Positions 1 to 64,000 of a stretch of DNA of 64,000 bases are shown here, piece by piece; position 1 is the stretch's first letter, and every line of letters begins with the position of its first letter. The DNA comes from Bacillus pumilus (lineage in GTDB: Bacteria; Bacillota; Bacilli; Bacillales; Bacillaceae). The stretch covers positions 372,001 through 436,000 of the forward strand of contig NZ_LT906438.1 in the NCBI RefSeq assembly GCF_900186955.1. The letters are read 5' to 3'. Position numbers and translations under genes: made by a program. The notes below the pieces were generated by a model. The model searched no databases, was not told the origin of the DNA, and saw only the letters and a program-made list of their open reading frames with translations.

Positions 1-3000
1 TCGCAGGAGATCGTGTCTCATTTACAATCAATGGGCCGCTTAAAGCGAAATTGGATGAGCTGGTCAGAGCACTCAACAGTACGACGTATACAGTCCTGCT
101 CACTTGCTACAGTACCCTTTTAAGCAAGCTATCAAGACAAGAAGATATCATCATCGGTTCGCCGATTGTGGGCAGAACTCATCCGGATATTCAATCTGTC
201 ATTGGTATGTTTGTGAACACGCTGGCACTTAGAACAAAGCCAGCAGGACATCTGACAGCCGCAGAATTTGCGTCAAATGTTCATCAGCTTGTGTTAGAGG
301 CAAATGAGCATCAGTTGTACCCATTTGAAGAATTGGTAGACCGAGTACAAGCGGTTCGAGACACTAGCCGTCATCCAATCTTTGATGTGGTGTTCTCGAT
401 GGAAAATGCGGATATCCGTGATTTAACGATGGATGGACTTCATATTGTTCCGGAGCCATTCGAAGAGAATATCGCCAAATTTGATTTGACCTTAACTGGA
501 AACGAATCGGCTGATCACATTGAGCTTGTGTTCGATTTTAATACTTCTATCTTTCAACAGTCGTCGATTGAAAAGTGGAAGGAGTTTTTCCTTCATTTAT
601 TGGAACAAATGGTATCAGCGCCAGATCAATCGCTAGATCAAATGCAGCTATTATCACCGAAGCAGCAGCAAAAAATGCTCAACGAATGGTCAGGTCCTGT
701 CCTAGACGTTCCGTCAGATCAAACGGTTCATGCACTGATTGAGGCTAAGGCATACCAGACACCTCATCAAAAAGCGGCGACCTTCTGCGGAACGAGCTGG
801 ACGTATGAAGAGCTGAACAATCGGGCAAATAGAGTCGCTTTAAGACTCAGATCAAACGGCATAAAACGAGGAGATCGCGTCGGTATTCTCACCCGTCCGT
901 CCCTTGACATGACGGCAGCCGTCTTTGGCGTTCTCAAGGCAGGTGCGGCATTCGTTCCAATTGATGCGGATTATCCGGATCAGCGTATTGCCTACATGCT
1001 GGAAGACTGCGGGGCAGAGGTGCTTCTCATGCAAAAAGGACTGACTGCACCATCTTCATTCACAGGTCATGTTCTGCATATAGAAGATGCCGTAGAAGGC
1101 GAAGCACAAGAAATTCAGGTTCATGTCAAACCAACAGATCTCGCCTATATGATTTACACGTCTGGAACGACAGGACAGCCGAAAGGTGTCATGGTCGAGC
1201 ACCATTCTCTTGTGAATCTTGCGTTCTGGCACAATGATGCCTTCCAAGTGACAAACGCGGACCGAACCGCCAAATATGCCGGCTTTGGCTTTGACGCCTC
1301 TATTTGGGAAATGTTCCCGACATGGATCGCCGGCGCAGAGCTGCACATCATTGATGAAGCGATTCGTCTCGATATGATCAAGCTCAATGCGTATGTCAAT
1401 GACGAAAATATCACCATTGCGTTCCTGCCGACCCAGCTATGCGAGCAGTTTATGTCTATGGAGAACCATTCTCTGCGTTACTTATTGACAGGCGGCGACA
1501 AGCTGAAACAGGTGAAGCCTGTTCCGTATAAACTCGTGAATAACTACGGTCCGACAGAAAACACCGTCGTGGCGACAAGCGGGATCATCGATCCAGATCA
1601 AGGCACGCTTCCGATCGGAACAGCGATTGCCAATACCCGTTTTTACATTATGGGTTCGTTATATGACCTCTCGCCGCCAGGCGTACCGGGTGAGCTTGTG
1701 ATCGCAGGAAAAGGACTGGCAAGAGGGTACTGGAATCTTCCAGAGGAAACCAACAAACGATTTGTCCCAGATCCATTTTATTTAGGTGAGCGCATGTACC
1801 TGACAGGCGATTTAGTGAAATGGACAGAGGATGGCGAGCTGATTTATCTCGGCAGAAAAGATCATCAGGTCAACATCCGCGGCTTCCGAATTGAGCTGTC
1901 AGAAATTGAGGCGCAGCTCCTTGCGCTGGCAGAAGTCAAAGAAGCAGTTGTGACAACGGTCAAAGATGCCAGTGAACAGGATGCCCTTGCCGCTTACGTC
2001 ATCACAGATGAAGAAACGACCGACCTAAAAGAAAGTCTAAAACGAACGTTGCCAGACTATATGGTGCCTTCATGGATCATCAAGCTAGACCAACTGCCGA
2101 TGACGGCAAATGGCAAGGTCGATCTGAAAGCATTGCCAGCACCAAATATGGAAGCGAACCAAACAGCATACGAAGCCCCAAGAGACGAAGTCGAAACACT
2201 ACTATGCGGCATTTGGGAAGACGTGCTTGGCGTCAGCCAAGTCGGCATTCACGATCACTTCTTCTTCCTTGGCGGAGACTCGATTAAAGGCATTCAAATG
2301 GCAAGCAGACTCACACAAGCAGGCTGGAAGCTCGATATGAAACTACTATTCCAGTACCCAACCATTGCCGAGCTCCGTCCATATATCGAAGAAGCTGATC
2401 AACTGTCAGCCGACCAATCACCTGTCGAAGGAGAAGTTATTTTCACACCGATTCAGCGCTGGTTCTTCGAACGAAACTTTACGAGTCAGCACCATTGGAA
2501 CCAATCAGTTATGCTCCAAGCTCCAAATGGCTTGGATGAAACCATCGTTCAGCAAGTGTTGGAGCAGCTCATGATCCATCATGATGCCTTGCGAATGGTG
2601 TATCCGCTTGAAGAAGGACGCGTAATCCAGCGTCATCGAAAAATCGAAGAAAACTTGGTGGCTGTTGATGTGGTAGAAGTACAAGGGGAACTGTCGCAGC
2701 AAATCCAGCAGGTAGAAAACCTGGCAAATGAAGTGCAGGCGAGTATATCGCTAGCGGAAGGACCTTTAGTAAAGCCAGCCATTTTCCGAACGGATCAAGG
2801 GGATCATTTACTGCTCGCTGTACATCATCTTGTCATCGATGGTGTGTCATGGCGTATTTTCCTTGAAGATTTTATGGCTCTTTATGAACAGTCGAAGCGC
2901 GGGGAAATCCTGACACTTCCTGAAAAAACACACTCTTTCCAAGAATATGCCCAGAAGCTGACGGAATACGCGATGTCAGATGAATTGTTATCGGAAAGAG

Positions 3001-3821
3001 CTTATTGGAAAAAGGTACTTGCGCATTCTGTTACACCGCTTCAAAAGGATCATGTGACGGAGGATCAGCGGATGCTTCATACACAGACCATTCGTTTTAC
3101 ATTGTCTGAGGAGGAAACGCGCAGTCTGCTGACAGATGTACATGAAGCATATCAAACAGACATCAATGATATTTTGCTGACAGCACTCGGATTGTCCATG
3201 AAAGAGTGGACTGGTGAAGACAGACACTTTATTCATCTTGAAGGACACGGAAGAGAGAACATCCTCCCTGCGGTCAATGTATCACGGACGATTGGCTGGT
3301 TTACAAGTATGTATCCTGTGTTACTGGATATGTCGCATGCAGACGATCTTTCTTATCAGATCAAGCATTTAAAAGAGGAACTCAGGCACATCCCGAACAA
3401 GGGAGTCGGCTATGGCATATTAAAATATTTAACCCCTGACAAGATGAAGGACGATATCTCATTTGAGCTCGCGCCAGATATCAGCTTTAACTATCTTGGT
3501 CAGTTTGATGAACAGATCAGCGGCGAGTTAAGCCGCTCAACGTGGCATCCAGGACAATCGCTGAGTCCTGAATCAGAGAAACCTCATGCACTTGATATTG
3601 TTGGTTTCGTCGAACAAGCCATGCTCCATGTGACGATTTCTTATCATCATCTTGAATTTGAAGAACGTACGATGGAACAAGTCAAGGACCTTCTTGAAAA
3701 GAATGTGAAGGCGCTGATCTCACATTGCGTATCACAGGAGGAAACCCAGATGACACCTAGTGATGTAGGGGATGAAGATCTCACGATGGATGAACTTGAA
3801 AAGCTAATGGATATATTTTAA
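1..3821 (+). CDS. srfAA: Surfactin-type synthetase subunit 1 (SrfAA), 3' part: end of C, A(Leu), T, E
   Basis: The frame is already open at the left edge (first full codon at base 3), so the gene starts outside the window. It encodes the third module of a lipopeptide NRPS. Domains in order are the C-terminal half of a condensation domain (to about nt 650), an adenylation domain (about 700-2110), a carrier with GGDSIKG (Ser codon at 2280) and an epimerization domain with HHLVIDGVSWR (near 2823) and EGHGRE. Reading the specificity residues by alignment to GrsA gives DAWFLGNVVK, a well-known leucine code, and the E domain makes it D-Leu. This matches residue 3 of surfactin, lichenysin and pumilacidin. 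The next subunit starts 20 nt downstream. The A-T segment is almost identical in DNA to that of module 6 in the next gene. The family assignment is firm; pumilacidin as the product is inferred from the codes and the organism. Confidence 0.95.
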   Translation, partial: AGDRVSFTINGPLKAKLDELVRALNSTTYTVLLTCYSTLLSKLSRQEDIIIGSPIVGRTHPDIQSVIGMFVNTLALRTKPAGHLTAAEFASNVHQLVLEANEHQLYPFEELVDRVQAVRDTSRHPIFDVVFSMENADIRDLTMDGLHIVPEPFEENIAKFDLTLTGNESADHIELVFDFNTSIFQQSSIEKWKEFFLHLLEQMVSAPDQSLDQMQLLSPKQQQKMLNEWSGPVLDVPSDQTVHALIEAKAYQTPHQKAATFCGTSWTYEELNNRANRVALRLRSNGIKRGDRVGILTRPSLDMTAAVFGVLKAGAAFVPIDADYPDQRIAYMLEDCGAEVLLMQKGLTAPSSFTGHVLHIEDAVEGEAQEIQVHVKPTDLAYMIYTSGTTGQPKGVMVEHHSLVNLAFWHNDAFQVTNADRTAKYAGFGFDASIWEMFPTWIAGAELHIIDEAIRLDMIKLNAYVNDENITIAFLPTQLCEQFMSMENHSLRYLLTGGDKLKQVKPVPYKLVNNYGPTENTVVATSGIIDPDQGTLPIGTAIANTRFYIMGSLYDLSPPGVPGELVIAGKGLARGYWNLPEETNKRFVPDPFYLGERMYLTGDLVKWTEDGELIYLGRKDHQVNIRGFRIELSEIEAQLLALAEVKEAVVTTVKDASEQDALAAYVITDEETTDLKESLKRTLPDYMVPSWIIKLDQLPMTANGKVDLKALPAPNMEANQTAYEAPRDEVETLLCGIWEDVLGVSQVGIHDHFFFLGGDSIKGIQMASRLTQAGWKLDMKLLFQYPTIAELRPYIEEADQLSADQSPVEGEVIFTPIQRWFFERNFTSQHHWNQSVMLQAPNGLDETIVQQVLEQLMIHHDALRMVYPLEEGRVIQRHRKIEENLVAVDVVEVQGELSQQIQQVENLANEVQASISLAEGPLVKPAIFRTDQGDHLLLAVHHLVIDGVSWRIFLEDFMALYEQSKRGEILTLPEKTHSFQEYAQKLTEYAMSDELLSERAYWKKVLAHSVTPLQKDHVTEDQRMLHTQTIRFTLSEEETRSLLTDVHEAYQTDINDILLTALGLSMKEWTGEDRHFIHLEGHGRENILPAVNVSRTIGWFTSMYPVLLDMSHADDLSYQIKHLKEELRHIPNKGVGYGILKYLTPDKMKDDISFELAPDISFNYLGQFDEQISGELSRSTWHPGQSLSPESEKPHALDIVGFVEQAMLHVTISYHHLEFEERTMEQVKDLLEKNVKALISHCVSQEETQMTPSDVGDEDLTMDELEKLMDIF
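685..2420 (+). repeat. Duplicated A-T segment, copy 1 (module 3)
   Basis: This stretch is nearly identical base for base to 11394-13129, at a constant offset of 10709 and without any indel that I could find. Flanking C and E domain sequences are clearly diverged. It covers the Leu-specific A domain and its carrier, and points to recent duplication or gene conversion between modules 3 and 6. Confidence 0.85.
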
Positions 3822-3841
3822 GCAAACGAAGAGGTGGACAT

Positions 3842-6800
3842 ATGAGCAAGCAGAAGATTCAAAAGGTATATCCTTTAACACCCATGCAGGAGGGCATGCT
3901 GTATCATGCCATGCTAGACCCTAATTCCTCCTCTTATTTCACACAGCTTGAGCTTGGAATAAGCGGAGAATTTGATCACGCTCTTTTTGAAAAAAGTCTC
4001 AATGAGCTCATACGGACATATGACATTCTCCGTACAGCCTTTGTTTATCAACAATTACAAAAGCCTCGTCAGGTTGTACTTGCTGAACGTCATCTCGATG
4101 TGTATCGAGAGGATCTATCACATCTGAATCATCAAGAGCAGCAAAAGGTATTGGATCAATATAAAAAACAAGTGAGAAAGCAAGGATTTCATTTAACAAA
4201 TGATCTGTTATTGAAGGTCGCTGTTTTTCAACTAAATGAAACAAATTGGCATCTAATTTGGAGCAACCATCACATCATCATGGATGGTTGGTCCATGGGT
4301 GTTTTAATGAAAAAACTGTTTCATTACTATGAATCTTTTCGGAACGGTCGAACGCCGGATCGCTCACAGGGTAAGCCTTATGCAGATTATATCCAGTGGC
4401 TTGGAAAGCAAAATAAACAAGAAGCGGAAAGCTATTGGCAGGAGCGTCTAGATGGAGCGGTTCAGAATCAAGGGCTGCTGCAGCAAAAAGAAGCGAACGG
4501 ACAATACGACCATCAGGAATGGACGTTTACATGGGATGCTCAAACGGTACAAGCCATTCAAAATGTAGCAAGACAATGCCAAGTGACAGCCCCGAACCTG
4601 TTTCAGGCTGTCTGGTCTGTTCTTTTAAGCACCTATCATGCAGCTGATGACGTCACATTCGGCACCGTTGTATCGGGCAGACCTCCAAGTGTATCTGGAA
4701 TTGAGCGCATGGCAGGGCTGTTTATCAATACGATACCCGTTCGAGTGACATTGGATCAGAAACAGACGTTTAAACAGCTGTTTCAAAAGGTTCAGCAGCA
4801 CGCACTGGAAGCGGAAAACTATGATTTTATGCCGCTTTATGACATTCAGCAGAAGACAGCTGCTGGAGGGCAGCTTTTTGATCATTTGGTTGGGTTTGAG
4901 AACTATCCTTTAGATCAGGAGCTGTCTGGTGACACCATGTCTGCACGTCTTGGTTTTTCCATTGATGTAAAGGACGGATTTGAACAAACGAATTTTGACC
5001 TAAATATCCTTGTGTATCCAGGTGAAACATGGACATTGAAAATCAAATACAACGCCATAGCTTTTGAAGAAAAGATCATTGAAAACATATCGAAACATCT
5101 AACCAATCTCATGAAGCAAATCATCCAAAACCCTGAAGTACGCCTTCAGGACGTGACGTGTATCACGGAAGAGGAGAAGCAGCAGATCAAAGCGTGGAAT
5201 CAGACGGAGCGAGATTATCCGAAGCATCTGTCTATTCCTGAGCTGCTCAATGAACGTGTGAAGGCGCAGCCTGACCATCTGGCATTAGTTGAAGGCGATC
5301 AAACATTCACGTACGAGGAGCTCGGACAAGAAATCAGTCGTTTAGCTGGCAGTCTTATTGAGAAAGGCGTACAGCCAGGAGATGCTGTTGCAGTGTATAT
5401 GAACCGATCAGCTGATGCGGTGATTGCCATTTTAGCAGTTCTGCACGCAGGGGCAGCTTATGTGCCGATTGATCCTTCGCAGCCTGAGGAAAGAATCCGA
5501 TTTATGCTTGAGGACAGTGGCGCATCCATTTTGCTTCATGCTGATAGTCAGCCGCCAGTTGATGAACAGATCAAGGCTGTACATGTGACGAGTAAGCCTC
5601 ATCACTCACACATGGATGTATCAGTCAGGACGTCTCCATCTCACTTGGCGTATATCATGTATACATCGGGATCAACTGGACAGCCAAAAGGGGTTCAAAT
5701 TGAGCATCAGCACATTGTGAGATTGGCTTGTTCTCAGGAGAAATTACGCTTGAATAAGTCGGATCGTATGGCGCATACAGGAGCGGTCAGCTTTGACGCC
5801 ATTACCTTTGAAATCTTTACCACGCTGCTGGGTGGGGCGACGCTGTATCCTGTTGACCGCGATACTTTATTGGATATTCATCGATTTGAACAATTTATCC
5901 AAACACATCAGATCACGACGCTCTTTTTAACGACTGGATTATTTAATCAGCTCGCTCAGCAGCGGCCACAAATGTTCAAAGGATTAACCACATTAATTAC
6001 AGGCGGTGACGTGATCAATGTGAAGAGTGCGGAGCTTGTGAAACAGCATCATCCAGCACTTGTTTTGCTGAATGCCTATGGTCCAACAGAAAATACAACC
6101 ATCTCGACCATTTACGAAGTAAGAGGAGATGAAACGGGTCCAATTCCAATTGGCCAGCCGATTAACCATTCGTCGGCTTATATTTTAGATGGTGATCAAC
6201 GATTGCAGCCAATTGGAGCGCCAGGAGAGCTGTATGTTGGCGGGGATGGTGTCGCAAGAGGATATCTCCATCGTCCAGATTTGACCAATCAAGTATTCAT
6301 GGCAGATCCTTTTAAGCCGTCAGGCCGTTTGTATCGAACAGGGGATTTGGCTCGGTATGGCGCGGATGGCCAAATCGAATTCCTCGGCCGGACAGATGAT
6401 CAGGTGAAAATTCGAGGCTTCCGTATTGAGCTTGGTGAAATTGAATCAGTGCTTCAGCAAAAAGCGGGCATAGATGATGCGGTTGTGCTTGTCCATTCGT
6501 TTTCATCAGATGAAAAGGAAATCACCGCTTACTTCACAGGGACAATGACAGAAGAAGAAGTGCGAGATTTATTTAATCAAGAGCTGCCAGCTTATATGGT
6601 GCCGCACCATGTGATGAAACTGGAGGCTTTTACGCTCACATCGAACGGCAAGGTAGATCGAAAAGCTTTACCAAAGCCGGAAGAAGCGTATCAGGAGAAA
6701 AAGGAAATCATTCCGCCTGAGACGGAGACAGAAAAGGCACTCGCTCAAATTTGGGAGGAGCTTCTTGGAAAAACGGTAGGAGTAGATGAACATTTCTTCA

Positions 6801-9800
6801 TGGCTGGCGGGCACTCTCTTAAAGCGATGATGATGTCTGCGAAGATTCAAGAGGTGTTTCAAAAGGAAATGCCGATTCAAGTGATTTTTGAGAAGCCGAC
6901 GATTCGTTCATTAGCGGCATATATCGATCAGGATGGTCAAGAAGAAATGGGGCATCCGATTTTACCAGCAGAGCAAGCGGCCGAATATCCAGTATCACCA
7001 GCTCAGCGCCGTTTATACATTTTGCAGACACTTGAACCAGACAGCACAAATTATCATATTCCAATCGTCTTAACGCTTGAAGGAACACTCGAATATCAGC
7101 GGCTCAAATCGGCGTTCGATCAGTTGATCCAAACGCACGAAATCCTAAGAACGAGTTTTCATATGAATGGAGAAGATATTGTTCAAAGAGTGAATGAATG
7201 GACGGGATTTGACCTTCCTGTTCATGACATCAAGGAAGAAGAGGCGGAGGCATTTCTTTCTGAACATCAATCACCATTTGATTTAACTGCTACGCCTTTA
7301 TTACGAGCCCAGTTGTTGAAGATCAGTGAAAACCGTCATCTTCTCGTCTTGGAAGCGCATCATCTCATTACAGATGGCAGCTCCATGAAGACGTTCATAC
7401 AAGATTTGGCGAAGGCCTATGATGGCGAAGCTCTTGCAGAAAGAACCATTCATTATAAAGATTACGCTGTCTGGCAGTTAAGTGAAGAAGAGACGGAGAA
7501 ACAGAAGGAGCATGAAGCCTATTGGCTGAAGCAATTCGAAGGAGACTTGCCAGTATTAGAGCTGCCAACGGATTATTCGCGTCCAGCGGAACGTGATTTT
7601 TCAGGAGAACGATTCATGTTTGGCTGTGATCAAGCGACGACTCAGCGGATTCATGACCTGCTTCAGAAAACAGATACGACCATGTACATGTTCTTGTTAT
7701 CTGCTTTTCAGGTGCTGCTTGCCACCTATAGCGGTCAGGAAGATATCATCGTTGGTTCCCCTGTTGCAGGACGGACACATCCTGATATACAGGACATGCC
7801 AGGGATGTTTATCAACACCGTTGCGATGCGCGGAAAACCAGAGCAAACGAAAACATTTTTACAGCTGCTTGAAGAAATAAAAGAAACGAGTGTTGATGCT
7901 TTTGCTCATCAAAGCTATCCGCTTGAAGAGTTAATTGCACGTCTTCCGTTAGATCGTGATACAACCCGAAGCCCGCTCTTTAGCGTGTCATTTAACATGC
8001 AGAACATGGAGGTTCCCGCACTAAAGCTCGGCGACCTGCACATTTCGCCTTATGCCATACAGCATCACTCAGTCAAATTTGATTTGTCTCTAGAAGCATT
8101 TGAACGAGAGGGAGCATTAAAGCTGAGCTTTGACTATGCAGCGGCGTTATTTAAAGAAGAGACGGTCCGCAGATTCGGAACGCATCTTCTTGCGATTATT
8201 CATGAAGCGGTCCAACACCCGGAGGAACAGATCGGCTTGCTCCCTATTCTTGAACAGCATGAGCAAATAGAGCGGTTGGAGAAAAAAGACGAAGTGCAAA
8301 CAAATCATCATGAGCCTTTCCACGTCCAATTTTCACGTCAGGCAAAGGAAACACCAGATGCCATTGCGGTGATGGATGATCAACGGAAGCTCACTTACGG
8401 CGAGCTGGAAGACATGTCAAATGCGCTTGGCAGTGAACTGAAGATACGTGGCGTCGAGAAAGAAAAGACTGTAGCGCTGATTCTTGATCGCTCTGTCTAT
8501 GTCATCGTTTCAATGCTTGGTGTGATGAAAGCAGGAGGTGCATTTGTGCCAATTGATCCGGCCTTCCCTGCGGAACGTATCAATTACACGTTAGAAGATT
8601 CAGGTGCACAAGTGATCGTAACAAATGAGTCTCTTGCAGGGTCCTATCAACATCACAAGTCGATTCAGGTCGTGCAGGTTGAAAAAGCAGTACTTCAAAG
8701 CCGCATGTTAGATTTACCGGAAGCATCAGCCAATCAACTTTCGTATGTGATATACACATCTGGGACAACAGGAAAACCGAAGGGTGTTCAGCTCACGCAT
8801 CGTAATCTATCACACTACGTTAACTGGCTGACAAATGAGGTGACATTGCAAGAATGCGATCGGACGGCACTTCTTTCTTCTTATGCATATGATCTTGGTT
8901 ACACAAGCATTTTCCCTGTCTTAAAGGCAGGAGGAACCCTGTATGTGCCTCGTGAAGATGTGTATACAGACCCGGTACGACTCATGCGTTTAATTGATGA
9001 ACAAGAGCTGACTTATATCAAAATGACACCATCCTTATTTCATATGATGGCAGATTCGAAGGATCATGCATTTAACGCTTTACGCCTTGTCATACTTGGA
9101 GGAGAACCGATTGTCTCTGAGGACGTTGAGACATTTATGGAGCAGCATCCATGTGTGGCTGTGATGAACCACTACGGCCCGACAGAGACAACCATTGGAA
9201 CTGTGACCAAGCTGATCACAAAGCAAGAGCTAGGCACACTCAAGGATCGCTCTGTGATCGGGCAGCCAATTGCTCATACAAGAGCGCTCGTACTCAATCG
9301 TCAGCAGCGCCTCGTCCCTTATGGCGCACCTGGAGAGCTTTATATATCAGGGGAAGGCGTATCGAGAGGGTATTTGAATCAGCCTGAATTAACGGCAGAG
9401 CGTTTTCTAGAAAATCCGTATTTTTCTGAAGAGCGGATGTATCGTACAGGAGATTTGGTCAGACAGCAGGCAAATGGAGACATTGAATTTCTCGGAAGAA
9501 TAGATGATCAGGTGAAAATCCGCGGCTATCGTATTGAGAAGCAGGAAATTGAACATGCCGCACGTGCACGATTATCCATTCAAGAGGTGTATGTCAAAGT
9601 ACTTCATATGTCCCGTTTACCAGAGCTTGCACTTTATTACACGTCGCCTGAACCGATTGGAACACTGACGTTTAGAGAAAAGCTTGCGGAGACACTGCCG
9701 GATTATATGATCCCAACGTACTTTGTCAAAGTCGACCACATCCCGCTCACGCAAAACGGAAAGGTAGATGCGAAGTCTCTGCCGCTTCCGCACGAGGTGC

Positions 9801-12800
9801 ATATGAATCGCGCGGTGCATGTAGCACCAAAAACGGCACTTGAGCAGACGCTTTGCGATATTTGGTCAGAAGTACTTGCGGTTGAACAAATAGGTGTGCA
9901 TGATCACTTCTTTGAATTGGGAGGTCATTCCCTCAAAGGCATGGTGCTCATTTCAAAAATGCAAGCCAAGCTGAACAAGCATGTGCCGCTCAAAGTCCTT
10001 TTTGAAAAGCCAACGATACGCGCTATGGCAGCTTATTTAGAAGAAGTGGGTTCCTCGGACATGACATCCATTCAGCCGGCGGAGAAGCAAGATTTCTATC
10101 CTGTCTCTTCTGCTCAAAAGCGGATGTATGTGTTGCAGCAGCTGCATCCAGAAGCAGTGACTTACCATATGCCTGCCGTATTGATGATGGAAGGCAGTCT
10201 AGATGTAAAGCAGCTAGAAGAAGCGCTGCAAGCCTTGATCGAACGACATGAATCATTGCGGACAGCCTTTGTAGAAATTGACGGCGTACCCGTTCAAAAA
10301 GTGTATCGCCGAGTGCCGTTTACGTTAGAGGTTGTTGAAGTAGAGAAAGGTCATGAGCAACCTGTCATAGACGCATTCATCACCCCATTCTCATTACATC
10401 AAGCACCATTAATGAGGGCAAAGGTGGCGAAGTTTTCTGAAGAAAAATATGTGTTCATGATGGATATGCACCATATCATCGCAGATGGTGTCACACGCAG
10501 TCTGCTCATTCAAGAATTGGCAGAGCTGTATGAGAAAAAGACGTTACCGCCAGTTCAGCTGCACTACAAGGATTATGCGGTGTGGCAGCAGGAAGAAAAG
10601 CAGCAAGCGCTGCTCCAGAAACAGCGTCAATATTGGCTGGAGCAATACGCAGAGCCACCTGAAGATTTGGCACTGCCACTTGATTTTCCGCGCCCTCATG
10701 TCCAGTCATTTGAAGGAGACCGAGTCGATAGATGGTTATCTCCTGAGAAGGTGCAGACCATTAAAGCACTCATGGCTGAAAAAGGTGTAAGCATGAACAT
10801 GGTCATGCAAACGGCATTTGCTATTTTCCTTTCCAAATTAACTGGGCAGACAGATATCGTTATAGGCGCTGTCACAGCAGGACGTACACATGCTTCAATC
10901 GAACGGGTTCCAGGCATGTTTGTGAATACACTGGCTCTTCGACATGAAGTGCAGCTCGAGGAAACGACAGCACAATTGCTTGAAAAAATGAAAGATCGAA
11001 GTCTATCAGCCTATGAACATCAAGAATTTCCGTTTGAGGAATTGGTAGCACAGTTAGATCTTCCGAAAGACACTAGCCGCAACCCATTGTTTAGTGTCAT
11101 GCTGACAACGGATGACCGTGATATGACGTTACCGAAACTAAATGGACTCAAGCTTTCGCAAAAACAGCAAGAGACAGTTCATGCAAAATTTGATGTAACG
11201 CTCGGTATATTCGAAGAAAAGAACAAAGTGGGCTTACGCTTTGAATATGCAACGGCGCTGTTTAAAAAGAAGACCATTCAGCGTTGGAGTCGATATTATG
11301 AACAAATCATAGACGAGATGCTGGCGAAGCTAAATGAACCAATTTCATCGCTTTCGATTTTAAATGAAGAGGAAAAACAAGAGCTGATCAATGAATGGTC
11401 AGGCCCTGTGCTACATGTATCGTCAGATCAAACGGTTCATGCACTGATTGAGGCTAAGGCATACCAGACACCTCATCAAAAAGCGGCGACCTTCCGCGGA
11501 ACGAGCTGGACGTATGAGGAACTGAACAATCGGGCAAATACAGTCGCTTCAAGGCTCATCTCAAACGGCATAAAAAGAGGAGACCGCGTCGGCATTCTCA
11601 CCCGTCCGTCCCTTGACATGACGGCAGCCGTCCTTGGCGTCCTGAAGTCAGGTGCGACATTCGTTCCAATTGATGCGGATTATCCGGATCAGCGTATTGC
11701 CTACATGCTGGAAGACTGCGGGGCAGAGGTGCTTCTCATGCAAAAAGGATTAACTGCACCAACTTCCTTTGCAGGTCATGTCCTGTTGATAGAGGATGCG
11801 TTAGAAGGCGAAGCGCAAGAAATTCAGGTTCATGTCAAACCAACAGATCTCGCCTATATGATTTACACATCTGGAACGACAGGACAGCCGAAGGGTGTCA
11901 TGGTTGAGCACCATTCTCTTGTCAATCTTGCGTTCTGGCACAATGATGCCTTCCAAGTGACAAACGCGGACCGAACCGCCAAATATGCCGGCTTTGGCTT
12001 TGACGCTTCCATTTGGGAAATGTTCCCGACATGGATCGCCGGCGCAGAGCTGCACATCATTGATGAAGCGATTCGTCTCGATATGATCAAGCTCAATGCG
12101 TATTTCAATGACGAAAATATCACCATTGCATTCCTGCCAACTCAGCTATGCGAGCAGTTTATGTCGATGGACAATCACTCCTTGCGTTACTTACTAACAG
12201 GAGGAGACAAGCTGAAACAGGTAAAGCCTGTTCCATATCAACTCGTTAATAACTACGGTCCGACAGAAAACACCGTCGTGGCGACAAGCGGGATCATCGA
12301 TCCAGATCAAGGCACGCTTCCGATTGGAACAGCGATTGCCAATACCCGTTTTTACATTATGGGTTCGTTATATGACCTCTCGCCGCCAGGCGTACCGGGT
12401 GAGCTTGTGATCGCAGGAAAAGGACTGGCAAGAGGGTACTGGAATCTTCCAGAGGAAACCAACAAACGATTTGTCCCAGATCCATTTTATTTAGGTGAGC
12501 GCATGTACGTGACAGGCGATTTAGTGAAATGGACAGAGGATGGCGAGCTGATTTATCTCGGCAGAAAAGATCATCAGGTCAACATCCGCGGCTTCCGGAT
12601 TGAGCTGTCAGAAATTGAAGCTCAGCTTCTTGAACTGAATTCAGTCAAAGAAGCAGTCGTGACAACGGTCAAAGATGCCAGCGAACAGGATGCCCTTGCC
12701 GCTTACGTCATCACAGATGAAGAAACGACCGACCTAAAAGAAAGTCTAACACGTACGTTGCCAGACTATATGATCCCTTCATGGATCATCAAGCTAGACC

Positions 12801-14536
12801 AACTGCCAATGACGGCAAATGGCAAAGTCGATCTAAAAGCATTGCCAGCACCAAATATGGAAGCGGGCCAAACAGCATACGAAGCGCCAAGAGACGAAGT
12901 CGAAACGCTTCTATGCGGCATTTGGGAAGACGTGCTTGGCGTGAGCCAAGTCGGCATTCACGATCACTTCTTCTTCCTTGGCGGAGATTCGATTAAAGGC
13001 ATTCAAATGGCAAGCAGGCTCACACAAGCGGGCTGGAAGCTTGATATGAAGCTATTATTCCAGTACCCAACCATTGCCGAGCTGCGCCCATATATCGAAG
13101 AAGCTGATCAACTGACAGCCGACCAATCATCGGTTGAAGGGGAAGTCATGTTGACTCCAATTCAACGCTGGTTCTTTGAAAGAACATTCACTGACCAGCA
13201 TCATTGGAATCTCTCGATGATGCTTCATGCGCCAAATGGATTTGACCTTTTGATGGCAGAACAAGTGATGCAGAAATTACTTTCACATCATGATGCACTG
13301 CGCATGGTATACAGGCAAGAGGATGGCGGCATCCTGCAATACAATCAGCGGGAGCTCACTGAACCGATTGCGGTTATTTCTCATGATGTCTCTAAAGAGC
13401 ACGACGTGAAAAAAGCCATTTCCACCTATGCCAACGAGTATCAGCGTCAGCTGAACCTCGAAACAGGTCCGCTCATGAAAGTGATCTGTTTCCGTGCAAA
13501 AGATGGCGATCACTTACTTATCGTGACACACCATCTTGTGATTGATGGTGTCTCATGCCGAATTTTACTAGAGGACTTTATGTCTCTTTATCAACAGGCA
13601 GCCCAAGGACAAACGCTCGTCCTACCGCCTAAAACCCACTCCTTTAAAGAATGGGCAGAGGCGATCGAACGATACGCACAGTCCAAGCCGTTAAAAAGCC
13701 AAAGTGAGTACTGGAATGAGATTGACAGGACGCCAATGACCACTTTACCTGTTGATCATGAAGTAACGAAAAGAAAAGTGGCTCAAACAAAAGCAGTACA
13801 GATGCAGCTTTCAGAGTCTGAAACCGAGCATCTTTTGACCGACATTCATCTACCGTACACAACGGAAATGAACGATATTCTTCTATGTGCGCTCGGTCTT
13901 GCCGTTCAGGAGTGGACAGGTGAATCCCATGTACATGTGCAGCTTGAAGGTCATGGAAGAGAGGATATTTTATCAGGGCTGGATGTCTCCCGCACGGTTG
14001 GCTGGTTTACGAGTATGTATCCAGTCGTACTGAAAGCAAAGCCGGATCAGACCGTAGCTGAGGCTATTAAAGGAACGAAAGAGATGCTGCGGCGTGTCCC
14101 GAATAAAGGGATCGGCTACGGGATTTTAAAATACCTCACAGCCACCGAATCGTCAGGACAGCATGTACAGCCTGAAATCAGCTTGAACTATCTGGGGCAG
14201 ATTGATCAGGAAGTGACGACTGAACTCTTTGGACCGTCCGCCTATGATATGGGACGACAAGCAAGCCATGATTCAGAAGCTGTCTATAAGCTGAATCTCA
14301 GTGGTCTTGTTCAACACAATCGATTCATGTTGTCGTGTTCCTATTGTACAGATGAATATGAAGAACAGACGATACAGCAGTTCATGGCATTGCTAAAAGA
14401 AAAAATCCAATCCATCATGACTCATTGTTTAACGCAGCACGAACGAGAATTTACGCCAAGTGATTTCTCTGCTGGTGACCTTGAAATGGATGAAATGGAC
14501 GATATATTTGACATGCTTGAGGAGAAATTGACCTAA
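3842..14536 (+). CDS. srfAB: Surfactin-type synthetase subunit 2 (SrfAB): C-A-T-C-A-T-C-A-T-E
   Basis: This 3564-residue trimodular NRPS adds residues 4-6 of the lipoheptapeptide. C4 has HH at 143-144 and D148; A4 has its code Asp at 652; T4 carries Ser992. C5 has H1173/H1174; A5 has Asp1684; T5 carries Ser2030. C6 has H2210 and D2215; A6 has Asp2721; T6 carries Ser3050. The terminal E has H3230/H3231 and D3235. Codes read by eye are DAFFIGATIK (aliphatic, Leu in pumilacidin), DLTKIGHIGK (Asp) and DAWFLGNVVK (Leu, made D by E). The E motif reads HHLVIDGVSCR, with Cys where module 3 has Trp. A GAGGTGG ribosome site precedes the ATG. The gene lies 20 nt after srfAA and 44 nt before srfAC in one operon. 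In B. subtilis the competence gene comS is embedded at the start of C5; a possible equivalent is listed separately. Confidence 0.95.
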   Translation: MSKQKIQKVYPLTPMQEGMLYHAMLDPNSSSYFTQLELGISGEFDHALFEKSLNELIRTYDILRTAFVYQQLQKPRQVVLAERHLDVYREDLSHLNHQEQQKVLDQYKKQVRKQGFHLTNDLLLKVAVFQLNETNWHLIWSNHHIIMDGWSMGVLMKKLFHYYESFRNGRTPDRSQGKPYADYIQWLGKQNKQEAESYWQERLDGAVQNQGLLQQKEANGQYDHQEWTFTWDAQTVQAIQNVARQCQVTAPNLFQAVWSVLLSTYHAADDVTFGTVVSGRPPSVSGIERMAGLFINTIPVRVTLDQKQTFKQLFQKVQQHALEAENYDFMPLYDIQQKTAAGGQLFDHLVGFENYPLDQELSGDTMSARLGFSIDVKDGFEQTNFDLNILVYPGETWTLKIKYNAIAFEEKIIENISKHLTNLMKQIIQNPEVRLQDVTCITEEEKQQIKAWNQTERDYPKHLSIPELLNERVKAQPDHLALVEGDQTFTYEELGQEISRLAGSLIEKGVQPGDAVAVYMNRSADAVIAILAVLHAGAAYVPIDPSQPEERIRFMLEDSGASILLHADSQPPVDEQIKAVHVTSKPHHSHMDVSVRTSPSHLAYIMYTSGSTGQPKGVQIEHQHIVRLACSQEKLRLNKSDRMAHTGAVSFDAITFEIFTTLLGGATLYPVDRDTLLDIHRFEQFIQTHQITTLFLTTGLFNQLAQQRPQMFKGLTTLITGGDVINVKSAELVKQHHPALVLLNAYGPTENTTISTIYEVRGDETGPIPIGQPINHSSAYILDGDQRLQPIGAPGELYVGGDGVARGYLHRPDLTNQVFMADPFKPSGRLYRTGDLARYGADGQIEFLGRTDDQVKIRGFRIELGEIESVLQQKAGIDDAVVLVHSFSSDEKEITAYFTGTMTEEEVRDLFNQELPAYMVPHHVMKLEAFTLTSNGKVDRKALPKPEEAYQEKKEIIPPETETEKALAQIWEELLGKTVGVDEHFFMAGGHSLKAMMMSAKIQEVFQKEMPIQVIFEKPTIRSLAAYIDQDGQEEMGHPILPAEQAAEYPVSPAQRRLYILQTLEPDSTNYHIPIVLTLEGTLEYQRLKSAFDQLIQTHEILRTSFHMNGEDIVQRVNEWTGFDLPVHDIKEEEAEAFLSEHQSPFDLTATPLLRAQLLKISENRHLLVLEAHHLITDGSSMKTFIQDLAKAYDGEALAERTIHYKDYAVWQLSEEETEKQKEHEAYWLKQFEGDLPVLELPTDYSRPAERDFSGERFMFGCDQATTQRIHDLLQKTDTTMYMFLLSAFQVLLATYSGQEDIIVGSPVAGRTHPDIQDMPGMFINTVAMRGKPEQTKTFLQLLEEIKETSVDAFAHQSYPLEELIARLPLDRDTTRSPLFSVSFNMQNMEVPALKLGDLHISPYAIQHHSVKFDLSLEAFEREGALKLSFDYAAALFKEETVRRFGTHLLAIIHEAVQHPEEQIGLLPILEQHEQIERLEKKDEVQTNHHEPFHVQFSRQAKETPDAIAVMDDQRKLTYGELEDMSNALGSELKIRGVEKEKTVALILDRSVYVIVSMLGVMKAGGAFVPIDPAFPAERINYTLEDSGAQVIVTNESLAGSYQHHKSIQVVQVEKAVLQSRMLDLPEASANQLSYVIYTSGTTGKPKGVQLTHRNLSHYVNWLTNEVTLQECDRTALLSSYAYDLGYTSIFPVLKAGGTLYVPREDVYTDPVRLMRLIDEQELTYIKMTPSLFHMMADSKDHAFNALRLVILGGEPIVSEDVETFMEQHPCVAVMNHYGPTETTIGTVTKLITKQELGTLKDRSVIGQPIAHTRALVLNRQQRLVPYGAPGELYISGEGVSRGYLNQPELTAERFLENPYFSEERMYRTGDLVRQQANGDIEFLGRIDDQVKIRGYRIEKQEIEHAARARLSIQEVYVKVLHMSRLPELALYYTSPEPIGTLTFREKLAETLPDYMIPTYFVKVDHIPLTQNGKVDAKSLPLPHEVHMNRAVHVAPKTALEQTLCDIWSEVLAVEQIGVHDHFFELGGHSLKGMVLISKMQAKLNKHVPLKVLFEKPTIRAMAAYLEEVGSSDMTSIQPAEKQDFYPVSSAQKRMYVLQQLHPEAVTYHMPAVLMMEGSLDVKQLEEALQALIERHESLRTAFVEIDGVPVQKVYRRVPFTLEVVEVEKGHEQPVIDAFITPFSLHQAPLMRAKVAKFSEEKYVFMMDMHHIIADGVTRSLLIQELAELYEKKTLPPVQLHYKDYAVWQQEEKQQALLQKQRQYWLEQYAEPPEDLALPLDFPRPHVQSFEGDRVDRWLSPEKVQTIKALMAEKGVSMNMVMQTAFAIFLSKLTGQTDIVIGAVTAGRTHASIERVPGMFVNTLALRHEVQLEETTAQLLEKMKDRSLSAYEHQEFPFEELVAQLDLPKDTSRNPLFSVMLTTDDRDMTLPKLNGLKLSQKQQETVHAKFDVTLGIFEEKNKVGLRFEYATALFKKKTIQRWSRYYEQIIDEMLAKLNEPISSLSILNEEEKQELINEWSGPVLHVSSDQTVHALIEAKAYQTPHQKAATFRGTSWTYEELNNRANTVASRLISNGIKRGDRVGILTRPSLDMTAAVLGVLKSGATFVPIDADYPDQRIAYMLEDCGAEVLLMQKGLTAPTSFAGHVLLIEDALEGEAQEIQVHVKPTDLAYMIYTSGTTGQPKGVMVEHHSLVNLAFWHNDAFQVTNADRTAKYAGFGFDASIWEMFPTWIAGAELHIIDEAIRLDMIKLNAYFNDENITIAFLPTQLCEQFMSMDNHSLRYLLTGGDKLKQVKPVPYQLVNNYGPTENTVVATSGIIDPDQGTLPIGTAIANTRFYIMGSLYDLSPPGVPGELVIAGKGLARGYWNLPEETNKRFVPDPFYLGERMYVTGDLVKWTEDGELIYLGRKDHQVNIRGFRIELSEIEAQLLELNSVKEAVVTTVKDASEQDALAAYVITDEETTDLKESLTRTLPDYMIPSWIIKLDQLPMTANGKVDLKALPAPNMEAGQTAYEAPRDEVETLLCGIWEDVLGVSQVGIHDHFFFLGGDSIKGIQMASRLTQAGWKLDMKLLFQYPTIAELRPYIEEADQLTADQSSVEGEVMLTPIQRWFFERTFTDQHHWNLSMMLHAPNGFDLLMAEQVMQKLLSHHDALRMVYRQEDGGILQYNQRELTEPIAVISHDVSKEHDVKKAISTYANEYQRQLNLETGPLMKVICFRAKDGDHLLIVTHHLVIDGVSCRILLEDFMSLYQQAAQGQTLVLPPKTHSFKEWAEAIERYAQSKPLKSQSEYWNEIDRTPMTTLPVDHEVTKRKVAQTKAVQMQLSESETEHLLTDIHLPYTTEMNDILLCALGLAVQEWTGESHVHVQLEGHGREDILSGLDVSRTVGWFTSMYPVVLKAKPDQTVAEAIKGTKEMLRRVPNKGIGYGILKYLTATESSGQHVQPEISLNYLGQIDQEVTTELFGPSAYDMGRQASHDSEAVYKLNLSGLVQHNRFMLSCSYCTDEYEEQTIQQFMALLKEKIQSIMTHCLTQHEREFTPSDFSAGDLEMDEMDDIFDMLEEKLT
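6933..7073 (+). CDS. Possible comS-like overlapping ORF, 46 codons
   Basis: A 46-codon ATG frame overlaps the T4/C5 junction of srfAB in the +1 frame. B. subtilis ComS, the anti-adaptor that frees ComK from MecA, also has 46 residues and lies in the same +1 frame at the start of the same C domain. Against this, there is no good ribosome site (AGG directly abuts the ATG). The MecA-binding motif of B. subtilis ComS (IILYPR) aligns here with NIQYHQ, and the ends are shifted relative to ComS. A chance open frame of this length is quite possible. Listed because of position and frame only. Confidence 0.2.
   Translation: MVKKKWGIRFYQQSKRPNIQYHQLSAVYTFCRHLNQTAQIIIFQSS
11394..13129 (+). repeat. Duplicated A-T segment, copy 2 (module 6)
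   Basis: Partner of 685-2420. It encodes the second leucine A domain and its carrier inside srfAB. Scattered single-base differences remain, mostly synonymous, and the similarity drops at both ends where the C and E domains begin. Confidence 0.85.
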
Positions 14537-14580
14537 CAACATGAGATCAGTCATAAAAACGGGAAGGGAGGATGAAATAG

Positions 14581-17500
14581 ATGAGTTCATTTAAAAGGGA
14601 TCAAGTTCAAGACATGTATTATCTGTCACCGATGCAAGAAGGCATGCTGTTTCATACCCTCCATCACCAAGAAAAGGGCTTTTATGTAGAGCAAATGGAT
14701 ATGAACGTAAAGGGCACACTGCGTCATGACTTACTTGAGAAAAGCATGAATGTCATCGTGGAGCGGTACGATATTTTTCGTACCGTATTTCTCCACGAAA
14801 AAGTGAAGCGCCCTGTCCAAGTTGTGCTGAAGAAACGTCCTTTTACGCTTGATGTGGTGGACATGCAGAATCTTTCTGAAGACGAACAGCTTGTACGTCT
14901 TGAGACATTTAAACAACAGGATCGCCTGAGAGGATTTGACCTTTCGAAGGATGCTCTCATGCGGGCAACAGTTTTCCAAACGGGCCCTGCCAGCTATCGC
15001 TGGATATGGAGCTATCATCATATCCTTCTTGATGGCTGGTGCTTTGGGCTTGTGGTGCAGGAGTTATTTGCGATTTATCATGCCCTTTTACATGACATCC
15101 CTTACAAACTGGAACCGGTTAAACCGTACAAAGAATATATTCAATGGCTTGAAAAACAAGATAAACAAGCATCACTTCAATATTGGCAGCAATCATTAGC
15201 CGGGTTTGATGGACAATCTACCTTTAAAGAACAGAGAAAGCAAACGAATGAACATGAATTAGGCGAATTGGAATGGTCGATGAGCAAGGGAGAAACAGCT
15301 GCTTTATCAGAGTTAGCGTTCCAGCAAAATGCAACGTTAAGCAGTGTGCTGCAATCGGTCTGGTCAATTCTGCTGAGCAGATATCAGCGGTCAAATGATG
15401 TGCTGTTTGGCACGGTTGTGTCGGGACGTCCGGCAGATTTGGCTGGTGTTGACAGAATGGTTGGCTTGTTCATCAATGTCATCCCAAGAAGAATTCAGCT
15501 GACAGATGACATGACATTCCGTTCTCTTCTGTCAGAAACGCAGCAGCAGTCTCTTGCAGCCGAGCCGCATCAATATATTCCGATTTATGATATTCAGGCA
15601 AAGACAGGTCATCAGCCACTCATTGATCATATTGTCGTGTTTGAAAATGTCCCAGCCGCAAAGAAGGACGAGCAAGAGGCGCGGTTAGGATTTACTGTGG
15701 AAAACATGAATGTGTATGAAAAATCGAACTATGATCTCAATTTGCTGGCATCACCAGGAGAACAATTGCAATTGAAGCTGGCCTTTAACAAAAAAGCATT
15801 TGATCCTCAATTTGTTCAACGGTTAAAGGAGCAGCTGATTCTATTGATGAGCGAGGCGATCAAGCATCCTGATCAATCGGTTCATACACTTACACTTGTC
15901 ACGAAACAGGAAAAGCAGCTGATTCTTGAGGAATGGAATGCGCCCGAGCTTGAGCATGACCAGCTATATTTGTCGAAATGGTTTGAGCATAATGTCCGCA
16001 AACAGCCGAATGCGGTCGCATTATCAGCAGGTGAGCACACGATGACATATGCGGAGCTGAATGAACAAGCTAACCGATTGGCAAGACATTTGCAAAAAAA
16101 TGGGGTCACGCATCAAACGGTCATCGCCATTTTAGCGGGCCGCACGCCTGAACTGATTGTCAGTCTACTTGCTGTCTTAAAAGCAGGTGCAATCTATGTG
16201 CCAATTGATCCCGATTATCCAGAAAGCCGCATTCAATACATGCTTAAAGACAGCGGGGCAACGCATCTACTGACTCACTCATCCTTTATCGGTCAAGTGA
16301 AGGGACTTGCGTTTGATGGAAAGTATCTGTTTGCAGATGATCAAGAAATTTCACTGATGAGCTCAGAGAATCTGCCGCTTGAAGCAGCCTTACACGATAC
16401 GGCTTACATCATGTATACGTCTGGTACAACAGGTCAGCCAAAAGGCATCATGACGACCCATTCCAATATTGCCCGGGTGGTCAAAAATACAAACTACTTA
16501 ACCATTTCAGAAACAGATACACTGCTGTCATTATCCAACAGCGTATTTGATGGCTTTACATTTGATGTGTATGGCGCACTTTTAAACGGAGCGAAGCTTG
16601 TCTTGCCGAAAAAAGAGACCATTTTAAACATGGGCGAGCTGACGGGATTGATTAAAAGGGAAAACATTTCTGTCATGTTTGTTCCAACGGCATTATTTAA
16701 TCTCCTTGTTGATGAAGAAACCGACTGGATGCGTAGTGTGCGCAAGGTGCTATTCGGAGGAGAGCGAGCATCGGTACAGCATGTGAGGAAAGCCTTTGCT
16801 GTCATGGGGAAAGGCAGACTCATCAATGTCTACGGCCCAACCGAATCAACAGTATTCGCCACTTATTATCCAGTCGATGAGGCCCTGCCGATGGAAGCGC
16901 GTTCGATTCCAATCGGAAAGCCGCTCAACCAGACGGGTGCTTATATATTGAGTCAGCACAGGCAGCTTCAGCCGATTGGAATGGTCGGAGAGCTTTGTCT
17001 GAGCGGCAAAGGGCTTGCGAAGGGGTATTTGAATCGTCCTGATCTGACAAAACAAGCCTTTATCGCGCATCCATTTGCTGCGGGAGAAAGGCTGTATCGT
17101 ACAGGAGACTTGGCTTATTTTCGAACGGACGGTTTGATTGAGTATGCAGGCAGAGTGGATGATCAGGTGAAAATTCGCGGTCACCGAATTGAGCTGTCAG
17201 AAATTGAAGCCCACCTTCTCATGCATCCAGGTGTAAAACAAGCGGCTCTTATAGCTGATCAGCATAACACGCAGCATACAAGGCTGCTCGCCTATATGAC
17301 GTGTGAGGAGGAGTGGAAGGATAAACTGGATGTGATCAAATCAGGGCTGAAGGAAAAACTTCCGGCTTACATGCAGCCTCATGACCTGATCAGACTTGAG
17401 AAAATACCACTTACGCCAAATGGAAAGGTTGATAAACGTCAGCTGCCAAAGCCAGCGTTGCCTCAAGGAAACCGTCATGTGAAGCTTCCGGTAAATGAGG

Positions 17501-18414
17501 TAGAACAAAAGCTACTTGTGATGTGGCGGGAAGTGCTTGAACGAGAAGATATCAGCACAGATGACCATTTCTTTGAGCTTGGCGGGCATTCATTAAAAGC
17601 GATGTCGCTTTTATCCAAGATGTCGAAGGAATTCGATGTTCAGGTGCCTATTCACTTGCTGTTTGAGACGCCTACCATTGAAGCAATCAGCCGTTATATT
17701 CAACAGCAGGATCAGGAAGCAGCCGGCTATCTTGTATTCAATGAATCTCAAACGCCAACAGTCTTTGCTCTACCCCCATTACCAGGCTATGGCTTTATCT
17801 ATCAGGAAGCCGCAAAAACGCTCGACGGTGTTCGTTTGATCGCCTTTGACTTTATTGAAGCTGATCACCGAATCACGCAATACGTTCAGCATATCCAGCA
17901 CCTTCAGCCTGAAGGACCGCTGACTTTGATGGGTTACTCTGGCGGGTGCTACCTAGCCTTTGAGCTTGTTCAATCGCTCGAACAAGCAGGGCGGACCGTC
18001 GAAAAAGTCATCATGATCGATTCCTATAAGAAAATAGGAGAAAGTGATTTAGAAGGACGATCCATTGATGACGATATTGCAGCGATCGTCCATCAGTCGA
18101 AGCAAAGCGAACTTGCCCAAGCGGAGCTCATTCAAGACGCGCTTGCTCAAAAAACGAGGGCTTACTATGAAACTTTTGTTAAGGGGGTGAACCAAGGAGA
18201 GATACAAGCAAACATTGACTTTATCCAATCCGAAGAGCACATTGCGATACCAGAATGGATGGAACATTGGGAAACTGCAACGACCGGCGCTTATCGACAA
18301 TTTCAAGGCTATGGTCAGCACGCCGACATGTTCAAAAACAAAGAATGTGCCGCCCGAAATGCACAGCTAATTAAAGAAATAGTCCATCATAAAAATAGAG
18401 AAACAGTCTTGTGA
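14581..18414 (+). CDS. srfAC: Surfactin-type synthetase subunit 3 (SrfAC): C-A(Ile/Val)-T-TE
   Basis: This 1277-residue termination module adds the last residue and cyclises the lipopeptide. C has HH at 146-147 and D151 (HHILLDGWC). The A domain code reads DGFFLGVVFK, which is typical of isoleucine and fits Ile/Val at position 7 of pumilacidin. The carrier Ser is 1004. A type I thioesterase occupies about 1045-1277 with nucleophile Ser1120 in GYSGGC, and its C-terminal part resembles SrfAC of B. subtilis (for example DSYKK). A strong AAGGGAGG site precedes the ATG. Because this TE is complete, lipopeptide assembly should end here, so the two synthetases downstream are probably a separate assembly line. 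In B. subtilis the next gene would be srfAD. Confidence 0.95.
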   Translation: MSSFKRDQVQDMYYLSPMQEGMLFHTLHHQEKGFYVEQMDMNVKGTLRHDLLEKSMNVIVERYDIFRTVFLHEKVKRPVQVVLKKRPFTLDVVDMQNLSEDEQLVRLETFKQQDRLRGFDLSKDALMRATVFQTGPASYRWIWSYHHILLDGWCFGLVVQELFAIYHALLHDIPYKLEPVKPYKEYIQWLEKQDKQASLQYWQQSLAGFDGQSTFKEQRKQTNEHELGELEWSMSKGETAALSELAFQQNATLSSVLQSVWSILLSRYQRSNDVLFGTVVSGRPADLAGVDRMVGLFINVIPRRIQLTDDMTFRSLLSETQQQSLAAEPHQYIPIYDIQAKTGHQPLIDHIVVFENVPAAKKDEQEARLGFTVENMNVYEKSNYDLNLLASPGEQLQLKLAFNKKAFDPQFVQRLKEQLILLMSEAIKHPDQSVHTLTLVTKQEKQLILEEWNAPELEHDQLYLSKWFEHNVRKQPNAVALSAGEHTMTYAELNEQANRLARHLQKNGVTHQTVIAILAGRTPELIVSLLAVLKAGAIYVPIDPDYPESRIQYMLKDSGATHLLTHSSFIGQVKGLAFDGKYLFADDQEISLMSSENLPLEAALHDTAYIMYTSGTTGQPKGIMTTHSNIARVVKNTNYLTISETDTLLSLSNSVFDGFTFDVYGALLNGAKLVLPKKETILNMGELTGLIKRENISVMFVPTALFNLLVDEETDWMRSVRKVLFGGERASVQHVRKAFAVMGKGRLINVYGPTESTVFATYYPVDEALPMEARSIPIGKPLNQTGAYILSQHRQLQPIGMVGELCLSGKGLAKGYLNRPDLTKQAFIAHPFAAGERLYRTGDLAYFRTDGLIEYAGRVDDQVKIRGHRIELSEIEAHLLMHPGVKQAALIADQHNTQHTRLLAYMTCEEEWKDKLDVIKSGLKEKLPAYMQPHDLIRLEKIPLTPNGKVDKRQLPKPALPQGNRHVKLPVNEVEQKLLVMWREVLEREDISTDDHFFELGGHSLKAMSLLSKMSKEFDVQVPIHLLFETPTIEAISRYIQQQDQEAAGYLVFNESQTPTVFALPPLPGYGFIYQEAAKTLDGVRLIAFDFIEADHRITQYVQHIQHLQPEGPLTLMGYSGGCYLAFELVQSLEQAGRTVEKVIMIDSYKKIGESDLEGRSIDDDIAAIVHQSKQSELAQAELIQDALAQKTRAYYETFVKGVNQGEIQANIDFIQSEEHIAIPEWMEHWETATTGAYRQFQGYGQHADMFKNKECAARNAQLIKEIVHHKNRETVL

Positions 18415-18424
18415 ACTTTAGATG

Positions 18425-18454
18425 AGGCAGGGGTGCACATTGGCAGCCCTGCCT
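18425..18454 (+). other. GC-rich hairpin between srfAC and the second synthetase
   Basis: A perfect 8-bp stem, AGGCAGGG (18425-18432) with CCCTGCCT (18447-18454), is extended by TGC/GCA after one mismatch. No T tract follows; the next bases are GACAAAAAAGG leading to the ribosome site. It therefore does not look like a normal intrinsic terminator. It could be an mRNA stability or processing element, or a partial attenuator, at the join of the two assembly lines. Confidence 0.6.
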
Positions 18455-18477
18455 GACAAAAAAGGGAAGGAACTCAT

Positions 18478-21400
18478 ATGAAACCATCAACCATTAATCA
18501 ATCGAATGTACATGAATCAATGGATACGATTTTACAAGATGTACAGAAAACCATTTTACAAACCAACGAAATCGAACGCTTCGCTGTTTTTTCTCGTGAA
18601 AAAACCATTCGACCACGGCCATATCACCTCTCTCATTTATTTCTAGACCAACACATGGAGCAGGAGGCCGCAGCTGAATGGATACAAACGCAAATGGCTT
18701 CACCTGCTTTAGCGGACATGCCCCCAGCCATTTCCTATGGAGGGGATATAGATGTTCGTGCAGGAGCTCAAACCTTGCAGGACGCTCTAACTGAGGCAGC
18801 CAAAACAACAAATGGGCTGACTTATATCATCAATAGTGAAAACGAGCTCACGCAATCCTACGCGCAGTTAAAGGAGGATGCCGAGCGGGTGTTGACGGGT
18901 TTAAGGGCACTAGGGCTTGAGCCAGGAGATCCTGTGTTCTTTCAATTTTCATCGAATCATGCGATGGTCACGGCTTTTTGGGCATGTGTGTTAGGCGGAT
19001 TTGTCCCAACACTTGTGTCGGCAGCCCCGACCTATCGGGAAATGAATGCCTCAGTGAAGAAGCTTCATCACGCTTGGGACCTGCTGGAGCACCCGCTCAT
19101 TCTCACGGATGACTCGCTGATTGATGAGGTGCAAGGCTTGGCTTTACTGTGGCATACAGATCAATTACGTGTGGCAGCCGTTGAACCAATGCTTACTTTA
19201 GATAGAGATCTAGAAGTACACCCAGTCACGCCCGATGATTCCGTCTTTTTTATCTTAACGTCTGGAAGTACGGGGATGCCCAAATGCGTAGAGCATTCTC
19301 ATAGAAGTGTGCTGGCGAATGTCAAAGGAACAGTGGCAGCCAATGGGTTTACACAAGAGGATGTCTCGTTAGACTGGATGCCATTAGATCATATTGGCGG
19401 CATTGTCATGTTCCATCTTGTCAATGTGTACACAGGCTGTGAGCAAATTCGAGCAAGAACAGATGACTTCATCGCTCAGCCGCTGCGCTGGCTTGACTGG
19501 ATGGACCGTTATCGTGCAACGAAGACATGGGCACCTAACTTCGCATTTGCGATGATCAATGATTATGAGAAAGAAATCTCTTCGGGATCGTGGGATCTTT
19601 CTGCTATGACTTGTATGATCAATGGGGCAGAAGCGGTCGTACCGAAGACGATTCACCGGTTTTTACACCTGCTCGCTCCGCACGGCTTAAAAGGAGACGT
19701 CATCAGACCAGCTTTCGGCATGTCAGAAATCTCATCAGCCGTTGTCTTCTCTTTTGCGATTGAGCGGGGAGATGAAAACAGCGGGGTACTGACCTTTGAG
19801 GAAACATCGCTGACAGAGCAGCTAAGACCAGCAGAGGCACGCGAAACTGGAACCGTCAGCTTTACAGAGCTCGGGAAACCGATTCCGGGTATCACGATTC
19901 GTATCGTCAACCATGAGCATGAGCTTCTTCCCGAAGATCATATTGGTAGCGTGCAAATCAAAGGGCCGACGACAATGAAGGGCTATTACAAGAATGACGA
20001 AGCGAATCAAGAGGTTTTTCAAACAGAAGGCTGGTTCCACACGGGTGATTTAGGTTTTCTGCATGAAGGAAGACTGACATTAACCGGTAGAGAAAAAGAC
20101 ATGATCATCATCAACGGGAAAAATTATCACAACTATGAAATTGAAGCCATGGCAGAGGAAGTACCCGGCGTAGAAACAAGCTTTGTGGCAGCTTGCTCCG
20201 TTCGGATGGAGGCATCTGCATCCGATGAACTGATTCTCTTTTTTACACCGAAGCTGTATGAGCCTGCTTATATCATGAGGGCTAGCCAGCACATTAAAAC
20301 CCATATTGCGACAAAAATGGGTCTTTATGCATCAAGGATTATTCCTGTCCAGAAGCATGCCTTTCCGAAAACAAGCTCTGGAAAAATAGAAAGGGCACAG
20401 CTCAAGACAAGGTGGCAGGAAGGGGAATTCGACGAAATCATCAAGGAACTGGACATCAGACTTGAAAATGAACACACCTTGCCTGATTGGAGTTATCAAA
20501 AGAAGTGGACACCCGCTCCGCTTCATGAAACGGAAAAGCAAACAGAAGGGGACATGGTGATCTTTGCAGATGAGTTAGGGCTGGCAGATCAATTGAAATT
20601 CCTCTCAAACCAAGAACAAACCTATATCACGGTTGAACCGGGTCAAGCATTCACACAACTCACACCCACTCACTTCATCATCCACCCGAATCGGCCGTCA
20701 GACTACGAACAACTCTTTGAGACGCTCCGTTCGTATGGCGTTTCGGTGAAACAAATCATTCACCTTTGGAACTACACAAACAAGAAAGACACATTACAGG
20801 CGGAAATAGCGAAGGAAGCACAGAAAGCTGGCAGCATGAGTGCATTGTATGTAACAAAAGCGATCGCCGCCTATGAGGAAGCTGTAGAGATGACCTTTGT
20901 CTCCGCTCATGCGATGAATTTGCCAGAAGACAAAGTACATCATGTGGAAAAAGCAACAACAGCGGGATTGATGACAGCTGTTCAGCATGAATGGCCGTTT
21001 ATCAAGGTGCGATGTCTTGATTTTTCTCTAACAGAATCGGTTGGTCATTCTCATGTATCGGCGATCATGACAGAGCTCATCCATGGCACAAGTCAGCATG
21101 TCGCTGCTTATCGTGAAGGTGTTCGTTATATTCCTCTTATAGCGCCGCTTCATCTGGAAAGGGAACAAAAGAGGAAAAAACCGCCATTTGAATCATCGGG
21201 GCTTTACGTGATGACAGGCGGGCTTGGCGGAATAGGACGGATGCTAAGTGAACATCTTCTAACATCCTATCACGCGCATCTTGTGCTGCTTGGAAGAAAG
21301 GCACGAGAGGCTTTAAGTGCGGAGCAGCAAGACGTATTGACCTCACTTGAGAAACAAGCGGAAAAACGCGGCGGCACTGTTCATTATGAAGAAGTGGACT

Positions 21401-24400
21401 TGACGGATGCAAAAGCCCTTGAAGCCCTTATCTCGAGACAAGAGGTGGCTCATGGAAAAAGGCTGCATGGTGTGATTCATTTCGCTGGCATCATTCAAGA
21501 AGAGCTGCTTGCGGACATGTCGTCTGCGTCCTTACATGCGATGTACGAAGCAAAGGTATATGGCACGATTGCGCTTCATGAAGCAGCTTCTAAACGGCAG
21601 AATGTCTTGTTTCTTTCTAGCTCATCAGCACGAACGTTAAAGGGCGGGATGACCGTAGGCGCTTATTGCGCTGCCAATGAGTTCGTTGAACAATTTGCTC
21701 ATTATCAGAGGCTGACATCTACCGTGAAGCCTTACTGCTTTAGCTTTAGCATGTGGGATGAGATCGGCATGAGCGAGGGTTCGATGATCAAAGGCATGTT
21801 AAAAGAAAGAGGCTATCTTCCGATTCCGAAGCGGGCGGGCTTGCAGACGATGCTGGCATGTTTGATGACAGATGCACCTCTCATTTATATGGGATTAGAT
21901 CGGTCGAAGCAGGACATTCAAGAGATGCTTCATGCGAAGAGCCGAACAGAGAAAGCCGTGTATGTCTTTTTCAAAACCGACAAAACAAAAGCCATTGAAG
22001 AACGGCTGTATCAGTCCATTTATACGTCTTTGCAGTCTCATATATCTGGTGAATATTCCGTCCATCTATTTCCTGAGGAATATTGGAAAGAATCAGAGGA
22101 TGGCATGCCGGATGAACCGTATTTTAAAGCACTCATTGAGGAAAGTGGACAGGAAGCCGAGGACAGAGCGCCTCAAACGGAGACGGAGAAACTTTTGGCA
22201 AGCATTTGGTCCGAGCTGCTTGATGTCTCAAATGTCAGCTGTGGTGATCATTTCTTTCTACTCGGGGGTCATTCGCTCAAGGCAACGCAAATGCTGTCTG
22301 CGGTGAGACAAAAAATGGGGTTTGATGTGCCTCTCGCTGTTCTTTTTGAGCATACGAGACTTGGGGAATTAGCGGCATGGATCGATTCGCATGCAAAAGT
22401 GGATGAAGCGGTACAGGTGCGGAAAATGGCAAAGGGTCAGAAGATTCCGATGTCCTATGCCCAGCAAAGACAGTGGTTTCTCTATCAATTACAGCCTGAT
22501 CTGCCATTTTACAATAATACAATTTCCTTTCGGGTGAATGGATCTTTAGATGTGAAGGTGCTTCAGCGCAGTCTTCAGCAAATGGTGCAAAGGCATGAGG
22601 CGCTTAGAACTTCCTTTACCATGAGCGGCGATGAACCGGTGCAGATCATCCATGAGCATATGACCCTTCCAGAGCTTGAAGTGGTGGATCTATCAGATCT
22701 GACGTCACAGGAAGAAAAAGGACAAAAAGCGGCTGAGTGGGCAAAAAGAGAGGCAAGCACAGCTTTCCGCTTAGAGCATGATCCGCTCTTTCGGGTAAAA
22801 CTGATTCGGTTGTCGGAAACAGATCATTTGCTGCTGATGTCCATTCACCACATTGTGTCAGATGGCTGGTCGGTTGGGATTGCCGCAAGAGAGCTGTCTG
22901 AATGGTATACAGCGATGATTGACAAGAGAGAGCCTGATCTTTCGCCGCTGCCAATACAATATGCGGATTACGCCCTATGGCAGAAGGAGTATTTGACTGG
23001 AGAGACGCTCCAAAAGCAGGTTTCCTATTGGAAGGAGCAATTTGCTGTCCCTGTAGAAGATTTGGTTTTGCCGTATGACTACCCGCGGCCAGCCGTTCAA
23101 TCCTACAAGGGAAAAACGAAAAAATACCACCTGTCGAAGTCGCTGTCTGAGCAGCTGGCAGCTCTTTCTAAAAAAACACACAGCACCCTTTATATGACGC
23201 TACTGACTGCCTTTTCTACCTTGCTGCACCGTTTGTCTTCACAGGATGAGTTTGTGATTGGATCAGTCATTGCTGGGAGAAATCGGACGGAGATGGAGCA
23301 GCTCATCGGATTTTTCGTCAATACGCTGGCACTTCGGATCGATCATAGCGGGAATCCTGCTTTCACTGACCTATTAGAACGGGTGAAAGAAACAACAATG
23401 GGCGCTTATGCGCATCAGGATGTGCCGTTTGAGATGGTCGTAGATGAGCTGAATATTGTACGTGAGGCTGGCAAACAGCCGCTGTTTCAGGTCATGTTCG
23501 TTTTGCAAAATCTGCCGCTAGAAGCTTCTCCGATGGGGGAGGCGACATCTGTTTTAGCCATTGAAGATAACGATACCGCCAAATTCGATCTATCCCTGTT
23601 TGTTTTTGAAGGAGCGGAGGGTCTTCAATTAAAACTGGAGTATGATGTGGACTTATTTTCTGACGATACGATGGACCGGTTCCTTCGGTACTACGAGCAG
23701 CTGCTTGAGCGTATTTGTGAAAATCCAGCACAGCCGATTAGACTAATGAATTACCTGCCAGAAAAAGAGAAGCATCAGCTGCTCTATGAATGGAGCGGCA
23801 AAACAGATCAGCCTGCAGGCCCGCTTCTCATCACGGAACGGTTTGAAGCGCAGGTGAGAAAGTCACCCGATGCCATCGCTCTCGAATTCGGGGAAGAGCA
23901 GTGGACGTATCGTGTGTTACAAGAGAAAGTCGACCGGCTTGCGGCTTCTCTGCAGCAGCGAGGTGTGACGCCGCATGAACCAGTAGGGCTGCTCATCGAC
24001 AGGTCGCCTGAAATGATTCTTGGGGTGCTGGCGATTGTGAAAGCAGGAGGCGCCTATGTGCCAATTGATCCTGAATATCCAGATGCCCGCATTGATTATA
24101 TGCTGAGGGATACAGGTATTCAGCTGTTACTGACAAAAAATAAATGGCTGAAAAAGGTGTCCATCAGTCAAACCGAACTCATTTGTCTTGATGAAGGATA
24201 TGAAGAATTTTTATCAGAAGCAGAACTCATACCTGCTGCCTTAAAACCTGATGGACTCGCTTATATCAATTACACCTCAGGATCAACTGGACAGCCAAAA
24301 GGGGTATTGATCCCGCATCAAGCAGTCATCCGGCTTGTCTGTGAAACAGATTATGTCACCCTTGATGAACATACACGTATTTTACAAATTGCCAGCTTCT

Positions 24401-27400
24401 CCTTTGATGCCTTTACGTATGAAATATGGGGAGCCCTGCTAAACGGGGGAAGACTGATCCTGACCGATCGAAATACGATTTTATCAATGGATACACTGGC
24501 TGATACACTGACATCATACAAGATCACAACAGGATTTTTGACGGTGCCGCTGTTCAACCGATTGACAGAGGAACATCCAGAAGCTTTATCTGGATTCGAT
24601 GCATTATTGGTCGGTGGTGATGCGCTCTCAGCTGCTCATATTCGCAAGGCACTACCGTATTTACCGGAAGGGCTTTTAAACGGCTATGGACCAACTGAGA
24701 ATACGACGTTCTCCTGTGTGCATCACATTCGTTCATTAGACGAAGGGCAGACGACCGTTCCTATCGGTCAGCCAATTGCTTATTCACAAGCCTATGTATT
24801 AGACGACCAGCTGCAGCCGGTTCCGCAGGGTGTCATTGGAGAAATCTACGTTGGCGGAACAGGGCTGGCACTCGGCTACCTTGGAGATGAAGAAAAAACA
24901 TCGCAATCATTTATCCCGCATCCTTTCCATAAAGGAGAGCGTTTATATAAAACAGGTGATATGGGCCGCTGGCTCCCAAATGGCATCATCGACTGCCTTG
25001 GAAGAATGGATCATCAAGTGAAAATACGCGGACATCGCGTCGAATGCGGAGAAATTGAAGCCGCTATGCTGAGTGTTGAAGACATCGTAGAATGTGCGGT
25101 TATTCCGCATCAGCACGAGAGTGGTCATAAGCGCCTGATCGGTTACTTTGTCCAAAAAGGTGCATGGACTCAGCAAGACCTTCGACGCAAGTTAAAAGAT
25201 AGACTGCCAGATTATATGGTACCGAGCCTATTCATAGAGCTCGAGGAACTGCCGCTCACGCCAAACGGCAAGGTAGATCAAAAGCATCTCCCGCCGCCAG
25301 TGTGGAGACAGGAAGAAGCAGACAAACCAGCAGATCAGGCACTCAGTGAGGGAGAACGGGTGCTGGAAAAGGTGTGGACTCAGCTTCTTGGCACTCCTTC
25401 AATCGGTGTTCATGATAACTACTTTGAGCTTGGCGGAGATTCTATTATTGTCATACAAATGGTGGCACGCCTAGCACAGGAAGGCTACATCATACAGCCG
25501 AGAGATGTATTTGAAAAACAGACCATTTCACAGCTGGCACGCGCTATGAAAAAAGCAGATGTATCTGTGTCCTATGATCAATCACCTGTTACAGGAAATG
25601 TTCGTCTGCTTCCAATCCAATCTTGGTTCCTTGAACAATCGATGACAAACCAAGATTATTGGAATCTATCAGCGCATATTGAATTCAAGCAATCGATACA
25701 ACCCGAGCAGTTAACACAAGTTCTTTCAAAGCTTGTCGATCATCACGATATGCTGAGAGCCATTTATACAAAAGCAACAGACGGTACATGGATTCAAACC
25801 GTTCGCGCGCCTGGCATCATTCCTTGTGTCACTTTCGTTGATTTGACGGATATTTCTCACGAGGAAGCGCTAGAGCAAATTCGCTTGGAGACAAGCGCTT
25901 GTCAAGGAACATTGTCATTAGAGCGGGGAGAAGTGATCAAAGCCATTCTTTTTCAGACAAGTGATTGTACGTCTGAACTCTTTATCGCAGCCCACCATCT
26001 TGTGATGGATGGAATATCGTGGCGCATCATACAGGAAGATGTATTAAATGGGTTGAAGCAGGCTGCGGCAGGGCAGGAGATCACGCTTGCAAAGAAAACC
26101 GCTTCCTATCAGCAGTGGGCAGAGGCACTCTATGAATATGCACAAACCGATCAATTACAAGAGCAGGTTCCTTTTTGGGAAAAGATCATGAATCAAGAGG
26201 AAGAAGGTTCGCCTTTTCAACCACCTGCGCTTTTCAATATAGAAGAACATGCAGAGATCCTGACTATTCAATTGACGAAGGATCAAACAGACATTTTACT
26301 AAGGCACGCATCACAAGCGTACCGAACAGAGGTCAACGATTTACTCCTGTCAGCACTTGCGCAAGCTGTTGGAAAGCCACTACTGATTACGTTAGAAGGG
26401 CATGGACGCGAGGATTTATTTGAACAGATGGATTTGTCACGGACAGTCGGCTGGTTTACAAGCTCTTATCCTATTTTTATTCCTTTTATTCAAACCGATG
26501 TTGAGAGACAAATTAAAGATGTCAAAGAAACCTTAAGAGCTGTGCCGCAAAAGGGGATCGGCTATGGCTTACTTCAATACATGACAGCATCTCGTTTACT
26601 TAAAACGGCAGCGCCGCAGGTGAGCTTTAATTACCTTGGACAGTTAGATCAAATAGATGGTGAGGCAAATCTGTATATAGCAGATGAACGAAATGGACAT
26701 GTACATGACCCAAAAGCAGAAAGACAGCATTTGATCGATGTGTACGGATACGTTGTCAGTGGTCAGCTTCAGATGAATTTTATGATCAATCGTGAACTGC
26801 TTCAGGAGGAAGAGGTGCGTCAGTTACCTGAACGATTTAAAGAAAAAATGGAGGGCATTTTGACGCATTGTGTAGAGGCAAAAGGCGGCTTTACGCCATC
26901 TGATTTTCCAATGGTCCAGCTGACGCAAAAGCAAATAGATGAGCTTCCAGACAATGTGGTAGATGTGTATCCATTATCTCCGATGCAGCAAGGGATGCTG
27001 TTTCATGCACTGTTAGATCAAGCATCACAGGCGTATTTTGGTCAGGTGCATATGACACTCGAAGGCTTAACGGACGGTGAAGCCTATGAAAAAGCATGGA
27101 ATCTGCTTGTGGAACGTCATTCGATTTTACGGACAAGATTTGCTTGGGAGGGGCTAAAGGAGCCTGTCCAATTGATTCAATCAGAAGGAAGCATTCACCT
27201 CACTCAGCACGATGTGCGCCACCTGAGTGAAATGGATCAGAAGAAAACTATTGAGCGTTATTTACAATCCGATCGTTCAAAGGATTTTGATTTGGAAAAT
27301 TCGGCTGAACCGCTCATTCGTATCGCTTTGTTCCATCGTGACGAGAAAACTTGCACGTTTGTTTTTAGCTTTCATCATATTTTAATTGATGGCTGGAGCC

Positions 27401-28608
27401 TGTTCGGCTTGATTGAGGAATCCTTTTCAATGTATCGCTCGCTTGTGGATGAACGAGAGATGAACCTTCCTGCTGTGCGTCCATATAAAGATTTTATTGA
27501 GTGGTTGCAAAAGCAGGATCAAGAGAAGGCACAAGAGTTCTGGAAACATTATATGTCAGGAGTAGAGGAAGCCACACCACTTCCAGGAAACGGAGAGCAA
27601 GCTTCGGATGAAGGAGCAGGTATTGATCAAATTAGTATCAAACTGACGCCTGAAATGCAGCAGAAGCTGGAGAAAATGACAGGGACACAGAAGGTCACGA
27701 TGAGCACACTGATTCAGGCGGCATGGGGTCTGCTCTTGCACCTTCATTCAGGCTCAGAGGATGTCGTGTTCGGTGTCACAGTATCTGGCCGGCCGGCGGA
27801 CTTACCAGAGGTTGAAAGCATGACAGGGCTCTTTATTAACACCTTGCCGCTTCGTTTGCCGATCACACCAGACAGGACCATTGCCGAGCTGCTGGCACAG
27901 ACGCAGGGAACGGTTTTTCACATGCGAGAATTCGAGTATACCGTACTCCCAGATATTCAGCAGATGACCCAAATTCCGAATGGAGAATCATTGTTTAACA
28001 GCATTGTCGTGTTTGAAAACTACCCGATTGAATCTGTAGAGCCGTATGGTGTACGGATCTTAGACATAGCTAGTCATGAAGAAACCAACTATGACCTGAC
28101 CCTTGTGGCTGTCCCGGGAGATACGCTGGAGCTTCGGGTCACATACCGCTTCAATCAATATAAAGAAAAACAAATACAATCGCTGATGCAGCAGCTGGTC
28201 CATACACTTGAAGCCATGACAGAACAAGTGGAGACACCACTCTCTTCCTTCACGATCGTGATAAATAAAGAAAAAGAGCGGATGATCACCGATTGGGCGA
28301 AAAACGCACAAGTCAGCGTGCTGTACCCAGATCAAGAAGAGGTCTATTCAGTTATTCATGATCCTTCGTGTGAGACGGAAATCTATGTTCTGAGCGAAGA
28401 GCATCAGCTCATGCCGGTAGGATTTCCTGGAGATATTTTTATCGGTGCAAAGGATATCAAGGCACTTTGCGGAGAGCTTGCCGATTGGATGGAGACGCAT
28501 AAAATTCCGCATCCATTCAAACATCAAACAGGCGAATACCTCTATCCGACAGGGGATGTCGGCGTTTGGACTGAAAAAAACAAGATTCAGATTTTGGATT
28601 GGGTGTAG
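18478..28608 (+). CDS. Depsipeptide-type synthetase 1: psiAsub-AL-KR-T-C-A(Val-like)-T-E-C-(A remnant)
   Basis: A 3376-residue megasynthetase. Residues 15-55 look like a split half adenylation sub-domain ending in PYHL..LF. An AMP-ligase follows (about 85-650) with SGSTGMPK at 262, MPLDHIGG at 301, TGD at 522-524 and catalytic Lys636 in KTSSGKIERAQL. A ketoreductase follows (about 660-1130) with TGGLGGIG at 913 and Ser1050/Tyr1063/Asn1067. Next come the second half sub-domain (about 1140-1220), carrier Ser1266, C (HH 1457-1458, D1462), A (Asp1977, code DAFFLGGTFK, Val-like), carrier Ser2322, E (HHLVMDG, H2506/H2507) and a final C (H2966/H2967, D2971). The tail 3270-3376 is an A domain lacking most of its core. 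Order and length resemble CesA/Vlm1; the ligase-KR unit resembles PksJ. Inferred role: load a 2-keto acid, reduce it, and join it to a D-Val-like residue. A fatty or hydroxy acid starter is an alternative. The start is an ATG after GGGAAGG. Confidence 0.85.
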   Translation: MKPSTINQSNVHESMDTILQDVQKTILQTNEIERFAVFSREKTIRPRPYHLSHLFLDQHMEQEAAAEWIQTQMASPALADMPPAISYGGDIDVRAGAQTLQDALTEAAKTTNGLTYIINSENELTQSYAQLKEDAERVLTGLRALGLEPGDPVFFQFSSNHAMVTAFWACVLGGFVPTLVSAAPTYREMNASVKKLHHAWDLLEHPLILTDDSLIDEVQGLALLWHTDQLRVAAVEPMLTLDRDLEVHPVTPDDSVFFILTSGSTGMPKCVEHSHRSVLANVKGTVAANGFTQEDVSLDWMPLDHIGGIVMFHLVNVYTGCEQIRARTDDFIAQPLRWLDWMDRYRATKTWAPNFAFAMINDYEKEISSGSWDLSAMTCMINGAEAVVPKTIHRFLHLLAPHGLKGDVIRPAFGMSEISSAVVFSFAIERGDENSGVLTFEETSLTEQLRPAEARETGTVSFTELGKPIPGITIRIVNHEHELLPEDHIGSVQIKGPTTMKGYYKNDEANQEVFQTEGWFHTGDLGFLHEGRLTLTGREKDMIIINGKNYHNYEIEAMAEEVPGVETSFVAACSVRMEASASDELILFFTPKLYEPAYIMRASQHIKTHIATKMGLYASRIIPVQKHAFPKTSSGKIERAQLKTRWQEGEFDEIIKELDIRLENEHTLPDWSYQKKWTPAPLHETEKQTEGDMVIFADELGLADQLKFLSNQEQTYITVEPGQAFTQLTPTHFIIHPNRPSDYEQLFETLRSYGVSVKQIIHLWNYTNKKDTLQAEIAKEAQKAGSMSALYVTKAIAAYEEAVEMTFVSAHAMNLPEDKVHHVEKATTAGLMTAVQHEWPFIKVRCLDFSLTESVGHSHVSAIMTELIHGTSQHVAAYREGVRYIPLIAPLHLEREQKRKKPPFESSGLYVMTGGLGGIGRMLSEHLLTSYHAHLVLLGRKAREALSAEQQDVLTSLEKQAEKRGGTVHYEEVDLTDAKALEALISRQEVAHGKRLHGVIHFAGIIQEELLADMSSASLHAMYEAKVYGTIALHEAASKRQNVLFLSSSSARTLKGGMTVGAYCAANEFVEQFAHYQRLTSTVKPYCFSFSMWDEIGMSEGSMIKGMLKERGYLPIPKRAGLQTMLACLMTDAPLIYMGLDRSKQDIQEMLHAKSRTEKAVYVFFKTDKTKAIEERLYQSIYTSLQSHISGEYSVHLFPEEYWKESEDGMPDEPYFKALIEESGQEAEDRAPQTETEKLLASIWSELLDVSNVSCGDHFFLLGGHSLKATQMLSAVRQKMGFDVPLAVLFEHTRLGELAAWIDSHAKVDEAVQVRKMAKGQKIPMSYAQQRQWFLYQLQPDLPFYNNTISFRVNGSLDVKVLQRSLQQMVQRHEALRTSFTMSGDEPVQIIHEHMTLPELEVVDLSDLTSQEEKGQKAAEWAKREASTAFRLEHDPLFRVKLIRLSETDHLLLMSIHHIVSDGWSVGIAARELSEWYTAMIDKREPDLSPLPIQYADYALWQKEYLTGETLQKQVSYWKEQFAVPVEDLVLPYDYPRPAVQSYKGKTKKYHLSKSLSEQLAALSKKTHSTLYMTLLTAFSTLLHRLSSQDEFVIGSVIAGRNRTEMEQLIGFFVNTLALRIDHSGNPAFTDLLERVKETTMGAYAHQDVPFEMVVDELNIVREAGKQPLFQVMFVLQNLPLEASPMGEATSVLAIEDNDTAKFDLSLFVFEGAEGLQLKLEYDVDLFSDDTMDRFLRYYEQLLERICENPAQPIRLMNYLPEKEKHQLLYEWSGKTDQPAGPLLITERFEAQVRKSPDAIALEFGEEQWTYRVLQEKVDRLAASLQQRGVTPHEPVGLLIDRSPEMILGVLAIVKAGGAYVPIDPEYPDARIDYMLRDTGIQLLLTKNKWLKKVSISQTELICLDEGYEEFLSEAELIPAALKPDGLAYINYTSGSTGQPKGVLIPHQAVIRLVCETDYVTLDEHTRILQIASFSFDAFTYEIWGALLNGGRLILTDRNTILSMDTLADTLTSYKITTGFLTVPLFNRLTEEHPEALSGFDALLVGGDALSAAHIRKALPYLPEGLLNGYGPTENTTFSCVHHIRSLDEGQTTVPIGQPIAYSQAYVLDDQLQPVPQGVIGEIYVGGTGLALGYLGDEEKTSQSFIPHPFHKGERLYKTGDMGRWLPNGIIDCLGRMDHQVKIRGHRVECGEIEAAMLSVEDIVECAVIPHQHESGHKRLIGYFVQKGAWTQQDLRRKLKDRLPDYMVPSLFIELEELPLTPNGKVDQKHLPPPVWRQEEADKPADQALSEGERVLEKVWTQLLGTPSIGVHDNYFELGGDSIIVIQMVARLAQEGYIIQPRDVFEKQTISQLARAMKKADVSVSYDQSPVTGNVRLLPIQSWFLEQSMTNQDYWNLSAHIEFKQSIQPEQLTQVLSKLVDHHDMLRAIYTKATDGTWIQTVRAPGIIPCVTFVDLTDISHEEALEQIRLETSACQGTLSLERGEVIKAILFQTSDCTSELFIAAHHLVMDGISWRIIQEDVLNGLKQAAAGQEITLAKKTASYQQWAEALYEYAQTDQLQEQVPFWEKIMNQEEEGSPFQPPALFNIEEHAEILTIQLTKDQTDILLRHASQAYRTEVNDLLLSALAQAVGKPLLITLEGHGREDLFEQMDLSRTVGWFTSSYPIFIPFIQTDVERQIKDVKETLRAVPQKGIGYGLLQYMTASRLLKTAAPQVSFNYLGQLDQIDGEANLYIADERNGHVHDPKAERQHLIDVYGYVVSGQLQMNFMINRELLQEEEVRQLPERFKEKMEGILTHCVEAKGGFTPSDFPMVQLTQKQIDELPDNVVDVYPLSPMQQGMLFHALLDQASQAYFGQVHMTLEGLTDGEAYEKAWNLLVERHSILRTRFAWEGLKEPVQLIQSEGSIHLTQHDVRHLSEMDQKKTIERYLQSDRSKDFDLENSAEPLIRIALFHRDEKTCTFVFSFHHILIDGWSLFGLIEESFSMYRSLVDEREMNLPAVRPYKDFIEWLQKQDQEKAQEFWKHYMSGVEEATPLPGNGEQASDEGAGIDQISIKLTPEMQQKLEKMTGTQKVTMSTLIQAAWGLLLHLHSGSEDVVFGVTVSGRPADLPEVESMTGLFINTLPLRLPITPDRTIAELLAQTQGTVFHMREFEYTVLPDIQQMTQIPNGESLFNSIVVFENYPIESVEPYGVRILDIASHEETNYDLTLVAVPGDTLELRVTYRFNQYKEKQIQSLMQQLVHTLEAMTEQVETPLSSFTIVINKEKERMITDWAKNAQVSVLYPDQEEVYSVIHDPSCETEIYVLSEEHQLMPVGFPGDIFIGAKDIKALCGELADWMETHKIPHPFKHQTGEYLYPTGDVGVWTEKNKIQILDWV

Positions 28609-28935
28609 GAGGAGAAGAACGATGTTAATGAGTAGAAGAAAAGGACATGCAGCAAATCATATCGTCAGAATCAACGGAAAACGAATCGATCTCAAAGCAT
28701 TAGAACAGGTCGTGATGCTTCATTTTCCGTTAAAGGAATGTGCATTCATCCCGAAGAAAAATGAAGAAGGCAGCCTCTCGCTTGTGCTATTTGCACAGGC
28801 GAAGGACCCTTCGCTAACAAGAGAGGATCTGATGACAGGCGCGCTTCACCCTGATGAAGTGCCAGCCGCTCTCGTCTTATTGCCTTCCTTGCCAAGGACA
28901 GAAAGTGGAGCGGTCGATACAGAAGCACTGCTTTC
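28285..28935 (+). other. Vestigial adenylation domain split across two proteins
   Basis: After the last C domain of synthetase 1 comes an A-domain entry linker, then a jump to the late core region (MPVGFPGDIFIG, YPTGDVG) and a stop at 28606-28608. The matching sub-domain (VRINGKRIDL to PRTESGAVDTEAL) opens synthetase 2 in a different frame. A ribosome site and start codon lie between the halves, so the break falls close to the core/sub hinge. Motifs A1-A6 are missing and the A10 Lys is Ala, so it cannot adenylate. The remnant may serve as a contact between the two proteins. Confidence 0.75.
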
Positions 28936-31900
28936 GATTGACATCATTGATGAAGAGAGTTTGAGAAAGATAGAAGATCGTACGAAAGCTATAGATGGAG
29001 TAGAGGAAGCGGCTGCTCTCATTGAAAGTCAGACAGAAAAACAAACGCCTTATCACTTAGATGATCTGTTTCCTAATCGGCAGCGTGCGCAAGGGAACGA
29101 ATCGATCTCGAAGGATGAAGAGGGCGAAACAAAGCAAGCATCCGCTCATGAAAAGCCGCCTGCACTTGTGTATGGCGGGGATGTCATCAAAAAACCAGGC
29201 ACACCTGTCACACTGACAGAGGTGTTGATTCGATCAGCCTTTATGTCACCTGACCGCGGGGTGACCTATATCAAAGAAGGCGGGCGCACGTTGACCCAAT
29301 CCTATCCTGAGTTACTCACAAACGCAGAACGGGTTCTGTCTGGTTTAAGGAAAGCAGGCCTGACAAACGGCGATCAAGTGTTACTACAATTGAAAGATCA
29401 TCAAGATTTCATCACTGCGTTTTGGGGCTGTATTCTCGGTGGTATCATTCCGACTCCGGTTTCTGTACCGCCTGTTTATGATGAAACGAATCAAGCTGTG
29501 AACAAGCTGAAAGGCGTGTTTCGGCTGCAAAATGAACCGTTTATTATGACGAATGAAGCAAGTGCTGAGGACATTGCTGGGCTGCGTGAGTCATTTGAGG
29601 CAAAAGACATACCTATTTTAACAATCGAAACATTGCTCTCGTGTGAACCTGATGAACAGCATTATGAGCCAGAGCCAGATGAGCCTGTGCTTCAGCTGCT
29701 CTCTTCAGGAAGTACGGGTGTGCCAAAGTGTATCCGTCACAACCATCAAAGTATTTTATCTCGAATCATCTCCTTTGAGCAGACAAATGGCTTTACGCAT
29801 GAGGATATGTCGCTTAACTGGATGCCGCTTGATCATGTAGGAGGCATTGTCATGTTTCATGTGCATGACGTCTACTTTGGCTGCCAGCAGATTAGTCCAT
29901 CCATCGATCAATTTATCGAGCGGCCGATGGTATGGCTGGATTGGGTAGAAACATACGGCGTCACAAGGACATGGGCACCGAATTTTGCTTTTGCGATGAT
30001 GAATGAATATGAGGACGACATTCGCAAGGGGAGCTGGGATCTCTCCACACTGACTTATATCATGAATGCAGCCGAAGCGGTTGTGCCAAAAGTAACGCAG
30101 CGCTTCATGCATATGATGGGTCAGCACGGATTAAGCCGTCATGCGATGGTGCCGGCGTACGGCATGTCTGAAACATCCTCAGCCATTGTTCAATCAAAGA
30201 AATTCATGCGGCATGGTGATCAGGATGGACAGCTGACGATTGATCAGACTTCGTTAACAGGTGACATTCAATGCGTGGCGCAAGATCATCCGCACAAAAT
30301 GACGTTTACCGAAGTCGGTGCACCGATTCCGTCTGTATGGATTCGGATTGTAGACGAGCATCATCATGTGCTGCCAGAAGATCAGGTCGGGCGCTTGCAG
30401 GTGAAGAGTCCGACGATTATGATGGGCTATGATCAAAATGAGGAAGCCAATCAAGAGGTATTTGTGGAAAATGGCTGGTTTCACACGGGGGATTTAGGAT
30501 TTATCCACGAAGGGCGTCTTGTTCTAACAGGCCGGGAAAAGGATATCATCGTCATCAACGGAGCCAACTATTTGAATTACGAAATTGAAGCAGTTGTGGA
30601 AGAGGTGGACGGGGTGGAAGTCACCTTTGCCGCTGCGTACGGCATCTACAATCCCGAATCAAGCAACGACACGCTTGCCGTCTTCTTTGTGACACAAAAG
30701 GATTCGCTAGAGGAACAAATCACGATGATTCAGCAGATTAGAGAGGCCATCATTCGTAAAATTGGCATAGAGCCCGATCACATCATTCCAGTGAAAAAAG
30801 ACCAATTTCCGAAAACAGAAAGTGGAAAGATCCAACGTGCTCAGTTAGGCGCGGCGCTAAAAGAAGGGATATTCCGTGACATTGAAAGGGCACTGGACCT
30901 TGCTTCTGAAAATGAACAAACACTGCCAGATTGGTTTTTCAAACGCACTTGGGCAAAGGAGCATATTGTTCCGTCTCAGCCTGCTGCTGATCATGTACTC
31001 GTTTTCGAGGATGAAAAAGGGCTTTACCAATCACTTTACGCCCATTTTGAAAAAAGAAATCAGCCCTATGTTTCTGTGAAAAAAGGACATGAATTTTTGC
31101 GTCTGTCCAAAGGGATGTACCAGATGAACCCGAGAATCAAGGGGGATTATGTCAGGCTCGCTGCAGCACTTGAAGCAGATGAATTAAAGACAGGGTGCAT
31201 ACTCCATTTGTGGAATGTGACAGACAAAGAAGCCATTGTTGAGCCTGCGCAGTTCACAGAAATGCATGCGAGGTCCAATCAATCGATTTTGTACTTGTAT
31301 CAAGCATGGAGGCAAGAAAACAAAGAGCCAGTCCGGCTTGTTGTAGTGACAAAGGGTGGTCAATATGTAAGCCCTGAAGACGATCTCCATGTGGAGAAAA
31401 CGTCGCTCGTTGGTTTATTAAAAACCATCCCGCAAGAATGGGAAGGAGCAGAGGTGTCCCATATTGATATTGAAGCGGAGCAAGTGGAACAGGATGCAAA
31501 GCACATTGCTAATGAGCTGTCGGCGATTCATATAAAAGCAGAGGTGGCATACCGAAAAGGGCGCAGGCTCGTACCAAAGCTGGAAAAAATCGATATGATG
31601 AAAGCACCTCAAACAGAAGGGTTTTTAGAATATGAAGGTCTTTATTTGCTGACCGGAGGACTCGGCGGTATTGGGTTTGAACTATCTAAGCAGATGCTCC
31701 AATTTGGCCTAAAGCTTGTATTGATTGGAAGGACTTCTTTGGAAGACAGCTTGGAAAAGAAAGAAGCGTTCTTACAGCTAAAAAGTCTCGGTGACGTTAT
31801 CTATGTACAAGCGGATGTGACCGATTTAGCTGACGTGGAGCGGGCGATTTACAAAGCAGAAAAACATTTTGGTCAAACCATCCGGGGTGTGCTGCATTTA

Positions 31901-34900
31901 GCCGGTGCTGGCAATGTATCAGAGCATTTTCAGCATACAGATAAGTATACATTGGCGCATACGTCAGAAGAGGATTTTACAAAGGAACTGTCAGGGAAAG
32001 CAGACGGAGCGTTTGTCCTGCAGGAAGCCTTCAAGCATGATCCGGCAGTACCACTCGTCTTTTTTGGATCAGTAAATGGCTTTTTTGGCGGTACAACATT
32101 CGGGGCTTACTCTGCGGCCAACAGCTTTTTAGATGGGCTTGCGCACACGCTCACCTTTCAAGAAGGAAGACGGGCGATCTCTTTAAACTTTAGTATGTGG
32201 GATAATCTCGGTTTGTCTAAGGGGCATACCGGCGCAGCCCTTACCGTCCGCAAGGGATTTCAATTGATTGGAAAGAAGCAAGGTCTCCATTCATTATGTC
32301 TAGGTGCTCGGCTGAATGAAGCGCATCTATTTATCGGACTAGATGGAGCCAATCCAGAAATCGCAGCGTATCTTCAGCCAGCGCCAATACCGACTTTTGA
32401 GAAAAAGCTTTTTTACACAGTTCAGCCTGGCAAAGAAGTGCATGTGGAAGATATCGCAGGCGGAACAAAAGGTGACTGGGATATTCAGCAAGTACAGGAA
32501 ATACCGAAAAAACTAGATGGCTCTATTGATCATGAAGCCCTTAAGCTGAATCATCACAAAAATGGACAACCCCTTGAAAAACAATTGCCAGAAACGAAAA
32601 CAGAGCAAATGCTTGCTGCCATATGGGAGGACATTTTAGACGTTGATCGTGTGTACAAAGAGGATCAATTCTTTGACCTTGGCGGACATTCATTAAAGGC
32701 GACTCAAACCATTTCTCGGATCAATCATGAGTTTTCAATCAAGGCGCCTTTAAAAATATTATTTGAAAGCAAGCATCTGGCACATTTGGCGCAAACGGTT
32801 GATGACATCAAAGAGGCACCGGCTGTTCAGGAAGCCAATATTCCAAAGCTGGAAAAGCGAACAAGCTATGAGCTGTCACATGCTCAGAAGCGTATTTGGT
32901 TCTTATCCACATTAGAAAAGAGCCATCATTACAATATATTAGGTGCTTGGAAGCTGACAGGACAATTGCACATTCAAGCGTTAACAAAAGCGATTGGTCT
33001 CTTAACGAAACGTCATGAAGCACTACGCGCAACTTTTCAATCGCTTGGCGGCAAGCCGGTTCAACTGATACGTGAAGACCTTCCGCCATCCGTCACTGTT
33101 GCGAACTTCTCATTATTTAATGAAAAAACAAGAACGAGAAGACTCGAGCAGCTTATTCAGCAAGAAGCGAACCGCATTTATGATTTAGAAAGAGGGCCTC
33201 TTGCGCAGTGGACGATTGTGGATATGGGCAATGAAGAATTTTATCTTCTTTGCGCGCAGCACCATATCATTTCAGATGCATGGTCGCTCAGTCTGCTCAT
33301 TCAGGAATTAGAAGTGGCATATGACGGACTGCTTGCAGATGAAGCACCGCAGCTCCCAGCGCTAGAAATTGAATGGACAGATTATGTCCATTGGGAAAAT
33401 GAGCAAGTAACGCATCATCAAGCAGACCAAGCCTATTGGCTCGATCATTTACAAGGTGATCTTCCGGTGTTAGAGCTGCCGTTTGACCGTCCTCGCCCGC
33501 CAGTTCAAACATTTAACGGCGCTACAGAGCAAATCGTCTTGGAAGATACGCTTATCCGCCGTTTGCAGGCTTTGTCCAAGCAGCAGGGCACAACGCTGTT
33601 CATGACGATGCTGTCAGCGTACTACGTCCTGCTTCACAAGCTGTCAGGACAGACAGATATCATCATTGGTTCGCCGATCGCAGGGCGAGGTGCCAAGCAA
33701 TCAGAGAAGCTTGTTGGAATGTTTGTGAATACACTCGCGCTGAGACAGGATATCTCCACAGCAGATACGTTTGCTGATGTCATGGAAAACGTGAAGGAGA
33801 TGACATTAAAAGCCTTCGAGCATCAGCGTTATCCATTTGATAAGCTTGTCGATGATCTTTCATTAGATAGAGATTTAAGTCGATCGCCTATTTTCCAAGT
33901 GGCCATGGGTTATGTAACAGATTCGCTCCATGTCAATCTCAAAGGGCTGACAAGTGAACATGTGATGGTTCATCATACAGTGTCTAAATTTGATCTCACC
34001 TTACATGTATTTGAACAGGGGGATCAGCTGTCGATCCATGTGGAATACAATACAGATTTATTTGATCAAGAGACCATTCATCGTTATATGAATTATTATC
34101 TTCATCTGCTAGATGGTATGACAGCTCAGCCTGAACGTACATTTTCTGATTATTGCTTAATGGACAAAGCGGAACAGGCTGCGATGATCATAGGGAAAAA
34201 CCAAACGGCTACGCCATATCCAAAGCGCACCATTCAAGAGCTGTTTGAAGAACAGGTGCAGCGTGATCCGCACCGCATTGCCTTGTCTTATTTGGAAGAG
34301 CACATGACGTATCAAGAGTTGGATGAGAAGGCAACACAGCTTGCTGCTTACTTGCAATCAAAAGGAGTTGGACCAGGTTCACTTGTACCGATGCTTTTTG
34401 ATCGTTCCTTTGACATGATTGTCTCAGTGCTAGGCATTGTCAAATCTGGTGCTGCATATGTTCCAATGTCACCAGAATATCCAGATGCGCGAATCCGCCT
34501 CATTGTTCGCGATACGCAAAGTGATGTGATCATCACTCAATCTCATTTAATAGAGCGTCTAGTAGACTTTACAGGTACAAAGATTGAGATGGACAAGCCA
34601 TTACCAGTAACAGATGCAGTGTATCAAAGAGAACAATCAATCATTGGAGAAGACCAGTTAGCCTATGTCAACTACACATCAGGCTCAACAGGTACACCAA
34701 AAGGCGTCATGCTCCCCCATGCAGGAGTTGTCCGTCTGGTTCGAAAAACAAACTATATAAAACTAGGTCCAGATGATAAGATGCTTCAGCTCTCAAACTA
34801 TGCTTTTGATGCCTTTACATTTGAGTTGTGGGGCATGCTGCTGAATGGCGGTCAGCTCATTCTGATTCCGAAATATGCCGCACTGAATATGGATGAATTA

Positions 34901-36817
34901 TCACGGCTGATCAAAGTGCATCAAGTGACAGCCAACTGTCTGCCAACCGCTTTATTCAATCGGCTGGTGGAGCACGATCCAAAAAGTGTAGCAGGCTACC
35001 GCACATTACTCGTTGGCGGAGAAGCGATGTCCAGTGAGCATGCACGAAAGGCACTGCCACATATGGAGGGTGTACTCATCAATGCTTACGGCCCAACAGA
35101 AAACACGACCTTAGCCACAACACATCAAGTCATGCACATGCCAGAGGGAGCAAGGTCAGTTCCGATTGGTGTCCCAATATCGAATTCAACTGTTGTCATA
35201 CTAGATGATGCGCTCAACCCAGTGCCAGCAGGCGTCAAAGGAGAAATTTATATCGGCGGCACAGGTCTGGCAAAAGGCTACCTTCATGATCCAGAGCGGA
35301 CGCATGAACGGTTTATAGACAATCCATTCCCTGAACTAGGGGGAGACAGGCTGTATCGTTCAGGTGATCTAGGTACATGGCGTTCAGATGGCACCATTGA
35401 ATATCTCGGCCGAAAAGACAATCTCGTGAAAATTAGAGGCTACCGGATTGAATGTGGAGAAATAGAGACAGCTCTCCTCAAGCATCCACAAATAAAAGAA
35501 TGTACAGTCATCGCCAAAACGTATGGCAGCTCAAAACGGCTGGCGGCCTACCTTGTTACAGACGGAGAGAATCCTGTTTCAGGCTGGAAAGCATTTTTAC
35601 AGGAAAGCCTGCCAGGCTACATGATTCCAAGTTACTTTATTGTAATGGACGAAATGCCAGTCACAACAAACGGAAAGGTTGATCAAAAAGCACTGCCAGA
35701 CCCAGCAGAAACGATCTCTCTTTCTCAAGGGGATGACAAACCAGTCACCGAAGCGCAGCAGTTGATTGTCACAGCTTTCAAGGACGTGCTTGGTGTCAAA
35801 CAAGTAGGCATACATGACTCATTTTTTGATTTAGGCGGCGATTCAATTATGAGTATCCAAGCCGTTGCCAAATTAAAAGAACAGGGGATTCATGTGGATC
35901 CAAAATGGATTTTCATGCATCCAGCGGCGGCTCAGCTAGCCGCACATGTGGACGCAATGCCAGAGGCCGGGGAGCACGTAGAAAGGTCTCCAAAGGACTA
36001 CGTGATTGAGCTGAAAAAAGGCGCTCCAGCCGAGCCGAGGATTTTCTTTGCACCGCCTGCCGGTGGAACGGTAATGGGCTATATCGATGTGGCTAAGCTG
36101 ATGACACATCAAGGCGCTGTGTACGCCTTGCAGTCTCCTGGCTTATATGAGGATGAAGAACCGCAATTCCTCCATTACACAGAGCTTGTGTCCATATTTG
36201 TTGAAGCCATTGAGACCTTCTATCGACCTGGTGTTGACTATCTAGCAGGGCATTCAATGGGCGGGCACCTTGCCTACGGAATGAATCAGCGGCTCTGCCA
36301 TGCAGGAAAAGCGCCGAAAGGACTCATCATTTTAGATACCGTCCCTGTGTTAAGAGATGAGGCAGATCAGGCGCTCCATGCGGATATGAACGAAGAAGAA
36401 GTGAAAATGCTTGCGCTTGTCCTTGGAATGGGGAATCTCGTCGGCATTCAGCCAGAAGCATTACAAGGGCTGAGCTTCCAAGAAGTGAAGCAAAAAATAC
36501 TCAAAGAGGCAGAAAAGGATGAAGTGGTTCATCAATTTATGAATGATCAGTATTTAGATAAATATTTGCAAATGCAAACGCACAATACAATCATGTCACA
36601 AGCCATTGAATTAGAAAAAGAACCATTCGGTGTGCCGTTTTATATTGTACAAAGCAGTGATCACGCCATTGATTTCCAGAAGAAGTTCTCAGACTGGGAG
36701 GCTTATACGAAAGGACCGTGCTCGTATTATCACATCAAAGGAGACCATGTCACCATGATGAAAAGGCCGCAGGCGGATGAACTGGCACGAATTCTTCAAA
36801 CGATGATAAAGGGGTAA
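28622..36817 (+). CDS. Depsipeptide-type synthetase 2: (Asub remnant)-AL-KR-T-C-A-T-TE
   Basis: A 2731-residue megasynthetase. The ATG at 28622 was chosen because AGGAGGAGA lies just upstream; the open frame extends 177 nt further but only into unrelated sequence. Residues 10-105 are a degenerate adenylation sub-domain whose A10 Lys is Ala97. Residues 110-152 repeat the half sub-domain with PYHL..LF seen at the start of the previous protein. An AMP-ligase (170-750, Lys736) precedes a ketoreductase with TGGLGGIG at 1011 and Ser1150/Tyr1163/Asn1167. A second half sub-domain (about 1255-1310), carrier Ser1357 and C (H1547/H1548, with DA instead of DG at 1552-1553) follow. A has Asp2063 and code DAFCLGATLK (aliphatic, uncertain). 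The end is carrier Ser2408 and a thioesterase with GHSMGG (Ser2545, His2709). The protein probably receives a dipeptidyl intermediate from the previous protein, adds a second hydroxy acid and amino acid, and releases or oligomerises the product. Size and order resemble CesB/Vlm2. Confidence 0.85.
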   Translation: MLMSRRKGHAANHIVRINGKRIDLKALEQVVMLHFPLKECAFIPKKNEEGSLSLVLFAQAKDPSLTREDLMTGALHPDEVPAALVLLPSLPRTESGAVDTEALLSIDIIDEESLRKIEDRTKAIDGVEEAAALIESQTEKQTPYHLDDLFPNRQRAQGNESISKDEEGETKQASAHEKPPALVYGGDVIKKPGTPVTLTEVLIRSAFMSPDRGVTYIKEGGRTLTQSYPELLTNAERVLSGLRKAGLTNGDQVLLQLKDHQDFITAFWGCILGGIIPTPVSVPPVYDETNQAVNKLKGVFRLQNEPFIMTNEASAEDIAGLRESFEAKDIPILTIETLLSCEPDEQHYEPEPDEPVLQLLSSGSTGVPKCIRHNHQSILSRIISFEQTNGFTHEDMSLNWMPLDHVGGIVMFHVHDVYFGCQQISPSIDQFIERPMVWLDWVETYGVTRTWAPNFAFAMMNEYEDDIRKGSWDLSTLTYIMNAAEAVVPKVTQRFMHMMGQHGLSRHAMVPAYGMSETSSAIVQSKKFMRHGDQDGQLTIDQTSLTGDIQCVAQDHPHKMTFTEVGAPIPSVWIRIVDEHHHVLPEDQVGRLQVKSPTIMMGYDQNEEANQEVFVENGWFHTGDLGFIHEGRLVLTGREKDIIVINGANYLNYEIEAVVEEVDGVEVTFAAAYGIYNPESSNDTLAVFFVTQKDSLEEQITMIQQIREAIIRKIGIEPDHIIPVKKDQFPKTESGKIQRAQLGAALKEGIFRDIERALDLASENEQTLPDWFFKRTWAKEHIVPSQPAADHVLVFEDEKGLYQSLYAHFEKRNQPYVSVKKGHEFLRLSKGMYQMNPRIKGDYVRLAAALEADELKTGCILHLWNVTDKEAIVEPAQFTEMHARSNQSILYLYQAWRQENKEPVRLVVVTKGGQYVSPEDDLHVEKTSLVGLLKTIPQEWEGAEVSHIDIEAEQVEQDAKHIANELSAIHIKAEVAYRKGRRLVPKLEKIDMMKAPQTEGFLEYEGLYLLTGGLGGIGFELSKQMLQFGLKLVLIGRTSLEDSLEKKEAFLQLKSLGDVIYVQADVTDLADVERAIYKAEKHFGQTIRGVLHLAGAGNVSEHFQHTDKYTLAHTSEEDFTKELSGKADGAFVLQEAFKHDPAVPLVFFGSVNGFFGGTTFGAYSAANSFLDGLAHTLTFQEGRRAISLNFSMWDNLGLSKGHTGAALTVRKGFQLIGKKQGLHSLCLGARLNEAHLFIGLDGANPEIAAYLQPAPIPTFEKKLFYTVQPGKEVHVEDIAGGTKGDWDIQQVQEIPKKLDGSIDHEALKLNHHKNGQPLEKQLPETKTEQMLAAIWEDILDVDRVYKEDQFFDLGGHSLKATQTISRINHEFSIKAPLKILFESKHLAHLAQTVDDIKEAPAVQEANIPKLEKRTSYELSHAQKRIWFLSTLEKSHHYNILGAWKLTGQLHIQALTKAIGLLTKRHEALRATFQSLGGKPVQLIREDLPPSVTVANFSLFNEKTRTRRLEQLIQQEANRIYDLERGPLAQWTIVDMGNEEFYLLCAQHHIISDAWSLSLLIQELEVAYDGLLADEAPQLPALEIEWTDYVHWENEQVTHHQADQAYWLDHLQGDLPVLELPFDRPRPPVQTFNGATEQIVLEDTLIRRLQALSKQQGTTLFMTMLSAYYVLLHKLSGQTDIIIGSPIAGRGAKQSEKLVGMFVNTLALRQDISTADTFADVMENVKEMTLKAFEHQRYPFDKLVDDLSLDRDLSRSPIFQVAMGYVTDSLHVNLKGLTSEHVMVHHTVSKFDLTLHVFEQGDQLSIHVEYNTDLFDQETIHRYMNYYLHLLDGMTAQPERTFSDYCLMDKAEQAAMIIGKNQTATPYPKRTIQELFEEQVQRDPHRIALSYLEEHMTYQELDEKATQLAAYLQSKGVGPGSLVPMLFDRSFDMIVSVLGIVKSGAAYVPMSPEYPDARIRLIVRDTQSDVIITQSHLIERLVDFTGTKIEMDKPLPVTDAVYQREQSIIGEDQLAYVNYTSGSTGTPKGVMLPHAGVVRLVRKTNYIKLGPDDKMLQLSNYAFDAFTFELWGMLLNGGQLILIPKYAALNMDELSRLIKVHQVTANCLPTALFNRLVEHDPKSVAGYRTLLVGGEAMSSEHARKALPHMEGVLINAYGPTENTTLATTHQVMHMPEGARSVPIGVPISNSTVVILDDALNPVPAGVKGEIYIGGTGLAKGYLHDPERTHERFIDNPFPELGGDRLYRSGDLGTWRSDGTIEYLGRKDNLVKIRGYRIECGEIETALLKHPQIKECTVIAKTYGSSKRLAAYLVTDGENPVSGWKAFLQESLPGYMIPSYFIVMDEMPVTTNGKVDQKALPDPAETISLSQGDDKPVTEAQQLIVTAFKDVLGVKQVGIHDSFFDLGGDSIMSIQAVAKLKEQGIHVDPKWIFMHPAAAQLAAHVDAMPEAGEHVERSPKDYVIELKKGAPAEPRIFFAPPAGGTVMGYIDVAKLMTHQGAVYALQSPGLYEDEEPQFLHYTELVSIFVEAIETFYRPGVDYLAGHSMGGHLAYGMNQRLCHAGKAPKGLIILDTVPVLRDEADQALHADMNEEEVKMLALVLGMGNLVGIQPEALQGLSFQEVKQKILKEAEKDEVVHQFMNDQYLDKYLQMQTHNTIMSQAIELEKEPFGVPFYIVQSSDHAIDFQKKFSDWEAYTKGPCSYYHIKGDHVTMMKRPQADELARILQTMIKG

Positions 36818-36823
36818 GAACGT

Positions 36824-37564
36824 ATGAATCATTTATTTAAAACCTTTGAAAAAAAATCAGATCTTATTCAACTTATTTGTTTTCCTTTTGCAGGCGGTTA
36901 TTCCGCCTCGTACCGCCCGCTTTTTGAACAGCTAAAAGGCACTGCCGAAGTAACAGCAGCAGAGCCCCCAGGGCATGGAACCAATCTCATGCCGCTCGAA
37001 ACGAGCATTGACCGATTGGCTGAGCTATACAAAGAAGGGCTCATGGGTAACTTGAACCGCCCATTTATCCTGTTCGGACATTCCATGGGAGGACTTGTTG
37101 TGTATAGACTGACGCAGCTGTTAGAAAAGGAAGGAATTGATCCTGCAGCAGTCGTGATCTCGGCTATTCAGCCGCCGCAAACAAAACGACAGATCCTGAC
37201 CCATTTATCGAATGAAGCATTTGTTCAGCATATTGCCGAAATGGGCGGGATTCCAAAGGAATTATTAGAGAACAAACCAATGATGGATTACTTTACGCCG
37301 TCCTTACGTGCAGACTATCAGGCGCTGGAAACCTTCCAGCACAAAGATCAATCCATCATCGAAACACCCGTTTATTTATTCAATGGAACAAAAGATGAAA
37401 AATGCATGAAAGATGCAAATGGCTGGCTGCCATGGGCAAAAACCATCGAACGCACCAATTTCGAAGGAGGGCACATGTATATCAACACACACCTCGAGCC
37501 CTTCGCAGAACAGATGAGACATGTGATTGACGTTGCAAGCAAACAACAATTAATGAAACTTTAA
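36824..37564 (+). CDS. srfAD: Type II thioesterase SrfAD
   Basis: This 246-residue alpha/beta hydrolase removes misloaded or stalled acyl groups from carrier domains of the synthetases. It has GHSMGG with Ser87 as nucleophile and GGH near the C terminus (His217), the usual layout and length of SrfAD/GrsT proteins. It begins 6 nt after synthetase 2 with AAAGGGG upstream, so it is translated from the same long message. In B. subtilis it follows srfAC directly. Here it is separated from srfAC by about 18.4 kb, which suggests that it now serves both assembly lines. A strong terminator follows. Confidence 0.93.
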   Translation: MNHLFKTFEKKSDLIQLICFPFAGGYSASYRPLFEQLKGTAEVTAAEPPGHGTNLMPLETSIDRLAELYKEGLMGNLNRPFILFGHSMGGLVVYRLTQLLEKEGIDPAAVVISAIQPPQTKRQILTHLSNEAFVQHIAEMGGIPKELLENKPMMDYFTPSLRADYQALETFQHKDQSIIETPVYLFNGTKDEKCMKDANGWLPWAKTIERTNFEGGHMYINTHLEPFAEQMRHVIDVASKQQLMKL

Positions 37565-37567
37565 AAG

Positions 37568-37600
37568 AAAGCGGTCCTCCTTAAAGGGACCGCTTTTTCT
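37568..37600. terminator. Bidirectional intrinsic terminator of the srf operon and ycxC
   Basis: The stem AAAGCGGTCC (37568-37577) pairs with GGACCGCTTT (37587-37596), followed by T residues on the plus strand and preceded by an A-rich run for the opposite direction. It lies between convergent srfAD and ycxC. Confidence 0.9.
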
Positions 37601-38514
37601 TATGAATTCCGCTTTTTCACCACATTCCCACCAATCACTCCGCCAATGACCAGAACACCTCCGATGAGATGATACCAATCGATTGTTTCATGTAAAATGA
37701 GAACCCCAGCGGCAACTGTAATAAACGCAGATAAATTGTTAAAGATGCTGACCTTTGCCGCTTCAAGCTGAGAAAGGGCATAGTTTGATAAATATGCCGT
37801 GAGAAGTGATGAAAGAATGCCTAAAAAGAGCATTGACCATACAAAGGATGGTTGTGTAAATGGGCTGAAAAATTGCGGCATTGTCCCGTTTACTGAATGC
37901 CGGATGAGCGCAGTGGCATTGAAGAAGACAAATCCAAAGAATGTCATCACGAAGGTGAGTTCAATCACATGGAAGCGCCGTGTAATCACCCGGGCAAATA
38001 CACTGTATGCACTGGATGATAAGGCAGAAAGCAATATCAGTCCATAGCCGATCATGTGTGAATGCTTCACATCAATTCCCTTCATGACAAAGAGAAGCAT
38101 CACCCCGCACACAGAAAGAATGGTAAACAGCACTTGGATCCATGTCGCGCGTTCCTTTAAAAACCACGCGGCAAGCACCATTGTCAGAATAGGAATCGTT
38201 GCCTGAATAATACCAGCCTCTGACGAAGAGGTATACATCAGCCCCCATACTTGAAAAGCAAAAAACAACACAGGATAAAGCAAGGAAAACGGTACGATGT
38301 AGAGAAGATCTCGCCATTGAATGGAGAGGCGGATTTTCTTTCGTAAAAATGGATACAGCAATAGTGCGGCTGCAAAAGAAACTGTAAAGCGGTGTGCCAA
38401 TAAATCGATCGGGTTTGCTGATTCTAATGCAATTTTGACAAACAAAAATGAAAAACCAATGATCGTGGCGTAGCCTATCGCGGCAGCATACGCTTTCTGT
38501 TTTGAAATGTCCAC
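37600..38514 (-). CDS. ycxC: EamA/DMT-family transporter YcxC
   Basis: A 304-residue membrane protein with about ten hydrophobic segments, organised as the two repeated halves of EamA (drug/metabolite) transporters. The B. subtilis counterpart YcxC lies at the same place downstream of srfAD. The substrate is unknown; export of an amino acid or small metabolite is a family-based guess. I chose the GTG at 38514 because AAGGAG lies 7 nt upstream on the minus strand; a longer frame exists but lacks such a site. It is divergent from ycxD, whose product may control it, as MocR regulators often control an adjacent transporter. Confidence 0.85.
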   Translation of the reverse strand: MDISKQKAYAAAIGYATIIGFSFLFVKIALESANPIDLLAHRFTVSFAAALLLYPFLRKKIRLSIQWRDLLYIVPFSLLYPVLFFAFQVWGLMYTSSSEAGIIQATIPILTMVLAAWFLKERATWIQVLFTILSVCGVMLLFVMKGIDVKHSHMIGYGLILLSALSSSAYSVFARVITRRFHVIELTFVMTFFGFVFFNATALIRHSVNGTMPQFFSPFTQPSFVWSMLFLGILSSLLTAYLSNYALSQLEAAKVSIFNNLSAFITVAAGVLILHETIDWYHLIGGVLVIGGVIGGNVVKKRNS

Positions 38515-38619
38515 AATTTGACTCCTTATACGAGCATGCATGCTTCGGATGAATTGACCGGTTCTGTTCTTCTATCGTAATCGGATCATCTAAAGTGTAC
38601 AATAAGAGAACATGATATC

Positions 38620-38631
38620 TGTACCGGTACA
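38620..38631. promoter_or_regulatory. Palindrome TGTACCGGTACA upstream of ycxD
   Basis: A perfect 12-bp palindrome abuts the ribosome site of ycxD, and a half-like TGTACA box lies at 38596-38601. It sits in the ycxC/ycxD divergent gap, so it is a candidate operator for the YcxD regulator itself. This is inferred from symmetry and position only. Confidence 0.4.
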
Positions 38632-38644
38632 AGGAGGAAGTGGT

Positions 38645-39982
38645 GTGAGGAAATATGATCAGCTTGTTCTCAGCTTAAAAGAGAAGATGACGTCTGGTGA
38701 ATACAATGCTGGCATGAAGATCCCCTCCATTCGCCATTTGGCGGCTCAATATGCAGTGAGTAAAAGCACTGTCATCAAAGCACTAGACACATTAGAACGT
38801 GAACATCTGCTGTATTCTGTAGAAAGAAGTGGCTATTATGTCGTGAAAACAAAGCAGTCAGCGGGGAAACAGGATAGCACATGGATTGATTTTGCTTCAT
38901 CTGCACCTGATCCCGTCGTGTTTCCATATGTTGATTTCCAGCACTGCATCAACCAAGCCATCGATTTGTATCAAAATGACTTGTTTATATACGGCACAGC
39001 CAACGGATTACCCTCGCTGCTGCCAGTCATTTCTAAGCGATTAATGGATTATCAAGTGTTTGCAAATCCAGAACAGATCGTTATGACTTCTGGTATTCAG
39101 CTGGCGTTATCCATTTTAAGCACCATCCCTTTTCCGAATGGCAAACAGACCATATTAGTCGAACAGCCAGGCTATCATCTATACCTTCAATATTTAGAAA
39201 AAAATCAACTGCCTGTACGGGGGGTTCAGCGGACGGAAAAGGGAATTGACCTTCAGGAATTGGAGCGCATCTTTCGAGAAGAGGAGATTCGTTTTTTCTA
39301 TACGATGCCAAGGTTTCAAAACCCGCTTGGAACGAGCTTGTCAAAGCAGGAGAAAAGAGCGATTGCAGCTCTTGCCGAGACATATGACGTCTATATCGTT
39401 GAAGATGATTACATAGCCGATTTAGAATTCGACGCAAAAAGAGACCCGATCTATTCGTACGATCAGGCGGGGAAGGTCATTTATTTAAAAAGCTTCTCCA
39501 AAATCATCTTTCCAGGACTTCGTACAGGAGCGGTCGTCTTACCTGAGGAACTGATTAAACCTTTTAGCGAACACAAACGGCTCATTGACATCGACAGCTC
39601 CATGCTGTCACAGGCAGCCTTAGAAATATATTTAAAAAGCGGGATGTTTGAACGGCATCGAGACAGAATGCGGGCGACCTATCGCAACCGATCCAAACAA
39701 CTAGTGACATGCCTGAAAAGCGATCAAATCGCTTATCAACTGGGAGAAGAGGAGCCAGCTACTCATACACATGTACGTTTCGATCGGTCAATTCCGATGA
39801 ACCAGCTCATTCAGCAGCTGAAAAAGGCATCTGTTTCCATTCAGTCAATCGACCGCCATTATCTGTCGACTTATCAAAAAGACCCCATTCTTCAGTTGAA
39901 CATTTGGCATGTGAAAGAAGAGCAAATCACACGTGGAGTCGATTTGATAAAGACAGCATTTCAGCAAATTGGGCGATATTAA
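38645..39982 (+). CDS. ycxD: MocR-family regulator YcxD (GntR wHTH plus aminotransferase fold)
   Basis: A 445-residue protein with an N-terminal GntR winged helix (about 1-70) fused to a fold type I aminotransferase-like domain. It has the PLP-lysine region around YLKSFSKIIFPGLRTGAV. MocR proteins sense an amine or amino acid through PLP and regulate nearby genes. The GTG at 38645 has AAGGAGG seven bases upstream; longer readings would start inside or before that site. The position between ycxC and sfp matches B. subtilis. Its stop shares TTAA with the stop of sfp on the other strand, so the two genes converge with a 4-nt overlap and no room for a terminator. Confidence 0.88.
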   Translation: MRKYDQLVLSLKEKMTSGEYNAGMKIPSIRHLAAQYAVSKSTVIKALDTLEREHLLYSVERSGYYVVKTKQSAGKQDSTWIDFASSAPDPVVFPYVDFQHCINQAIDLYQNDLFIYGTANGLPSLLPVISKRLMDYQVFANPEQIVMTSGIQLALSILSTIPFPNGKQTILVEQPGYHLYLQYLEKNQLPVRGVQRTEKGIDLQELERIFREEEIRFFYTMPRFQNPLGTSLSKQEKRAIAALAETYDVYIVEDDYIADLEFDAKRDPIYSYDQAGKVIYLKSFSKIIFPGLRTGAVVLPEELIKPFSEHKRLIDIDSSMLSQAALEIYLKSGMFERHRDRMRATYRNRSKQLVTCLKSDQIAYQLGEEEPATHTHVRFDRSIPMNQLIQQLKKASVSIQSIDRHYLSTYQKDPILQLNIWHVKEEQITRGVDLIKTAFQQIGRY

Positions 39983-40671
39983 AGACGAGACAGTACATCA
40001 CTACAAGAGAGTATCTCAACACGTTCAGCCGCAGAAGGCTTTCGTGTACACACCGCCATTTGGTAGGTAGGATCGAGTGAGTATGGTTGAACAAAGCAGG
40101 GCGCTTCATGATCAGGTAATGCAAGCGTCGCCTGTCCATCCTCTGACAGGCGGGCTGTAAAGGACGAAAGACCATAAGATAATCCCTTTCCAGTCAGCTT
40201 GATAAAGGCCTCCTTCATTGACCATAAATGAAAGAAGTAGGCTTCCTGCCGTTCTGCCGGTTGTGAAAGTAAATCCTCATACTCATCTGCTGAAAAAAAT
40301 CGTTTAGCAATCGCTAGATCAATCGGTTTGATCTCCTCAATATCAATACCTACAGGTGCATCATCTATTGCGCATACGACCCAATCACCAGAGTGAGAAA
40401 GATTAAAATGAAAAGAAGGAATGTGCCGGACGACAGGCTTGCCATTGCCCTCTGTTTCAAAAACGATCTCATCAAAAGGCAGATCGTACATATCATGGAT
40501 CATCTGACGAACCAGCACCTCACCTAACAAGGTCCTTCTTGCGTCGATTAAAAAACGAAAGCGCTCGGCCGCAGCACGTTTTTCAGCTGAAACAAAGGGT
40601 TTCAATTGATCGATTTGTTTTCGTGCATGGATGTCATCTAAATGCTGTAATTGGATAGCGAAAATCTTCAT
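39979..40671 (-). CDS. sfp: 4'-phosphopantetheinyl transferase Sfp
   Basis: This 230-residue enzyme transfers the phosphopantetheine arm of CoA to the carrier-domain serines of the synthetases, converting them to the active form. The magnesium and CoA-binding residues are visible: Asp110 and Glu112 in GIDIEE and Glu154 in WSMKEA, each shifted by three from the B. subtilis protein. The length is usual and the protein looks intact, so both assembly lines should be activated. The start ATG has AGAGG upstream. A TACAAT box (minus strand, 40702-40697) could be a weak -10 element, but no clear -35 was found. Confidence 0.95.
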   Translation of the reverse strand: MKIFAIQLQHLDDIHARKQIDQLKPFVSAEKRAAAERFRFLIDARRTLLGEVLVRQMIHDMYDLPFDEIVFETEGNGKPVVRHIPSFHFNLSHSGDWVVCAIDDAPVGIDIEEIKPIDLAIAKRFFSADEYEDLLSQPAERQEAYFFHLWSMKEAFIKLTGKGLSYGLSSFTARLSEDGQATLALPDHEAPCFVQPYSLDPTYQMAVCTRKPSAAERVEILSCSDVLSRL

Positions 40672-40838
40672 AATGAACCTCTAATTTTTTACATTGATTG
40701 TACCATTGGAGAGCGCCGTACAAAAGGGAAACAGACCTCCTTTTCAGCGAAAGCTCAAAATGACAGGAAGTGGAAGGGTTGGGTTGATTTCCTCTTATGA
40801 ATATAAAAAAAATCTGTTTATTTATTTTGACACAAGAA

Positions 40839-40866
40839 AAGCCATTCTTTTTGTAGAATGGCTTGT
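40839..40866 (-). terminator. Intrinsic terminator of yczE
   Basis: AAGCCATTCT (40839-40848) pairs with AGAATGGCTT (40855-40864). On the minus strand a T-rich tail follows the stem directly downstream of the yczE stop. Confidence 0.8.
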
Positions 40867-40868
40867 TC

Positions 40869-41513
40869 TTATCGGATAAGCGTTTGAACAGGTTTCTCTG
40901 CTGTTTTTGTAATAAGCAGCTGCAGAAGCCGTGTCGATTGCGGCAAGGAGAATCGAAGGACGAGACCTGTGAAAATAGCCGTCAGAATCGTGCCAACGCC
41001 AATCGGCCCGCCGAGCATCCATGCAAATAAAAGCACTGTTAGCTCAATGCCATTTCGCACCCACTGCACGTTCAATCCTGTTTTCGCTGAGATGAGCAGC
41101 ATTAATGAATCCCTTGGCCCGGCGCCAAGATTCGCTGAGACATAAACGCCAACACCATAACCTGAAACCACAACGCCCGTAATAAACACATATAAAGCGG
41201 GTAAATACCCATGTGGTGCAGGTAATACCGCATTAAAGAAATCTATAAACATACCAATCAGCACCATGTTCAGTAATGCGCCGATCTTTGGAAATGATTT
41301 CGTGAAAACAGATGTTAGTGTCACAATCAGTGCACCAATAATGATGGACCACTGTCCAATCGTGAGTCCAAAGTGCTGAAACAGTCCGTAGTGGAAAGCG
41401 TCCCAAGGACCAATGCCTAGAATCTTTCCTTTCACTGTCAGCGATAGTCCAAAAGCTAGTACGATCAATCCAACAAAATAAAAAAACCAACGTAAAAGAT
41501 GTTCCCGCTTCAA
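40869..41513 (-). CDS. yczE: Membrane protein YczE (YitT/YczE family)
   Basis: A 214-residue integral membrane protein with about five hydrophobic segments. The gene follows sfp in B. subtilis and relatives. In B. amyloliquefaciens FZB42 YczE was reported to be needed for normal bacillomycin D production, so a helper role in synthetase function or export is plausible here; its mechanism is unknown. I read a TTG start at 41513, with AAGGG upstream on the minus strand. A terminator follows. A cre-like site lies about 80 bp upstream. Confidence 0.85.
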   Translation of the reverse strand: MKREHLLRWFFYFVGLIVLAFGLSLTVKGKILGIGPWDAFHYGLFQHFGLTIGQWSIIIGALIVTLTSVFTKSFPKIGALLNMVLIGMFIDFFNAVLPAPHGYLPALYVFITGVVVSGYGVGVYVSANLGAGPRDSLMLLISAKTGLNVQWVRNGIELTVLLFAWMLGGPIGVGTILTAIFTGLVLRFSLPQSTRLLQLLITKTAEKPVQTLIR

Positions 41514-41590
41514 AAGCTTTCCCTTCTTTCTTAAACACTCGAATTCAATCGTAACATACTCCCACGCCCCTTTAAATGGCTTTGCTCAAT

Positions 41591-41604
41591 TGTAATCGCT
41601 TACT
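41591..41604. promoter_or_regulatory. Candidate cre (CcpA) site upstream of yczE
   Basis: TGTAATCGCTTACT differs from the CcpA consensus TGWAARCGYTWNCW at one position. It lies in the large yczE/surface-protein gap, 78 bp from the yczE start. Carbon control of either neighbour is possible. Confidence 0.45.
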
Positions 41605-41636
41605 TATAAAAAGAATTTTTCGCATCGTAAAAGGTC

Positions 41637-41670
41637 AAAACAAGAGCAAGACTTTCGACTTGTTTTTTTT
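41637..41670 (+). terminator. Orphan terminator-like hairpin
   Basis: AAAACAAG (41637-41644) pairs with CTTGTTTT (41659-41666), and the T run continues to 41670. No plus-strand gene ends upstream, so it may close an unseen short transcript or be a remnant. The rest of 41514-41900 is AT-rich with no recognisable gene. Confidence 0.35.
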
Positions 41671-41921
41671 AACAAAGTGAACCAATCATTCCCTTTTTTT
41701 AAGATAAAATGAAAAAAATTCAATATATACTGACAAAAAATAAGCATCACCCAATTAAAGAATATTTATCTTTAAATAGAAAGGATTGTATGTAATTCAC
41801 ATCATAAGACCTGTTTGGAAAATAGATAGATGAGGAATTTCGGGATGGAAAAAGGTTATTTTATTGGAAAAACATAAGCAAATCAATCATCGGGAGGTAT
41901 TTAGTTCAAAATGTCTATTTT

Positions 41922-41976
41922 TGTCGAAAATAGTCATTTAGTCCTGTTGAGGCTTTTGAAATCTTACTGATATTCT
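41922..41976 (+). promoter_or_regulatory. Candidate Spo0A box and promoter of the wall-protein operon
   Basis: TGTCGAA (41922-41928), in the context TTTTTGTCGAAAAT, matches the Spo0A box. TTGAGG (41947-41952) and TATTCT (41971-41976) with an 18-bp spacer could be a sigma-A promoter just downstream of it. Transcription would start near 41983, about 64 bp before the ATG. Confidence 0.45.
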
Positions 41977-42046
41977 TTACCAAAGTGTGGGAGGTGAACT
42001 GGTACATACCATTATGATTAAAGCAGGGAAAAGGGGATGTCAAAAA

Positions 42047-45000
42047 ATGAATATATTAAAAAGAACGAGTCAATTATTTCTTATATTGGTGCTGATTGCT
42101 GGGAATTTATTAACAGTTTCACCACCTGTTACGAAAGCCGCTGGGACGGTGGTTGTCAATAACGCAGATTCCTACATGATTGGAAATGGGAAGTTAGTTC
42201 TTTATCAGCTTGATGGGCAAAATCCAACAAACGTAAAGGCTAGTGTACAGGTGAAGGGAATTAATTCGACTGTAGTGAACGGTGTTGCTGTGAATGATCA
42301 AGAAAACACTGTGTATGCAACTACGACAGCAAGTGGAGAGCCAGTTCTTTATAAAATAAATGCGACCACTGGACAAGCAGAGCGTGTAGGTGTTTTAGGC
42401 GGAAGAGCGCCAAATGCCGTTGTTTATAACGGTAAATATATTCATTCGTATGCGGTTGGTGGAGAACCCTACCTTGCAACGTACGACTTAGCAACTGGTC
42501 AAAAAACGGCCAAGAAAATTGCCGGTTATGACGTTGGCCCTGGCATTGGCGGAGACATTGGCGGAGACCTTGTAGTCGATAAGGATGGCTATCTTTGGTT
42601 CGCATCTAATACCAGTGGGTCCATTGCGCAAATGAATCCTGAAACAGCTGAAGTAATTCGAGTGATTCCAATCACAAATGCAGATGGTAAACCTATTGAG
42701 GGAGGAGTACGAGGAATTAGCTTTTTGCCAAATGGACAAATGCTATTACAATCAGGAAAAGATGACTCTATCGGTCATTCTACTCTTTTCACACTTGATG
42801 CGAAAACATTAAGTACAACATATATGGGCACTGCAGGTGATTCATTATCTTACGACTTAGCTTCAAGGGTGAAGCCCGAATTTGATCCATATCCTCCTAA
42901 CCTTGAATCAGAAAAATCTGTTGCCTTACAGAAAAAAGCAGAAGGCAACACAGATGAAAAGAATCCAGAAGTAGGCGACACTTTGCTTTATACAATTAGA
43001 GCAAAAAATACGGTGCAATACGGTATTCTTAAAAATCTGACCATATCAGATAACCTTCCGAGCAGCTTAGCCTATGTGCCAGGCTCACTTAAGGTAGATG
43101 GCGTAAGCGTCACAGATGCAAAAGACCAAGACAAAGGTGATTTTACAAACGGTACTGTTACAGGTCAAATAGGTGATGTGAAAGACACCGATTGGCACAC
43201 CGTGACATTTGAAGCGAAAGTAGCAAAAGGTCAAGCTGGCAAAGATATTCAAAATACAGCCAATGTCAAAGGGGAAAACACACCGCCAGACAATCCAACT
43301 ACAAACATAGAGATTTATCCTCGAGATCCGAAGCTTGAATCAGAAAAATCAGCGGTCTTACAGAAAAAAGCAGATGGTAATACAGATGAGAAGCATCCAG
43401 AAGTAGGCGACACTTTGCTGTATACCATTCAAGCCCGTAACACTGTTGAAGACAGCTTCATTGAAGATCTTGTGATTTCTGACAAGTTACCTCAAGGGTT
43501 ATCATATGTACCAAATTCTCTACAGATAGATGGGAATCCAGTCACAGATACAAAAGATGACGACAACGGTGATATGACAGGTGGAACTGTCACTGGAACG
43601 TTCGGTGAAGTGAAAGATGCGAAATGGCATACCGTGACATTTGAAGTCACAGTTGAAAAAGGTCAGGCAGGCAAAGACATTCAAAATACAGCGAGTGTCA
43701 CAACCGGCAACACACCGCCAGACGAGCCGACAACGAATGTAGAAATCTATCCTCGTGACCCGAAGCTGACTTCTGAAAAATCAGCCGTCTTGCAGAAAAA
43801 AGCAGATGGTAATACAGATGAGAAGCATCCAGAGGTCGGTGACACACTTCTTTATACGATTAAAACAAAGAATACGATGGAAGACAGTCTCGTTAAAAAC
43901 TTAGTGATTTCGGATGAACTGCCGGAAGGATTAGCATATGTGCCGAATTCACTTGAGGTAGACGGACAAGCGGTGACAGATGAGCAAGATCAAGACAATG
44001 GGGATGTCACAAACAGAACCGTATCAGGACAATTCGGTGACATTAAGGACACCGATTGGCATACCGTGACGTTTGAGGTCACGGTTGAAAAAGGACAGTC
44101 TGGTCAAGACATTCAAAATACAGCGAGTGTCACAGGTGAAAATACACCACCAGACGATCCAACAACAAAAACAGAAATCTATCCGCGTGACCCAAAGCTT
44201 GAATCAGAAAAATCAGCCGTCCTGCAGAAAAAAGCAGAAGGTAACACAGATGAGAAGCACCCAGAAGTAGGGGACACCCTTCTTTATACAATTAAAACAA
44301 AGAACACGATAGAAGATAGTCTTGTTGAAAATCTAGTGATCTCAGATCAATTACCAAAAGGGCTGGAGTATGTCGCTGGTTCTCTTGAGATTGATGGAGA
44401 ATCTGTCACAGATGTGAAAGATGACGATAGCGGTGACTACACAGATGGAAAGGTCACGGGTTATTTTGGCGATGTGAAGGACACGGACTGGCACACTGTG
44501 ACGTTTGAAGTGACAGTTGAAAAGGGACAGGCGGGTCAAGACATTCAAAACACAGCCGAAGTAACAGGTGAAAACACGCCGCCAGATGATCCAACAACGA
44601 AAACAGAAATTTACCCTCGTGAACCAAAACTATCATCAGAAAAGGCAGCGAGCATTCAGAAAAAAGCAGAAGGAAACACAGATGAAAAGACACCACAGGT
44701 AGGCGACACCCTTCTTTATACGATCAAAACAAAGAATCTTGAAGAAGACAGCATCGTCAAAAATTTAGTCATCGCAGATCAACTGCCAGAAGGTCTTGAA
44801 TATGTCGAAGGATCATTAAAAGTAGATGACCAAGCCGTCACAGATGCAAAAGATGACGACATCGGAGACTACACAAAAGGCACAGTAACTGGCCACTTTG
44901 GCGATATCAAAGACACGGACTGGCATACGATTACTTTTGAAGCGAAGGTTGCTAAAGGCCAATCAGGTAAAAGCATTCAAAACACAGCCAAAGTAACAGG

Positions 45001-45664
45001 CGAAAACACACCGCCAGATGAACCGACAACCGAAACAAAAATTGATCCAAAGGATCCAAAGCTTGAATCAGAAAAAACATCTAAGATTTCTCAAAAAGCA
45101 GAAGGGAATAAAGATGAAAAACAAGTTCAAGTAGGCGACACCCTTCTTTATACCATCAAAGCAAAAAATAGTGTAGAAGACAGTGTCATAAAAGATCTAG
45201 TCATCGCAGATCAACTGCCAGAAGGTCTTGAATACGTCGAAGGGTCATTAAAAGTAGATGGACAAGCTGTCACAGATGCAAAAGATGACGACAACGGAGA
45301 CTACACAAAAGGCACAGTAACCGGTCAATTTGGCGATATCAAAGATACGGACTGGCATACGATTACTTTTGAAGCGAAGATCGCTAAAGGATATGAAGGT
45401 AAAACCATTCAAAATATCGCAGTTGTGAAGGGTGAGAATGTTGACGAACCAGACAAACCTGAAAACTCCACAACGGTAGAACCGCCGCATGTGCCAGAGG
45501 TGCCAGGGAATCCAGAACAGCCTTCTCATTCAGAAACGGATACACCTGGTCATCATCTTCCGAACACTGCAACAGCGATGTACAACCTTTTACTAGCAGG
45601 ATTTGCACTCGTATTAATAGGTGCTGCCCTTATTGTATGGAAAAGAAGAAAAAGAAACGGGTAA
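42047..45664 (+). CDS. LPNTA cell-wall-anchored protein with six DUF11-like repeats
   Basis: A 1205-residue secreted surface protein. A signal peptide (1 to about 31, ending near TKAAG) is followed by a region of about 250 residues that looks like a beta-propeller. Then come six tandem repeats of exactly 144 residues resembling DUF11/isopeptide-type fimbrial domains, each with VGDTLLYTI and DWHTVTFE-like motifs. A proline-rich stretch leads to LPNTA (1171-1175), a hydrophobic segment and the tail KRRKRNG, a complete sortase sorting signal. LPNTA is the class D motif, and the next gene is a sortase. The ATG at 42047 has AAGGGGAT upstream; longer frames lack a signal peptide start. The role is unknown; adhesion or a stalk-like surface structure is a guess. 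The gene interrupts the yczE-tcyC order of B. subtilis. Confidence 0.88.
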   Translation: MNILKRTSQLFLILVLIAGNLLTVSPPVTKAAGTVVVNNADSYMIGNGKLVLYQLDGQNPTNVKASVQVKGINSTVVNGVAVNDQENTVYATTTASGEPVLYKINATTGQAERVGVLGGRAPNAVVYNGKYIHSYAVGGEPYLATYDLATGQKTAKKIAGYDVGPGIGGDIGGDLVVDKDGYLWFASNTSGSIAQMNPETAEVIRVIPITNADGKPIEGGVRGISFLPNGQMLLQSGKDDSIGHSTLFTLDAKTLSTTYMGTAGDSLSYDLASRVKPEFDPYPPNLESEKSVALQKKAEGNTDEKNPEVGDTLLYTIRAKNTVQYGILKNLTISDNLPSSLAYVPGSLKVDGVSVTDAKDQDKGDFTNGTVTGQIGDVKDTDWHTVTFEAKVAKGQAGKDIQNTANVKGENTPPDNPTTNIEIYPRDPKLESEKSAVLQKKADGNTDEKHPEVGDTLLYTIQARNTVEDSFIEDLVISDKLPQGLSYVPNSLQIDGNPVTDTKDDDNGDMTGGTVTGTFGEVKDAKWHTVTFEVTVEKGQAGKDIQNTASVTTGNTPPDEPTTNVEIYPRDPKLTSEKSAVLQKKADGNTDEKHPEVGDTLLYTIKTKNTMEDSLVKNLVISDELPEGLAYVPNSLEVDGQAVTDEQDQDNGDVTNRTVSGQFGDIKDTDWHTVTFEVTVEKGQSGQDIQNTASVTGENTPPDDPTTKTEIYPRDPKLESEKSAVLQKKAEGNTDEKHPEVGDTLLYTIKTKNTIEDSLVENLVISDQLPKGLEYVAGSLEIDGESVTDVKDDDSGDYTDGKVTGYFGDVKDTDWHTVTFEVTVEKGQAGQDIQNTAEVTGENTPPDDPTTKTEIYPREPKLSSEKAASIQKKAEGNTDEKTPQVGDTLLYTIKTKNLEEDSIVKNLVIADQLPEGLEYVEGSLKVDDQAVTDAKDDDIGDYTKGTVTGHFGDIKDTDWHTITFEAKVAKGQSGKSIQNTAKVTGENTPPDEPTTETKIDPKDPKLESEKTSKISQKAEGNKDEKQVQVGDTLLYTIKAKNSVEDSVIKDLVIADQLPEGLEYVEGSLKVDGQAVTDAKDDDNGDYTKGTVTGQFGDIKDTDWHTITFEAKIAKGYEGKTIQNIAVVKGENVDEPDKPENSTTVEPPHVPEVPGNPEQPSHSETDTPGHHLPNTATAMYNLLLAGFALVLIGAALIVWKRRKRNG
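42899..45490 (+). repeat. Six tandem 432-bp coding repeats
   Basis: Repeat starts fall at 42899, 43331, 43763, 44195, 44627 and 45059, exactly 432 bp apart. Copies 2-4 are the closest to each other, while copies 1 and 6 diverge more. The exact spacing shows expansion by unequal crossing-over without indels. Confidence 0.9.
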
Positions 45665-45670
45665 TCGTCC

Positions 45671-46231
45671 ATGGTTCAAAAAATCATCTCAGCGACATTG
45701 ATCACAGCAGGTATTTGTCTTGTGATGATAGGATATATGAGGATCGTTGATGGGCAAAGGCAAGTAGATCAATCTTTCCAGTCTGCACAAGCAGCCATCC
45801 AGCAAAAGGGGCAAACAGATTCCCCTTTTGTCCCGAAGGCTGGTGAAACCATTGGGCTCTTGCACATTCCAAAGTTAAATGCTGAGTTACCAATTGTAGA
45901 AGGAACAGAAGCGGAGGATTTAGCAAAGGGCGTTGGTCATTATCACGAAAGCTATTTACCTAATGAACAAGGACAAATCGTTTTATCTGGGCATCGTGAT
46001 ACTGTGTTTAGACGAACAGGAGAACTGGTGAAAGGGGATCAACTCGTCATTGAACTTTCATATGGACGATTTACCTATGAAATTGAGAAAACAAAGATTG
46101 TGAAAAAAGATGATCAAAGTATTATTACATTGCAACAGGAAAAGGAAGAACTTATCCTCACCACATGTTATCCTTTTTCTTTCATTGGTCCTGCACCAAA
46201 CAGATATATCATATATGGGAAGCGTGTTTAG
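45671..46231 (+). CDS. srtD: Class D sortase
   Basis: A 186-residue transpeptidase that would link LPNTA proteins to peptidoglycan. An N-terminal membrane anchor (about 5-25) precedes the sortase barrel with His108 (LSGHRDT), Cys166 (LTTCYP) and Arg178 (NRYIIYG), the full catalytic triad. It begins only 6 nt after the stop of the wall protein and has only a weak ribosome site, which suggests translational coupling. The adjacent gene supplies a matching substrate, so this looks like a dedicated sortase-substrate pair. The symbol follows B. subtilis SrtD/YhcS by family, not by position. Confidence 0.88.
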   Translation: MVQKIISATLITAGICLVMIGYMRIVDGQRQVDQSFQSAQAAIQQKGQTDSPFVPKAGETIGLLHIPKLNAELPIVEGTEAEDLAKGVGHYHESYLPNEQGQIVLSGHRDTVFRRTGELVKGDQLVIELSYGRFTYEIEKTKIVKKDDQSIITLQQEKEELILTTCYPFSFIGPAPNRYIIYGKRV

Positions 46232-46338
46232 CCACTGGATCAGCCTGCAACTTATCCTTTCCCTAACCGATTAGAGCGCTTCATTCCTTGATAAAAAGGG
46301 AATCGCCTATATCTATAGAGATGCAGGAGGGGGTCAAT

Positions 46339-46623
46339 TTGTTAAATCAAGACTATGTAAGATATATAGATAACGTCGGAAGAATTGTTCTGCCGACAGA
46401 TATAAGAAAACGGTTGAAAATTCATCCGCGCGATTTTATGGAGATTTATCGAGAAGAAGACCAAATTGTCATGAAGCCGTATTGGCAGGATAAACCTTGT
46501 ATCGTCACAGGGGAAGTAACAGGCTCCAACAAAGTGCTATCGGGTGGAGTCGTTATCAGTCCAGAGGGAGCGAGATTGCTCTTGCAAGATTTACTGGCGC
46601 TTCGCCTGCAAAAAGAAATATGA
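46339..46623 (+). CDS. AbrB/Abh-family transition-state regulator
   Basis: A 94-residue DNA-binding protein with an N-terminal AbrB swapped-hairpin domain (IDNVGRIVLPTDIRKRL) and a C-terminal half matching AbrB (TGEV, GGVVIS.EGA). The length equals that of AbrB and Abh. I chose the TTG at 46339 because GGAGGGGG lies six bases upstream; the longer ATG frame would begin before this site. It stands 107 nt after the sortase, in the same direction, and may belong to the surface module. It could control the wall protein locally or act more widely on transition-phase genes. It is a paralog, since abrB itself lies elsewhere in Bacillus chromosomes. Confidence 0.82.
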   Translation: MLNQDYVRYIDNVGRIVLPTDIRKRLKIHPRDFMEIYREEDQIVMKPYWQDKPCIVTGEVTGSNKVLSGGVVISPEGARLLLQDLLALRLQKEI

Positions 46624-46663
46624 AAAAAGGCTGTTCTCATCACGTGAGAACAGCCTTTTTTCA
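46623..46663. terminator. Bidirectional terminator between the AbrB paralog and tcyC
   Basis: A 17-bp perfect stem (46623-46639 with 46645-46661) around a 5-nt loop, A-rich on the left and T-rich on the right, so it can work in both directions for the convergent genes. Confidence 0.92.
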
Positions 46664-47407
46664 TCATACTGGATTCAAAATCCGGTTTAAGAATTGTTTT
46701 GTTCGTTCTTCCTTCGGTCGTTTGAAGATTTCTTCTGGAGGACCTTGTTCGACGATGACGCCGCCATCAATAAAAATCACTTCGTCCGCCACTTCTTGGG
46801 CAAACTTGATTTCATGTGTGACAACTGCCATGGTCCAGCCTTCTTTCGCTAAATCCTTCATGACCTTTAAGACTTCCCCGACAAGCTCAGGGTCAAGTGC
46901 AGAGGTGGGCTCATCAAAAAGCATGAGCTCTGGCTGAATGGCAAGTGCACGGGCAATCCCGACACGCTGTTTTTGACCGCCTGAGAGCTGGAATGGATAC
47001 AAATCTTTTTTATCCTCAAGTCCTACCTTTTGCAAGAGCTGAATGGCTTCTTTTCGAACCGTTTCCTTTGGACGGCGCTGCACTTGGACAGGACCTTCCA
47101 TCACATTCTCAAGAACAGTACGATGCGGAAACAGGTGATAATCTTGAAACACCATTCCCGATTTCCGGCGTAGCTTTAGCAGATCAGCTGATTTATTTTT
47201 TTTCGAAAAATCAATTGAGAAATCATCGAAGGTAAAGGAGCCGCCATTTGGTGTTTCAAGTGCATTTAAACAGCGAAGCATCGTTGTTTTTCCTGAACCT
47301 GATGGGCCAAGAATGGCGACAACCTGCCCTTTGTTGATCGTAAAATCTATTGACTTTAAAATCTCATTTTCACCAAAGGATTTTTTGAGACCTTTGACTG
47401 TTAGCAT
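46664..47407 (-). CDS. tcyC: L-cystine ABC transporter ATPase TcyC
   Basis: A 247-residue ATPase powering cystine import, with Walker [10 protein letters not shown], signature LSGGQKQR and a Walker B ending [13 protein letters not shown]. It is the last gene of the minus-strand tcyA-tcyB-tcyC operon and starts 12 nt after tcyB with AAGGAGGG upstream. Order and position downstream of sfp-yczE match B. subtilis (formerly yckIJK), although the surface module now lies between. Confidence 0.92.
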
Positions 47408-47419
47408 GTCGTTCCCTCC

Positions 47420-48112
47420 TTACCTTGCGACATATCGATCAAGTCGTTTTTCAATTTGATGCTGAACGAGCGATAGAATGAAGCAGAATACCCAATAGAT
47501 CAGGGCTGCCTCCATATAAATGAACAAGATCTGATCCAAATTCGCCGCAGCAATTTCCTGAGATTTACGGAAAAGCTCTGCTACGAGGATTTGGGAGGCA
47601 AGAGATGTATCCTTCACCAAGCTAATGAATGAATTAGATAGAGGTGGAATCGATACACGCACAGCCTGCGGTAAAATCACGCGGACGAGCGTTTTACGAT
47701 GCGTCATCCCGATTGAATAACCAGCTTCCCATTGTCCTTTAGGAACAGATAGGACGGATGCACGGATAATTTCCGACGCATACGCACCTACGTTTAATGA
47801 AAAAGCAATAATGGCACTTGGATATGGATCCAGTGTGATATTAAATGTCGGAAAGAAATAGAAAATAATAAACAATTGCACAAAAAGCGGCGTTCCACGA
47901 ACGGCCGACACATAGATGGAAAAAAGCCATCTGAGGGCTTTGATTTTAGACATTCTAGCAAGAGCTGTCACAAGCGCGATAAAAATACCAATAATAAAGG
48001 CAATGATGGCGAGGGGGATTGTATAATAAATCCCCTGCATCACCATTGGCCAAAAAGATTGCTGAAGAAGATCCCAAGGAATGACGACTCCTAGGGTATT
48101 ACTTTGTAACAT
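47420..48112 (-). CDS. tcyB: L-cystine ABC transporter permease TcyB
   Basis: A 230-residue inner-membrane permease of the His/Glu/Gln/Arg type, with about five membrane segments and the EAA loop (EAGYSIGMTHRKT). I chose the ATG at 48112, which overlaps the end of tcyA by 14 nt and implies coupled translation. The open frame continues to 48145 inside tcyA, but that extension looks spurious. It would form the channel with TcyC and receive cystine from TcyA. Confidence 0.9.
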   Translation of the reverse strand: MLQSNTLGVVIPWDLLQQSFWPMVMQGIYYTIPLAIIAFIIGIFIALVTALARMSKIKALRWLFSIYVSAVRGTPLFVQLFIIFYFFPTFNITLDPYPSAIIAFSLNVGAYASEIIRASVLSVPKGQWEAGYSIGMTHRKTLVRVILPQAVRVSIPPLSNSFISLVKDTSLASQILVAELFRKSQEIAAANLDQILFIYMEAALIYWVFCFILSLVQHQIEKRLDRYVAR

Positions 48113-48914
48113 CTTCACCAAACCATTTCTTAGAAATCTTAGCAAGTGTACCGTCTTTTTTCATTTCTTTTAATGCGCCATTCACTTTGTCAACGACTTC
48201 GCCGCTGCCTTTTCTGAATGCAAAGTAAGTTTCTTGAGGATCTCCTGTTTCAAATGCAACTTTTAGGTTTTTGTTCCCGCTTGTTTTCAAGTAATTCAAT
48301 ACAGCCAGCTTGTCATTGAACGTCAGATCAGCACGTCCTTGCTGAATCAATTGAATTGATTGTGCAAGACCTTCAACGCCTTCAATTTTAGCGCCAGCAT
48401 CTGTAGCTAGTTTATTGTAGTTACTTGTTAATGATTGTGCTGCTTTTTTGCCTTTTACATCAGATAGTTTCTTGATGTCGTTGTTATCTGATTTTGTCAC
48501 AACAATGGCTTGAGACGTTGTGTATTTATCAGAGAACTCGTATTGATTTTCACGTCCAGTTTTACCAACTTGGTTCGCTACCACGTCAAAACGTTTTGAA
48601 TTCAGTCCAGCAAACATGCTGTCCCATTGTGTTTCTTTGAATTCGGGTTTTAAGTCAAGACGTTTTGCTACTTCTGTGATGACTTCTACATCGTAGCCAG
48701 TTAATTTATCTGTCTTTTTGTCATGGAATGTGAAAGGAGCATAAGTACCCTCTGTTCCGATCGTCAGAACACCTTTATCCTGAATGGATTTCCAAAGGTC
48801 ACCTGATTCCTTAGACCCAGATTGTTTATTCGCGTTGTCGCTTGCACCAGATCCACATGCCGTGATCAATGCAACACAAGCGCCTAACATAATGGCAAAG
48901 AACATTTTTTTCAT
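48099..48914 (-). CDS. tcyA: L-cystine-binding lipoprotein TcyA
   Basis: A 271-residue solute-binding lipoprotein. The signal peptide ends in the lipobox ITAC with the lipidated Cys at 20, followed by a Ser/Asn-rich linker and a family 3 binding domain closely resembling B. subtilis TcyA (for example TQWDSMFAGLNSKRFD). I took the ATG at 48914, after GTGGGG, rather than the one four codons upstream. First gene of the operon. Cystine import may also matter for sulfur supply during stationary phase, but nothing in the sequence ties it to the synthetases. Confidence 0.92.
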   Translation of the reverse strand: MKKMFFAIMLGACVALITACGSGASDNANKQSGSKESGDLWKSIQDKGVLTIGTEGTYAPFTFHDKKTDKLTGYDVEVITEVAKRLDLKPEFKETQWDSMFAGLNSKRFDVVANQVGKTGRENQYEFSDKYTTSQAIVVTKSDNNDIKKLSDVKGKKAAQSLTSNYNKLATDAGAKIEGVEGLAQSIQLIQQGRADLTFNDKLAVLNYLKTSGNKNLKVAFETGDPQETYFAFRKGSGEVVDKVNGALKEMKKDGTLAKISKKWFGEDVTK

Positions 48915-49239
48915 TTTATTCCCCACTTTTCTTGTTGGTATTTACAACATATGATCTTACAGAGAAGCAACCTAAAAGTAAAGCATTTGAAACTAGCTTG
49001 AGCGAATCTCACCAACTTTATGCCCGCAACCCATTTCTTTCAAACCTCTCTCGTCTACAAAGCCTTTCATTTTTTATTTGTGCGAACATTACTAAAATAA
49101 AGACTTTGAGACAGTGACCATAGAAGGAAGCATATTTATTATAAAAGATGTATAATTAGTAGGTTGTTTTGAAAATGGAATGAATCACATGGAGACATGT
49201 TTTGATAAGTTATCATCTTAGAAGAAGGAGGGCATCATT
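48915..49239. other. Divergent intergenic region tcyA / amino acid permease
   Basis: A 325-bp AT-rich gap. A TATAAT at 49151-49156 could be the -10 of the permease promoter but has no good -35 at 17 bp. I looked on the minus strand for S-box (SAM) and T-box leader signatures upstream of tcyA and saw none. No gene was recognised here. Confidence 0.4.
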
Positions 49240-50673
49240 GTGGATGTTGGACAAAATCAGCCTGAGCAATTGAAAAGGGCGATGACCTCCCGTCATTTAT
49301 TTATGATTTCACTTGGCGGTGTCATTGGGACAGGCTTTTTCTTAGGAACGGGCTATACGATTGGACAAGCAGGACCAGTCGGAGCCGTTCTTTCTTATAT
49401 TGTGGGCGGATTGATTATGTATTTAACCATGCTGTGTCTTGGAGAGCTGTCGGTCGCACTTCCTGTGTCTGGGTCGTTTCATACGTATGCGACGAAATTT
49501 GTCAGCCCTGCAGCGGGTTTTGCGGTCGGCTGGATTTATTGGCTTGGCTGGGCAGCAACGGTCGCCCTTGAATTTTTATCAGCAGGACAGCTGATGAGGC
49601 GCTGGCTCCCGCAAGTGGATGTGTGGATTTGGTGTCTCATATTTGGACTGTGTCTTTTCTTATTAAATGCCCGGTCGGCGAAAGCGTTCGGGGAGTCGGA
49701 GTTTTTCTTTTCAACCATTAAGATCATTGCGATTTTACTCTTTATAGGTGTAGGCGGAGCGGCGATGTTTGGTTTTATTGAAACAACGAGCGGTGAACCT
49801 GCCCCTTACTTCAGTCATTTTGTGAGTGATGGGCTGTTTCCAAATGGATTGCTCGCCGTTGTGGTCACGATGATTACCGTGAACTTTTCATTCCAAGGAA
49901 CAGAGCTGATCGGGATTGCGGCAGGAGAAAGTGAAAACCCTGAGAAAACCGTTCCTCGTTCGATACATCAGACTGTTTGGCGTACACTCGTCTTTTTCGT
50001 CTTATCTATCTTTGTCTTAGCGGGTATGGTGCCTTGGAAGGAAGCGAGTGTGCTGCAAAGTCCGTTTGTTACTGTATTTGAGAGAACGGGCATTCCTTTT
50101 GCGGCAGATATCATGAACTTTGTCATTATCATCGCTTTATTATCTGTTGCCAACTCTGGCTTGTACGCATCGACGAGAATGCTCTATTCCTTATCGAAAG
50201 AAGGAATGGCAGGAAAAGCATTTAGACGCGTGAATCAGCGCGGTATTCCGATGAATGCCTTACTGCTCACGTTCCTGTTTACAGGGATTTCGCTATTATC
50301 CGGGTTCTTTGCAGAGAAAACAGTTTTTGCCTGGATCGTGTCCATTGCCGGCATGAGTGCCCAGACTGGCTGGATCACCATTACATTATCACAGATGCTT
50401 TTCCGCAGAAGATATCTTAAAGCAGGCGGAAAGCTGGAAAACTTAAAATTTAAAACCCCTCTCTATCCGGTTCTGCCGATTATTGCAATTACTCTCAACA
50501 CCATTGTGTTGATCAGCCTTGCCTTTGATCAGGAGCAGCGCATCGGGTTATATGTCGGCGTCCCTCTCATGATCATTGGGTATGTCGTCTATCACCGCTA
50601 TGTGAAAAAGCATCAAGCGAAAAGTGAACCGCTTAAGCTGCAAATTCATGGAGATGACGAGATCCGGTTTTAA
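49240..50673 (+). CDS. APC-family amino acid permease
   Basis: A 477-residue membrane protein with about twelve hydrophobic segments and the N-terminal signature of amino acid permeases (SLGGVIGTGFFLGTGY). The family imports amino acids by proton symport; the exact substrate cannot be read from sequence. It starts with GTG, preceded by AAGGAGGG at a spacing of 8. It is transcribed divergently from tcyA and closed by a terminator, so it is probably monocistronic. Confidence 0.85.
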   Translation: MDVGQNQPEQLKRAMTSRHLFMISLGGVIGTGFFLGTGYTIGQAGPVGAVLSYIVGGLIMYLTMLCLGELSVALPVSGSFHTYATKFVSPAAGFAVGWIYWLGWAATVALEFLSAGQLMRRWLPQVDVWIWCLIFGLCLFLLNARSAKAFGESEFFFSTIKIIAILLFIGVGGAAMFGFIETTSGEPAPYFSHFVSDGLFPNGLLAVVVTMITVNFSFQGTELIGIAAGESENPEKTVPRSIHQTVWRTLVFFVLSIFVLAGMVPWKEASVLQSPFVTVFERTGIPFAADIMNFVIIIALLSVANSGLYASTRMLYSLSKEGMAGKAFRRVNQRGIPMNALLLTFLFTGISLLSGFFAEKTVFAWIVSIAGMSAQTGWITITLSQMLFRRRYLKAGGKLENLKFKTPLYPVLPIIAITLNTIVLISLAFDQEQRIGLYVGVPLMIIGYVVYHRYVKKHQAKSEPLKLQIHGDDEIRF

Positions 50674-50702
50674 AATCAAAAAACACTAAATTTAAGATAT
50701 TT

Positions 50703-50739
50703 AAAAACACCTCTGATATAAATCTGAAGGTGTTTTTTT
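50703..50739 (+). terminator. Intrinsic terminator after the permease
   Basis: AAAAACACCT (50703-50712) pairs with AGGTGTTTTT (50728-50737), with further T residues. Also a plausible stop for the minus-strand symporter operon arriving from the right. Confidence 0.8.
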
Positions 50740-50817
50740 CTTGAAGTGATTCTGGAACTGCTCATATCAATAGAAGTACTATTTAACTGAGCTGCAGTTC
50801 TCAACTAACAACAAAAG

Positions 50818-52371
50818 TTAGTTCATATCCTGCTGTTTAAAATCTTGTTGTTCAAAATTTTGGAGCTTATTCTGATATCCTACGTTATTATTACCCCAAA
50901 GGTTCTCGTAATCCCATCCTGTTAGCGCTTTCAAAACACTTCTTGTTTCATCATCAGCCTGTTCCATTGAACCATTATTCTTTAACCTATTAATTTCATT
51001 AATCATAATGGAATGAGTTTTCTTAGATAATTTAAATTTAAATGAAATAACTAAACTAATACCGACTAGCCCTACAGTTCCGAAAAACAGAATACCTACA
51101 ATCCCATTTATTGCTGTAGTAGACTGTGTCGTCGCGCTTGCAACAAATCCACTTTCCTGTAAGATAACTCCTACCAAGAATGTGGCTAAAGCTGTAGTAC
51201 TCTTGCGTGTAAAAGTCATAATACCTGCAAATATTCCTTCTCTTCTTTTACGAGTTACCATTTCATCTACATCAGGAATGAAAGTGTAAATATTCCATGG
51301 TATATAATATAATCCACTCTTTCCGATGCCTAAGATAACAGAGAAAGCATATAGCGCTATAATCATATAAGTTGGTTGTGTGAAGTATAAAAATATATAA
51401 CCGCTTATACATGTAATAATAGCAATATAAGATATTTTCAAAGATGGCGCAGGACCTATTTTAATCACGAGCCAACCAAACAATATTGTACATAACATTT
51501 GAAGTAATGAACCAATAGATAATAAATCGGCTGCCAACACTGCATCTTTATTTAAAGAAAACACAATAAAGTAGACAAAGACAGCGTTTAAAATATCCAT
51601 GGCAGTAAACGAACAAATATACATAGTGATGTGCTGACGGAAACTTCTAATTCTAAAAGTAGATGTTAAGTCAATGATGATTTTTTTTAAGGATTCTATA
51701 GCAGGTACTTTTTCTACACCATAAGGTTCTATCATGTCTTCTTCTATTTTACGTTCCCATGTTGTTCTATGTGTAATTAATAATGCAGCCATAAAAATAA
51801 AGGTGAAGATCATCCCATTGTAAAGAAAAACTTGAGGTGAATCTTTTCCGAATATTTCGAATAATCTGCCTGGAATAAAGGTAGCTAAAAATGTTCCTAG
51901 TCCTGAATAGATTAATCTTATTGTTGAGAGCTTGGTCCGTGCATTAAAATCATTCGTCATTTCAGCTCCAAGTGTTTCAAATGGAATTAATACCATTGCT
52001 GCAAGGAATTCTAACAAAATATAAACCGTTAAATAGTACCAGTAATTCATATCAGAAATCCAAAGAAGCGAATAAATAACCATCAAAGGGCTTCCAACTA
52101 GTAAAAAGAACCTGCGTCTTCCAAATTTTTTCCCAAGTTTTGTACGACCAAAATGGTCAGTGATATGGCCCATAATTGGGCTAGCTATAGCATCAATAAT
52201 ACGAGCAATTGCAATAATAGATCCTGCTTCAACAGGGGTAAGACCACAGTATGTAATGAAAAAATATAACATCCATGCGCCTATTATAGCGAATGCTCCC
52301 CCTCCAAATAAATCCATTGTTCCATAACCAATATAATTTTTGAGTGTTAGTTTCCTGTTCTCAGTCTGCAT
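50818..52371 (-). CDS. GPH-family hexuronide/hexuronate:cation symporter (YjmB-like)
   Basis: A 517-residue transporter of the glycoside-pentoside-hexuronide family with about twelve membrane segments and the early motif DAIASPIMGHITDHFGRTKLGKKFGRRR. The C-terminal 60 residues are hydrophilic and end in a Gln/Asp-rich tail (FEQQDFKQQDMN), longer than needed for transport. It is the last gene of the gntR-uxuA-uxuB operon, so uptake of glucuronate, galacturonate or a short uronide is the likely job. It resembles YjmB of the B. subtilis exu locus in family and context. Confidence 0.82.
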   Translation of the reverse strand: MQTENRKLTLKNYIGYGTMDLFGGGAFAIIGAWMLYFFITYCGLTPVEAGSIIAIARIIDAIASPIMGHITDHFGRTKLGKKFGRRRFFLLVGSPLMVIYSLLWISDMNYWYYLTVYILLEFLAAMVLIPFETLGAEMTNDFNARTKLSTIRLIYSGLGTFLATFIPGRLFEIFGKDSPQVFLYNGMIFTFIFMAALLITHRTTWERKIEEDMIEPYGVEKVPAIESLKKIIIDLTSTFRIRSFRQHITMYICSFTAMDILNAVFVYFIVFSLNKDAVLAADLLSIGSLLQMLCTILFGWLVIKIGPAPSLKISYIAIITCISGYIFLYFTQPTYMIIALYAFSVILGIGKSGLYYIPWNIYTFIPDVDEMVTRKRREGIFAGIMTFTRKSTTALATFLVGVILQESGFVASATTQSTTAINGIVGILFFGTVGLVGISLVISFKFKLSKKTHSIMINEINRLKNNGSMEQADDETRSVLKALTGWDYENLWGNNNVGYQNKLQNFEQQDFKQQDMN

Positions 52372-52455
52372 TCTTATTTCTCCTTTCCAAGCCTACTTAT
52401 AAATTTAAAAAAATATATAAAATAAAGATGTATGACAAGGAAAAAAATAAAAATA

Positions 52456-53310
52456 TTAAACACCTGAATACGCCATAAAACCTCCATCTACAGGAATTGT
52501 CACTCCGGTAACAAATGCTGACATATGATCATCAACAAGCCATAATAGGGTACCAAAAAGATCTTCTGGCGTACCAAACCTTCTCATTGGTGTGTTCGAA
52601 ATAATCTTATGAGACCTCTCTGTATAATCTCCTTCTTCATTTAAGAGAAGGTTTTTATTTTGTGAGGTTAAAAAGAAGCCCGGTGCAATAGCATTCACTC
52701 TAATTCCTGCCTCAGCCATATGAACAGCTAACCATTTGGTGAAATTTTCAATTGCTGCTTTTGCCGCGCTATAAGCAGGCACTTTGGTCATTGGAGAAGG
52801 GGCACTCATAGATGACATGTTGATGACAACTGCTCCCTTTTGATGAACCATATTTTTAGTGAAAATTTGTGTAGGAATGAAAGTCCCCATAAAATTTAAA
52901 TCAAATACATTTTGCACACTATCTGTACTTAAATGAAAAAAAGTACTTATCTTAGGATTAGTAAGGTCTTCTGTTTGAAATATTTCGTTGGTTGTATTTG
53001 CACTGGAGTGGTTACCACCAGCTCCATTTATCAATATTGTACACATGCCTAATTCCTCTGTTACAATCTTCTCGGCTTGTTCAACACTCTCTTTATTCAG
53101 AACATCACATTTAATCGCAATCGCTTTCCCGCCCATAAGGTTAATTTCTTCGGCTACCTTTTCACCCTTTTCGACTGTTCTATTTAAAATAGCCACAGAC
53201 ACGCCATGTCTAGCAAGTTCCTTTGCCATGGCGCTGCAAAGTACTCCACTTCCTCCTGTTATGGCAGCTACTTTACCAGCTAAATTTTTATTTTCTTGTA
53301 TGTTTACCAT
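52456..53310 (-). CDS. uxuB: D-mannonate (fructuronate) oxidoreductase, SDR type
   Basis: A 284-residue short-chain dehydrogenase that would reduce D-fructuronate to D-mannonate with NAD(H). Visible motifs are the N-terminal nucleotide site TGGSGVL, GAGGNH, and the catalytic Ser-Tyr-Lys set (NMSSMS, then YSAAK). SDR-type mannonate oxidoreductases of this length (YjmF in B. subtilis) replace the longer UxuB of enterics. The gene overlaps the end of uxuA by 7 nt, so translation is coupled, and the reaction precedes that of UxuA. Confidence 0.85.
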
Positions 53311-54401
53311 GTAGCTTCCTCCTTTGCTTCTTTTAGTACAGAATGTTTATTTTTTAATGCATCCCAAGCTCCCCACAAATACATAATTCCAAGTGCTCTA
53401 TCATAAAGACCATATCCAGGCCTACATTGTTCACCCCAAATGTGTCTTCCATGATCGGGTCTACAATAACCTTTGAATCCGCTTTCATAATAAGCATGTA
53501 TAATGGCTGAAACATCTACTGATCCATCTTTTGATCGATGCGATGTTTCAACAAAGTCCCCGTTATCATATACACGTACATTTCTTATATGAGTAAATGG
53601 TATCCTATCAATAAATTCGTGAATCATAGAAACTAAATCATTTTCTAAGTTTGCTCCTAAAGATCCTGTACAGAGCGTTATACAATGATATGGGCTACTA
53701 TTTAGTTGTAAAATTTTTCTGATGTTTTTTTGGTTAGTTACTATTCGCGGTAGACCAAAGACAGGCCAAGGTGGATCGTCAGGATGAATAGCCATTTTAA
53801 TATCATGAAGTTCTGCAATTGGAATAACCTGATCTAAAAAATATTTCAAGTTGGCCCATAAATCATTTTCTGTTATATTTTTGTAGGCTTCAAAAAGTTG
53901 GTGGAGGTGATTTAACCGCTCTGGTTCCCAACCTGGGATGGTTAAACTGGAGTTCTCACTAATTTTATTTACTAAGTCTTTCGGATCGATATCTTTAATT
54001 CGACTATGTTCATAAAATAGAGCTGTAGAGCCATCAGAAAGTGTTTTATTTAAGTCTGTACGGATCCAATCAAATACAGGCATAAAGTTATAACATATGA
54101 CTTTAACACCCACCTTTGCTAGCTTCTGAATTGTTTTCTTATAATTTTCTATGTATCGATCTCTAGTTGGAAGTCCGAGCTTAATGTCTTCATGAACATT
54201 CACGCTTTCAACCACTTCAATATGAAGGTTATGTTTATCAGCTAATTTTTTCATTTCTACAATTCTTTCTATTGGCCACTCTTCTCCTACGGGCACATCA
54301 TGCAGTGCCCAAACAATTCCTTCCACTCCTGGAATCTGGTTTATTTGTTCCAGTGTTATAGTGTCGTTTCCTTCTCCAAACCATCTAAATGTCATCCTCA
54401 T
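53304..54401 (-). CDS. uxuA: Mannonate dehydratase
   Basis: A 365-residue TIM-barrel enzyme that dehydrates D-mannonate to 2-keto-3-deoxygluconate. The N terminus MTFRWFGEG, the [15 protein letters not shown] region and the C-terminal [12 protein letters not shown] segment are hallmarks of UxuA, including metal-ligand His/Asp/Cys positions. The start with ATG at 54401 follows AGGGGTGAT; the ATG two codons later is an alternative. It lies in the operon gntR-uxuA-uxuB-symporter. The later KDG kinase and aldolase genes are not in this window. Confidence 0.92.
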
Positions 54402-54439
54402 CTACCATCACCCCTAAAAATATAAGTAACAACCTATTT

Positions 54440-55117
54440 TTATTTAAAATAATTTGGATATTCTTTCTTCAATAATTCTTTATCAACAAGTGCAATTTTC
54501 AAATGCTCTTCCATGATTTTTTCAGCTTTATCAGCATCTTGATCTTGTATAGCTTTGAAGATATTTACATGTTGAGAAAAAATATTATCCCAATTATAAT
54601 CTGTTACTAGTCTTAACATGCGACTCCTATTAAAGTGTACATTCATCTGTTGAATAACTAACCATGTTTTTTCTTTTTTACACCGTTTGAAAATAGTTCT
54701 ATGAAACTCCTCATCTAATTCAAACATTTTTTTATAGTCTTTTTTCTTAACGCAAATTTTTTGCATACTTAAATTCATATCTAAATCAATAATCAACTCT
54801 TCAGAAGGTTCCTGGCAGGCTAGTCTAATCACTGCCTTCTCGAGATGTTCTCGCATAAACCGTGCTTCCTCCACAAGGTTCAAATCAATTAAAGAAACAA
54901 ATGTACCTCGTTGAGGATAGATACTTAATAATCCTTCTTGAGATAATTTTAAAAAGCTTTCTCTTACAGGAGTTCGACTAACATTAAATTGAACGGATAT
55001 TTCTTTTTCAGAAATAATTGTCCCAGGTGGAAGCTTCAGGCTTAATATTTGATCTTTTAGCATATTGTAAACTTGTTCCCTCGTAGAGAGGTTTTGGTTT
55101 TTAAAATCGATATTCAT
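54440..55117 (-). CDS. GntR/FadR-family regulator of the hexuronate cluster
   Basis: A 225-residue regulator: an N-terminal winged helix (about 10-75, with VSRTPVRESFLKL) and a C-terminal helical FCD sensor domain with metal-binding type residues (E.D.EFH). FadR-subfamily proteins next to uxuA usually bind fructuronate, mannonate or glucuronate and release repression. It heads the minus-strand operon and faces the divergent gfo-uxaC operon across 356 bp, so it probably controls both. Start: ATG at 55117 with AAAGGAG-like bases upstream. Confidence 0.85.
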   Translation of the reverse strand: MNIDFKNQNLSTREQVYNMLKDQILSLKLPPGTIISEKEISVQFNVSRTPVRESFLKLSQEGLLSIYPQRGTFVSLIDLNLVEEARFMREHLEKAVIRLACQEPSEELIIDLDMNLSMQKICVKKKDYKKMFELDEEFHRTIFKRCKKEKTWLVIQQMNVHFNRSRMLRLVTDYNWDNIFSQHVNIFKAIQDQDADKAEKIMEEHLKIALVDKELLKKEYPNYFK

Positions 55118-55143
55118 TATTCTAATCTCCTTTCTCTAACATA

Positions 55144-55347
55144 CTACCATACAAGTGCATTAGAATGGTAGACACTAATTTTATTTTTCTGAATATTCGT
55201 GCTGTGAGTATTTATAACTCTTGATGATTCCAACTATGTAAGCCATGATCAATCATAAGAGTGCGGGATATTAAAAAGAAAATTCAAAAAACTATACAAA
55301 ATTCAAAAAGATTGAGTTATAATGTTTTTGATCTACCATACTAGTAT
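55144..55347. promoter_or_regulatory. Repeated CTACCAT operator-like boxes
   Basis: An inverted pair CTACCAT (55144-55150) and ATGGTAG (55165-55171) lies just upstream of gntR. A second CTACCAT (55333-55339) overlaps the perfect palindrome ATACTAGTAT (55338-55347) on the other side of the gap. The shared motif suggests binding by the local GntR regulator at both promoters. Confidence 0.5.
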
Positions 55348-55411
55348 AACTAGAATATTAATAAAACGAACGGTACTCTGATCTATCAGTTAGGTGAATC
55401 ATTAAGTTTTT

Positions 55412-55425
55412 TGAAAGCGCTATCT
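55412..55425. promoter_or_regulatory. cre site (CcpA) upstream of the gfo-uxaC operon
   Basis: TGAAAGCGCTATCT fits the CcpA consensus TGWAARCGYTWNCW at every position. It lies 49 bp before the first start codon, where binding would repress the plus-strand operon when preferred sugars are present. Confidence 0.75.
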
Positions 55426-55473
55426 CATTATTAGAAGTGAAAATTTATCTTCTTGCAGAAGGGAAAGATTGAT

Positions 55474-56640
55474 ATGTCCAACATCGCAATTATAGGAACT
55501 GGATCTATTGCAACTGCCCATATTGAGGCTTATCTTGCAATGCCTGAAATCAGTAAAATTGTAGCTTTAGCTGATATTTATCCTGAAAAAGCAATGTCTG
55601 TAGCAACAAAATATAACCTAGAAGCACGAGTTGTCGCTAACTACCAAGAGTTATTGAATGATTCTACTATTGATGCCGTTTCCATTTGTACACCTCCTTA
55701 TATGCACGCAACCATTGCCATCGATTTTCTTAAAGCAGGCAAACATGTCTTAGTAGAAAAACCTATGGCTTCTTCTCTAAAAGAATGTGACGAAATGATA
55801 AAAGCATCTATTGAAAGCCAGAAGCTTTTATCCGTTGTTGCTCAAAACAGGTTTATGACTCCCATTATGAGATTAAAACATGTCCTTGATCAAAACCTAA
55901 TTGGAAAAATCGCTCATACTCAAGTGGATTCTTTTTGGTGGCGTGGTCATAGTTATTATGATTTATGGTGGCGCGGTACATGGGAAAAAGAAGGTGGAGG
56001 TTGTACACTTAATCATGCTGTCCATCATATTGATATGTTGCAATGGATGTTAGGATTGCCGACTGACATTTTTGCAGCAACTAGTAATACCCTGCATGAT
56101 AATGCAGAGGTTGAAGACCTTTCTATTGCTGTACTTCGCTATGGAAATGGTAGCTTAGCACAAGTAACCAGTTCTGTTGTCCATCATGGAGAAGAACAAC
56201 AACTGATTTTTCAAGGTGAAAAAGCTAGAGTATCTGTCCCGTGGAAAGTAAATGCTCAAATAGCTAAAGAAAATGGGTTTCCTCAAGAGAAAAATGATGA
56301 GGATTTAGAAAATCGTATTCAGGAAGCTTTTAATCAATATCCGGAATTACTATTTGAAGGGCATAAAGGACAAATAAATAATTTTTTAATGGCTATCAAG
56401 GGTAACCAGAAGCTTCTGATTGATGGAACAGAAGGAAGAAATACACTAGAACTGATTACAGCCATCTATAAATCTGCAAACCTAGGTGTTCATGTGAAGC
56501 TTCCTCTTTTAGCAGACGATCCTTTTTACACACGTGAAGGCATGCTCGCGAACGTTAAGCATTTTTATGAAAAACAAAGCAGTGTAGAAAATTTTTCAGA
56601 CGATACGATAACCGTTGGAGGAAATTACGAGAAACTATGA
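55474..56640 (+). CDS. Gfo/Idh/MocA-family oxidoreductase 1
   Basis: A 388-residue NAD(P)-dependent sugar oxidoreductase: an N-terminal Rossmann fold with IGTGSIA, then the EKP motif (LVEKPMA), and a C-terminal substrate domain with GGGCTLNHAVHHIDML. The ATG at 55474 follows GAAGGGA; the TTG seven codons earlier is less likely. It is the first gene of the divergent operon with a second Gfo/Idh gene and uxaC. It may oxidise or reduce a uronate, glycoside or inositol-like compound feeding the hexuronate pathway; the substrate is unknown. Tryptophan-rich WWRGHSYYDLWWRG is unusual and may line the active site. Confidence 0.8.
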   Translation: MSNIAIIGTGSIATAHIEAYLAMPEISKIVALADIYPEKAMSVATKYNLEARVVANYQELLNDSTIDAVSICTPPYMHATIAIDFLKAGKHVLVEKPMASSLKECDEMIKASIESQKLLSVVAQNRFMTPIMRLKHVLDQNLIGKIAHTQVDSFWWRGHSYYDLWWRGTWEKEGGGCTLNHAVHHIDMLQWMLGLPTDIFAATSNTLHDNAEVEDLSIAVLRYGNGSLAQVTSSVVHHGEEQQLIFQGEKARVSVPWKVNAQIAKENGFPQEKNDEDLENRIQEAFNQYPELLFEGHKGQINNFLMAIKGNQKLLIDGTEGRNTLELITAIYKSANLGVHVKLPLLADDPFYTREGMLANVKHFYEKQSSVENFSDDTITVGGNYEKL

Positions 56641-56698
56641 GTCTAACGTTATTAAATTATTAAAAATAAACTGGAAGCTAGCTAGAGGAGGAACAATC

Positions 56699-57796
56699 AT
56701 GCAGAAAAGTGATGGAATGAATTATGCTCCTAAGGGAAAAAGTGCCCCTGTCGTTACAGAAGGACAATTCGTAATAGCAGCTATAGGTCTTGATCATGGA
56801 CACATCTATGCAATGTGCAATGGATTAACCGAGGCTGGGGCTACATTAAAATGGGTTTATGATCATGATCAGAAAAAAGTACAAGAATTTTGTAAAGCAT
56901 ATCCGGAGGTACAGGTAGCCAAAAGTGAGAAAGAAATTCTCGAAGATCCAGATGTAAGGCTCGTGGCAGGCGCAACCATTACATCTAAACGCTGTGATTT
57001 AGGGCTGCGTGTTTTAGATCGTGGTAAGCATTACTTTACGGATAAATCACCATTTACAACGTTAGAACAATTGGAGCTTGCTCGTAAAAAAACAGCTGAA
57101 ACGGGGCTTAAATGGGCTGTTTATTATAGTGAACGTTTGCACGTGGAGAGTGCCGTATTTGCTGGTCAATTGATTGAACAAGGAGCAATTGGAAAAGTGG
57201 TACAAGTTCTTGGAACTGGCCCACATCGTAGTAATGTAGAAAGCAGACCAAGCTGGTTTTTTGAAAAGGAGTATTACGGAGGTATTCTATGTGATATTGG
57301 TAGTCACCAAATTGAACAATTCCTTTACTATTCTGGCGCAAAAGATGCAAAAGTTGTACATAGTAAAGTGGGCAATTACAAACATCATCAATATCCAGAA
57401 TTGGAAGACTTCGGCGATGCTACTTTGATTGCTGATAATGGGGCTACAAACTACTTTAGAGTAGACTGGCTGACTCCTGATGGCCTTAGCACTTGGGGGG
57501 ATGGGCGCACATTCATTCTTGGAACAGATGGGTATATTGAAATTCGCAAATACGTAGACATAGCAAGGGATAAAATAGGAGACCATTTATACTTAGTAAA
57601 TCAACATACAGAGCAACATTTTTCTCTAAATGGAGAAGTAGGATTCCCTTACTTTAGTGAACTTATTTTAGATTGTTTAAACGATACTGAAAATGCTATG
57701 ACTCAAGAACATACTTTTAAAGCCGCAGAACTATGCTTAATTGCACAACGAGACGCAATCTACGTAAATACGGAGTTTGAATTAAGTAAGATCTAA
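56699..57796 (+). CDS. Gfo/Idh/MocA-family oxidoreductase 2
   Basis: A 365-residue oxidoreductase of the same superfamily but clearly different from its neighbour. The usual EKP motif reads DKS (FTDKSPF), keeping the Lys but losing Glu and Pro, and the C-terminal half has CDIGSHQIEQFLYY. The ATG at 56699 was chosen for GAGGAGG eight bases upstream. The open frame reaches back into gene 1, which is not supported. The pairing of two such enzymes suggests sequential or heteromeric oxidation and reduction steps on a sugar acid. The function is not known. Confidence 0.78.
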   Translation: MQKSDGMNYAPKGKSAPVVTEGQFVIAAIGLDHGHIYAMCNGLTEAGATLKWVYDHDQKKVQEFCKAYPEVQVAKSEKEILEDPDVRLVAGATITSKRCDLGLRVLDRGKHYFTDKSPFTTLEQLELARKKTAETGLKWAVYYSERLHVESAVFAGQLIEQGAIGKVVQVLGTGPHRSNVESRPSWFFEKEYYGGILCDIGSHQIEQFLYYSGAKDAKVVHSKVGNYKHHQYPELEDFGDATLIADNGATNYFRVDWLTPDGLSTWGDGRTFILGTDGYIEIRKYVDIARDKIGDHLYLVNQHTEQHFSLNGEVGFPYFSELILDCLNDTENAMTQEHTFKAAELCLIAQRDAIYVNTEFELSKI

Positions 57797-57878
57797 AAAA
57801 GTGAGGTGTTATTTTTGTTAATACCACCTTATTTCATTTAATTGAGATTTTCTAAACATAAGTATAGAGGTGACTATA

Positions 57879-59303
57879 TTGTCTACATTCCTAAGCGAAG
57901 ATATGATGCTTAATCACGAAAGTTCAAAAGTTCTTTATCATGATTACGCGAAAAATATGCCAATCTATGATTTTCATACGCATTTAATGGCTGATGACAT
58001 TGCTATTAACAAAAAATATGAAAATATGACTGATATTTGGCTTAATGGAGATCACTATAAATGGAGGGCTATGCGATGGTTAGGCGTAGAAGAAAGATTG
58101 ATCACGGGGAATGCAAGTGACAAGGAAAAATTCTTAGCTTGGGCCCAAACTGTTCCATATACAATAGGAAACCCTCTTTATCATTGGTCACATTTAGAAT
58201 TAAGTCGTTATTTCAATATAAATGAGTTGTTCTCAGAAAAAAATGCACATAAAATTTGGGATATCTGTAATGAGAGATTAAATGAAAGTAACATGTCCAC
58301 AAATGGAATTTTAGAAAAATTTAATGTAAAAGTTGTATGTACGACTGATGATCCAATTGATACTTTAGAAATTCATCAAATCATACGTAAAGATGTAGGA
58401 ATTACAACTAGGGTCCTACCTACATTTAGACCGGATCATGCTTTAAATATTGAACAATCAAATTTTGTGAATTATATAGAAAAATTAGGTGAGTCAATCA
58501 ACGGCGTTGTTTTAACATATGAAAACTTTATCGCTTCATTACATTCACGAATTGATTATTTTCACGCGAATGGATGCAGAATTTCTGATCATGGTTTTGA
58601 AATATTTCCATTTTCACCAGCTACTGAACAAGAAGTGTCTTCTATATTTGTACGTGCGCTGCAAGGAAAAACACTATCCCAAGAGGATATAAATAAATTT
58701 AAAACAAACACTCTTATTCACCTGAGTAAAAAATATCATTCTCTTCATTGGACCATGCAATTACACATAGGTGCTTTAAGGAATAATAACACACGAATGT
58801 TCAAGTTAACGGGAAAAGATAGTGGGTACGACTCTATGTCTGACTTCCACCTAGCAAGACATTTAAATGGTTTTTTGAATGACTTAGACAAAGATAACCT
58901 TTTACCTAAAACCATTATCTATAATTTAAATCCCGTTCATAATGCTATTGTGGCCTCTACTATAGGGAATTTTCAGTCTTCTGATACCAGAGCAAAAATT
59001 CAATTTGGATCCGGGTGGTGGTTTAATGATCAAAAAGACGGCATGCTAGATCAAATGAAAACATTATCTAATATAGGTTTGCTTAGCACTTTCGTAGGTA
59101 TGCTTACAGACTCAAGAAGCTTTTTATCGTTCCCTCGCCATGAATATTTCAGAAGAATTTTATGTAATTTATTTGGGACTTGGATAGAAAATGGAGAGCT
59201 TCCAAGGGATTACGAATTTATAGGAAAAATAGTCAAAGATATTTGTTATAACAATGCCGTGAATTATTTTAACATTGAAATAAATGAGAGACAGTACCAA
59301 TGA
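57879..59303 (+). CDS. uxaC: Uronate isomerase UxaC
   Basis: A 474-residue amidohydrolase-fold enzyme interconverting D-glucuronate with D-fructuronate and D-galacturonate with D-tagaturonate. It shows the metal-binding HTH of DFHTHL and the family segment IWLNGDHYKWRAMR, and near the C terminus LTDSRSFLSFPRHEYFRR. The length fits (about 470). I chose the TTG at 57879, with AGAGGTG six bases upstream, over the GTG three codons earlier that lies in that site. The product fructuronate goes to UxuB and UxuA of the divergent operon. Confidence 0.92.
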   Translation: MSTFLSEDMMLNHESSKVLYHDYAKNMPIYDFHTHLMADDIAINKKYENMTDIWLNGDHYKWRAMRWLGVEERLITGNASDKEKFLAWAQTVPYTIGNPLYHWSHLELSRYFNINELFSEKNAHKIWDICNERLNESNMSTNGILEKFNVKVVCTTDDPIDTLEIHQIIRKDVGITTRVLPTFRPDHALNIEQSNFVNYIEKLGESINGVVLTYENFIASLHSRIDYFHANGCRISDHGFEIFPFSPATEQEVSSIFVRALQGKTLSQEDINKFKTNTLIHLSKKYHSLHWTMQLHIGALRNNNTRMFKLTGKDSGYDSMSDFHLARHLNGFLNDLDKDNLLPKTIIYNLNPVHNAIVASTIGNFQSSDTRAKIQFGSGWWFNDQKDGMLDQMKTLSNIGLLSTFVGMLTDSRSFLSFPRHEYFRRILCNLFGTWIENGELPRDYEFIGKIVKDICYNNAVNYFNIEINERQYQ

Positions 59304-59369
59304 AAACGAATTAATAATACAGTAAGATATTACTTTTATTAACAGATTGATTAAGTTCTTTTGTTAAAT

Positions 59370-59390
59370 AGTCATTGATATTCAATGACT
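59370..59390 (+). other. Perfect 9-bp hairpin after uxaC
   Basis: AGTCATTGA and TCAATGACT flank a TAT loop. No T run follows directly, so it may be an operator or an RNA 3' end element rather than a classical terminator. Confidence 0.4.
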
Positions 59391-59443
59391 TAGAAACGCA
59401 ATACATTTTTTTAGGTTAAATGAAGACTGATCATAAATAAAGT

Positions 59444-59480
59444 AAAAAACTGGACATGATGTACTCATGTCCAGTTTTTT
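59444..59480. terminator. Bidirectional terminator between uxaC and dtpT
   Basis: A perfect 16-bp stem (59444-59459 with 59465-59480) with a 5-nt loop, A-rich on one side and T-rich on the other, closing the two convergent genes. Confidence 0.92.
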
Positions 59481-59481
59481 A

Positions 59482-60975
59482 TTAATGAACGCCTTTCATC
59501 GCTTTCTTAATCACTGGTGTAAGTAATAGCATCACACCGCATAAAACGATGGCAAGCAATCCGATGATACCGAAATAGACGGTTTCTGGCACTTTATCAA
59601 ACAGTTTGACCACTTGCGCATTGATCGCCTGTGCCATCGCATTTGAAAGGAACCAAAGGCTCATCGTTTGCGCTGAGAAGGCAGCAGGTGCAAGCTTTGT
59701 TGTCGCTGACAGCCCAACTGGTGATAAGCAGAGCTCTCCGATCACGACGAGGAAGAAGCTCAGAACGAGCCATAATGGACTCACAAGTGTATTCGGACCA
59801 GACATGTAGGCAGGAATGATCATGATGATAAAGGATAATCCTGCAAACAGAAGGCCAAGTGAGAACTTAATCGGGGTAGACGGCTGTTTCTTTCCAAGTC
59901 TAATCCACAACCAAGCAAACACAGGAGACAGCAGCACAATAAAGATTGGGTTCAATGATTGAAACCACGAAGAGGCAAGTGTCATCCCAAGGAAATTCAA
60001 GTTTGTTCGTTGATCTGCATATGTGGCTAGAATGTTTGAGCCTTGTTCTTGAATCGCCCAGAACATCACCGCAGCAAGGAACAATGGAATATAAGCGAGA
60101 ACCCTGGATTGCTCCACTGGGCTCGTCTTTTTACTGAAATACATGACGATGAAATACACAATCGGAATGAGCACACCAAGGACACTGACAAACCAAGTGA
60201 ATAGATTAATCGTAAGAGCGCCAGTTTGAATGCCAATGACGACAAAAACAGCGAGCACAATGGCAATTAATGTTCCGAAAATTTTGAAGTTCTTGCGTTC
60301 AGTATCTGATAACGGATTTGTCACATAAGTACCAGCAAGACCAAGATTCGGTTTTTTCGTGATCACAAATGTAATCAGACCAACAAGCATCCCAACGGCA
60401 GCAAGTGAGAATCCGAGGTGGAAGTTCACTTTTTGACCGAGTGTTCCGACAATTAATGGGGCAATAAAACCGCCCATGTTGATCCCCATGTAGAAAATAC
60501 TAAAGCCAGAATCCCTGCGTGGGTCTGTTTTGGAATACAAGTCGCCAACAATGTTTGAAACATTCGGCTTCAGAAGACCTGTCCCAATAATAATCAGCCC
60601 CATACTAATAAAGAGCGCTGTTGCACCGCTTGGCAAAGCCAAAATGACATGTCCAAGCATAATGAAAACCCCGCCATAAAAGACCGTACTGGATGAACCG
60701 AATACTCGGTCGGCGAGCCATCCGCCAATAATGCCTGACATATAGACAAGCGCACCGTAGACAGACATGATCGAATTGGCTGTCGTCTGATCAAAACCAA
60801 GACCGCCCTTTGTCACCTCTGTGTACATATAGTAAATAAGCAGTGCACGCATGCCGTAATAAGAGAAACGCTCCCAAAATTCAGTGAAAAACAGTGTGTA
60901 AAGTCCTTTAGGATGTCCAAAAAAACCTTTTTGAGGAACACTTTTAACAATTTTATCGTGGTCAATTGTTGACAT
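59482..60975 (-). CDS. dtpT: Di-/tripeptide:proton symporter DtpT (POT family)
   Basis: A 497-residue transporter with about fourteen hydrophobic segments. POT signatures are present: ExxERFSYYG near the N terminus (FTEFWERFSYYGMRALL) and the FSIFYMGINMGG segment. It imports di- and tripeptides with protons. The length and sequence fit B. subtilis DtpT. The ATG at 60975 has AAAGGA upstream and a good promoter of its own. Nothing links it to the uronate genes. Confidence 0.9.
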   Translation of the reverse strand: MSTIDHDKIVKSVPQKGFFGHPKGLYTLFFTEFWERFSYYGMRALLIYYMYTEVTKGGLGFDQTTANSIMSVYGALVYMSGIIGGWLADRVFGSSSTVFYGGVFIMLGHVILALPSGATALFISMGLIIIGTGLLKPNVSNIVGDLYSKTDPRRDSGFSIFYMGINMGGFIAPLIVGTLGQKVNFHLGFSLAAVGMLVGLITFVITKKPNLGLAGTYVTNPLSDTERKNFKIFGTLIAIVLAVFVVIGIQTGALTINLFTWFVSVLGVLIPIVYFIVMYFSKKTSPVEQSRVLAYIPLFLAAVMFWAIQEQGSNILATYADQRTNLNFLGMTLASSWFQSLNPIFIVLLSPVFAWLWIRLGKKQPSTPIKFSLGLLFAGLSFIIMIIPAYMSGPNTLVSPLWLVLSFFLVVIGELCLSPVGLSATTKLAPAAFSAQTMSLWFLSNAMAQAINAQVVKLFDKVPETVYFGIIGLLAIVLCGVMLLLTPVIKKAMKGVH

Positions 60976-61013
60976 GGCATAGATCCTTTCTTAAAAAAAG
61001 AGATATGAGAAAA

Positions 61014-61042
61014 ATGATATTCTTGTATAGTTCTTGTGTCAA
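61014..61042 (-). promoter_or_regulatory. Sigma-A promoter of dtpT
   Basis: On the minus strand TTGACA (61042-61037) and TATCAT (61019-61014) are separated by exactly 17 bp, upstream of the dtpT ribosome site. The remainder of the gap to 61237 holds nothing recognisable. Confidence 0.75.
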
Positions 61043-61237
61043 TATAAAACTATTCTAAAACAGGAAAATGTTAGTTAAATAGGCGTAAAGACTCAAAAAA
61101 CGAAAAATTCTTTCAAGTTAGAATGGTCAGAAAGTTATATTGGAAGAATTTATTTAAAATTTGAAGGATTGTACAAGCAAACCTTTTACATATGCATAGG
61201 ATGACAAGAGGACATGTGTGAAAAGGAGGGGTTTAGA

Positions 61238-63022
61238 TTGGGGGAATTGAATGAATCTGATCTAAAAAAACCTGTTGTCAATGTTCAAGATTTTGGTGTA
61301 GTGGCGGATGGGAAAACGGACTGTACAGCGAGGCTCAATGAATGCTTAGAATGGACGAAAGCACAGGGGTATTCCCATGTCTGGCTGCCGAGCGGCACGT
61401 ATGTCATCGATGCTGTGTACAGAGGTGATCAATTTTTTCCTTTCCGGGGTGCGGGTATACGTGTGCCAAGTCATATGACCATTGAGATGGCGCCGGATGC
61501 CGTAATTAAGGTGAGGCCAAATGATTCGTGGGGGTATGCGGCCTTTTATATAGGAAAGGTTCAGCATGTGACCATCCGGGGCGGGCGTATCGAAGGGGAT
61601 CGCCATGAGCATGTGTACAAGTCGCTTCCCCCTGAACGAAAAACCCATGAATGGGGCTTTGGGATATGTATTGAAGGGGCCTCTGATGTGGAAGTGAATC
61701 GTGTACAAATCAAGAATTGTACGGGAGACGGCATCATTGTCAGTCCCCACGGTTTATTATCACAAGCTGAATCGTACTCGCCTGCTTCATCTATTCACAT
61801 TTCTGGCTGCCACATCACAGATTCAAGACGAAACAATATCTCGATTACAGGCTGTGATGGAGTCATTGTGGAGGACTGCCTGCTTGAGAGAGCAGGAGTT
61901 GACGGAGTCGAGCCGAGAATGGGCATTGATATTGAAGGCTACGGAGAAAATGCGGTTAATATGGAGGAACCACTGAATATTCAAATTCGAAACAACATTG
62001 TAAGAGGTGGTGCCGCAAGCTCCATTTATAACTTCAACGGCTATGGTGTCATCATTGAAGGCAATCACACAGACAGCAGTATCTCCTATGGCTTTGCCAC
62101 CGAAACCATCATTGCCAACAATTTGATCCGTGCAGTAGGAGGAGGCGTCACAAAAGCTGGGATTACGAGCTTAGGAGTCTCTTTTGGTCAAACGGAAAAC
62201 AATGTGATCATTATTGGCAATATGATTGAGGGATTTGAAAAAGGGATTGATGTGAGGGGCGATAGTGTTCACATTACAGGGAATAAGATCAGTCTATTTG
62301 AAGATGCGGCTTTGTCCGTTTATATGGCGAACCGTATTCTAATAGAAGGAAATCATATTGAATCGGGGACGAATATAGGGCAAAGAAGCGCAGCGCTGCG
62401 TATCTATCAGTCGGATAGCGTCGTCTTTTCAAACAATACGATTTACTCGGTGATTGATGGAGCGATGGTGAGAGGAACGAATATCCTGATCCAGCACAAT
62501 CAATTTAAAGATTTCAGCAGAGGGATCTGGGTGCAGGAAGGAGAAGCTGGAGTTAACGGCAATCTCTTTATTCAAGAAGGACACCCAGAGCTAGGGTCTT
62601 CGTATACGATCAGTGTCACTGGAAATGCAAAGGCTTTCATTTGGCAAAATCGCTTTAAGCACTACCAAAACTACGCCGTATACAGCAGCACGACTGGTCC
62701 ATTAGAAATCAAAGACAATTCCTTTGAAGAATCATCTTTATATGTCGTGATGTATATTAAGAACGGTTCACCACAAATCGGAGATAACCGCTTTTATTTA
62801 AATCGTTCGATCGGACAGCCGACGGCGATCTTTATCGATCAAGCCGCCTCAGCCCGTGTGCTGCGGAATAACATCATTAATTTATCTCCTCAAAAAGCGA
62901 TTGCCGTCCGCACCATATCTTCCACTCATTCCGTGATCGCCCATAACATGCTGGAACGCAGCCAATTCATGACACATACTACAGATCGGCTCATTGGAAA
63001 TATTGAAATCGATACACCGTGA
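61238..63022 (+). CDS. Pectate-lyase-like right-handed beta-helix protein
   Basis: A 594-residue protein. The N-terminal NVQDFGVVADGKTD segment is typical of the pectate lyase 3 / glycosyl hydrolase 28-like superfamily, and the rest shows many short parallel beta-helix turns of the form I.GN.I. No signal peptide or membrane segment is visible, so it may be cytoplasmic or released in another way. The TTG at 61238 follows AAAGGAGGGG; the ATG at 61214 lies before that site. It may act on a polysaccharide or uronide, which would fit the nearby hexuronate genes, but catalytic residues could not be assigned. A phage-tail-like or surface function is an alternative. Confidence 0.7.
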   Translation: MGELNESDLKKPVVNVQDFGVVADGKTDCTARLNECLEWTKAQGYSHVWLPSGTYVIDAVYRGDQFFPFRGAGIRVPSHMTIEMAPDAVIKVRPNDSWGYAAFYIGKVQHVTIRGGRIEGDRHEHVYKSLPPERKTHEWGFGICIEGASDVEVNRVQIKNCTGDGIIVSPHGLLSQAESYSPASSIHISGCHITDSRRNNISITGCDGVIVEDCLLERAGVDGVEPRMGIDIEGYGENAVNMEEPLNIQIRNNIVRGGAASSIYNFNGYGVIIEGNHTDSSISYGFATETIIANNLIRAVGGGVTKAGITSLGVSFGQTENNVIIIGNMIEGFEKGIDVRGDSVHITGNKISLFEDAALSVYMANRILIEGNHIESGTNIGQRSAALRIYQSDSVVFSNNTIYSVIDGAMVRGTNILIQHNQFKDFSRGIWVQEGEAGVNGNLFIQEGHPELGSSYTISVTGNAKAFIWQNRFKHYQNYAVYSSTTGPLEIKDNSFEESSLYVVMYIKNGSPQIGDNRFYLNRSIGQPTAIFIDQAASARVLRNNIINLSPQKAIAVRTISSTHSVIAHNMLERSQFMTHTTDRLIGNIEIDTP

Positions 63023-63063
63023 TAAACGGGTGAAATCCCTAATTTTGGAGGTTCAGAAGGCGG

Positions 63064-63131
63064 TTGACAATCCTGTAAAAAGGGCATATAGTAATAATTA
63101 TTTTTCATTTTTCGCAACATTTGCCCTTTTT
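63064..63131 (+). promoter_or_regulatory. Promoter embedded in a terminator-like inverted repeat
   Basis: TTGACA (63064-63069) and TATAGT (63087-63092) with a 17-bp spacer form a good sigma-A promoter for the following gene. AAAAAGGGCA (63077-63086) pairs perfectly with TGCCCTTTTT (63122-63131), with a T run after it. Only transcripts arriving from upstream would contain both arms. Confidence 0.65.
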
Positions 63132-63222
63132 TTATTGATAAAACCGATTAATTCAATCAGAAAAATGTATCTTACGAGGACTTCAGTTTGATACAGCAGG
63201 ATATAGAAAGGATGAAGAACAA

Positions 63223-64000
63223 GTGTCACAGCCGAAAAGGAAGCTCAAGCTAGGCGTATTCATCGCAGGAACTGGACATCATGTTGCCTCTTGGAGACAT
63301 CCGAATGCCGTATCAGATGCAGCCATGAACCTGGATTATTTTAAACAATTAGCGAAAAAAGCAGAGGAAGGAAAGCTAGATTTACTCTTTTTAGCCGACA
63401 GCTTATCCATTAATCAAACCTCTCATCCGAATGTACTGACGAGATTTGAACCGCTTACCCTGCTTTCGTCCATTGCTGAGTCTACTTCATCAATTGGTTT
63501 AGCAGCAACAGCATCCACTACATACAGTGAACCTTTCCATATTGCAAGACAGTTTGCCTCCCTTGATCATTTATCAGGCGGAAGAGCGGCATGGAATGTG
63601 GTCACATCTTCTATTGAAGAAACAGCGAAAAACTTTAGCGGCGAAGAGCATTTAGCACACCATAAACGATACGAGCGAGCAGATGAGTTCGTTGAAGTCG
63701 TCAAAGGTCTTTGGGATTCTTGGGAGGAAGACGCCCTTGTCAGAAACAAGGAAACGGGAGAATTCTTTGAATCTAGTAAGCTTCATGAGCTTCAGCATAA
63801 AGGGGAGTTCTTCTCAGTAAGGGGTCCTCTCAACGTATCACGCACGCCTCAAGGGCAGCCAGTGATCATTCAAGCAGGATCATCCGAAGATGGTCAAAAG
63901 CTTGCAGCGAAAACAGCTGAACTCATTTTCACTGCACAAAACGATCTCGAAAAAGCGAAGGAATTTTATCAAAGCTTAAAGGAGAAAGTAGAGGCTGCTG
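63223..64000 (+). CDS. NtaA/SnaA/DszA-type FMN-dependent monooxygenase, partial
   Basis: The first 259 codons of a luciferase-like flavin monooxygenase; the gene runs off the right edge. The N terminus has the family motif GTGHHVASWRHP, followed by FLADSL and DHLSGGRAAWNVVTS. This branch oxidises sulfur, amine or chelator substrates with FMNH2 supplied by a partner reductase. The GTG at 63223 has AAAGGATGA about eight bases upstream; an ATG at 63212 runs into a stop after a few codons. Substrate unknown. Confidence 0.88.
   Translation, partial: MSQPKRKLKLGVFIAGTGHHVASWRHPNAVSDAAMNLDYFKQLAKKAEEGKLDLLFLADSLSINQTSHPNVLTRFEPLTLLSSIAESTSSIGLAATASTTYSEPFHIARQFASLDHLSGGRAAWNVVTSSIEETAKNFSGEEHLAHHKRYERADEFVEVVKGLWDSWEEDALVRNKETGEFFESSKLHELQHKGEFFSVRGPLNVSRTPQGQPVIIQAGSSEDGQKLAAKTAELIFTAQNDLEKAKEFYQSLKEKVEAA

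Follow-up and report, generated by a model that had tools for sequence, protein, structure and literature searches.

A cereulide/valinomycin-type synthetase pair within the surfactin operon of the Bacillus pumilus group

Two giant genes, stsA and stsB, lie between srfAC and srfAD in a window of Bacillus pumilus DNA (the whole stretch analysed, 64,000 nucleotides in length, taken from a single-contig genome of 3.86 Mb). The original prediction assigned to the pair the domain logic of the cereulide and valinomycin synthetases and called it unassigned. The follow-up analysis reads Sts, with a probability of roughly 0.75, as a two-protein synthetase of this type that makes a four-unit depsipeptide, three copies of which are likely joined before the ring is closed. 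In every carrier examined, a synthetase under selection occupies an identical position within the surfactin operon, and its measured product was not found in the literature covered. Probiotic and biocontrol strains occur in this bacterial group, which makes the Sts product relevant to both safety and chemistry.

Operon setting, domain order and distribution

Both genes have been confirmed as open frames, and the two giant genes foreseen between srfAC and srfAD are thus present with their frames and domain stretches (Table 1). StsA comprises 3376 residues. For stsB, the preferred start is the ATG at 28622, which is preceded by GAGGAG and gives a protein of 2731 residues, the most frequent length among close StsB relatives; a GTG at 28445 was set aside, as it merely opens the longest frame in the ORF list. 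The gaps between srfAC and stsA, stsA and stsB, and stsB and srfAD measure 63, 13 and 6 bp, respectively. Shared operon control with the lipopeptide, as had been proposed, is suggested by this gene layout, and co-expression with surfactin would follow from it. A ComA-box-like site ahead of srfAA was not meaningful, the locus holding 4 matches against a mean of 7.08 in shuffles, and an ABC exporter pair like CesC/D was found neither among the ten genes tested downstream nor among the seven tested upstream. The SrfAC adenylation (A) domain carries the code DGFFLGVVF, which we take to be isoleucine-like; the residue names given to seven surfactin codes, and the codes for Leu/Ile used as orientation, are likewise assumed here. 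Elsewhere in the window, positions 41987-46231 encode a protein of 1225 residues in which DUF11 domains recur, and a sortase gene comes next; the two are likely a surface protein pair. Upstream of srfAA (L124:10615-18506, genome positions 356614-364505), hydantoinase A and B genes accompany an uptake-type ABC transporter with a binding protein.

Table 1. Features of the sts locus, in window positions
Feature	Position	Strand	Basis or remark
srfAC-type gene	14581..18414	+	C-A-T-TE, carries its own thioesterase domain
Hairpin between srfAC and stsA	18425..18454	+	8-pair stem, no T-run after it
stsA	18478..28608	+	
Keto-acid A domain, module 1 (residues 83-651)	18724..20430	+	PDB 6ULX match; I306 and M415 as in StsA
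KR domain, module 1 (residues 908-1080)	21199..21717	+	Pfam PF08659
First C domain of StsA	22438..23784	+	Pfam, tree; not after-E type
Amino-acid A domain, module 2	23842..25272	+	code DAYFLGGTF (valine-like)
E domain, module 2 (residues 2367-2806)	25576..26895	+	tree
Last C domain of StsA (residues 2825-3261)	26950..28260	+	tree; after-E type
StsA tail, last part of large lobe of a relic A domain	28336..28605	+	stops just before GRxD hinge
stsB	28622..36817	+	
StsB head, small lobe (A-sub) of the same relic	28655..28936	+	no A10 lysine
Keto-acid A domain of StsB	29159..30871	+	code VGVWMAASA
KR domain of StsB	31637..32203	+	Pfam PF08659
C domain of StsB	32858..34186	+	Pfam, tree; not after-E type, motif HHIISDA
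Amino-acid A domain of StsB	34244..35677	+	code DAFCLGATL
Thioesterase domain of StsB	36038..36802	+	nearest PDB chain: TE of Vlm2 (valinomycin synthetase)
srfAD-type type II thioesterase gene	36824..37564	+	
Phosphopantetheinyl transferase gene, Sfp type	39979..40671	-	

The gap between srfAC and stsA contains a hairpin in all 16 genomes that carry the pair. Its stem has eight pairs (7/8 in genome G022), its arms are separated by 10-16 bases and are followed by A residues, and its folding energy lies 2.0 to 5.0 standard deviations below that of 200 shuffles. In two genomes, inspection by eye showed one inner pair as A-U instead of the usual G-C. A terminator was rejected given the absence of a T-run, and a scan of positions 17900-19000 returned neither a terminator nor a new promoter on the + strand; Rfam gave no family at threshold within 18000-38600. 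One guess would be a processing or stability element.

On StsA, Pfam detected three condensation-type stretches, two each for AMP-binding and carrier domains, and one for KR; on StsB it again detected two each for AMP-binding and carrier domains, together with single KR, condensation and thioesterase stretches. The condensation-type stretches were told apart in a tree of ten such domains from the window, in which the second of StsA clusters with both E domains of the surfactin line (support 1.00), the last of StsA with the two C domains located after an E domain (0.99), and the remaining two Sts C domains pair with each other (0.85). The resulting orders, A-KR-T-C-A-T-E-C for StsA and A-KR-T-C-A-T-TE for StsB, bear out both the cereulide/valinomycin-type logic and the single epimerised residue of the original prediction. 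The domain order of the earlier layout stands, and its "AL" is to be read as a keto-acid-selecting A domain, not as a fatty acyl ligase. Ten motif positions in the KR, T, C, E and TE domains are invariant in every copy. In the C domain of StsB, HHIISDA occupies the place of the usual form HHxxxDG.

As for distribution, StsA module 1 was detected at full length and 80-100% identity in 16 of 44 genus genomes, and the StsB module at E ≤ 1e-150 in the same 16 out of 80 family genomes, which contain the 44. The order srfAC - stsA - stsB - srfAD is kept throughout (16/16 carriers), with the srfAC match ending 63-69 bases ahead of stsA when the stop codon is counted, so that the predicted place inside the surfactin operon proves to be fixed across the clade. 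In 24 of the 28 non-carriers, the srfAC and srfAD matches lie 31-66 bases apart, and the other four gave no SrfAC match at E ≤ 1e-250. The SrfAC of the window is only 52-55% identical to that of 24 genomes that have no sts genes; in carrier G019, the SrfAC match is split into two pieces in different frames, which reflects either a broken gene or a sequencing error. The nearest named relatives of StsB come from B. pumilus, at 98-99% identity across query residues 120-1400. A scan of named genomes, which detects close relatives only, returned nine loci with a full-length module whose best segment matches at 81-90%. One each came from B. australimaris, Bacillus sp. 28A-2, B. altitudinis, B. zhangzhouensis and B. 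xiamenensis, and two each from B. safensis and from genomes filed as B. pumilus; the 69 further loci listed were partial matches, mostly at 23-30%.

Both genes are under purifying selection: when the window was compared with seven of the other 15 carriers, dN/dS ranged over 0.10-0.14 for stsA and 0.08-0.15 for stsB. In G020, the stsB frame is broken within the keto-acid A domain, so that the match falls into two pieces, and the interval between the starts of stsA and srfAD falls one base short of that in the window; the break may be either a real lesion or a sequencing error. The remaining carriers are intact. Recent arrival on a plasmid was rejected: no near stsA match appeared among 72,556 plasmid records, every carrier has the pair at the same location, and the G+C content (46.6 and 46.0% in stsA and stsB) equals that of srfAB and srfAC (46.0 and 45.5%). 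At the protein level, plasmid matches stayed below 60% identity among the best 12 of 1182 records for StsB and the best 12 of 36 for StsA module 1. The insertion of this cereulide/valinomycin-type synthetase within the surfactin operon is real, old and shared across the clade.

A split relic at the StsA/StsB junction

The least expected feature of Sts is found where the two proteins meet, since the end of StsA and the beginning of StsB match the two sides of one A domain. The closing parts of seven A domains in the window, Sts contributing two, served to build a profile. The StsA tail matches positions 20-107 of this profile at 43 bits (34 when the whole protein is scored), and StsB residues 12-103 match positions 111-204 at 28 bits (21 on the same whole-protein basis), against a maximum of 6.8 bits in 800 shuffled controls; two other Sts pieces scored below zero. 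Profile positions 108-111 hold GRxD, described in a review as the hinge between the A-domain lobes. StsA therefore ends immediately ahead of the hinge, where StsB begins. Text matches in three papers did not describe a relic of this kind.

Comparable pieces occur in other proteins. Among 167 database proteins, 22 end in such a tail, always at profile positions 106-107 and 3-4 residues from the last residue, and 78 begin with an A-sub-like head, which starts at positions 110-112 in the 43 nearest to StsB (P0001-P0043) and at 113-129 in the 35 others. The survey of relics covered 177 keto-acid A domains from these proteins and the window. A relic including some of the large lobe precedes 36 of them: in three (P0104, P0163 and P0164) it is unbroken and lies 6-31 residues past the C domain, as the joined Sts halves would, in 18 it lies 305-376 residues past the C domain, leaving space for most of a whole A domain, and in 15 no C domain was found ahead of it. 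An A-sub-like piece only was seen before 89 of the 177, and no relic was found before 52. Read as a series, these arrangements suggest that a keto-acid unit was inserted next to an ordinary A domain, that the core of the latter then shrank, and that the gene of Sts-type lines was split at the hinge of the relic. The space before the keto-acid A domain, present in P0050, P0072 and 16 other proteins, may show the origin of the module.

Whether the two pieces still serve a purpose is a separate matter. The A10 lysine is absent from 15/15 StsB heads (the broken stsB of G020 having been left out of these counts), and the relic is therefore unlikely to work as an A domain. It is proposed that tail and head may dock the StsA and StsB subunits. 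There is an even chance, however, that they are a mere leftover of module evolution with no part in docking; this fits the missing lysine, the retention of the A-sub part only in other proteins, and the poor AlphaFold models of both junction pieces (mean pLDDT 47.2 and 37.1). Against a leftover, both pieces are under purifying selection, the median dN/dS being 0.135 for the tail and 0.157 for the head (10 genome pairs, covering 10 of 15 partners; one linker pair that gave no dS was dropped). The tail is also as conserved as the C domain that precedes it, at mean identities of 89.0 and 87.3%, and the stretch past the StsB head is less so, at 72.9%. Such constraint does not by itself prove docking. 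Should the split relic dock the subunits, it would be an unusual means of keeping two giant enzymes in register, one that makes clear sequence predictions.

Substrates and predicted product

In a 2024 review (PMC11253843), PDB 6ULW is StsA of Bacillus stratosphericus LAMA 585, which selects α-ketoisocaproate and whose product is entered in the review's table as cereulide. Module 1 of the window matches 6ULW at 2614 bits across 1319 residues, and its residues 291-479, including I306 and M415, are identical when compared by eye. As judged by sequence, module 1 is an orthologue of this enzyme, with its predicted ketoisocaproate pocket. The description of the cluster as unassigned consequently holds in one respect, in that no measured product was found in the literature covered; the enzyme, on the other hand, is already known in part, having been published as StsA (PDB 6ULW, 6ULX and 6ULY) with a substrate given for module 1 and an entry under cereulide. 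A best match below about 60% identity had been suggested as a sign of novelty, and module 1 lies far above that value to a structurally characterised enzyme.

The nine code positions of each A domain were read in 16 genomes. The keto-acid A domain of StsA reads IGVWIGASA in 16/16 and that of StsB VGVWMAASA in 15/15 whole copies, with five of the nine positions visible in G020, all identical. The amino-acid A domains read DAYFLGGTF in 15/16 (one position is changed in G013) and DAFCLGATL in 16/16. Both keto-acid domains, distinguished by I306 and M415 in StsA and by V and GMSE in StsB, have a residue other than Asp at the amino-contact position and an A5 motif without proline, and the review gives these as marks of keto-acid A domains (PMC11253843). 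The StsB keto-acid pocket differs from that of StsA at 3/9 positions, and the change from Gly to Ala among them suggests that it may prefer a keto acid with a smaller side chain. The module 2 code shares six of nine positions with the valine code DAFWIGGTF (PMC11355689) and five with the SrfAA code DAWFLGNVV of the window, which makes valine the nearest of the codes compared. In the literature covered, a search for DAYFLG and DAFCLG yielded no published code to match modules 2 and 4. Lastly, the StsB thioesterase scores 188 bits against that of Vlm2 and 64 bits against the next distinct protein in the PDB, which, by similarity, agrees with the foreseen oligomerising kind of thioesterase.

From these features, a scheme of assembly can be drawn. 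Module 1 would load α-ketoisocaproate, whose reduction on the same module would give 2-hydroxyisocaproate (Hic). The aliphatic amino acid next added by module 2, probably valine, would be converted to the D form by the E domain, and the last C domain of StsA would form an ester to a second hydroxy acid. The latter would be made by the A-KR-T module of StsB from a keto acid that may be smaller (ketoisovalerate or pyruvate). Module 4 would then add another aliphatic amino acid, and the thioesterase would store, join and cyclise the units, its oligomerising action and the ring size being argued by analogy. SrfAD and the phosphopantetheinyl transferase could be shared by the Sts and surfactin lines. 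The product is likely a cyclic trimer of 2-hydroxyisocaproate, a D-aliphatic amino acid, a second and perhaps smaller hydroxy acid and an aliphatic amino acid, possibly with ionophore activity, and is likely neither cereulide nor valinomycin exactly. A trimer of Hic-Val-Hiv-Val has a computed mass of 1236.772. Trimers of Hic-Val-Lac-Val and Hic-Val-Lac-Abu have the formulas of cereulide and valinomycin, respectively, so mass alone cannot separate the candidates.

Cereulide itself, 3x (D-O-Leu - D-Ala - L-O-Val - L-Val), would have an equal module 1 substrate, a published CesA/CesB domain order that is alike (PMC1459170) and the review's entry for StsA in its favour (PMC11253843). It is nonetheless an improbable product, about one chance in ten being allowed it here, because the second module of CesA takes alanine (PMC1459170) and the corresponding code in Sts is valine-like.

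As for valinomycin, one review records its production by 12/14 B. pumilus isolates (PMC8068249), and the B. pumilus group is likewise named in PMC5454208. At E ≤ 1e-150, a search with the A-KR-T module of StsB matched nothing in the 16 carriers beyond the modules of StsA and StsB themselves. What was reported from B. pumilus as valinomycin may be the product of Sts. That the cluster makes valinomycin itself is a slightly poorer prospect than cereulide, even with the thioesterase nearest to Vlm2 and the valine-like code of module 2: valinomycin needs ketoisovalerate in module 1 (PMC8068249), and the pocket here has exactly the residues of StsA, which selects ketoisocaproate. The link to the isolates is further weakened by 3/18 B. 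amyloliquefaciens and 1/19 B. subtilis isolates also reported as producers (PMC8068249), and a more distant synthetase could fall below the threshold. A hybrid lipodepsipeptide made jointly with the surfactin line, for which the common operon and the position of the sts genes directly 3' of srfAC could be cited, is highly improbable, as SrfAC ends with its own thioesterase and StsA opens with A-KR-T and no C domain to accept a chain, so that the two lines look separate.

Returning to the predicted trimer, a wider proposal joins it to the junction: StsA and StsB, like other pairs of their type, would dock by reassembling the split relic, which would mark where the A-KR unit entered next to an ordinary A domain, and the product would be a new ring of three Hic - D-Val - small hydroxy acid - aliphatic amino acid units that is the "valinomycin" of B. 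pumilus. As a whole, this is speculative, and its failure would be less surprising than its success. Two matters have become testable, namely the true nature of B. pumilus "valinomycin" and the product of StsA, an enzyme whose structure is solved.

Comparison with known systems

The closest system is that of B. stratosphericus LAMA 585, where the structure of StsA has been solved for the first module alone; no StsB module of this line was found in the PDB. Beyond the listed proteins of B. pumilus type, the nearest relative of StsB is P0043 from Paenibacillus sp. LC-T2, with 46% identity over the whole length. It has the same relic head and, by eye, the same keto-acid code, and its amino-acid A code is unlike that of StsB, also by eye.

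In the Ces system of Bacillus cereus, CesA is published with the A-KR-T-C-A-T-E-C order of StsA, and the second protein with A-KR-T and a terminal thioesterase after an intergenic gap of 13 bp, the same as in Sts (PMC1459170). A database protein of 3391 residues (P0142), the published length of CesA, is 38% identical over module 1 and ends in the same relic tail. The settings differ, since ces is described on a plasmid with its own phosphopantetheinyl transferase, type II thioesterase and ABC transporter genes (PMC1459170), whereas sts lies in the chromosomal surfactin operon. With regard to cesP, cesT and cesC/cesD, Sts has type II thioesterase and phosphopantetheinyl transferase genes nearby and no ABC exporter pair among the ten downstream and seven upstream genes tested. 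Module 2 of Ces takes alanine, and the code of Sts module 2 is not read as such, valine being the nearest of the codes compared. The Vlm1/Vlm2 pair of Streptomyces shares the four-module logic (PMC8068249) and provides the nearest solved thioesterase. Its modules 1 and 3 take ketoisovalerate and pyruvate (PMC8068249), whereas module 1 of Sts has, by its sequence, a pocket predicted to take ketoisocaproate.
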